Assembly (NCBI GenBank): GCA_902528575.1
Contig: CABZSV010000009.1
Span: 1-32,554, forward strand
Source: an uncultured Pelagibacteraceae bacterium
GTDB taxonomy: Bacteria; Pseudomonadota; Alphaproteobacteria; Pelagibacterales; Pelagibacteraceae
Direction: 5' to 3'
Length of the DNA: 32,554 bases
Below are positions 1-32,554 of this stretch, piece by piece. Made by a program: the position numbers and the translations under genes. The notes beneath the pieces were generated by a model. That model saw only the letters and a program-made list of their open reading frames with translations. It was not told where the DNA came from and did no database searches. Position 1 is the first letter of the stretch, and each line of letters opens with the position of its first letter.

Positions 1-907
1 TTTTAAAATTTAAAGATTTCTTTTTTAATAAAAAAAACAAAAACCCGAAACTACTTATGAATAAAAGAAGAAAATAAAAGTTTTCTAATTTACTTGGAAA
101 AACGAAATGATAAATGAACTTTATTAAAATATATACATAACTTATATCAAAGTTATATAAATATTTATCTTCTATTAAAGATGATGTTATCAAAATACCC
201 TGCTCTATCCACAGTTCAAAATTTTGATTAATAATAATTAAAAGCAAATATAAAACTAAAAAGTAAAAACTATAAATAAAGAAGTACTTAATATGATTTG
301 ATAAATTGATTTTTAATATTTTTGTAAAAATTAGATAGGTTAAAATTCCACTGATTATTGTATAGAGGTAAGTGGTTCTAAAAGTTATAGATAAAATTAA
401 AAATAATGACGCAAAGATTAAATATTTTTTACTACTTCTACCTAAATTTAAAAAAAGTATTGAAAAAGTAATACATAAACCTGCATAAAAATCAGGCCAA
501 GGAGTTTGAGCATAGTTGCTCAATAGAAAAAAAATTAATATTATGACAAATGCAGTAAATTTATTACTAATTTTTTTTGAAATGAAATAAATTAATATTA
601 AATTTGATACATAAATTATTGATGTAACAACACCTATACTGAAATAGTCTATAGAATAAAAATTATTAATAAATTTTAAAAAAATTATTTGTCCAGGTCC
701 ATAAAGTACATGGATATCTTTAAACAGGCTGAAACCATTAATATAATCAATTACCCCTCCTACGATTACTCCCCAATGCCAGGGATCAGTATGATATGTT
801 GAGTAAGTTATACCCATGTAAAGAGAAATAAAAATTATAAGTAATAAAGCTAAATCAAAAATAAAATCATATTTTTTGAAATTAAATTTAAATTTTTTTT
901 TAAGCAT
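1..907 (-). CDS. Multi-pass membrane protein, possible GT-C-type glycosyltransferase (C-terminus cut by window edge)
   Basis: I translated this by hand. The minus-strand frame from ATG at 907 stays open for 302 codons to the left edge, so the C-terminus is missing. An in-frame stop (926-928) lies just upstream of the ATG. The protein has a basic N-terminus, a hydrophobic segment at about residues 16-34, then a polar loop with TDPWHWG (Asp41) and HVLYGPGQ (about 66-73), followed by several long hydrophobic segments. An acidic residue in the first extracytoplasmic loop followed by many membrane helices is typical of GT-C lipid-sugar-dependent glycosyltransferases, and a role in surface glycan assembly fits the neighbours. 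I do not recognise a named family, so the glycosyltransferase role is inference. It is divergent from the GT11 gene, with 93 bp between the two ATG codons. Confidence 0.65.
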   Translation of the reverse strand, partial: MLKKKFKFNFKKYDFIFDLALLLIIFISLYMGITYSTYHTDPWHWGVIVGGVIDYINGFSLFKDIHVLYGPGQIIFLKFINNFYSIDYFSIGVVTSIIYVSNLILIYFISKKISNKFTAFVIILIFFLLSNYAQTPWPDFYAGLCITFSILFLNLGRSSKKYLIFASLFLILSITFRTTYLYTIISGILTYLIFTKILKINLSNHIKYFFIYSFYFLVLYLLLIIINQNFELWIEQGILITSSLIEDKYLYNFDISYVYILIKFIYHFVFPSKLENFYFLLLFISSFGFLFFLLKKKSLNFK

Positions 908-959
908 AAGTGAAAAAATTAAGATTCAATTTAAAAAAGTTAGTAATAAAAGTAACACA

Positions 960-989
960 TTAGCATTTTTGCTTTTTTGAATCTATAAT
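960..989 (+). promoter_or_regulatory. Candidate promoter for the GT11 gene
   Basis: A perfect -10 hexamer TATAAT lies at 984-989, preceded at 18 bp by TTAGCA (960-965), a 4/6 match to the -35 consensus. Transcription would begin around 995-997, only a few bases before the ATG at 1001, giving an almost leaderless message. This also argues against the TTG at 995 as the start. The call is by eye only; AT-rich DNA produces many chance -10 boxes. Confidence 0.35.
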
Positions 990-1000
990 GAACATTGCTA

Positions 1001-1897
1001 ATGAAAAAAAAACTATACATATATTTAGCAGGAGGATTGGGTAATCAACTATTTCAATATTCCGCAGCAAGAAATATTGCTTTAAAAAACAAGGCTTTGC
1101 TTATTATTGATAAATCAACTGGATTTATAGATGATTTTAGATTTAAGAGATATTTTTCCCTAAATCTAAAAAAAAAAAAGTTTGTAGAAATAAAAAATTT
1201 TGTTTATTTTTTTTTATTTTTTAGAATAATCAAAAAATTATTTAATTTAGTTAAGCTTAAATATAAATTTCAAAATTTTTTAGTTATAAATGAATTTTCT
1301 AACAATAAAAATTATCATAAAAAAATTGAAAAAATTCGTTTTAAAAAAAAACTTTACATGATGGGACTTTTTCAATCTGAAAAATATTTTATCAATAATA
1401 AAAAATTAATAATAAATGAAATTGCCCCAAAAAAAATAAAATCAAAAACATTTCAAAGAATAAAAAACAAAATCAAACCTAATTCAGTTGCTCTTGGTAT
1501 AAGGATGCATGAAGGTTTACCTAAGCACCTTCATTATACTGCTGGAGGTATAAACTCCACTCATTTCTATTCAAAAGCTATTAAGACTATCTGTAAGAAA
1601 ATAAAAAATCCAAAATTTTATTTTTTTTCTTCTAAGCAAATTTATGCAGAGAGATTATGTACTAAATTAAAAATAAATAAAAATAACATAACGTTTATTA
1701 CCCCTGAAAATGGATATGAAAATGCAAATGATAATTTGTGGTTAATGAGTAATTTTAAAAATTTGATTATAAGTAATAGTACTCTTTATTGGTGGGCTGC
1801 ATATTTATCTGAATTAAAATTTAAAAAAAATATTATTATATGTACTAAGAGTTTTCCTAACAAAGATACTGTTCCTAGTAGGTGGATAAAAATTTAA
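1001..1897 (+). CDS. GT11 family (alpha-1,2-fucosyltransferase-like) glycosyltransferase
   Basis: The family transfers L-fucose from GDP-fucose to a galactose acceptor on a surface glycan. The N-terminus has the hallmark GGLGNQLFQYSAAR, and the C-terminal part has SNSTLYWWAAYLSE, matching the family's SNSTFSWWAA-type region. The central donor-site motif, usually HIRRGD, reads GIRMHEG here (near window 1500), so activity or donor specificity may differ. I prefer ATG at 1001; the in-frame TTG at 995 is too close to the predicted -10. Length is 298 aa, normal for GT11. A run of 12 A (1168-1179) lies in the coding sequence. Its stop overlaps the stop of the next, convergent gene. No GDP-fucose synthesis genes are in the window. 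Confidence 0.8.
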   Translation: MKKKLYIYLAGGLGNQLFQYSAARNIALKNKALLIIDKSTGFIDDFRFKRYFSLNLKKKKFVEIKNFVYFFLFFRIIKKLFNLVKLKYKFQNFLVINEFSNNKNYHKKIEKIRFKKKLYMMGLFQSEKYFINNKKLIINEIAPKKIKSKTFQRIKNKIKPNSVALGIRMHEGLPKHLHYTAGGINSTHFYSKAIKTICKKIKNPKFYFFSSKQIYAERLCTKLKINKNNITFITPENGYENANDNLWLMSNFKNLIISNSTLYWWAAYLSELKFKKNIIICTKSFPNKDTVPSRWIKI

Positions 1898-2856
1898 AAT
1901 CTTTTAAATTTAAAAATTTTGTTAATTTTAATTTTCATTCTTAAAATTAATCTTAATAAATTGTTATATATATAATTTGAATAATAGAAATTTTCCAATT
2001 CGTAGTCTTTAACAACTCTTACATCGAAGGGTAAATATTGACGAAATCCATTTCTAATATATTTTTTACCCTTGTTTATAAATGAGGCTAAATAACTAAA
2101 AGAGCTTTGTGCCATAATTAAATGGTCTGCATTAATCATTAAAGTAAAATCTTCAAAACTTTTATTATTTAGTCTTAAATTAACTTTCGCTAATTTTTCT
2201 AATCTTTTTTTTATTTCATTAAATTGCTTAGTATAACCAGTAGAGCATATGTGAATTTTTACATTTTTCTTATTTAATTTATTTTTTTTGATTATTTTAG
2301 TTATTAAACTAGTGTACCAATTTGTGTAAAATTTAGGATTATTATTTGGAATATTATAATCATAACTAAAATATTCATAAATTATACTTTCATCACCAAA
2401 TATTTCGTCCCCTTTGGAAAAATTCCTTAAATGAAGAACAATATTTTTATATCTACTTTTTCTTAGTAATTTGTGATTACTTTTCCAAAATAATTTTCTA
2501 AAATTTTTTATTATTTTCTTCTGATTTGAAACAGAAATTTTACTAAATTTTTTTAATGATAAATTAAATGGTATTGAAAGAATATATTTTGATTTATTAT
2601 TTAATTCTTTTATACTGGCTATATTTTTAATTATTTGATTTTTTGTTTTGTTTGTATTGTTAAGAAATTGGAAAGCACCTTCCCATTTATTGACATTAAG
2701 TCTTTTCTCATGTCCCCTGAAGTAAAAAAATTTTGATCTGATGAATTTGAAATTATAATATTTTGACATAAGATAAGCCAATAACTCACCTTGTAAAACA
2801 CCACCAATTCCTTGAGTATGACGCTTGTTATAATAGTTGTATGTTAAAATATTCAT
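1894..2856 (-). CDS. Fucosyltransferase-like glycosyltransferase (uncertain family)
   Basis: The protein has a glycine-rich N-terminal GIGGVLQGE, a central VLHLRNFSKGDE resembling the HxRRGD donor motif of GT11/GT23-type fucosyltransferases, and a C-terminal MAQSSFSYLASFI like the serine-rich sugar-nucleotide loop of those families. This suggests a GDP-sugar-dependent GT-B enzyme acting on a surface polysaccharide. I prefer ATG at 2856, giving 320 aa; the frame extends to a TTG at 2898 (334 aa), so the start is uncertain. It is convergent with the GT11 gene and shares TTAA with it as a stop on both strands. The exact family and linkage cannot be named from the sequence alone. Confidence 0.6.
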   Translation of the reverse strand: MNILTYNYYNKRHTQGIGGVLQGELLAYLMSKYYNFKFIRSKFFYFRGHEKRLNVNKWEGAFQFLNNTNKTKNQIIKNIASIKELNNKSKYILSIPFNLSLKKFSKISVSNQKKIIKNFRKLFWKSNHKLLRKSRYKNIVLHLRNFSKGDEIFGDESIIYEYFSYDYNIPNNNPKFYTNWYTSLITKIIKKNKLNKKNVKIHICSTGYTKQFNEIKKRLEKLAKVNLRLNNKSFEDFTLMINADHLIMAQSSFSYLASFINKGKKYIRNGFRQYLPFDVRVVKDYELENFYYSNYIYNNLLRLILRMKIKINKIFKFKRF

Positions 2857-2934
2857 TTTAGAGATTTTGTTGATATATTTTTTTTTTATATTAAACAATT
2901 TCTTTATTTTAATTATTATTTATAAATATCAACA

Positions 2935-4227
2935 ATGAAAATAAGTGTAATTGGCTTGGGCAAGTTAGGTTTTCCAATGGCCAAATTTTTGAAAAAATTT
3001 AACTTTGAGGTCTCTGCTTATGATATAAATCAAAAATTATGTGAGGAATTAAAAATAAATGATAAAACATACTTATCATCAGAGGTAGGAATTAACAAAT
3101 ATAAAAAAAAAATTAAGATATTCAACTCTATTCAGGAATGTTTGTTAAATACAGATATAACCTACGTTACAGTTCCAACGCCAAGTTTAAGAAGTGGAAA
3201 GTTTAGTAATAAATTATTATTAAATGTTCTTGATAATATATGCACTTTTATAAAGGCAAAATCAAAAAAACAGCCTCATATAATAAATATTAACTCAACT
3301 GTCAGCCCTGGTAGTTTTGAAGAAGAATTAATTCCATTTATGGAAAAAAAAGGATTAATAAACGATATTGATTTTTCTTTTATTTATAATCCATATTTTG
3401 TTGCATTAGGAAATGTTTTTAAAAATTTGGAAAGTCCAGATTATATATTGTTAGGTTATTCATCAAATCAAGCGCTTTCTAAAATAAAATTAATTTATAG
3501 AAAAATTTATAAAAAACCTATTTTAAAACCTATGTCTTTGAAAGAGGCAGTACTAGTAAAACTTTTAGTCAACTGCTATATTACCTCTAAAATATCCTTC
3601 ACCAATTTTGTAAAAAAATTGACTGATAAAAATGGTTTGACTTCAGCTGAAGTAGTTTTGGAAGCAATTGGATCAGATAAAAGAATAGGCAACCACTATT
3701 TTAAACAAGGAGGACCTTTTTCGGGACCTTGTTTTCCAAGAGACAACCTTGCTTTGATAAATTTTTGCAAATCAATGAATTTAAATCACTTAATTCCAAA
3801 AACAACGAACAAAATAAACATTAGCACTTATTCAGATATGTTTAACATTTTAAAATTTTTTAAAAGAAATAAATTTAAAAAAATTGGTTTTTTAGGTATT
3901 AGCTATAAGCCAAATACTGATGATATAACTGAAAGCGTAGCACTGAAATTAATGCAAGAGAGTAAAAAACTTGGAATGCGAGTTTTTTATTATGATAATT
4001 ATGTAAATAAAAATATTAAAAGTTTTAAAAGATATAAAAATTTAAATACACTAATTAAGCACGTAGAGATATTATTTATTTCTTATTTAGATAAAAAAAA
4101 TAATAAAATAAACTTTAGAAAGATTTCAAAAACTATAATTTGGGATATATTTGAATTTACAAAAAATAAAAATATTAAAAAATTTTCTAATATTTATCAG
4201 CTTAAGAAATTGCTAAAAGATAAATAA
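2935..4227 (+). CDS. UDP-glucose/GDP-mannose dehydrogenase family protein
   Basis: This family oxidises the C6 hydroxyl of a nucleotide sugar with two NAD+ to give a uronic acid donor. The 430 aa protein shows the N-terminal Rossmann motif GLGKLGFP (7-14), VPTP at 80-83, the catalytic Lys/Asn helix (Lys209, Asn213), and GPFSGPCFPRD with nucleophile Cys266. The C-terminal UDP-binding domain begins with the GFLGISYKPNTDD-type segment. All catalytic elements are present at normal length. Substrate could be UDP-glucose, UDP-N-acetylhexosamine or GDP-mannose. The segment NPYFVALG, where UDP-glucose dehydrogenases usually have NPEFLREG, makes UDP-glucose less certain. It lies among glycosyltransferases, so it probably feeds the surface polysaccharide. 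Confidence 0.88.
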   Translation: MKISVIGLGKLGFPMAKFLKKFNFEVSAYDINQKLCEELKINDKTYLSSEVGINKYKKKIKIFNSIQECLLNTDITYVTVPTPSLRSGKFSNKLLLNVLDNICTFIKAKSKKQPHIININSTVSPGSFEEELIPFMEKKGLINDIDFSFIYNPYFVALGNVFKNLESPDYILLGYSSNQALSKIKLIYRKIYKKPILKPMSLKEAVLVKLLVNCYITSKISFTNFVKKLTDKNGLTSAEVVLEAIGSDKRIGNHYFKQGGPFSGPCFPRDNLALINFCKSMNLNHLIPKTTNKINISTYSDMFNILKFFKRNKFKKIGFLGISYKPNTDDITESVALKLMQESKKLGMRVFYYDNYVNKNIKSFKRYKNLNTLIKHVEILFISYLDKKNNKINFRKISKTIIWDIFEFTKNKNIKKFSNIYQLKKLLKDK

Positions 4228-4230
4228 TAA

Positions 4231-4884
4231 TTAATTTATAGATTTCATTATAAACATATCGTGTTCTATATTAATTGTCATTTCATTTTCGAGAGCAAAA
4301 TTAAATAAATATTCAATTTTTGGGTATCCACTATTTTCTTTAAAATCTCTTACATCATCAATTATAATTACACAATTTTCAAAATTCTTTTTATAATTTT
4401 TAATTAAATTTAACTCTTGAATTATTGGGGTTAATTTATTTCCAGAAAATGTCCCCATTCCAGAGTCATGAGCATCTAAATAAATGGTCACATTTTGATT
4501 TTTTATATTTTTTAATACACCCTCAAGACTATCTTCAGATGTACCATTTATTATTTCAACATTTTTTAATTTGATGAATCTTCTCTTGCTTATTTCATAA
4601 AATTTTTTTGAAGGTTCAATTGTAACACATTTATTAAAATTTTTTGATAATTTCAGAATAGTATCTCCAATTAAAGTACCAGTTTCAATAAATATTGAAT
4701 TAGTTATTAGATGATTTTTAATAATTTTATGTTTTACGAAAGGGGGGCTAGGTGGTTGAAAGTTTCTCCTTATCCAATTTACACTATCCTTGAGATTTAT
4801 ATAAAGCTGAAATATTGTAAGATTTTTAATTAAATATTTAGGATTCATTTTTTTTAAATAACTATGTTTATATTTATTAAGCAT
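4231..4884 (-). CDS. SAM-dependent methyltransferase-like protein
   Basis: The 217 aa protein has a class I methyltransferase-like fold. FIETGTLIGDT is the glycine-containing loop after strand 1, TIEPSK is the acidic end of strand 2 that would bind the ribose of S-adenosylmethionine, and TIYLDAHDSG with a following IIIDDVRDF gives later strands. It resembles the FkbM-like and hydroxylase/methyltransferase group found in polysaccharide clusters. It probably methylates a sugar of the surface glycan, but the acceptor cannot be read from the sequence. It is convergent with the dehydrogenase gene, 3 bp away. It is distinct in sequence from the two FkbM genes near 10 kb. Confidence 0.6.
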   Translation of the reverse strand: MLNKYKHSYLKKMNPKYLIKNLTIFQLYINLKDSVNWIRRNFQPPSPPFVKHKIIKNHLITNSIFIETGTLIGDTILKLSKNFNKCVTIEPSKKFYEISKRRFIKLKNVEIINGTSEDSLEGVLKNIKNQNVTIYLDAHDSGMGTFSGNKLTPIIQELNLIKNYKKNFENCVIIIDDVRDFKENSGYPKIEYLFNFALENEMTINIEHDMFIMKSIN

Positions 4885-4954
4885 AATGATTGTATAAAAA
4901 AAATAATTTTTTATCTATATATAAATTTTTATTTTGTTAAATATTAATAATCTT

Positions 4955-5755
4955 ATGATCAAAACAAACATAGAAAATTTTATCAATTTAAAAAAAATTA
5001 AATCAAATTCACCTTCTTATAAAAATTCAAATCCATTTAATCACATGGTTATTGAAAATTTTTTTGATCTTAAATTTGCAAAAAAATTGGAAAGGGAATT
5101 TTTAAATTATAATTCTGATAAATGGTATAGATATAAAAATGATATAGAGAATAAAAAAGCATTGAATGATTGGAATGTTTTTCCAGAAAAAACATACTTA
5201 CTGTTTGAATATTTAATTTCCAATAAATTTGTGAAATTCTTATCTAAAATTGTAGGTACTAATTTGTTTCCAGATCCGGGTTTGCACGGTGGTGGTTGGC
5301 ATATACATGGAAGAGGTGGCAATTTGAATCCTCATTTAGATTATTCAATACATCCAAAACTTGGGCTACAAAGAAAAATTAACTTAATAATTTATATATC
5401 TAAAAATTTTAAGTCAAATTATGGTGGCCACTTAGGTTTATGGAGCAATGATAGATTATCAAATCAACCTGCAAATTTAATTAAAGAAATTGTTCCATCA
5501 TTTAATAAAGCTATTATTTTTGATACTACACAAAATTCCTGGCATGGTATGACCACAAAGTTAAAACAACCAAACGGCATTTATAGGAAAAGTTTGGCAA
5601 TTTACTATTTATGCAAACCTCAAAGAAATGTAATAAGTCGTCAGAGGGCATTGTTTGCACCAAGAGAAGATCAAAAAAATAATAAAAATGTTCAAAAATT
5701 AATAAAATTGCGATCAAATTTAAAAAAATCACACTTAGCTTATTTTAAGAAATAA
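4955..5755 (+). CDS. 2-oxoglutarate/Fe(II)-dependent oxygenase
   Basis: Such enzymes hydroxylate or oxidise a substrate using 2-oxoglutarate, oxygen and ferrous iron. The facial triad is visible. NPHLDYS supplies His127 and Asp129, NSWHGM supplies the distal His197, and IYRKSLAIYY supplies Arg211 for 2-oxoglutarate binding (numbering from ATG at 4955). The double-stranded beta-helix core lies between them. A TTG at 4934 would add seven residues, but ATG is preferred. It is followed 6 bp later by a GT2 gene in the same direction. The substrate is unknown. In this setting it may modify a glycan or its carrier, which is inference only. Confidence 0.8.
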   Translation: MIKTNIENFINLKKIKSNSPSYKNSNPFNHMVIENFFDLKFAKKLEREFLNYNSDKWYRYKNDIENKKALNDWNVFPEKTYLLFEYLISNKFVKFLSKIVGTNLFPDPGLHGGGWHIHGRGGNLNPHLDYSIHPKLGLQRKINLIIYISKNFKSNYGGHLGLWSNDRLSNQPANLIKEIVPSFNKAIIFDTTQNSWHGMTTKLKQPNGIYRKSLAIYYLCKPQRNVISRQRALFAPREDQKNNKNVQKLIKLRSNLKKSHLAYFKK

Positions 5756-5761
5756 TTATAT

Positions 5762-6676
5762 ATGTTATATGAAACTGTAGCTGTCTTAATGCCCACATAT
5801 AACGGGTCAAAATTTATTAAAGCTCAGATAGAAAGTATAATTAACCAAAAAAAATTTCCGGTTCATTTATATATTTCAGACGATGGATCAAATGACGATA
5901 CATTAATAATTCTAGATGATTATTTTAAAAAATATCCAAATATTTTTAAGAAGTTATATAAAGTAAATTTCAAACATCCTGTCAAAAATTATATTAGTTT
6001 AACCTTAAAGGTTCCAGAGTATAAATATTACGCTTTTGCAGACCAGGATGATGTATGGTTTGAGGATAAGCTGATACATTCAATATCAAAGCTAAATGAA
6101 GGATATTCATTATATGGAGGAAGAGTACAAGTTACTGACGAAAATTTAAAAACCATTGGTTATTCTCCTATATTTGAAAAACCAACAGGTTTCGCAAATG
6201 CAATAGTTCAAAATATTGCTGGAGCAAATACAATGGTTTTTAATCATTCTGCAATGAAAATTTTCAGAAAAATTAAAAATCATCCAATTACATCCATAGA
6301 TTGGTTATTTTATATTTTGGTTACATTTTATGGAAACAAAGTATTTTACGATAAACACCCAAAAATTTTATATAGACAACATTCAAATAATGATCACGGT
6401 ATTGGCAAATCATTTGAAAGCAGGCTGAGTAGATTCCTTTTTTTGATAAAAGGAGGTAACAAGCTTTTTAACGAACTAAATGTTAGTTTACTAAATGAAA
6501 TAGTTGATAACTATGAAAAACAAAACTTAGAAATCCTATCAAATTATAATTATTTAAGGAATAATATGAAATATAAATTATCGTCTTTTAAATTTCTTAA
6601 AAAATCAAAAATATACAGACAAACTTTTCTAGGAAATTTAAACTTAAATTTTTCAATTTTTTTTGGGTTGGAATGA
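5762..6676 (+). CDS. GT2 family glycosyltransferase (rhamnosyltransferase-like)
   Basis: The protein is a GT-A-fold inverting glycosyltransferase of 304 aa. It starts with VAVLMPTYNG, has the nucleotide-binding DDGS (Asp40-Asp41), and ADQDDVW (Asp94-Asp97), the metal-binding motif typical of rhamnosyltransferase-like GT2 enzymes such as the WbbL and RfbF group. The nearby dTDP-rhamnose operon makes rhamnose a plausible donor. Only the catalytic domain and a short helical tail are present, with no membrane segment, so it would act on the cytoplasmic face of the membrane on a lipid-linked acceptor. It follows the oxygenase gene by 6 bp and is probably cotranscribed. Confidence 0.83.
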   Translation: MLYETVAVLMPTYNGSKFIKAQIESIINQKKFPVHLYISDDGSNDDTLIILDDYFKKYPNIFKKLYKVNFKHPVKNYISLTLKVPEYKYYAFADQDDVWFEDKLIHSISKLNEGYSLYGGRVQVTDENLKTIGYSPIFEKPTGFANAIVQNIAGANTMVFNHSAMKIFRKIKNHPITSIDWLFYILVTFYGNKVFYDKHPKILYRQHSNNDHGIGKSFESRLSRFLFLIKGGNKLFNELNVSLLNEIVDNYEKQNLEILSNYNYLRNNMKYKLSSFKFLKKSKIYRQTFLGNLNLNFSIFFGLE

Positions 6677-6697
6677 TTGAAAATTAAAAATTAGCAT

Positions 6698-7411
6698 TTA
6701 AAAATTTTTTAAAATATTTTTTAGATTTGAACTATCAAGACTTGTATCATAACCCATCTTTTTTTTCTGCTTTAAGGAAATTTTTTTTCTTAATATATTT
6801 TTATTCTCTTTAATAGCGTACTCATAAGGCGTTTGTATCTTTCCACCCATATTAATTATTCCTTTCTTATTGACTAATTTAAGTATGATTTTTGCAGCGT
6901 CATCATTACTTAAAAAACTTGTTACATAGTTTGTGAATGCATACTTATGTGGAAAAGGTTTTTTTGTTATGCATGCTCTGATTATCAAACTATCTTTTAA
7001 AAACTTTACTGCACATTCTCCTCCAAGCTTAGACCAACCGTAGAGATTAATAGGATTTAAGCTTTCTGCCTCTTTGTAATTCCCTTTTTTACCTGGATAA
7101 ACAAAATTAGTTGAAATATAAATTAATTTTGTTTTTGATAAATAACAAGCTTTTACCACATTTGAAGTTCCTATAATATTAACATTTATACTTTCAATTG
7201 GATCTTTTTCATGTTGTGTCATTGGTGAACTCAAAGCTGCCGTATGAATAAAATAATTTGGTTTAAATTTTTTTATAACTTTTATTACATTCTTATAATT
7301 TGTTATATCTAGAGTTTTTTTGTTAAGGGCATAAATTTTATATTTTTTATTAAAGAAAAAAATTTTTTTAGCTAACTCTCCTTCACCTCCCGATAGAATA
7401 ATTCTTCTCAT
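6698..7411 (-). CDS. rmlD: dTDP-4-dehydrorhamnose reductase-like protein (RmlD, short form)
   Basis: RmlD reduces dTDP-4-dehydro-L-rhamnose to dTDP-L-rhamnose. The protein has the extended SDR pattern: an N-terminal nucleotide-binding loop GGEGELA, HTAAL, the catalytic STNFVYPG (Thr101), and YGWSK (Tyr124, Lys128). At 237 aa it is about 50 residues shorter than typical RmlD, and the third glycine of the usual GxxGxxG loop is Ala14. Its place as last gene of rmlB-rmlA-rmlC-rmlD, with a 4 bp ATGA overlap with rmlC, supports the call. Without that context it would be called only an NAD(P)-dependent sugar-nucleotide reductase. Confidence 0.8.
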   Translation of the reverse strand: MRRIILSGGEGELAKKIFFFNKKYKIYALNKKTLDITNYKNVIKVIKKFKPNYFIHTAALSSPMTQHEKDPIESINVNIIGTSNVVKACYLSKTKLIYISTNFVYPGKKGNYKEAESLNPINLYGWSKLGGECAVKFLKDSLIIRACITKKPFPHKYAFTNYVTSFLSNDDAAKIILKLVNKKGIINMGGKIQTPYEYAIKENKNILRKKISLKQKKKMGYDTSLDSSNLKNILKNF

Positions 7412-7890
7412 CTTATTAATAATTTTTTAAATTTTTTATCTCTTTTTGATAGAATAGGTTTCTTTATTTTCCAATTTAATTTTAAGGTTTCATCATTCCA
7501 TATAATCCCTTTTTCTAATTTTTTATTGTATCTAGTCGAAAGTTTATAGAGAATTATGTTTTCATTTCCTTTACATAAATACCCGTGGGCGAAACCCTTA
7601 GGTATAAATAATCCTTCACCTTTTTTTAAATTAAATTTAAAGATTTTTATAGGCAATTTTCTTTTAAGTTGAATACAAAAATCTAATATTTTTCCCTTAA
7701 GAACAATTACTAATTTATTTTCATAATTTTTTTTGTAGTGAATTCCTCTAAGAACATTTTTTTTCGAAAATGTTAATATTTCATTCTTAAATTTATTTCC
7801 TGGCAATCTATTTAATTCAAATAGCACACCTCTTTGATCTTTGAATTGTTTAATTTTAAATTTTCTTGGTGTTAAAATTTTATTGATCAT
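7408..7890 (-). CDS. rmlC: dTDP-4-dehydrorhamnose 3,5-epimerase (RmlC)
   Basis: RmlC epimerises dTDP-4-dehydro-6-deoxyglucose at C3 and C5, the third step to dTDP-L-rhamnose. The cupin protein shows DQRGVLFE near the N-terminus, LRGIHY with the catalytic His51, and FIPKGFAHGYL (His102 region), all typical of RmlC. At 160 aa it is slightly shorter than the usual 180 or so. The gene starts at ATG 7890, 15 bp after rmlA, and ends with a TGA that overlaps the rmlD start. It is soluble and presumably dimeric, as the family is. Confidence 0.9.
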   Translation of the reverse strand: MINKILTPRKFKIKQFKDQRGVLFELNRLPGNKFKNEILTFSKKNVLRGIHYKKNYENKLVIVLKGKILDFCIQLKRKLPIKIFKFNLKKGEGLFIPKGFAHGYLCKGNENIILYKLSTRYNKKLEKGIIWNDETLKLNWKIKKPILSKRDKKFKKLLIR

Positions 7891-7905
7891 TTAAATATTT
7901 TATTT

Positions 7906-8775
7906 TTAAATTAAATTTTTTAAATAATTAGAATAAGATGAATTTTTAAACTCTTTTATTCTTTTATTTATATTTACTTTACTTATCCATTTTTTGTTCA
8001 AAGCTATCTCTTCCAAACATCCTATCTGATAATTTTGTCTTTTTTCAATGTTTTTAACAAATAAACTTGATTGTATTAAATCATTAAAAGTACCCATATC
8101 TAGCCATGTACTTCCACGTGGCAATTTAAATAATTTTAATTTTTTATTTTGTTTGTAAATATTAATTATATCTACAATCTCTGTTTCGTTCCTTTTTGAT
8201 TTTTTTAATTTTTTGACGTAATCAAAAACTTTATTGTTAAAAAGATAAAGACCAGTTATCACAAGATTAGATTTTGTTTTTGAGGGTTTTTCAAGAATTT
8301 TTGAGACTTTCCCTTTTTTATCTAATTCCACAACACCAAAATTACTTGGATTTTTTGAAGGATATAGAAATATTGTTCCACCATTTATTTTATTTTTAAA
8401 AAAATTTTGAAAAATTGTTGATAAATTTGATCCATAAAAAAAATTATCTCCAAGAATGAGAGCAAAATTTTCTTTTTTAACAAAATCTTTGGCAAACCGT
8501 AATGCGTTTGGAATTCCATCTGCCAAGCTTTGTTCCTTAAAACTTATATTAATACCAAGATTTTCATAACTACCTATTGATTGTTCAAAATATTTTTTTT
8601 GATTTTTTCCAGTAACAATTAAAATATCCTTAATACCTGCCAACATTAAAATAGAAATTGGGTAATAGAACATAGGCTTATTATATACAGGGACCAAGTG
8701 TTTATTAATTGATTTTGTTACCGGATACAATCTTGAACCTGTGCCACCACAAAGAATAACACCTTTTGAAATCAT
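7906..8775 (-). CDS. rmlA: Glucose-1-phosphate thymidylyltransferase (RmlA)
   Basis: RmlA joins dTTP and glucose-1-phosphate to give dTDP-glucose, the first committed step of the rhamnose pathway. The 289 aa protein starts with KGVILCGGTGSRLYPVT, the nucleotidyltransferase signature loop, followed by HLVPVYNKPMFYYP. It also has ALILGDNFFYG (metal-binding Asp), GVVELDKKGKV, and GSTWLDMGTFNDL near the C-terminus. Length is normal. The ATG at 8775 overlaps the rmlB stop by 4 bp, so the two are translationally coupled. Confidence 0.94.
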   Translation of the reverse strand: MISKGVILCGGTGSRLYPVTKSINKHLVPVYNKPMFYYPISILMLAGIKDILIVTGKNQKKYFEQSIGSYENLGINISFKEQSLADGIPNALRFAKDFVKKENFALILGDNFFYGSNLSTIFQNFFKNKINGGTIFLYPSKNPSNFGVVELDKKGKVSKILEKPSKTKSNLVITGLYLFNNKVFDYVKKLKKSKRNETEIVDIINIYKQNKKLKLFKLPRGSTWLDMGTFNDLIQSSLFVKNIEKRQNYQIGCLEEIALNKKWISKVNINKRIKEFKNSSYSNYLKNLI

Positions 8776-9788
8776 ACACTACCTTGTCTCTTTCCATTAT
8801 ATTTCTTTTTAGAATTGCGTAACCATTTTTTATTATCTAAATACCAAGATATTGTTTCCTCTAAACCTGAAACAATAGTTTTTTTCGGCTTCCAATTTAC
8901 TTTATTATAAAACTTTTTTGAATTTATCGCGTATCGAAAGTCATGACCTGGCCTGTCTTTCACATATAAAATTTTACTTTTTGATTTAATTTTAAATTTA
9001 TTTTTTAATATTCTAATAATCAATTTAGTTAAAAAAATATTCTTATATCTTTTACCAGAGCCAATATTATATCTTTCATTCTTAATATTAGATTTGAATG
9101 CTTTTTCAATTGCAATACAAGTGTCCTTTACATAGAGCCACTCTCTTATGTTTAAACCATTTCCGTATATTGGTATGTTTTTATTATTTAAATAATTCGT
9201 AATTATTTTGGGTATAAACTTCTCAATAAATTGAAAAGGACCGTAATTATTTGAAATATGGAAAATAGTCATTGGCAAGTTATATGTTTCAAAAAAAGAG
9301 TTAGCGACCAAATCTGAACTTCCTTTGGAGGCTGCATATGGGGAGCTTGGATTATAAATACTCTTCTCACTAAAAATTTTATTGTTGTTACTTCCATAAA
9401 CCTCATCAGTTGAAAAATGAAATATTTTTATTTTTTTATTATATTTATAGTATCCTCTTAGCACTTTAAATAAATTTAAAGATGATGAGATGTTGTTAAT
9501 AATGAAAAATTTAGGTTCATCAATAGATCTATCTACATGACTTTCTGCAGCTAAATTTAAAATTATATCAGGTTTTATTTTAAAAATTGTTTTTTTTAAT
9601 TTACTTTCATTAAGAAGATTTTGCTTAAAAAAATAATAATTTTTATTTATTTTTTTTTTAAATTTTTCAGGTGTTGATACTTTTGATATTTTGTCAATAT
9701 TAAAAACTTTATAGTTTTTTTTAACTAAATGAAAAATTAAGTTAGTTCCAATAAACCCTGAACCACCTGTTATAAGAATTTTTTTCAT
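8772..9788 (-). CDS. rmlB: dTDP-glucose 4,6-dehydratase (RmlB)
   Basis: RmlB converts dTDP-glucose to dTDP-4-dehydro-6-deoxyglucose with a bound NAD+. The extended SDR protein has TGGSGFIGTNL (8-18), AAESHVDRSI (about 80-89), the signature STDEVYG with Thr127, Asp128 and Glu129, and YAASK with Tyr151 and Lys155. The 338 aa length is normal. It is the first gene of the rmlBACD set on the minus strand and lies 32 bp after the upstream FkbM gene. The whole rhamnose set is therefore probably part of one transcript starting near 11290. Confidence 0.94.
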   Translation of the reverse strand: MKKILITGGSGFIGTNLIFHLVKKNYKVFNIDKISKVSTPEKFKKKINKNYYFFKQNLLNESKLKKTIFKIKPDIILNLAAESHVDRSIDEPKFFIINNISSSLNLFKVLRGYYKYNKKIKIFHFSTDEVYGSNNNKIFSEKSIYNPSSPYAASKGSSDLVANSFFETYNLPMTIFHISNNYGPFQFIEKFIPKIITNYLNNKNIPIYGNGLNIREWLYVKDTCIAIEKAFKSNIKNERYNIGSGKRYKNIFLTKLIIRILKNKFKIKSKSKILYVKDRPGHDFRYAINSKKFYNKVNWKPKKTIVSGLEETISWYLDNKKWLRNSKKKYNGKRQGSV

Positions 9789-9820
9789 AAACTTAAAATA
9801 ATTTTATCATACAAATTAAG

Positions 9821-10510
9821 TTATTCTTTGGTATTTTCAAATAAGTAATCTCCATAATCTGGTAAATCACTTATATTATAATTAGATAATCTTAATACAT
9901 ACCTAAACCCTTTTTTTTCTAAAAATAACTTTAATCTTTTAAAATTTGCCGTTTCAATTAAAAAGTATTTAATTTTATTTTCACTAAAATCAATACCATC
10001 CAGAACTTCGAACTCAGCACCCTCAACATCTAATGAAAAAAAATCAATTTTTTTGTTTTTACTGACAATTTTGTTTAATATATTTTTTATTGTTAGTGCT
10101 TCTACATTCACACTTTTTTTATTTTTATAATTAGTTTCAAAATTTTTAATTTTTGCTGTTAGAGAGTCTTTGCTATATATAATTTCAATATTTTTTTTTT
10201 TGTAATTTTTAGATACCGCAGCAACATTAAAAAAAAAATTTTTATCAGATCTATTTTTTTTTAATTCCTTGTAAATATGAGGCAAAGGTTCGATTAAAAC
10301 ACCCTTCCAATTTAATGTTTTTTCATAATACCAAGTCGTAGATTGATTTACACCATCATTTGCACCTATATCTATAAAAAAACCATTTTTAAAATTAATA
10401 AATTTTAACATTTGTTTATCTAAATTATTATATCCATTAAATTTTCTAAATTTTTTAATAAATGTTTTAAACTTAACAGGAAAGAGTGATTTAATTTTAA
10501 TTAGCATCAT
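9821..10510 (-). CDS. FkbM family methyltransferase
   Basis: FkbM proteins O-methylate sugars and polyketides using S-adenosylmethionine. This 229 aa protein has the family signature FIDIGANDGVNQS, then WKGVLIEPLP (acidic ribose-binding residue), and FFSLDVEGAEFEVLDGI, the conserved late block. The start is ATG at 10510 (or the adjacent ATG at 10507). It overlaps the upstream FkbM gene by 14 bp, indicating coupling. The coding strand contains a run of 11 A (10191-10201 on the complementary strand), a possible slippage site. It lies directly upstream of rmlB, so rhamnose or a neighbouring sugar may be the methyl acceptor. Confidence 0.83.
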   Translation of the reverse strand: MMLIKIKSLFPVKFKTFIKKFRKFNGYNNLDKQMLKFINFKNGFFIDIGANDGVNQSTTWYYEKTLNWKGVLIEPLPHIYKELKKNRSDKNFFFNVAAVSKNYKKKNIEIIYSKDSLTAKIKNFETNYKNKKSVNVEALTIKNILNKIVSKNKKIDFFSLDVEGAEFEVLDGIDFSENKIKYFLIETANFKRLKLFLEKKGFRYVLRLSNYNISDLPDYGDYLFENTKE

Positions 10511-11195
10511 TTATTAATAAAATATCATAAGCAGCAATATTACTTAATATTGAGACTGAATAAATTCTTTTCATTTTAATTATTTTGAATTTATATTTTT
10601 TTAACAAACTATATATTTTATCAATTTTAATTTTAATATTATCTTTTCTACCAAAAACTTCTATTTGAATAACTTTTATTTTTTTTAAAGTGTTTTTAGC
10701 ACCTAGAATTATTTCAAGCTCTGATCCTTCAACATCAATTTTAAGTATATCAATTCTTTTTATTTTTTTTCTTTTACAAAAACTATCAATGGTTTCACAA
10801 TTTACTATAATTTTTTTGAATATTTTTCCAAATTTAAAAAACAAAATCTTTCTTGAAAGGTTCCATAAAAAATCATTTTTAGTAATGTTGCTCATAGAGG
10901 AACCCGAATGTTCTAATAAAGTATTGAAATAAAACTTTTTTTTTATGTTTTTTGATCCTAGGGCAATATTAAAGATATTAAATTTTTCATTTTTCAAATT
11001 TGGATTTGGATCAAACAAATAAAATTTTGATTTTCTATTTATCTTAGTTTTCAACTTTTTTGAAAAATTTCCAACATAGCAACCAACATCAAATATAATT
11101 AACCTTTCACTTTTTTTAAATTGTCTTACTATTAAGTTTGTGAAGTCATTTTGTGTAAAAAGATCAAAGTAAAAATATAATTTATTTTTTCTCAT
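10497..11195 (-). CDS. FkbM family methyltransferase (second copy)
   Basis: This is a 232 aa FkbM-type methyltransferase with LIIFDVGCYVGNFS as the S-adenosylmethionine loop, KFYLFDPNP as the strand-2 acidic region, and RIDILKIDVEGSELEIILGA as the conserved late block. It is related to the next gene in overall plan but diverged in detail, so the pair looks like old relatives with separate acceptors rather than a recent duplication. It is the first gene downstream of a divergent promoter region and starts at ATG 11195. Confidence 0.83.
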   Translation of the reverse strand: MRKNKLYFYFDLFTQNDFTNLIVRQFKKSERLIIFDVGCYVGNFSKKLKTKINRKSKFYLFDPNPNLKNEKFNIFNIALGSKNIKKKFYFNTLLEHSGSSMSNITKNDFLWNLSRKILFFKFGKIFKKIIVNCETIDSFCKRKKIKRIDILKIDVEGSELEIILGAKNTLKKIKVIQIEVFGRKDNIKIKIDKIYSLLKKYKFKIIKMKRIYSVSILSNIAAYDILLINDAN

Positions 11196-11293
11196 TTAAT
11201 TATTTATTTATTAAGTTTAAACTTATTTATCATTTATTTTTAAAATTCAAATATTGAACAAATCGTTTTATAAAAATTTCTTGTCCACAACCT

Positions 11294-11299
11294 ATTATA
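11294..11299 (-). promoter_or_regulatory. Candidate -10 element for the minus-strand FkbM-rmlBACD unit
   Basis: The minus strand reads a perfect TATAAT here, about 100 bp upstream of the ATG at 11195. No good -35 hexamer is seen at 16 to 18 bp. On the plus strand the overlapping arm gives TATAAG (11303-11308), 16 bp after TTGTCC (11281-11286), which could serve the epimerase gene starting at 11333. The two form an inverted repeat. Confidence 0.3.
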
Positions 11300-11332
11300 C
11301 TGTATAAGAATATAAAACTTTTTAAAATTAAT

Positions 11333-12328
11333 ATGAAATATAAATACTTAGTCTGTGGTGCAGGTGGTTTTATTGGAGGATATATTACCAAAAAATTATT
11401 AGATGAAGGTCATGAGGTAGTTTGTGCCGATATAAAGCCCTTAGAGTATTGGTTTCAAAATTTTCCAGAGGCAAAAAATTTTTGTCTAGATTTAAAGGAA
11501 TTTGAAAATTGTATGAAAGTAAGCCAAGGTGTTGATTATGTTTTTAACATGGCTTGTAATATGGGGGGCATGGGTTTTATTGAAAATAATAAGGCTGAAT
11601 GTATGCTTTCAGTACTCATTAACACAAACCTTTTAAGATCATGCGTTGAAAATAATATTAAAAGATATTTTTTTTCTTCAAGTGCATGTGTTTATAATGC
11701 ATCAAAACAAAAAGATGTTTTTATACCAGCCTTAAAAGAAAGTGATGCGTATCCTGCAGATCCCGAAGATGGTTATGGTTGGGAAAAATTATTTAGCGAA
11801 AGAATGTGTAGACATTTTACTGAAGATTTTAATTTGGATACTAGAGTTTTAAGATATCATAATGTTTATGGTCCCCTTGGAACTTTTGATGGAGGAAGAG
11901 AAAAAGCACCGGCAGCATTATGTAGAAAAATAATAACTGCAAAATTAAATAATGAGAAAAAAATAGATGTTTGGGGTGATGGTGAGCAAACAAGAAGTTT
12001 CATGTATATAGATGATTGTGTTAGTGGAACATTTAAGATTTTTGAAGGCACCTCATCAGAAGTCTATAATTTAGGAAGTAACGAACAAGTTTCAATAAAT
12101 CAAATGATTGAATTAATTGAAGAAATTAGCGGATATAAAGTAGAAAAAAATTATCAGCTGGACAAGCCGAAAGGAGTAAGAGGTCGATCAAGCGATAATG
12201 AAAAAATTAAAAAATTATTAAGTTGGGAACCTTCTATTAGCTTAAAAACTGGCCTTGAAACAACTTATAGCTGGATATTTAATCAAATAAAATCAGGAGA
12301 AAATACCCAAAAGTTTTCAAAATTTTAA
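11333..12328 (+). CDS. GDP-mannose 3,5-epimerase-like NAD-dependent epimerase
   Basis: GDP-mannose 3,5-epimerase (GME), best known from plants, converts GDP-D-mannose to GDP-L-galactose and GDP-L-gulose. The 331 aa extended SDR protein starts with CGAGGFIGGY and carries GME-typical blocks: NMACNMGGMGFIENN, SSSACVYNASKQ, LKESDAYPADPEDGYGWEKL, and GGREKAPAALCRK. Residues matching the catalytic set described for the Arabidopsis enzyme (Cys145, Tyr174, Lys178, Lys217) are Cys119, Tyr148, Lys152 and Lys191, with the same offset of 26 in every case. QTRSFMYIDDCV follows as expected. The product is probably an L-sugar donor for the surface glycan. The family call is strong; the exact product is inferred. 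The gene lies 43 bp upstream of the 5S rRNA on the same strand. Confidence 0.85.
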   Translation: MKYKYLVCGAGGFIGGYITKKLLDEGHEVVCADIKPLEYWFQNFPEAKNFCLDLKEFENCMKVSQGVDYVFNMACNMGGMGFIENNKAECMLSVLINTNLLRSCVENNIKRYFFSSSACVYNASKQKDVFIPALKESDAYPADPEDGYGWEKLFSERMCRHFTEDFNLDTRVLRYHNVYGPLGTFDGGREKAPAALCRKIITAKLNNEKKIDVWGDGEQTRSFMYIDDCVSGTFKIFEGTSSEVYNLGSNEQVSINQMIELIEEISGYKVEKNYQLDKPKGVRGRSSDNEKIKKLLSWEPSISLKTGLETTYSWIFNQIKSGENTQKFSKF

Positions 12329-12371
12329 ATTAGTCTATTTACTTTTAAAAATTATAAGCTATTTATTTATC

Positions 12372-12487
12372 GCCTGGTGATTATTGCGAGAAGGTTATAC
12401 CCGATCCCATTCCGAACTCGGAAGTCAAGTTTTTCAGCGCCGATGGTACTTTGTCTTAAGACATGGAAGAGTAGGTCATTGCCAGGC
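12372..12487 (+). rRNA. rrf: 5S ribosomal RNA (orphan)
   Basis: This is a 116-nt gene closed by a perfect terminal helix, GCCTGG at the 5' end with CCAGGC at the 3' end. The conserved core CCCGATCCCATTCCGAACTC and the following GCGCCGATGGTACT are typical of bacterial 5S. There is no 23S upstream: the preceding 12 kb are surface-glycan genes. A TATAAG hexamer (12353-12358) sits about 13 bp before the 5' end and may be its own -10; no convincing -35 is seen. Alternatively it is cotranscribed with the epimerase gene 43 bp upstream. No U-rich terminator follows on this strand. Confidence 0.95.
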
Positions 12488-12489
12488 AT

Positions 12490-13209
12490 TTAATCAGCAA
12501 GTTTTACCTCCCCTCTAATAAAATATTTTATAATCTTAAAAGAAACCATTGTTCGTTTTAAATATGTTTTTGGGTCAAAAAGAAGTCTTACTAACCATCC
12601 TAGGTAATATTTATCTACAACTCTATTAATTGGAGCTTGTTCCCCTGTCATAAAAGCTATTGCTGCACCAGTACAAATTATGTTTATCTTTTTTCTGATT
12701 TTTACTTTTATATATTGTGCCAAAATCTCTTGCACACCACCTCCAAGATTAATGATAATGTAAGATGGATTGTAATTATTTATAAATTTAATTAATTTTG
12801 AATCTTCTAATTTTTTTTTGTAAATTGGTGCAGTATAAGAGGAAAAATTTTTAAAGTTGTTTTTTTTTAATAATTTTTCATTGAGTAATTTTGATTTTTC
12901 AGATGGATTTATTAATAAAATTTTACTTTTTTTTTCCACCTTGTTTAAAAATAAATTTAAAAACAAATATCCAGATAATTTTTTTACTTTGATCTTTTTT
13001 AAAATCCTTAACAGTATACAGAAAAAACCACTGTCTAATATTGCAATGTCTGAATTTCTTAGTGCTTTGTAGTATTCATGTTTCTTTTCAAGATCAGCTA
13101 ATGCCGAGGCAGCAGGTGCAACTAATATTTGAGATCTTAAAAATTTATCATAAATTTCCTCATTTGAACCAGAATAAAAAGTAATATCTTTTAATTTTAT
13201 TTTTATCAT
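12490..13209 (-). CDS. WecG/TagA/CpsF family (GT26) glycosyltransferase
   Basis: GT26 enzymes transfer an N-acetylmannosamine, N-acetylmannosaminuronic acid or related residue to a lipid-linked sugar at the cytoplasmic membrane face. The 239 aa protein follows the family plan: SALADLEKK and AILDSGFF replace the usual nucleotide-sugar region, ILLINPSEK lies in the centre, NLGGGVQEI stands where GxPxQE is usual, and GAAIAFMTGEQAPINRVV then YLGWLVRLLFDP matches the RAPxW and LEWLxRL signatures. The stop codon is 2 bp from the end of the convergent 5S gene. A role in starting or early elongation of the surface glycan is likely; the sugar is unknown. Confidence 0.8.
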   Translation of the reverse strand: MIKIKLKDITFYSGSNEEIYDKFLRSQILVAPAASALADLEKKHEYYKALRNSDIAILDSGFFCILLRILKKIKVKKLSGYLFLNLFLNKVEKKSKILLINPSEKSKLLNEKLLKKNNFKNFSSYTAPIYKKKLEDSKLIKFINNYNPSYIIINLGGGVQEILAQYIKVKIRKKINIICTGAAIAFMTGEQAPINRVVDKYYLGWLVRLLFDPKTYLKRTMVSFKIIKYFIRGEVKLAD

Positions 13210-13369
13210 TGTTTTTTTTGTTATTTTTTATTATTGAATCATTTAAAATTCCATAAAATTCAGTAAGTAATTAATTTTCCTTTACTTTTTTTATTTTAAA
13301 GATATGAAATGTTCCTAAATATTTTGCTGATAACAATTAAAAATAAACAAAATTTTAAGATTTAACCAA
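13210..13369. other. Intergenic gap between divergent surface genes
   Basis: This 160-base AT-rich gap separates the GT26 gene and the GalE-like gene, which are divergent, so it should hold both promoters. I see TTGCTG (13324-13329) as a possible -35 but no good -10 at the right distance, and no RNA-like or repeated structure. Confidence 0.4.
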
Positions 13370-14248
13370 ATGAAAAATTTTATTGTTGTTACAGGTGGAG
13401 CTGGTTTCATAGGCTCTAATCTCATAGAATATTTTGTAAATAATACTAAATTTAAAATAATTAGTGTAGATAATTATTCATCAGGTTCAAAAAAAAATCA
13501 CATCAAGAATAATAGAGTCAAGTATTTAAGAGGAGATACCAAAAATATAAATAAAATTCTTAGTCGGTACAAAAATAAAATAAATGCAATTTTTCATTTT
13601 GGTGAATTTGCAAGAATTTATGAAAGTTTTAAGAATTTTAGAAAATGTTTTCAATCTAATACAGTTGGATCAAAAGCTGTTATTGAGTTTTGTTTGAATA
13701 ATAAAATAAAGCTAATATATTCAGCTACATCTGCCACTTTGGGAAATTCAGGTAAAGATAAACATTTATCTCCGTATGCTTTTACAAAATCAAAAAATTT
13801 AGAACTTCTAGAGAATTTAAAAAAATGGTTTAAGTTCAGATTTGAGATAATATATTTTTATAATGTTTACGGTCCTCGTCATATCAAAACTGGTAGTATG
13901 GCAACAGTAATTGGTATTTTTGAGCATTTGTATAAAAAAAAACAACCATTAACAGTTGTAAAACCAGGAACTCAAACAAGAAGTTTTACCCATGTTCATG
14001 ACACAGTTAAAATATGTATTGATGCTTGGAAATTAGATAAATCTAGACATTATAGTATTTCTCATAAAAAATCTTATTCAATTTTAGAGGTGGCCAAAAT
14101 GTTTGGTTCTAAATTACGCTATCTAAAAGCACGAGAAGGAGAAAGATTTACATCGTCTTTGCCTACATTGTCGCAAAAGAATACTATTATAAGAAAGTTT
14201 GGAAAAATAAATTTGAAAGATTACGTATCTTCGTTTATTAATGGCTAA
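13370..14248 (+). CDS. NAD-dependent epimerase/dehydratase (UDP-sugar 4-epimerase-like)
   Basis: This is a 292 aa extended SDR. It has [15 protein letters not shown] (8-22), the acidic cofactor-binding VDNYSSG (33-39), [11 protein letters not shown] at about 77-87, Ser118-Ala-Thr in the catalytic serine position, and YAFTK with Tyr136 and Lys140. FYNVYGPR and [13 protein letters not shown] are the nucleotide-sugar-binding blocks. The overall layout matches UDP-glucose or UDP-N-acetylglucosamine 4-epimerases, slightly shorter than the usual 310 to 330. It is probably another surface-sugar gene lying beyond the 5S. It ends 5 bp before rpmJ, so it could read into the core operon. Confidence 0.82.
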
Positions 14249-14253
14249 AAAAA

Positions 14254-14379
14254 ATGAAAATTAAAAGCTCACTTAAGTCGATTAAAAAAAGAGATTTAAA
14301 CTCTAAACTTGTTAGAAGGAGAGGACGAGTTTACGTAATTAATAAAACTAATCCAAAATTTAAAGCACGACAAAAGTAA
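14254..14379 (+). CDS. rpmJ: 50S ribosomal protein bL36 (zinc-free form)
   Basis: A 41 aa ORF beginning [14 protein letters not shown] and ending KFKARQK, with [15 protein letters not shown] in the middle, is the alphaproteobacterial bL36. It has no cysteine, so it is the form that does not bind zinc. bL36 is the smallest large-subunit protein and binds 23S rRNA. The gene begins 5 bp after the epimerase stop and ends 5 bp before the next tiny gene. This marks the return from the variable island to the core genome. Confidence 0.93.
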
Positions 14380-14384
14380 ATTTT

Positions 14385-14495
14385 ATGGATAATGAAAACC
14401 ATAAAAATACTTGGAACAATTTTACAAAGTTTGTGCTTTGGGGAACGATTGCCGTAATATCTGTTTTAGTATTAATGGCAATATTTCTTTTATAA
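14385..14495 (+). CDS. Small aa3-type cytochrome c oxidase subunit IV-like protein
   Basis: This is a 36 aa ORF with a short polar N-terminus (HKNTWNNF) and a single membrane helix of about 20 residues. The pattern xxTWxxFxK followed by one helix is that of the alphaproteobacterial aa3 oxidase subunit IV family, which is commonly found just upstream of the transhydrogenase genes. In that family it is a small accessory helix of the terminal oxidase in the inner membrane. The assignment rests on motif and position. The oxidase genes proper are not in the window. Confidence 0.75.
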   Translation: MDNENHKNTWNNFTKFVLWGTIAVISVLVLMAIFLL

Positions 14496-14515
14496 TATCT
14501 TGATATATTTTTATT

Positions 14516-15604
14516 ATGAATTTAGCTTCAATTATAGAAAATCGAGATACTGAGAAGCGAATAGCAATTACACCTGAAATTGCAAAAAAATATATCAGCT
14601 TAGGATTTAATTTATCATTGCCAAATAATTATGGAACCCACTTAGGTTTCAATGACGAAGATTACAAACATTTAGGAGTTAATTTCTTAGATAACGAAGA
14701 AGAAATAGTTAAAAATTCTGATATTATTATTCAATTAGGATTACCTGTTGAGAAAAAATTATCATTTTTCAAAGAAAATCAAACCTTGATTGGTTCATTA
14801 AACGCTTTTGTAAATAAAGAAAAATTAGAGAATTTAAAATCAAAGAAAATAAATTGTTTTTCTCTAGAGTTGCTACCAAGAATTACCAGAGCTCAATCAA
14901 TGGATATTTTATCATCACAAGCTAATCTTGCTGGATACAAAGCTGTAATAGAAGCTTTCCAAGTTTATGAAAGAGCAATTCCGATGATGATGACAGCAGC
15001 TGGAACAATTCCTGCAGCAAAAGTATTAGTGGTTGGAGCTGGAGTTGCTGGATTACAAGCTATTGCAACAGCTAAAAGAATGGGAGCTGTAGTATTTGCA
15101 ACAGACGTAAGGATGGCCTCTAAAGAACAAGTTGAGAGTTTAGGCGGAAAATTTCTTACAGTTGAAGGATCTGAGAATTTAGAAACTGAAGGTGGTTATG
15201 CAAAAGAAGCATCAGATGAATTTAAAAAAAAGCAAGAAGAATTACTTTCAGAAACATTAAAAAAAATTGATATAATAATTTGTACTGCTTTAATCCCAGG
15301 TAGAGAGGCTCCAAAGATAATTAAAGAGGAAATGTTTAAAAATTTACAACCAGGCTCAGTTATTTATGACTTAGCTGCAGTTCAAGGAGGAAATACTGTA
15401 TTTACTGAAGTTGATAAAATTTACGAAAAAAATGGTGTTAAAATTTTGGGTGAGGCAAATATATTAAATAAATTACCCGTATCTGCTTCTAATTTATATG
15501 CAAAAAATGTATTTAATTTTATTTCTAATTTATATGATAAAGAAAATAAGAAAATAAATATTAATTTAGAGGATGAAATAATAGAGAAAACACTAATTAA
15601 ATAG
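14516..15604 (+). CDS. pntAA: NAD(P) transhydrogenase subunit alpha, part 1 (NAD-binding)
   Basis: PntAA is the NAD(H)-binding peripheral domain (domain I) of the proton-translocating transhydrogenase, which makes NADPH from NADH using the proton gradient. The 362 aa protein has [14 protein letters not shown] at the N-terminus, [16 protein letters not shown], and the Rossmann loop [12 protein letters not shown] followed by FATDVR. ELLPRIT and [12 protein letters not shown] are also typical. The ATG at 14516 lies 20 bp after the subunit IV gene. A TATAAT (14491-14496) precedes it but lacks a clear -35. It heads the order pntAA-pntAB-pntB, split as in most alphaproteobacteria. Confidence 0.95.
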
Positions 15605-15608
15605 TATT

Positions 15609-15917
15609 ATGGAAATAGATCCTTTTATATTCAGATTAAGTATTTTTATATTATCAATATTTGTTGGCTACTATGTTGTATGGAGTGTAACACCTTCTTT
15701 ACATACTCCTTTAATGTCAGTTACGAATGCAATCTCCTCAGTAATTATTGTAGGAGCGATAATTGCAGCTTTGTCAGGAAGTGATGGAGCTGTTTTTTCA
15801 TCGTCTAGTATTTATGGATTTTTAGCAATTATTTTAGCAGCTGTTAATATTTTTGGTGGATTTTTAGTTACCCAAAGAATGTTAGCTATGTATAAAAAAA
15901 AGAAAAAGGATAAATAA
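15609..15917 (+). CDS. pntAB: NAD(P) transhydrogenase subunit alpha, part 2 (membrane)
   Basis: PntAB is a 102 aa membrane piece of domain II that forms part of the proton channel with PntB. The sequence has three or four hydrophobic segments, with the family motif [18 protein letters not shown] near residues 28-45 and [19 protein letters not shown] at the end. It lies 4 bp after pntAA and 3 bp before pntB, so the three are cotranscribed and probably translationally coupled. Confidence 0.95.
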
Positions 15918-15920
15918 TTA

Positions 15921-17315
15921 ATGTCTGCAAATCTATCTGCAAGTCTATATCTAGTATCTGGGGTATTATTTATCTTAGCTTTAAGAGGTTTGTCATCTCC
16001 CGAAACTTCAAGACAAGGAAATTTATTTGGTATAATTGGAATGATTATTGCCGTGGCAGTAACATTTCTTTCTGTTGATAATTTTACCTCTGGTTTTATT
16101 TATGTTCTAATATTTTTGGCTATTGGAGGTAGCATTGGAGCATTTATAGCATATCGTATCCCAATGACTGCTATGCCAGAATTAGTTGCAGGCTTTCATA
16201 GTTTAGTTGGTCTAGCAGCAGTATTTGTTGCTATATCAGCATTTAAAAACCCTGCAGCATTTAATCTTGGCTCTCCAGGAAATATTAAACTTGCAAGCTT
16301 AATTGAAATGGCGATAGGAGCATCCGTTGGTGCAATCACTTTTTCTGGTTCTGTTATAGCATTTTTAAAATTACAAGGAATAATGTCCGGTGCACCTATA
16401 ACTTTTAAAGGTCAGCACTTATTGAACGCTTTATTGTTAATATTAATTGTAATATTAACAATTTATCTTTGCTCAACTCAATCATCTAATTTATTTTGGA
16501 TTTTAATAGCCGTTTCTTTTTTAATTGGTTTTTTAATTATTATTCCTATTGGTGGTGCAGATATGCCAGTTGTAATTTCAATGTTGAATTCATATTCAGG
16601 CTGGGCTGCAGCTGGAATTGGATTTACATTAGAAAACACAGCCTTAATTATCACTGGTGCGTTGGTTGGATCATCTGGTGCAATACTTTCATATATAATG
16701 TGTAAAGGAATGAATAGATCATTCTTTAATGTTATTTTAGGTGGTTTTGGAGGTACAGAGCAAACCTCTGGAAGTCAAAACAAAGAACAAAGACCAGTAA
16801 AAAGTGGTAATGCAGATGATGCAGCTTTTTTAATGAAAAATGCATCTTCAGTTATAATTGTCCCAGGGTATGGAATGGCAGTAGCACAAGCTCAGCATGC
16901 TCTAAGAGAAATGGTAGATACGTTAAAGAAGAATGATATCAAAGTATCATACGCTATACATCCAGTTGCAGGACGTATGCCTGGTCATATGAATGTTTTA
17001 TTAGCTGAAGCAAATGTTCCATATGATGAAGTTTTTGAATTGGAAGAAATAAATAACGATTTTGCAAATGCAGATGTAGCATTTGTAATCGGCGCAAATG
17101 ATGTGACAAATCCTGTTGCAAAAACTGATCCACAAAGTCCAATCTATGGAATGCCAGTTTTAGATGTTGAAAAATGCAAATCTGTTTTGTTTGTAAAAAG
17201 AAGCTTATCACCTGGATATGCTGGAATTGATAATGATCTTTTTTATAAAGAAAATACTTTAATGTTGTTTGCAGACGCTAAAAAAATGACTGAAGATATT
17301 ACAAAAAACTTATAG
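15921..17315 (+). CDS. pntB: NAD(P) transhydrogenase subunit beta
   Basis: PntB carries the rest of membrane domain II and the NADP(H)-binding domain III. The 464 aa protein has about nine hydrophobic segments in its first 270 residues, including GSIGAFIAYRIPMTAMPELV and GGADMPVVISMLNSYSGWA, both conserved channel motifs. The C-terminal soluble part has VPGYGMAVAQAQH, HPVAGRMPGHMNVLLAEA, and VIGANDVTNPVAK for NADP binding. Length is normal. In SAR11 cells this enzyme would be a source of NADPH for biosynthesis. The transaldolase gene follows 5 bp later. Confidence 0.96.
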   Translation: MSANLSASLYLVSGVLFILALRGLSSPETSRQGNLFGIIGMIIAVAVTFLSVDNFTSGFIYVLIFLAIGGSIGAFIAYRIPMTAMPELVAGFHSLVGLAAVFVAISAFKNPAAFNLGSPGNIKLASLIEMAIGASVGAITFSGSVIAFLKLQGIMSGAPITFKGQHLLNALLLILIVILTIYLCSTQSSNLFWILIAVSFLIGFLIIIPIGGADMPVVISMLNSYSGWAAAGIGFTLENTALIITGALVGSSGAILSYIMCKGMNRSFFNVILGGFGGTEQTSGSQNKEQRPVKSGNADDAAFLMKNASSVIIVPGYGMAVAQAQHALREMVDTLKKNDIKVSYAIHPVAGRMPGHMNVLLAEANVPYDEVFELEEINNDFANADVAFVIGANDVTNPVAKTDPQSPIYGMPVLDVEKCKSVLFVKRSLSPGYAGIDNDLFYKENTLMLFADAKKMTEDITKNL

Positions 17316-17320
17316 ATTTG

Positions 17321-18019
17321 ATGAATACAAAAATTTTTTGTGATATTGCTGATTTATCATCTATAAAAAAGTTTAATAAATTTAAAATTGTAAAAGGATT
17401 TACAACTAATCCAAGTTTGATGAGAAAAGCAGGTGCAAAAGACTATAAATCATACTCAAAAAAAATACTTAAAATTTGTAGAAACAAACCCATTTCTTTA
17501 GAAGTATTTGCTGATGATGAACAATCAATGATTGAGCAGGGAAAAAAGATTAATAGCTGGGGCAAAAATGTATATGTTAAAGTTCCTATAGTTAATTCAA
17601 AAAATAATTTTACAGGCAAAGTAATAAAAGAGCTAAATAATAATAATATTAAATTAAATATAACTGCTGTTTACTCAGCTAAACAAACTGAAAAAATTTT
17701 AAAAGTAATTAACCATAAAACAAATGTAATTATTTCAATATTTGCTGGGAGAGCAGGAGATACAGGAAAAGACCCCGTCCCAGAGTTTTTAAAAAGTATT
17801 AGGTTAGCTAAAAAATATAAAAATGTGGAGATTTTATGGGCGAGTGTAAGGGAGCCTTATAATTATTTACAAGCAAAACAACTGGGCTGCCACATCATAA
17901 CAATCCCGCCTACAATTATTGAAAAAATTAAAAAATTTGGAAAATCATTTGATCAATTGACTCAAGAAACTGTTAAAGCGTTCCTTATTGATAGTAAAAA
18001 ATCTAATTTTAAAATTTAG
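17321..18019 (+). CDS. tal: Transaldolase family protein (TalC / fructose-6-phosphate aldolase-like)
   Basis: The enzyme transfers a dihydroxyacetone unit between sugar phosphates in the non-oxidative pentose phosphate pathway. The 232 aa protein is of the short TalC/FSA type: FCDIADLSSI at the start, KGFTTNPSLM, EVFADD, VYVKVPIVNS with the Schiff-base Lys87, NITAVYSAKQ, ISIFAGRAGDTG, and WASVREPYN. ATG at 17321 is preferred to the TTG three bases before it. Being next to pntB and in the same window as transketolase, it probably serves pentose supply. Transaldolase versus direct aldolase activity cannot be settled by sequence reading alone. Confidence 0.86.
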   Translation: MNTKIFCDIADLSSIKKFNKFKIVKGFTTNPSLMRKAGAKDYKSYSKKILKICRNKPISLEVFADDEQSMIEQGKKINSWGKNVYVKVPIVNSKNNFTGKVIKELNNNNIKLNITAVYSAKQTEKILKVINHKTNVIISIFAGRAGDTGKDPVPEFLKSIRLAKKYKNVEILWASVREPYNYLQAKQLGCHIITIPPTIIEKIKKFGKSFDQLTQETVKAFLIDSKKSNFKI

Positions 18020-18025
18020 TGAAAT

Positions 18026-18102
<77 letters not shown>

Positions 18103-18108
18103 GTATTT

Positions 18109-18303
18109 TTAAATTCTGTTCTTAAGTTTATTTAATTTTTTAACTCTTTTAATATTTTCTTGAAGAATTCTCTTTTTCTTTTCAGATGGTTTTTCATAAG
18201 TATTTTTTAATTTAATAACCTTAAAGAAACCATCTCTCTGAAGTTTTCTTTTTAAAACCCTCAAAGCTTGTTCAACATTATTATCTTTAACTTCTATTTT
18301 AAT
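18109..18303 (-). CDS. rpsU: 30S ribosomal protein bS21
   Basis: bS21 sits near the platform of the 30S subunit and takes part in initiation. The protein carries VKDNNVEQALRVLKRKLQR and YEKPSEKKKR, the family core, and a lysine-rich tail. The start is uncertain. Strong GGAGG (18313-18309 on the minus strand) is followed by 5 bp and then ATT at 18303, which matches the usual alphaproteobacterial N-terminus of six residues before DNN. The in-frame GTG (18309) and TTG (18315) overlap the Shine-Dalgarno sequence itself. I give the ATT start; 18309 or 18315 are the alternatives a gene finder would choose. Confidence 0.85.
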   Translation of the reverse strand: MKIEVKDNNVEQALRVLKRKLQRDGFFKVIKLKNTYEKPSEKKKRILQENIKRVKKLNKLKNRI

Positions 18304-18308
18304 AAACA

Positions 18309-18313
18309 CCTCC
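18309..18313 (-). promoter_or_regulatory. Strong ribosome binding site of rpsU
   Basis: GGAGG on the minus strand is one of few clear Shine-Dalgarno sequences in the window. Its position favours initiation at the ATT codon starting at 18303 rather than at the overlapping GTG or TTG. Confidence 0.6.
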
Positions 18314-18366
18314 AAAAAAGCGGTTAGATAACACTTTTATAAATTTATGTCTATTAATTTTATTCA

Positions 18367-18948
18367 TCAAATAGATGCTTGGGTTGATTTATTTTGTTTT
18401 TCTTTTTCTTTTTTTTCTCTTTTTATTCTTCTTTCAGCTTTTTCAATTGCTTCAATTAATTCTTTTTGAGTAAAAAGGTTCAATGCCACTGGGTCTTTTG
18501 GATTTAAATTATTATAGTTCCAATAGCTTTTATTTCTAATTGATGTTACAGAATTTTTAGTAATGCCAACTAATTTGGCTATTTGAGAGTCTTTTAAAAT
18601 ATTGTGCTGCTTTATAAGCCAAAGAGCAGAGTCTGGCTTGTCTTGTCTTTTTGAAAGTGGAATATATTTTTTAATTTTTTTTTCATTATTTGAAATCTCA
18701 ATATCATTACTTTTAATATTTAATGGTCTATTTTCATCTTTTGATGAAAGTTCAATTTCCTCTCTTGAAAGTTGACCAGATATAATAGGATTATATGCCT
18801 TAATACCCTTTGCAACTTCACCGTCTGCAATTCCTTGAATTTCTACCTCATGTAATTTGCAAAATTCTGCAATTTGTTTGAAAGTTAATGTGGTATTTTC
18901 CACTAGCCACACGGCGGTTGCCATTGGCATTAAAGGTGCATTTGACAT
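18367..18948 (-). CDS. trcR: DUF1013 family protein, TrcR-type cell-cycle transcriptional regulator
   Basis: The 193 aa protein begins MSNAPLMPMATAVWLVENT and continues LTFKQIAEFCKLHEVEIQGI, the signature of the alphaproteobacterial DUF1013 family, described in Caulobacter as the cell-cycle regulator TrcR. A second helix-turn-helix-like block with similar spacing (ALWLIKQHNILKDSQIAKLV) lies at about residues 118-137. The C-terminus is a charged helix (EKAERRIKREKKEKEK). It is probably a DNA-binding or RNA polymerase-associated regulator, but the target genes in SAR11 are unknown. It begins right after the rpmE stop codon with no gap. Confidence 0.85.
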   Translation of the reverse strand: MSNAPLMPMATAVWLVENTTLTFKQIAEFCKLHEVEIQGIADGEVAKGIKAYNPIISGQLSREEIELSSKDENRPLNIKSNDIEISNNEKKIKKYIPLSKRQDKPDSALWLIKQHNILKDSQIAKLVGITKNSVTSIRNKSYWNYNNLNPKDPVALNLFTQKELIEAIEKAERRIKREKKEKEKQNKSTQASI

Positions 18949-19179
18949 TTAAATTTTCTTTTCTGATTTAAAATTTTGAAATTTTTTATTAAATTTACTT
19001 ATTCTTCCTTTATCCATTAATTTTTGTTTTCCACCAGTCCAGGCTGCATGAGATTTAGGATCTATCTCTAACTTTAATATATCTCCCTCAGCACCCCAAG
19101 TTGATTTAGTTTCAAACTGGGTGCCATCAGTCATTTCGACTTTAATTGTGTGGTAGTTTGGATGTGTGTCTTTTTTCAT
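18949..19179 (-). CDS. rpmE: 50S ribosomal protein bL31 (zinc-free form)
   Basis: The 76 aa protein starts [20 protein letters not shown] and has [21 protein letters not shown], the conserved C-terminal block of bL31. No cysteines are present, so this is the type that lacks the zinc-binding CxxC pair. bL31 sits at the subunit interface, bridging the 50S central protuberance and the 30S head. It is directly followed by the DUF1013 gene and lies 35 bp downstream of suhB. Confidence 0.94.
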
Positions 19180-19214
19180 ATCGAGACTTATAGCAAAAGA
19201 ATTTTAGAACACAA

Positions 19215-19955
19215 TTAAAAGTTCTTTAAATTTTCAAGCATTTTATCATTAATTGCCCCACTTGATGCTCGAATATCTATATTATTCTCATCAAATTTAT
19301 CTAAATCATTAACAATTCCACCTGCCTCTTCTACTAACAAGGCGCCAGCTGCTACGTCCCAAATATTAATTCTATTATGGAAAAAACCATCTAATCTACC
19401 TGAAGCCACATAAGCCAAATCTAAAGCTGCACACCCGCTGTATCTCATATTTAAATTACTGAATTTGACTCCCTCATGATTACTTGAAAACAAACATTCA
19501 TCTATTAAATTTTTTTTTGATACTCGTAATCTTTGATTGTTTAGATATGCACCTTTGTTTTTTTCCGCATAAAACATTTCATCTTTAATAGGATCATAAA
19601 TTAAGCCACTAATTACCTCTTTTTTAGATTCAAGAGCTATACAAATTGCAAAGTGAGGAATGCCATGTAGAAAATTTGTAGTACCGTCTATTGGATCAAT
19701 AATCCAAATATTATCTTTATCTTTGTTTTTAATTGAACCAGCCTCTTCTGATAAAAAAGAATAATTTTTTCTTGTTTTAGAAAGTTCTTCGATTAAAATT
19801 TTTTCGACATGTTTGTCAGTTTTTGTAACAAAATCTCGGGGTCCTTTTTTGGATACCTGTAGTTTTTCAACTTCTCCAAAATCTCTTATCACAGACTTTG
19901 AGGCTTTTTCAGCTGCTTTGATCATAATATTTAAATTTGAAGATATAGATATCAT
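19215..19955 (-). CDS. suhB: Inositol monophosphatase family protein (SuhB-like)
   Basis: The family hydrolyses inositol-1-phosphate and related phosphates with magnesium; SuhB also acts with antitermination complexes on rRNA in E. coli. The 246 aa protein has LSEEAG (Glu70, Glu71), WIIDPIDGTTNF (Asp87, Asp90 and the loop), and NIWDVAAGALLVEEAGG. These are the metal-binding and substrate residues. I prefer ATG at 19955, one base after the efp stop. The frame extends to 19994, but that start would overlap efp by 38 bp. Other phosphatases of the family, such as fructose-1,6-bisphosphatase or CysQ types, are possible activities. Confidence 0.88.
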   Translation of the reverse strand: MISISSNLNIMIKAAEKASKSVIRDFGEVEKLQVSKKGPRDFVTKTDKHVEKILIEELSKTRKNYSFLSEEAGSIKNKDKDNIWIIDPIDGTTNFLHGIPHFAICIALESKKEVISGLIYDPIKDEMFYAEKNKGAYLNNQRLRVSKKNLIDECLFSSNHEGVKFSNLNMRYSGCAALDLAYVASGRLDGFFHNRINIWDVAAGALLVEEAGGIVNDLDKFDENNIDIRASSGAINDKMLENLKNF

Positions 19956-19956
19956 T

Positions 19957-20517
19957 TTAGATTTTTTTAATGTATTCAAAATTTCTTGTATCAACTAAGA
20001 TTTCATCACCTGATTCAATAAACGGAGGAACTTGAATACTTAAACCATTATCAAGAGTTGCTGGTTTGTAGGATGATGACACGGTTTGTCCTTTAAGGGC
20101 TGCATCAGTAGTTTCAATTTTACACTGCACTTGGTTAGGTAATTCAATTGATAGTGGTTTTTCTTGATAAAAACTTACAGAAACTTGCAGGTTTTCAGTT
20201 AAAAGTTTACCTTTATCACCTATAGTTTCTTTTTTTATTTCTATTTGTTCAAATGTTTTAGGATCCATAAAAAAATAATTTACTTCATCACTATAAAGAT
20301 AATTGAAAGTCGTTTCCTCCAATGATGCTTTTTCTACAGTTTCGCTTGATCTAAACCTTTCATTTAACTTTGTATTTTTATTCAAGCTTTTCATTTCAAC
20401 TTGAGCAAATGCACCACCTTTTCCTGGTTTTACATGTTGAGTTTTCAAAACTTGCCATAAGTCATTTTTATATTCTAAGAGCATTCCAACTCTTATCTCT
20501 CCAGCATTAATTTTCAT
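19957..20517 (-). CDS. efp: Elongation factor P
   Basis: EF-P enters the ribosomal E site and relieves stalling at polyproline stretches. The 186 aa protein starts MKINAGEIRVGMLLEYKND and has VKPGKGGAF with Lys33 at the tip of the loop, the residue modified in lysylated EF-P systems. The middle has YSDEVNYFFMDPKTFEQ, and the C-terminal OB domain ends with VPPFIESGDEILVDTR. All three domains are present. It overlaps the thiE stop by 4 bp (ATGA). No epmA-type modification gene is in the window. Confidence 0.96.
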   Translation of the reverse strand: MKINAGEIRVGMLLEYKNDLWQVLKTQHVKPGKGGAFAQVEMKSLNKNTKLNERFRSSETVEKASLEETTFNYLYSDEVNYFFMDPKTFEQIEIKKETIGDKGKLLTENLQVSVSFYQEKPLSIELPNQVQCKIETTDAALKGQTVSSSYKPATLDNGLSIQVPPFIESGDEILVDTRNFEYIKKI

Positions 20518-21128
20518 TTTAATCTTTCTATAGCTTGCAATGGTTTATATTTTTTATTTTTCCAAATGTAGCCTGAGATAGCTAAAAAATTTGCATTATT
20601 CAATAATAGATTTTTATAATTATTAGCATTAATTCCACCAATAGCTACTGTTGGAGTTTTTGTAAATTTTTTAACTTGATTTAAAATCTTTACCGAGGCT
20701 ACATGATTAGTTTTTTTAGTTTTAGATTGATTAAAAGCACCAAAGGCAATGTAATCAGCTTTAGCTTTAATTGCTTTTTTTGCTAAATTTATAGAATTAT
20801 GACAAGTAACTCCTATAATTTTTTTACTAAGTATTTTTTTTGCTATATTAATATTCATATCTTTTTGACCTAAATGGCAACCATCTGCATCTAATTTTCT
20901 AGCAAGCAAAGGGTTATCATTAATTATAAATTTTACTTTATTTTTTTTACAAATATTTTTAATTTTTTTTCCAATTATTATTTTCTTTTTCTGAGAGTAA
21001 CTTTTAAGTCTGAGCTGAAAAAAACTTACTTTTCCAGTTTTTAAAACTAAATTAAGATTTTTATAGAAAGAAAAAGATATTTTGTTAGGAGAAATAAGAT
21101 AAACAAATTTTTTTTTATCGATTTTCAA
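20514..21128 (-). CDS. thiE: Thiamine-phosphate synthase
   Basis: ThiE couples HMP diphosphate with thiazole phosphate to give thiamine phosphate. The 204 aa TIM-barrel protein has QLRLK near residue 38, FIINDNPLLARKLDADGCHLG in two parts (diphosphate and metal-binding region), IGVTCHN, DYIAFGAF and VAIGGIN, all family motifs. The start is a TTG at 21128, with no ATG nearby; it overlaps the aldolase stop by 14 bp. It sits within a glycolytic gene set rather than with other thiamine genes. SAR11 is known to lack thiC and to require an external HMP precursor, which fits retention of this late step. Confidence 0.88.
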   Translation of the reverse strand: MKIDKKKFVYLISPNKISFSFYKNLNLVLKTGKVSFFQLRLKSYSQKKKIIIGKKIKNICKKNKVKFIINDNPLLARKLDADGCHLGQKDMNINIAKKILSKKIIGVTCHNSINLAKKAIKAKADYIAFGAFNQSKTKKTNHVASVKILNQVKKFTKTPTVAIGGINANNYKNLLLNNANFLAISGYIWKNKKYKPLQAIERLK

Positions 21129-22125
21129 GTTCGCTAGACCATTTCCCTTGAGCAGCTAAGGTACACATTTTAGCCCTATGATTAAAAGTGGTTTGAGCTG
21201 CCTCTACATTTTTAATATTATTAGACCAAACTTTTAAAGCACTTTGTTGAAGAGCTCTTCCATATGAATAGGTCATTACAAAATTGGTATTGTTGTTTTT
21301 ATTTATTAAATTTAAATTTTCTGTAGCTTCAATTTCCGATTGCCCTCCAGATAAAAAAGCTATTCCAGGAACTTCATTAGGCACACAATTTTTAAGGCAT
21401 TCCACCGTTTTGATAGAAACTTCTTCACTAGAAATTTTATTTTCTGATAGGTTGCCAGACAAAATCATATTCGGTTTTAAGATAATTCCTGATAAATCAA
21501 CTTTATGTATAATTAATTCCTCAAAACATTTTTTAATTACTTCTGATGTTTTATTAAAACAAACTTCTGCAGAATGGTTTCCATCCATTAATACCTCAGG
21601 TTCTACTATTGGAACCATTCCACTTTCTTGAACTAGTGCTGAGTACCTAGCAAGTGCATGGGCATTACTACTAATTGCCATTTTGCTTGGATATTCATCA
21701 CTAATAAAATATACACCTCTCCATTTTGTAAATCTTGCTCCAAGATCATAATATTTTTTTAATCTTTCTCTAAGGCCGTCTAATCCTTCTGTAATTTTTT
21801 CTTTAGAAGAATTTGCTAAATCTTTTGCACCAGTATCAACTTTAATTCCAGGAACTGCACCTGAACTAGATATTAAATCCGGTATTGATTTTCCTGTCCT
21901 TGAAATTTGATTTATAGTTTCATCGTAAAGAATTACACCACCTATGTAATCCTTCATTCCATCTGAAGAAAAAAGAATTTCTCTGAAAGAAAGTCTATTT
22001 TCAGGAGTTGATTTAACATTTACCGCTTCAAGTCTTTTTGTCATAGTTCCGTTGCTTTCATCAGCAGCAAGTATACCTTTGCCATTAGAAATTATTTTAA
22101 GCGCAATTTTATTTAATTCGGACAT
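21115..22125 (-). CDS. fba: Class I fructose-bisphosphate aldolase
   Basis: The enzyme cleaves or forms fructose-1,6-bisphosphate through a lysine Schiff base without metal. The 336 aa protein has GKGILAADES near the N-terminus, GARFTKWR (Lys134), VPIVEPEVLMDGNH (Glu175), LSGIILKPNM with the Schiff-base Lys217, and FLSGGQSE. These match the eukaryotic-type class I aldolase, as in many alphaproteobacteria. It lies 1 bp after pgk and overlaps thiE. Its likely direction in these cells is gluconeogenic, which is inference. Confidence 0.94.
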   Translation of the reverse strand: MSELNKIALKIISNGKGILAADESNGTMTKRLEAVNVKSTPENRLSFREILFSSDGMKDYIGGVILYDETINQISRTGKSIPDLISSSGAVPGIKVDTGAKDLANSSKEKITEGLDGLRERLKKYYDLGARFTKWRGVYFISDEYPSKMAISSNAHALARYSALVQESGMVPIVEPEVLMDGNHSAEVCFNKTSEVIKKCFEELIIHKVDLSGIILKPNMILSGNLSENKISSEEVSIKTVECLKNCVPNEVPGIAFLSGGQSEIEATENLNLINKNNNTNFVMTYSYGRALQQSALKVWSNNIKNVEAAQTTFNHRAKMCTLAAQGKWSSELENR

Positions 22126-22126
22126 T

Positions 22127-23305
22127 TTAATTTAATGCGGTTATACCAGGAAGGTTTTTACCTTCAAGATATTCTAAAAAAGCTCCACCTGCAGTTGAAA
22201 CAAAATTAAAATCATTAACAGCCTTTAAATTATTTAATAAAGAAACTGTGTCCCCACCACCAGCAACTGAAAAAATTTTGTTTACTTTTTTATTTTCAAT
22301 TATTTTTTTTGCTATTTGAATACTTCCATATGCAAAATTTGGATTTTCAAAATATCCTGCAGGTCCATTCCAAAGTATGGTTTTACTGTTATCAATAATT
22401 TTTGATATTTTATCTATAGTTTTTGGACCAATATCCAATATCATTTCATCAGATAACACTTCGTTCAATTCCTTCTTTTGAGGAGGTCCATTTAAATCTT
22501 TAGATATAATCACATCATCTGGATAAATTATTTTACATTTTTCTTTTTTTGAAAGAGAGATAATTTCTTCAACTATTTTTCCACAATTTTTTTCTTTAAT
22601 AGATTTTCCAACGCTATTTCCAAAATATTCTATAAAATTATTAGCCATACCTCCAACAATTACAATATTATCAAATTTAGTAATTAAATTTTTAATAACA
22701 TTAATTTTAGTTGAAATTTTAGACCCTCCAATAATACAAGTAATTGGTCTGTTTATTTCAGAAGTTATTTTATTAAGAGCATTTACTTCTAAGTCTAGCT
22801 GTAACCCAGAAAATGAGGGTAAGAATTTTGGAATTTCATAAATTGAGGCATGAGCTCTATGCGAACAAGAGAAAGCATCATTGACATACATATCTCCAAG
22901 ATTTGCTAACCGTTTAGCAAACTCATTGTCATTTTGCTCTTCCTCAGAATAAAATCTAATATTTTCTAATATAAAAATATCTTCATTATAGTCACTGAAG
23001 AAATTTTTACTTTTTATTTCTTTAATATTTTCACTAACAAGTTTTACTTTTTTTCTTAATTTATTTTGCAATTCTTCACAAATTGGTTTTAGGGAAAGCT
23101 CTTTAACAACTTTTCCTTTTGGTCTTCCAACATGAGATAAAATTATAATTTTAGCATTTTCTTTAATCAAAAAATTTAATGTAGGAAGAATTTTATCGAT
23201 TCTTGTTGTATCTGTTATCTTGTCTCTTTCCAATGGAACATTTAAATCTAGTCTTAATAATATTTTTTTATTTTTTAGATTTTTTTCGTTTATTATGCTT
23301 CTCAT
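22127..23305 (-). CDS. pgk: Phosphoglycerate kinase
   Basis: Pgk interconverts 1,3-bisphosphoglycerate plus ADP and 3-phosphoglycerate plus ATP. The 392 aa protein has LLRLDLNVPL at the N-terminus, ILSHVGRPKG, DAFSCSHRAHAS, ITCIIGGSKISTK (nucleotide domain), WNGPAGYFE, and AGGGDTVSLL at the C-terminus. Length is normal and all substrate-binding motifs are present. The ATG overlaps the gap stop by one base (TAATG), indicating coupled translation. Confidence 0.97.
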   Translation of the reverse strand: MRSIINEKNLKNKKILLRLDLNVPLERDKITDTTRIDKILPTLNFLIKENAKIIILSHVGRPKGKVVKELSLKPICEELQNKLRKKVKLVSENIKEIKSKNFFSDYNEDIFILENIRFYSEEEQNDNEFAKRLANLGDMYVNDAFSCSHRAHASIYEIPKFLPSFSGLQLDLEVNALNKITSEINRPITCIIGGSKISTKINVIKNLITKFDNIVIVGGMANNFIEYFGNSVGKSIKEKNCGKIVEEIISLSKKEKCKIIYPDDVIISKDLNGPPQKKELNEVLSDEMILDIGPKTIDKISKIIDNSKTILWNGPAGYFENPNFAYGSIQIAKKIIENKKVNKIFSVAGGGDTVSLLNNLKAVNDFNFVSTAGGAFLEYLEGKNLPGITALN

Positions 23306-24312
23306 TAAGAGATTTTATGCAAAGTTTCAGCGATATCACACATCCTATTAGAAAAGCCCCATTCATTATCATACCAGGCTGATATTTTACCCATATTACT
23401 TCCAACTACATTTGTTAAAGAAGCATCTACTATTGCAGAAGCAGGATGATGATTAAAATCTATAGATACTAATTTTTCATTAGTAATTTCTAAGATATTT
23501 TTTAATTTATTTTTTGATGCTTTTTCAAAAGCATCATTAATTTTTTTTATATTAATATCTTTTTTTGTACAAAAAACTAATTCAACAAGAGAAACATTAG
23601 GAGTGGGCACCCTCATCGCAACACCTTCTAGTTTTCCTTTGAGGCTTGGTATTATTTCTCCTATTGCTTTGGAAGCTCCTGTTGAGGCAGGAACTATTGA
23701 TTGACTTGCTGATCTTGCTCTTCTTGGATCTTTGTGTGAATTATCTAAAATTCTCTGATCGCTAGTAAATGCATGAATTGTAGTCATGAAACCTTTTTCA
23801 ATTTCAAAATTTTGATCAAGAACACTGGTTACTGGTGCTAGACAATTGGTTGTGCACGAAGCTGCAGATATTATTTTATCCTTTTTAGTAATTATATTTT
23901 CATTAACACCAAATACTATTGTTTTATCAGCATTTTTACATGGAGCAGAAACGATCACCTTTTTTGCACCATTTTCTATATGAGTAAGAAGTTTTTCTTT
24001 CGAATTAAATTTTCCAGTACATTCGAAAACATAATCAACATCATGTTTTTTCCAATTTATGTCTTTAATTTTTGTTTCTTGAGAAAATGTAATTTTATTT
24101 TTATTAATTATTAAATGATTTGGATCATAATCTAAATCAGCATTTAATTTTCCATGTATAGAATCATATTTGATTAATTTAGATGTAGTTTCTGAATTTG
24201 ACCTGTTGTTTATATGATTAATTTTTAAATTTTTATTTTTACTTTCGACAATTGATCTAACAACCATACGACCAATCCGTCCCATTCCATTAATTCCAAT
24301 TTTAATTGTCAT
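23305..24312 (-). CDS. gap: Glyceraldehyde-3-phosphate dehydrogenase, type I
   Basis: The enzyme interconverts glyceraldehyde-3-phosphate and 1,3-bisphosphoglycerate. The 335 aa protein has GINGMGRIGRMVVRS (7-20), the catalytic SAASCTTNCLAP with Cys153, and WYDNEWGFSNRM near the end. At the end of the second beta strand the usual IND is INNR here (Asn36, Arg37), so the aspartate that holds the NAD ribose and excludes NADP is missing. This suggests NADP use or dual specificity. Only one gap is in the window; whether another exists is not visible. Confidence 0.96.
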   Translation of the reverse strand: MTIKIGINGMGRIGRMVVRSIVESKNKNLKINHINNRSNSETTSKLIKYDSIHGKLNADLDYDPNHLIINKNKITFSQETKIKDINWKKHDVDYVFECTGKFNSKEKLLTHIENGAKKVIVSAPCKNADKTIVFGVNENIITKKDKIISAASCTTNCLAPVTSVLDQNFEIEKGFMTTIHAFTSDQRILDNSHKDPRRARSASQSIVPASTGASKAIGEIIPSLKGKLEGVAMRVPTPNVSLVELVFCTKKDINIKKINDAFEKASKNKLKNILEITNEKLVSIDFNHHPASAIVDASLTNVVGSNMGKISAWYDNEWGFSNRMCDIAETLHKIS

Positions 24313-24313
24313 T

Positions 24314-26272
24314 TTATTTATTTAATAATTTTTTAGTGATATTTTTAATATTTGTACTTTCTAGTCCAAAATATTTATAAATATCTTTATAGGGTGCACT
24401 TTTTCCGAATTCATCAATTCCAAAAGCAATACCGTTATTACCTACATATTTTTTCCAACAATCGCTTGATCCAGCTTCAATGGATATTTTAAATTTTGTT
24501 TCTTCTAAAATTTTATTTTTATAAGATTTTGATTGTAATTCAAAAAGTTCCATACAAGGCATTGATATCACTTTGGAATATATTTTATCTTTGGCTAATT
24601 TATGGCTAACCTCTAACGCTAGATTAACTTCAGATCCACTCGCTAATATTGTTAGATTAATCTTTTTATTTGTTCTTAAAACCTCATAAGCACCTAAGGA
24701 GCATAAGTTTTTATTTAGGAATATTTTTCTTACTGGATTTAAATTTTGTCTTGTTAAAGATAGTACGCTAGGTGTTTTTGGGCTTTTTAATGCATGTTCC
24801 CAACACTCGATAGTTTCAATTCTGTCTGCAGGTCTGAATACATTTAAGTTAGGTATAGCGCGTAAGCCCGAAAGTTGTTCTATAGGTTGATGGGTAGGGC
24901 CATCTTCTCCGAGCCCGATAGAGTCATGAGTCATTACATAAATGACTCTTTTTTTCATTAAGGCAGATAATCTGATCGAAGGTTTGCAATAATCAGAAAA
25001 TATTAAAAAAGTACCTCCATAAGGAATTAGATTGCTGTGAAGTGCGATGCCATTCATAACCCCACTCATTGCGTGTTCTCTCACTCCGTAGTGTATGTAG
25101 TTACCAGTAAAATCTCCAGGTTTAATTATTTTATGGTTTTTAGTTTTTGTATTATTTGATCCTGCTAAATCAGCAGAACCACCAATTAAATTATTTTTTT
25201 GTTTTGTTAATGCATTCAATGTCATTTCTGAACATTTTCTAGTGGCTAAACTTTTTGGCTCCTTTATTGCATTCTCTTTTTCTTTCTTAAGCACGGTAGT
25301 AAAATTATTTTTTAAAGTTTGATTAAATTTTATTTTTTTTCTTATTAATGTTTTGTTCCATTTTTTTTCTAAAATTTTGCCTCTTTGGCCAATTTTTCTC
25401 CATTCATTTAAAATTTTATTTGGGATATCAAAAGGTTTGGTTTTCCAATTTAAAGCTTTTCTTACAAGCTTGATTTCATCTACTCCCAATGGACTTCCAT
25501 GGGACGATGCTTTTCCTGATTTATTTGGTGAACCATATCCAATCTTTGTTTTACAAGAAATCACAGTAGGTTTTTTAGCTTTTTGAACTTTTTTTAGTGC
25601 TTTAAAAATTTCTTTTTCATTATGACCGTTGATAGAAATATAATCCCAACCATATCCTTCAAATCTCTTTTTAAAATTATCTGAAACTGCGAGATTTGTT
25701 GGACCATCAATTGAAATTGAATTGTTATCAAATAGCATAACTAAATTTTTAAGTTTTAAATGTCCTGCTAAACTCATCGCTTCATGACTTATTCCCTCCA
25801 TTAAGCATCCATCTCCAGCTAAAACATAAGTTTTGTGATTAATTAAATCTTTACCTAATTTATTTTTTAAAATTTCTTCAGCTATCGCAAAACCAACTGC
25901 ATTAGATATACCTTGTCCAAGAGGACCTGTTGTAGTTTCGATACCTGTTTTTGGATGATATTCAGGATGTCCAGCACAAATAGAATTAAGCTGCCTAAAT
26001 TTTTTAATATTATTAATTGATATGCTTTTATATCCAGTTAGGTAAAGTAAAGAATATAAAAGCATAGAACCATGACCAGCAGACAAAACAAATCTATCTC
26101 TATTTAACCAATCTGGATTCTTTGGATTAAATCTTAAAAAATTTTTGAATAACACTGTTGCAACATCTGCCATGCCCATTGGCATTCCTGGGTGACCTGA
26201 ATTTGCTTTTTGAACAGCATCAATTGATAAAAATCTGATGCAATTAGCTAAATCATTGTGTACTTTGCTCAA
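24314..26272 (-). CDS. tkt: Transketolase
   Basis: Transketolase moves two-carbon units between sugar phosphates using thiamine diphosphate. The 652 aa protein shows NSGHPGMPMG (His27), SAGHGSML (His67), GHPEY (His102), the thiamine diphosphate motif starting GDG at 153-155 with VMLFDNNSISIDG, and in the second domain DSIGLGEDGPTHQPIEQL. Length is normal. The start is TTG at 26272; no ATG lies before GMPMGM, so TTG is required. It is the first gene of the long minus-strand series tkt-gap-pgk-fba-thiE-efp-suhB-rpmE. Confidence 0.96.
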   Translation of the reverse strand: MSKVHNDLANCIRFLSIDAVQKANSGHPGMPMGMADVATVLFKNFLRFNPKNPDWLNRDRFVLSAGHGSMLLYSLLYLTGYKSISINNIKKFRQLNSICAGHPEYHPKTGIETTTGPLGQGISNAVGFAIAEEILKNKLGKDLINHKTYVLAGDGCLMEGISHEAMSLAGHLKLKNLVMLFDNNSISIDGPTNLAVSDNFKKRFEGYGWDYISINGHNEKEIFKALKKVQKAKKPTVISCKTKIGYGSPNKSGKASSHGSPLGVDEIKLVRKALNWKTKPFDIPNKILNEWRKIGQRGKILEKKWNKTLIRKKIKFNQTLKNNFTTVLKKEKENAIKEPKSLATRKCSEMTLNALTKQKNNLIGGSADLAGSNNTKTKNHKIIKPGDFTGNYIHYGVREHAMSGVMNGIALHSNLIPYGGTFLIFSDYCKPSIRLSALMKKRVIYVMTHDSIGLGEDGPTHQPIEQLSGLRAIPNLNVFRPADRIETIECWEHALKSPKTPSVLSLTRQNLNPVRKIFLNKNLCSLGAYEVLRTNKKINLTILASGSEVNLALEVSHKLAKDKIYSKVISMPCMELFELQSKSYKNKILEETKFKISIEAGSSDCWKKYVGNNGIAFGIDEFGKSAPYKDIYKYFGLESTNIKNITKKLLNK

Positions 26273-26279
26273 AATTATC

Positions 26280-26308
26280 CTGACTAGACTAAGAAGAATC
26301 TATTTAAT
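26280..26308 (+). promoter_or_regulatory. Candidate promoter of the zapA-tol side
   Basis: CTGACT (26280-26285, 4/6 to -35) is followed at 17 bp by TTTAAT (26303-26308, 5/6 to -10). The start would be near 26315, about 11 bases before ATG 26326. The region is the 53 bp divergent gap between tkt and the coiled-coil gene. Confidence 0.33.
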
Positions 26309-26325
26309 AATATAGACATATATAT

Positions 26326-26649
26326 ATGAATTCTATAAACGAAAAAGAAAAAAAATTAAATATAGCACTAGAGGAATTAAAAAATTTAGATCTAACAAAT
26401 CCTGAATTACAAAAAAATATCGAAAATTTAAGCACAAAACAAAATCAATTAGAAATTGAAAAAACACAAATTGAAGAAAAATATAAAACGTTACTCGAGG
26501 AACATGAAAATCTGTCAAAAAAACTTGAGGATTTAAAAAATAAAGAAAAATTGGAAGAAAGAAAACAAATTGAATTTTCTGAAAAAATTGACGAACTTAA
26601 TCAAGAAACTGACACACTATTGGATGAAATAGATAAATGGCAAATGTAA
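26326..26649 (+). CDS. ZauP-like coiled-coil protein upstream of ZapA
   Basis: This 107 aa protein is almost wholly charged heptad-type helix rich in Glu, Lys and Leu, with no signal peptide or membrane segment. Its place immediately upstream of zapA, with a 13 bp overlap, matches the small coiled-coil partner ZauP described with ZapA in Caulobacter and the DUF4164 proteins in the same slot in other alphaproteobacteria. It probably helps ZapA organise the FtsZ ring. Coiled-coil sequence alone is weak evidence of homology, so the call rests on position. Confidence 0.6.
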   Translation: MNSINEKEKKLNIALEELKNLDLTNPELQKNIENLSTKQNQLEIEKTQIEEKYKTLLEEHENLSKKLEDLKNKEKLEERKQIEFSEKIDELNQETDTLLDEIDKWQM

Positions 26650-27083
26650 GTATAAAATTTAACAATAAAGAGTTTTTGCTCGCTTGTGAAGATGGGCAAG
26701 AGGAGCACTTAGAAGAATTGTTAATTCAAATTAACAAAAAGTTTAATAATTTAAAAAATGATTTAGGAAATCTAGGTGAAAATAAATTATTATTAATTAC
26801 AGCTGTAAAAATAATGGACGAATATTACGAAACTAAGAAAAAAGTAGATCAAAAAAAAGAAGAATTAAATGATCTATCAAAAAAATTTAAAGAACTAAAA
26901 TCTTTAATTTACGATTATAGGGACTCAAAAGAATCTGAAATTGAAAAACTAAATCTTAATCATGAGAATTTAAAACAAGAAATTGAAGATAATCAAAAAA
27001 AATACGAAAATTTAATTGATGATGCTGCTGATCAAATATCAAATTTTGTAAAAAAAGCAAAATTAGAAAACATTTCAAATTAG
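26637..27083 (+). CDS. zapA: Cell division protein ZapA
   Basis: ZapA binds and crosslinks FtsZ filaments at midcell. The N-terminal domain has NVSIKFNNKEFLLACEDGQEE split across the usual ZapA start, then LLIQINKKFNNLK and LLLITAVKIMDEYYETKKK, typical of the family. The C-terminal 80 residues are a long coiled coil, giving 148 aa, longer than the E. coli protein (about 109) but common for alphaproteobacterial forms. It overlaps the preceding coiled-coil gene and is followed 4 bp later by the cyclo-ligase gene, an order also seen in other proteobacteria. Confidence 0.85.
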   Translation: MANVSIKFNNKEFLLACEDGQEEHLEELLIQINKKFNNLKNDLGNLGENKLLLITAVKIMDEYYETKKKVDQKKEELNDLSKKFKELKSLIYDYRDSKESEIEKLNLNHENLKQEIEDNQKKYENLIDDAADQISNFVKKAKLENISN

Positions 27084-27087
27084 GTCT

Positions 27088-27633
27088 GTGAGTAAATCTA
27101 AGCTAAGAGGTAAAATTTTAAATCTAAGAAAAAAAAATTCGAATAAAAAACTTAGTCTCAATCCAGATAGAATTTATCGATTTTTAAAAAAAAATAAAAT
27201 TAATTTCAAAAATGTAGGAGGGTATTACCCTTGTAATCATGAGATTGATGATCTGGATATGCTTTATTTTTTAAGAAACAAAAAGGTAAATATTTTCTTA
27301 CCAATAATTAGAGAAAATAACCAAATGGATTTTTTTGAATGGACAAATAAAGATCCTTTAAAAATTAATAAGTATGGAATTGCTGAGCCAACTTTAGGAA
27401 AGAAAATTTACCCAGATATCATATTTGTTCCTTTAGTAGCTTATGATAATGATTTGAATAGATTAGGCTATGGTGGAGGATTTTATGATCGTTATTTAGA
27501 AAAAGTATCTAAAATTAAAAAAATATTTAAAATTGGATTAGGATTTTCATACCAGGAGATAAAAAAAATACCTACCAACAAGCATGACAAGAAACTTGAT
27601 TTAATAATAACCGAGAAAAAAATTATACAATGA
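27088..27633 (+). CDS. 5-formyltetrahydrofolate cyclo-ligase
   Basis: The enzyme uses ATP to convert 5-formyltetrahydrofolate back to 5,10-methenyltetrahydrofolate. The 181 aa protein has a basic N-terminal region, GGYYPCNHEIDDLDML, FLPIIRENNQMDF, and the C-terminal signature FVPLVAYDNDLNRLGYGGGFYDRYL. The start is GTG at 27088. It lies between zapA and the ymdB-like gene with a 4 bp overlap on its 3' side (ATGA). No 6S RNA is present between it and zapA, unlike in many proteobacteria. Confidence 0.92.
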   Translation: MSKSKLRGKILNLRKKNSNKKLSLNPDRIYRFLKKNKINFKNVGGYYPCNHEIDDLDMLYFLRNKKVNIFLPIIRENNQMDFFEWTNKDPLKINKYGIAEPTLGKKIYPDIIFVPLVAYDNDLNRLGYGGGFYDRYLEKVSKIKKIFKIGLGFSYQEIKKIPTNKHDKKLDLIITEKKIIQ

Positions 27634-28433
27634 GAATTTTATTTTTAGGAGATGTTGTTGGAATTTCAGGATGTTCTAAATTAACAAGTAATTTATTAAA
27701 TGAAATTGATAAAAATAAAATCGATTTTGTAATAGTAAATGGTGAAAATGCAGCAGCTCAAGGTGTGGGGCTAACTAAAGAAATATGTAAGGATTTTTTT
27801 AATTCTGGAGTTGATGTTATCACAACTGGCAATCATGTTTGGGATCAAAAAGAAATTATGGCATTTATTGATAAAGAAGAAAGATTATTAAGACCTAAAA
27901 ATTTATTTGAACCTGCACCAGGAAAAGGTTTTCAGATTTATAAAACAAAGAATGATATAAAAATTGGAGTTCTTAATTTGATGGGCAACGTTTTTATGAA
28001 AAAGTGTGAAGATGTTTTTGAAGCTTCTCAAAAATTTTTAAAAGAAAATGAAATAAAAAAAGATTTTGATTTACTTGTAGTTGATTTCCATGGTGAAATT
28101 ACTAGCGAAAAAAATGCTATAGGACATCTATTTGATGGAAAGGCAACTCTCGTCGTTGGAACCCATACTCATATTCCAACAAATGATGCCAGAATACTTA
28201 ATAATGGCACTGGATATCAAACCGATGCAGGTATGTGTGGGGATTATGACTCAGTGATTGGAATGAATAAAGAAAATTCCTTGAATAGATTTTTAAAAAA
28301 GAATTCAGTGAAACACTTTCCTGCTACTGGAGATGCTACTTTGTGTGGTGTTATAGTAGATTGTGATATAAAAACAGGTTTAGCAATAGGTATCAAAAGC
28401 TATGTATACGGAGATCAACTAAAAAATATTTAA
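27630..28433 (+). CDS. YmdB family metallophosphoesterase
   Basis: Members of this family are calcineurin-like phosphoesterases with 2',3'-cyclic nucleotide phosphodiesterase activity in Bacillus (YmdB). The 267 aa protein has ILFLGDVVG (metal Asp), VIVNGENAAAQGVGLT, TTGNHVWDQKE, LVVDFHGEITSEK, and VVGTHTHIPTNDA, the full run of metal-binding Asp, Asn and His motifs. Length is normal. Its role in alphaproteobacteria is not established; the Bacillus role in biofilm should not be carried over without test. It is cotranscribed with the cyclo-ligase and yebC genes. Confidence 0.9.
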   Translation: MRILFLGDVVGISGCSKLTSNLLNEIDKNKIDFVIVNGENAAAQGVGLTKEICKDFFNSGVDVITTGNHVWDQKEIMAFIDKEERLLRPKNLFEPAPGKGFQIYKTKNDIKIGVLNLMGNVFMKKCEDVFEASQKFLKENEIKKDFDLLVVDFHGEITSEKNAIGHLFDGKATLVVGTHTHIPTNDARILNNGTGYQTDAGMCGDYDSVIGMNKENSLNRFLKKNSVKHFPATGDATLCGVIVDCDIKTGLAIGIKSYVYGDQLKNI

Positions 28434-28438
28434 AGATC

Positions 28439-29164
28439 ATGGCAGGACATTCACATTGGGCAGGAATAAAACATAAAAAAGGTAAAGCTGATAAGCAAAG
28501 ATCAAAGATGTTTTCAAAATTATCTAAAGAGATTACTGTTGCAGCAAAACTTGGTGACAAAGATCCAGCAATGAACCCTAGACTAAGATCTGCGGTACAG
28601 GCTGCTAGATCTGCAAATATGCCTAAAGATAATATAGAAAGAGCAATAGATAAATCTTCTGCAGCAACAGAAGCAAATTTTGAAAATTTAAGATACGAGG
28701 GGTTTGGACCAGAAAAGATTGCTGTTATAGTTGAAACTTTAACAGATAACAAAAATAGGACCGCATCAAATATTAGAACTATTTTTCAAAAAAGTGGTGG
28801 GAGTTTAGGAACTCAAGGTTCAGCATCTCACAATTTTCAACAATTGGGTATAATCAAAATTGATAAAAAAGAGATATCTGATGAAAACATTTTAGATTTA
28901 GCGATTGAGTCAGGAGCTGATGAATGTTTTTCTTATGAGGATTATCATGAGGTCCAGTGTCAAATGAGCGAAATATATAATGTAAAAAAAAATCTTGAGA
29001 AAATTATTGCGAATTTTATTTCTACAGAAATTGAATGGGTCCCATTAAATAGTGTTGAGGTAAATAAAGAAAATAAAGATAATGTAGTAGATTTTTTAGA
29101 AACTCTTGAGGAAGATGACGATGTTCAGAACGTTTATTCTAACGTTAATTTAGGTGTTATTTAA
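28439..29164 (+). CDS. yebC: YebC/PmpR family protein
   Basis: The family acts in transcription regulation and, in recent work on relatives, in relieving ribosome stalling at proline-rich motifs. The 241 aa protein starts MAGHSHWAGIKHKKGKADK and has SKEITVAAKLGDKDPAMNPR, NMPKDNIERAI, and YEGFGPEKIAVIVETLTDN, all family hallmarks. Length is typical. It is soluble and cytoplasmic. The stop overlaps the next start (TAATG). A ruvC downstream of yebC is the normal alphaproteobacterial order. Confidence 0.96.
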   Translation: MAGHSHWAGIKHKKGKADKQRSKMFSKLSKEITVAAKLGDKDPAMNPRLRSAVQAARSANMPKDNIERAIDKSSAATEANFENLRYEGFGPEKIAVIVETLTDNKNRTASNIRTIFQKSGGSLGTQGSASHNFQQLGIIKIDKKEISDENILDLAIESGADECFSYEDYHEVQCQMSEIYNVKKNLEKIIANFISTEIEWVPLNSVEVNKENKDNVVDFLETLEEDDDVQNVYSNVNLGVI

Positions 29165-29658
29165 TGATGATTATTGGAATTGATCCAGGCATCTCAGGTT
29201 CAATCTGTTTTTTTCAAGATGGTATAATAAAAGATGTAATTGAAATGCCAACCATGACAGATGGCAAGAAGAATAAAAGACAAGTAAATGGTGCTCAAAT
29301 ATTTAATGAAATTAGTGAAAGGATAAACAAATTTGATAAAAAAAACATAAAAGTTGTAATTGAACAAGTTTCTGCAATGCCTGGACAAGGTGTTACTAGC
29401 ATGTTTAATTTTGGTCAATCTTTTGGTATTTTAAAAGGAATATGCAGCGCAATGCATTTACCTGTTTATTATGTTAGGCCTGCTAAATGGAAAAAATATT
29501 TTAATCTTATTAATTCAGAAAAAGATGCGAGCAGAACAAGAGCTATTGAAATTTTTCCGTATTTTTCATCACAATTGTCAAAAAAAAAAGATAACAACAA
29601 GGCAGATGCTATTCTTATAGCTAGTTTTTTCTACGAAACTTATCAAAAAGAGGAATAA
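29164..29658 (+). CDS. ruvC: RuvC-like Holliday junction resolvase
   Basis: RuvC cuts four-way DNA junctions after recombination. The 164 aa protein has an RNase H-like start IGIDPGISGS with the first Asp, VVIEQVSAMPGQGVTSMFNFG with the catalytic Glu, and KKDNNKADAILIASFF with the final Asp. It differs from standard RuvC in several blocks: the position of the third acid or histidine appears to be Asn (NKAD) with an Asp two residues earlier. Standard RuvC has a VGxGxAxK-type loop that I do not find; here SEKDASRTRA is found. The yebC-linked position supports ruvC function. The divergent form could also be a phage-type resolvase. Confidence 0.75.
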   Translation: MMIIGIDPGISGSICFFQDGIIKDVIEMPTMTDGKKNKRQVNGAQIFNEISERINKFDKKNIKVVIEQVSAMPGQGVTSMFNFGQSFGILKGICSAMHLPVYYVRPAKWKKYFNLINSEKDASRTRAIEIFPYFSSQLSKKKDNNKADAILIASFFYETYQKEE

Positions 29659-29711
29659 TCAATTTAAATTAATAGACAAAATCATGACACATTTACGTGT
29701 GATGAGTAAGC

Positions 29712-30386
29712 ATGGAAGCAGATATAGCAGCAAAAGCAGTTGAATTAGGAACAAATACTGATTTTTCATTATTCAGTTTATTTTTTAGAGCAGACATAAT
29801 TGTTAAGTCTGTAATGATTATATTAATATTGTGCTCAATATATTCTTGGGCAGTAATCATTGAAAAGTTTCGTTTATTTAAAAAAATAACTAAATCTTCA
29901 GAGGAATTTGAGGAAAAATTCTGGAATTCTAAATCTGCTGAAACTTTTTACAATAGTTTACCAAGTAAACTTGAGGATCCAATGTCACTTGTGTTTCAAG
30001 ATGCAATGGAAGGATTGCTTAAAAAAAAATCAAGAACTAACATTAGTGAGAGAATGAGTGCGTCTCTCGAGGCTGGTATTGAAAAACAAATGACAAAAAT
30101 TGAAAAAGGTTTTACTTTTTTGGCAACAGTAGGTTCAACAGCACCATTTATTGGATTGTTTGGAACTGTTTGGGGAATTATGAATTCTTTTCAGTCTATA
30201 GCTATTTCAAGAAACACAAGTCTTGCGATAGTTGCGCCGGGAATAGCCGAAGCTTTATTTGCAACTGCACTTGGTCTATTAGCTGCAATACCAGCAGTAG
30301 TTGCCTACAACAAATTCAATAATGACGCTAAAAAATATTCTGAAAAACTAGAAAACTTCTCTAAAAGATTTTTAACAATCATCTAA
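29712..30386 (+). CDS. tolQ: Tol-Pal system protein TolQ
   Basis: TolQ is the inner-membrane motor stator of the Tol-Pal complex, which pulls the outer membrane inwards at division using the proton gradient. The 224 aa protein has one hydrophobic segment at about 30-50 (MIILILCSIYSWAVIIEKF), then a cytoplasmic helical region, then two more, in ATVGSTAPFIGLFGTVWGIM and IAEALFATALGLLAAIPAVV, which are the TolQ/ExbB signatures. Start is ATG 29712. It follows the ruvC-like gene by 53 bp. A hairpin-like repeat lies just before it. Confidence 0.95.
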   Translation: MEADIAAKAVELGTNTDFSLFSLFFRADIIVKSVMIILILCSIYSWAVIIEKFRLFKKITKSSEEFEEKFWNSKSAETFYNSLPSKLEDPMSLVFQDAMEGLLKKKSRTNISERMSASLEAGIEKQMTKIEKGFTFLATVGSTAPFIGLFGTVWGIMNSFQSIAISRNTSLAIVAPGIAEALFATALGLLAAIPAVVAYNKFNNDAKKYSEKLENFSKRFLTII

Positions 30387-30389
30387 CAA

Positions 30390-30806
30390 ATGGCTTTCAA
30401 ATTTAATCGCTCATCAAAAGAACCTATGAGTGAAATAAATGTTACTCCATTCGTAGATGTTATGTTGGTATTATTAATTATATTTATGGTAACGGCACCA
30501 TTGTTAACGGTAGGCGTTCAAGTTGATTTACCAGAAAGTTCGGCAGACTCCTTACCAGAAGAAACAGAACCTTTAACACTGTCAATTAACGCAAAAGGTG
30601 AAATTTTTATTCAAGAAGCAAAAGTTGAATACGATAATATTATTGCAAAAGTTTTAGCGGTTTCAAAAAATAGAACTGATACCAGAATTTATGTTAGAGG
30701 TGACAAAACTATAAATTATGGAAGAGTTTTAGAAATTATGGGATTACTATCAGGATCTGGTTTTACTAAAGTAGCATTGATTTCAGAACCGTATAAACAA
30801 AGGTAA
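30390..30806 (+). CDS. tolR: Tol-Pal system protein TolR
   Basis: TolR is a single-pass partner of TolQ in the proton channel. The 138 aa ExbD/TolR family protein has a short cytoplasmic N-terminus, then INVTPFVDVMLVLLIIFMVT, in which Asp23 is the proton-carrying residue at the same number as in E. coli TolR. The periplasmic domain follows, with the family segment RIYVRGDKTINYGRVLEIM. It starts 3 bp after tolQ. Confidence 0.95.
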   Translation: MAFKFNRSSKEPMSEINVTPFVDVMLVLLIIFMVTAPLLTVGVQVDLPESSADSLPEETEPLTLSINAKGEIFIQEAKVEYDNIIAKVLAVSKNRTDTRIYVRGDKTINYGRVLEIMGLLSGSGFTKVALISEPYKQR

Positions 30807-30811
30807 TTAAA

Positions 30812-31675
30812 GTGAATAGAAGTTTAATTATTTCTTCTGTTTTACATGCTTTGTTAATTTTCATTACAGCTATGAGCTTACCTTTTTTGGCAAAGAAACC
30901 ACTTGATATTCCTCCAATTGTATCAGTTGAGTTAATTCAAATAGCAGAAAAAACTAATATTCCATTTGCACCTAAAGCAAAAAAGATAATTGAAAAAGTT
31001 AAAGAGAAAGAAAAAAAACTTGTTTCAGAACAAGCACCACCAAAAAAAGTAGAAAAAACGAAAACAAAAACTGTTCTGGCTCCTGACCAAAACAATAAAA
31101 AAATAGAGAATGAAACACCTGAAGCAATTCCGCTTCCAGATAAAACTTTAAAAAAAGTTGAAACAAAAGAGGAAAAAAAACAAAATCCTGAAAAAGTAGA
31201 TAATGAAGTTAAACAGGTTTCAGAATTTGAAAAAAAAGATTTATTTGATCCAAATAATATTGCTGCTTTAATTGATAAATCAAAAGAAGAGAGTGCGGAA
31301 GTTTTAAAAACTAAAGACGACATCACTCAAGATCAAGAAAGAAATGTAGAAAATGCAGGTCTTACATTAAGTGAGGAGGATGCTCTTAAGGCTCAAATAT
31401 TTGGGTGTTGGAGTATTCCATTAGGATTACCATATAATGAAAATTTATTGGTAAGAATAAAATTAAAATTAAAACCTGATGGAACAGTATCAAAAACAGA
31501 AATTTTGGACCATGCTAGAATGAATAAACCAGGCCAAGGATTTTATAAGGTATTAGCAGAAAGTGCCTTGAGAGCCGTCAAGTTGTGCCAACCATTAAGA
31601 GTTCCAACAACTGGATATGAAAGATGGAAAGAATTACAATTAAATTTTGATGCAAGAGAGATGTTAGAAGGGTAG
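30812..31675 (+). CDS. tolA: TolA-like energy-transducing protein
   Basis: TolA links the TolQR motor to Pal in the periplasm. The 287 aa protein starts GTG and has one N-terminal membrane helix (SLIISSVLHALLIFITAMSL), a long Lys/Glu/Pro-rich middle of about 150 residues acting as a periplasm-spanning arm, and a compact C-terminal domain with IFGCWSIPLG, RIKLKLKPDGTVS, and AVKLCQPLRVP, the TolA domain III pattern with its two cysteines. It is shorter than E. coli TolA (about 420). The middle is low complexity. Confidence 0.85.
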   Translation: MNRSLIISSVLHALLIFITAMSLPFLAKKPLDIPPIVSVELIQIAEKTNIPFAPKAKKIIEKVKEKEKKLVSEQAPPKKVEKTKTKTVLAPDQNNKKIENETPEAIPLPDKTLKKVETKEEKKQNPEKVDNEVKQVSEFEKKDLFDPNNIAALIDKSKEESAEVLKTKDDITQDQERNVENAGLTLSEEDALKAQIFGCWSIPLGLPYNENLLVRIKLKLKPDGTVSKTEILDHARMNKPGQGFYKVLAESALRAVKLCQPLRVPTTGYERWKELQLNFDAREMLEG

Positions 31676-31684
31676 TATATTTAA

Positions 31685-32554
31685 ATGACAAAAAAAATTT
31701 TAATATTATTATTTATATTAATACCTATCAAAGCAAATGCTTTAATTGAAGTTGATATAACTAGGGGAAATTTAAATCCACTTCCATTAGCAGTTTCTCC
31801 CCTATCAATTGATGAAGAGTCTAGAAAAGGTTTTGAAAAAATACTTGAAAAAGAAAATATTGGCTCGGAGATATCAAATATCGTTGAGAATAATTTAAGA
31901 ACCTCGGGATTATTTAATCCTCTAGACAAAAAGGCTTTTTTACAAGCTCCTGATATTGCAAATTTAAAACCAAGATTTGAAGATTGGAATTTAATTAAAG
32001 CTCAAGCACTTATTACTGGCAAAGTAAATTATGTTGACGATAAATTAAGAGTTGAGTTTCGATTATGGGACGTTTTAGCTGCTAAAGAAATGATGGCTTT
32101 AGCTTTTACAACAGTTCCTAACAATTGGAGAAGAGTAGGGCATATTATTTCTGATAAGGTTTACGAAAGGCTGACTGGAGAAAAAGGTTATTTTGACACA
32201 AGAATAATTTATGTCTCAGAAGAAGGGCCAAAAACACAAAGAATAAAAAAATTAGCAATCATGGATCAAGACGGAGCTAACAATAAGTTTTTGACATTAG
32301 GGAATGAGTTAGTTTTAACACCAAGATTTAATCCAGCAAGTCAAATGGTAACCTATTTGTCTTACTTTAAAAATATGCCAAGGGTTTATTTATTAGATAT
32401 AGAAACTGGCACACAAGAGGTAGTTGGAGATTTTCCTGGAATGACGTTTGCACCACGTTTTTCACCTGATGGTAAAAAAATAATTATGAGTTTTGCTAAA
32501 GATGGAAAGTCAGATATTTACACTATGGATTTAGAAAATAGAATTGTAGAAAAA
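31685..32554 (+). CDS. tolB: Tol-Pal system beta-propeller protein TolB (C-terminus beyond window)
   Basis: I translated this by hand from ATG 31685; the frame is open for 290 codons to the right edge. TolB is a periplasmic protein that binds Pal and is released by TolA. It has a signal peptide (basic start, hydrophobic core, ANA at about 17-19), an N-terminal domain with VEN...LRTSGLFNPLD, ITGKVNYVDDKLRVEFRLWD, and the start of the propeller with FNPASQMVTYLSY and FAPRFSPDGKKIIMS. The remaining propeller blades lie outside. It begins 9 bp after tolA. Confidence 0.93.
   Translation, partial: MTKKILILLFILIPIKANALIEVDITRGNLNPLPLAVSPLSIDEESRKGFEKILEKENIGSEISNIVENNLRTSGLFNPLDKKAFLQAPDIANLKPRFEDWNLIKAQALITGKVNYVDDKLRVEFRLWDVLAAKEMMALAFTTVPNNWRRVGHIISDKVYERLTGEKGYFDTRIIYVSEEGPKTQRIKKLAIMDQDGANNKFLTLGNELVLTPRFNPASQMVTYLSYFKNMPRVYLLDIETGTQEVVGDFPGMTFAPRFSPDGKKIIMSFAKDGKSDIYTMDLENRIVEK

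Follow-up and report, generated by a model that had tools for sequence, protein, structure and literature searches.

Few cell types in the ocean are as abundant as SAR11 bacteria. A split rRNA operon with hypervariable region 2 (HVR2) between its parts has been known in this group since 2007 (PMC2217521, PMC3815206, PMC7318151, PMC11898729). The available excerpts describe this layout for strain HTCC1062 (PMC2217521), other SAR11 (PMC3815206) and LD12 (PMC6018831, PMC4053759), and report it in 806 clusters (PMC11898729). A joined 16S-23S-5S operon is likewise known, from subclades IV and V (PMC7318151) and HIMB59 (PMC3815206), and further rearrangements comprise a 5S translocation in the Arctic SAR11 uisw_092 and a relocation of the island in Ib.4 (PMC12421898, PMC11898729), again according to excerpts. 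In HTCC1062 the gene order is rpmJ, pntA RNA motif and pntA, and metagenomic copies of the motif most often have 5S or rmlB as the annotated gene on their 5' side (excerpt of PMC2704228).

The window analysed here is a stretch of 32,554 nucleotides from an uncultured Pelagibacteraceae bacterium, whose PntA homologues at 92-95% identity are Pelagibacteraceae or Ca. Pelagibacter ubique records. It carries a complete 5S rRNA gene, which matched positions 1-120 of 120 of the RF00001 model at 90.8 bits (E 1.7e-18). The gathering score is 38, so that the match is far beyond chance, and full-length 5S genes of relatives score 75.7-101 bits. The mature ends probably lie at about 12371 and 12488, and position 12372 pairs with 12487 in the predicted closing helix. 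The fold was no better than that of shuffled sequences (z -0.81) and was kept out of the evidence. No intrinsic terminator was found in a search 3' of the gene. Neither 23S nor 16S was detected anywhere in the window at Rfam gathering thresholds, and hence no 23S in the 12 kb upstream of the 5S. The first-pass annotation had described a complete 5S without such a 23S and with polysaccharide genes on both sides, and the Rfam and Pfam scans bear it out.

Left of the 5S, the Pfam matches comprise glycosyltransferases, a UDP-glucose/GDP-mannose dehydrogenase, rmlA/B/C/D-like genes, a 2OG-Fe(II) oxygenase and FkbM methyltransferases, while three of the 13 frames scanned left of 11200 had no match. 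The G+C content per kb is 19-26% up to 11 kb, compared with 25-34% from 14 kb onwards. On the right, rpmJ and the pntA RNA, both absent from the first-pass list, mark the core flank, together with pntA and two following genes, which we take to be transhydrogenase genes.

Table 1. Features around the 5S rRNA gene, in window positions.
Feature	Position	Strand	Basis and remarks
Right-hand part of polysaccharide (HVR2/O-chain) island	1..11195	n/a	Pfam, 10/13 frames matched; runs off contig
NAD-dependent nucleotide-sugar epimerase, 331 aa	11333..12328	+	PF01370 4.8e-41; ends 44 nt upstream of 5S
Probable -35 box TTTACT	12338..12343	+	Register conserved among relatives
First-pass -10 candidate TATAAG	12353..12358	+	Out of register
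Probable -10 box TATTTA, weak	12360..12365	+	In register
5S rRNA	12373..12487	+	Rfam RF00001
WecG/TagA/CpsF-family glycosyltransferase, convergent	12490..13209	-	PF03808 1.1e-17
Second NAD-dependent epimerase	13370..14248	+	PF01370 2.2e-31
rpmJ (ribosomal protein bL36)	14254..14379	+	PF00444; only copy found
pntA RNA motif (RF01810)	14381..14442	+	83 bits, gathering score 54
pntA and two further (presumed) transhydrogenase genes, core genes right of island	14516..17315	+	PF05222/PF01262 for 14516-15604

The assembly (75% complete, 57 contigs) yielded no 5S besides the one in the window, and exactly one was present in 106 of the 108 family genomes that bear a 5S. A second, 23S-linked copy, which would have contradicted the first-pass annotation, did not appear in this 75% complete assembly. 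The only 23S found lies on another contig, C10, in a 16S-tRNA-Ile-tRNA-Ala-23S cluster; genes for UDP-galactopyranose mutase, a glycosyltransferase, an epimerase and a carbamoyltransferase begin 82 bp past it, and the remaining 6 kb of C10 contains no 5S. Likewise, 20 stretches downstream of a 23S (0.13-1.5 kb each) yielded no 5S remnant at E values up to 10. In the 16 family genomes where both genes share a contig, they also share a strand, the 5S lying 20.9-88.2 kb (median 46.0 kb) further downstream than the 23S, three of these pairs (G002, G010, G029) being based on partial 23S matches. G045 was omitted because its 23S match covers 71 nt at 75%. The absence of a 23S from a given genome is uninformative, since at least one public genome (G005, L280) has N letters in part of the gene.

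In this SAR11 genome, polysaccharide genes therefore lie right of the 23S on C10 and left of the 5S in the window, with the middle unassembled, and the rpmJ-pntA core genes stand right of the 5S. We infer the left end of the island, because contigs C9 and C10 are not joined. Judged from sequence comparison, the 5S of the window is the right border of HVR2, as the first-pass annotation had proposed; the HTCC1062 arrangement that it cited agrees with PMC2217521 (excerpt). This core finding is already known, since the split has been described since 2007. Our comparisons suggest two additions, a partnership of the 5S with rpmJ and sister-family evidence that the 5S moved. We consider it likely that a single 5S at the right HVR2 border, far downstream of 16S-23S and beyond an O-chain polysaccharide island, has its own promoter, that the gene moved across the island and that in the window strain the island spread past it. 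The layout would uncouple 5S supply from that of 23S, another first-pass proposal. With one 5S seen per genome, this raises the question of how 5S and 23S are balanced without co-transcription.

The locus resembles the described HVR2 or O-chain cluster in having 16S-23S on the left, the sole 5S on the right and polysaccharide genes between them. Unlike it, the window has island-type genes on both sides of the 5S, an abutting convergent gene and an rpmJ 1766 nt away. The stop codon of the wecG-like gene lies 2 nt past the 5S end, and only in the window, one of 181 loci, is the gene directly 3' of the 5S on the opposite strand. The other 180 loci all have rpmJ downstream of the 5S and in the same orientation, at 7-27 nt in 120 of them; the excerpted text of PMC2704228 draws no link between the two genes. 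Because the neighbouring genes were called with a simple ORF finder, orientation counts are approximate. Six of the 80 named loci had no 5S, and each of these begins less than 1 kb from pntA.

The distance in the window arises because two extra genes, the convergent WecG gene and the second epimerase, intervene. Homologues of this epimerase (63-69% identical) separate 5S from rpmJ in L049, L057, L197, L228, L229 and L230, and a WecG homologue does so in G525/L289; L113 has no frame of at least 100 aa between the two genes. Among rpmJ genes separated from the 5S, one of 61 (window included) has within 80 nt a promoter of its own reaching the lower quartile of 5S promoters. In most relatives the 5S transcript would run on into rpmJ, and in the window strain island genes have probably spread past the 5S and parted the two. 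If so, a 5S-bL36 operon would link a ribosomal RNA with a ribosomal protein, an essential RNA gene would fix the island border, and the window strain would represent an island overrunning its border.

Upstream of the 5S in this family, a sigma70-type promoter motif (TTTACA/TTGACA, 16-17 nt, TATAAa) occupies a near-fixed place across 174 distinct upstream regions. The best site within 80 nt ended at -8/-7 in 165 of the 174 and at -9 to -6 in 171 when scored by a model fitted to those same sequences; one region was too short for 80-nt scans. An untrained scan with the E. coli consensus placed 143 of 173 sites at -10 to -5, compared with 19.6 expected, and failed in two small genus groups (g6, 0.2 of 5; g13, 0 of 1). 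After training on 97 sequences from the named loci and the window's genus, the model placed 75 of 75 sites from other genera at -11 to -5, although the named loci went into training regardless of genus, so that training and test groups may overlap. Operon-linked 5S genes, six in the sister family and one in another family, lacked the motif. Promoter scores were no different at the 39 loci whose upstream gene is on the opposite strand (p 0.44), and read-through therefore cannot be the general source of 5S. This conservation supports a sigma70-type promoter belonging to the 5S throughout the family. From it, RNA polymerase would start no more than one or two bases from the mature 5' end, in which case the 5S would need no 5' trimming. 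The layout thus predicts that 5S transcription begins independently where the mature RNA does, and that the sole bL36 gene is transcribed along with it.

In the window, this promoter seems to have drifted to a weak form. The in-register site scored 7.49, a value undercut by 5.2% of 173 relatives and reached by 6.4% of shuffled sequences, and was ambiguous under the untrained scan. The first-pass annotation had offered either an own promoter or read-through from the epimerase gene; the former is supported for the family, whereas for the window's own copy, with its weak in-register site, either could apply. The first-pass -10 candidate, TATAAG, is present as described but is not supported as the -10 box, being off the register of the relatives and without a good -35 box (2.55 with the best partner, TAGTCT, compared with a median of 15.7). 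A general scan for promoter matches across 11200-14600 was near chance (27 versus 22.4), and the promoter case therefore rests on conservation.

With a weak promoter and an epimerase gene ending 44 nt upstream on the same strand, the 5S might instead be trimmed from a read-through epimerase transcript, the promoter-like motif being idle here. The junction itself is recurrent: homologues of this epimerase (64-76% identity) lie directly 5' of the 5S in G223, G380, G461, G508 and G521 and also in L035, L049, L057 and L197. We nevertheless think such an origin unlikely, if worth keeping in view, as the in-register promoter scores 12.5-16.9 in relatives with the same junction (L222, L223, L224, L226, L227) and demand for rRNA is far above that for epimerase mRNA. 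The window 5S is probably made from its weak in-register promoter, perhaps helped by epimerase read-through.

The sister family resembles subclades IV and V in its single joined 16S-23S-5S operon, and we assume that it may be one of them. Within the same chromosomal flanks it carries this classical operon, a polysaccharide island and tRNA-Val-rpmJ-pntA, the island and rpmJ sharing one contig in two genomes. Of the frames on C10, the 11 closest to the 16S all have sister-family homologues in the same order (two genomes), and pntA and the two following genes, 50-74% identical, occupy the same place on the right. The sister-family island thus has the flanks of HVR2, whereas the excerpted PMC3815206 describes HVR2 and the corresponding HIMB59 region as dissimilar. 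As the sister family shares flanks and island but has its 5S at the other end, the 5S probably crossed the island, rather than being severed from the operon by an insertion. The gene would have left the rrn operon when the island was already there and ended up between tRNA-Val(GAC) and rpmJ.

In the classical view, insertion of the polysaccharide island split the operon between 23S and 5S, the latter keeping its downstream neighbours. The layout within the family, taken alone, is compatible with this, and an excerpt of PMC3815206 speaks of 'an insertion separating'; yet in the sister family the 5S still adjoins the 23S although the island lies between the same flanks. Moreover, 38 of 106 family genomes (loci counted without G010, with 8% contamination and a truncated 5S, and without the second, weak 5S of G048) have tRNA-Val(GAC) no more than 150 nt to the left of the 5S, the wrong side for a simple insertion into 23S-5S-tRNA-Val-rpmJ. 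We accordingly regard insertion as improbable. For movement of the 5S, we see an even balance on the fuller proposal that at the base of the SAR11 family it crossed the island to tRNA-Val/rpmJ, gained a promoter at its mature 5' end and came to head a 5S-bL36 operon. Such a move would alter the usual account of the operon split and, with it, the view of what holds the edge of the most variable region of these genomes in place. The excerpted cases of uisw_092 and Ib.4 also have 5S and island separating within SAR11, at strain or clade level, whereas the move suggested here would lie at the base of the family. The trained model gave -2.1 to 4.8 in five of five sister-family regions between tRNA-Val and rpmJ and so did not bear out descent of the 5S promoter from one located there.

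The incompleteness of the assembly would allow the window 5S to be a non-functional remnant, with a linked copy in the missing quarter of the genome, but its full length and normal score, the 6 kb without a 5S after the sole 23S and the single 5S of nearly all family genomes make this highly improbable. An amplification chimera or misassembly placing the 5S among polysaccharide genes, for which the fragmented assembly and the artefact-like inverted second 5S in L096 could be cited, is just as implausible: in 11200-14500 the longest inverted repeat listed is 32 nt at 75%, and none is both long and near-perfect; the other 180 loci likewise have rpmJ 3' of the 5S on its strand; and the WecG homologue recurs between the two genes in G525/L289.

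The window's single, full-length 5S rRNA gene was confirmed by Rfam, and the same search detected no 16S or 23S in its 32,554 bases. The window spans all of contig C9; the assembly to which it belongs (57 contigs, 980,317 bases, 75% complete) yielded one 5S and one 23S in total. The 23S lies on another contig, C10, where a UDP-galactopyranose mutase gene starts 82 bp from its end, followed by two glycosyltransferase genes, an epimerase and a carbamoyltransferase (five of five frames scanned were assigned); no 5S was present after the 23S up to the contig end. Polysaccharide genes thus lie both 3' of the 23S and 5' of the 5S. Both rRNA genes are on the strand read as plus and, if the ends of C9 and C10 face each other, are at least 18 kb apart. 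A short sequence following the 23S (ATGCACTGAAAAA...) was nearly identical in C10 (L004, from 5952) and in 20 of 20 further stretches (L253-L272) before the sequences diverged, and the point of divergence marks the island's left border to about 20 nt.

Features of the 5S locus and its surroundings
Feature	Position	Strand	Evidence	Remark
TTTACT	12338-12343			probable -35 in the conserved register of relatives
TATTTA	12360-12365			probable -10 in the conserved register of relatives, 16 nt after TTTACT
5S rRNA gene, full-length	12373-12487	+	Rfam, 90.8 bits	single 5S in the window
WecG-family gene	12490-13209			convergent; ends 2 nt after 5S, then epimerase before rpmJ
tRNA-Met(CAT)	18026-18102			core, right of island
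TrcR-type regulator	18367-18948		PF06242	core, right of island
16S, tRNA-Ile, tRNA-Ala, 23S, in that order	contig C10 (31,967 bases)

The same layout was found across the SAR11 family Pelagibacteraceae, to which, with Ca. Pelagibacter ubique, the records of PntA homologues at 92-95% identity belong. A 5S was detected in 108 of 147 family genomes, as exactly one copy in 106 of these, and in the 16 genomes carrying it and a 23S match on one contig it lay downstream of that match in the same orientation, at a median distance of 46.0 kb (range 20.9-88.2 kb). The locus is SAR11 hypervariable region 2. Excerpts of earlier papers describe this split (PMC3815206, PMC4053759, PMC6018831, PMC7318151), one of them with 806 such clusters recovered (PMC11898729). 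Since the layouts match, the central proposal of the first-pass annotation, that the window is the right end of this region, was right and already known; mostly correct on place, the interpretation erred in the promoter element, and its uncoupled supply of 5S and 23S RNA is a hypothesis. What is added to the known kind is a near-fixed promoter, a 5S-rpmJ linkage and evidence that the 5S has moved.

The comparison set comprised 181 5S-bearing loci: the window, 106 genomes and 74 of the 80 named loci. With bases numbered from Rfam position 1 of the 5S, the composition of 173 distinct upstream regions, excluding the window's, revealed two boxes, TTTACA (-35 to -30) and TATAAa (-12 to -7). For 165 of 174 sequences a fitted model chose a best site within 80 nt whose -10 box ended at -8 or -7; for 171 of them the end fell at -9 to -6. 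Because the model was fitted to the sequences that it scored, controls were run. An untrained E. coli consensus scan placed 143 of 173 sites at -10 to -5, against 19.6 expected and 19.6 in shuffles. A second model was trained on 97 sequences, those of the window's genus together with the named loci, which had not been grouped by genus; in 75 of 75 sequences from the remaining genera it put the site at -11 to -5. Among 873 random 80-mers drawn from these loci, 0.1% scored as high as the lower quartile of the 5S promoters. Scores of -9.0 to 1.2 were obtained for seven 5S genes that are part of an operon, six in a sister family belonging to the same order and one in a further family; the orphan median was 15.7. 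Counting against conservation, genus groups g6 (0.2 of 5) and g13 (0 of 1) failed the untrained scan. Given the usual -10 spacing, transcription from such a box would begin at about -2 to +1, the point at which the 5S closing helix is predicted to start; of the 173 regions, 132 have G at -1.

The window's own in-register promoter scored 7.49, the top site of its 80 nt, a value undercut by only 5.2% of relatives and matched by 6.4% of shuffles; the untrained scan gave no clear call. TATAAG (12353-12358), the element originally proposed, lies 7 nt upstream of the in-register -10 box and scored 2.55. In register, scores of 12.5-16.9 were obtained for five relatives that share the epimerase-5S junction (L222, L223, L224, L226, L227). 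Part of the window's 5S could possibly come from epimerase read-through. Among relatives, an upstream neighbour was called at 173 loci, and at 41 of these it runs opposite to the 5S (17/74 and 24/99). Promoter score was independent of its strand (130 same versus 39 opposite, p 0.44), so 5S cannot generally arise from read-through.

Downstream, rpmJ (bL36) follows on the same strand in all 180 loci besides the window. The gap is 7-27 nt in 120 loci and larger in 60, 53 of which, at 850-1045 nt, match a single epimerase gene in length. rpmJ was matched in 38 of 41 genomes, the window's included, and was single-copy in each. The tight gap hardly leaves space for a hairpin terminator, and of 61 rpmJ genes separated from the 5S, just 1 reaches a comparable promoter score within 80 nt; from this we infer that the 5S transcript would continue into rpmJ. 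A pntA RNA motif (RF01810, 14381-14442) starts 2 nt past the rpmJ stop codon; according to PMC2704228, 5S or rmlB is the usual gene before this motif. In genus group g5 (L143-L145, L152, L161, L164) a co-directional gene separates 5S and rpmJ in six of six loci, and the stretches examined showed no PntA homologue on the downstream side of the 5S. Three loci with the epimerase-5S junction (L223, L224 and L226, from G380, G508 and G521) had no rpmJ within about 1.5 kb after the 5S, so further island genes may follow there.

In the window, 1766 nt separate 5S and rpmJ. The first gene after the 5S is rpmJ in 120 of the 181 loci, a co-directional gene in 59 and an opposite-strand gene in the window only; the remaining locus, L113, has no frame of 100 aa between 5S and rpmJ. 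L289 too has a WecG homologue (51%) between these two genes, in a different gene order, which makes the window's arrangement island variation and no isolated oddity. No terminator-like site was found between the WecG-type gene and the 5S; the sole one in 11200-14600, at 12170-12154, is on that gene's strand, with one expected by chance. A WecG-type transcript might therefore run antisense through the 5S.

In the sister family, 7 of 12 genomes contained both genes, the 23S match ending 90-97 bp before the 5S (neither was found in the other five), and the four checked by Rfam held a full 16S-23S-5S operon. Joined operons appear in excerpts on SAR11 subclades IV and V (PMC7318151) and HIMB59 (PMC3815206). 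As one genome of another family also links 23S and 5S, the linked state is likely ancestral, judging from these gene orders. In two sister-family genomes rpmJ shares a contig with the 5S, at a distance of about 54 kb. Ten frames scanned in this stretch of G542 comprised eight sugar or polysaccharide families, one asparagine synthase and one without a match, and several proteins from that of G532 match the window's island proteins. Homologues of the 11 C10 frames closest to the 16S, on its left, occur in unchanged order in both genomes, some extra genes being interspersed; the right flank reads tRNA-Val(GAC), small frame, rpmJ, two genes, pntA trio. The common flanks indicate that rrn operon, island and right flank keep their place in both families and that the 5S switched ends. 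Within the window's family, 38 of 106 genomes, from six genera, have tRNA-Val(GAC) at most 150 nt to the left of the 5S; none of 26 from the window's genus does. The order tRNA-Val, 5S, rpmJ versus tRNA-Val, frame, rpmJ would locate where the 5S arrived; a split made by simple insertion between 23S and 5S does not easily account for it. The portions of open-licence papers covered by a literature search contained no earlier statement of such a move. One locus, L096, carries two inverted 5S genes (1119-1233 and 7404-7518) with identical upstream sequence within 8.6 kb, probably an amplification chimera.
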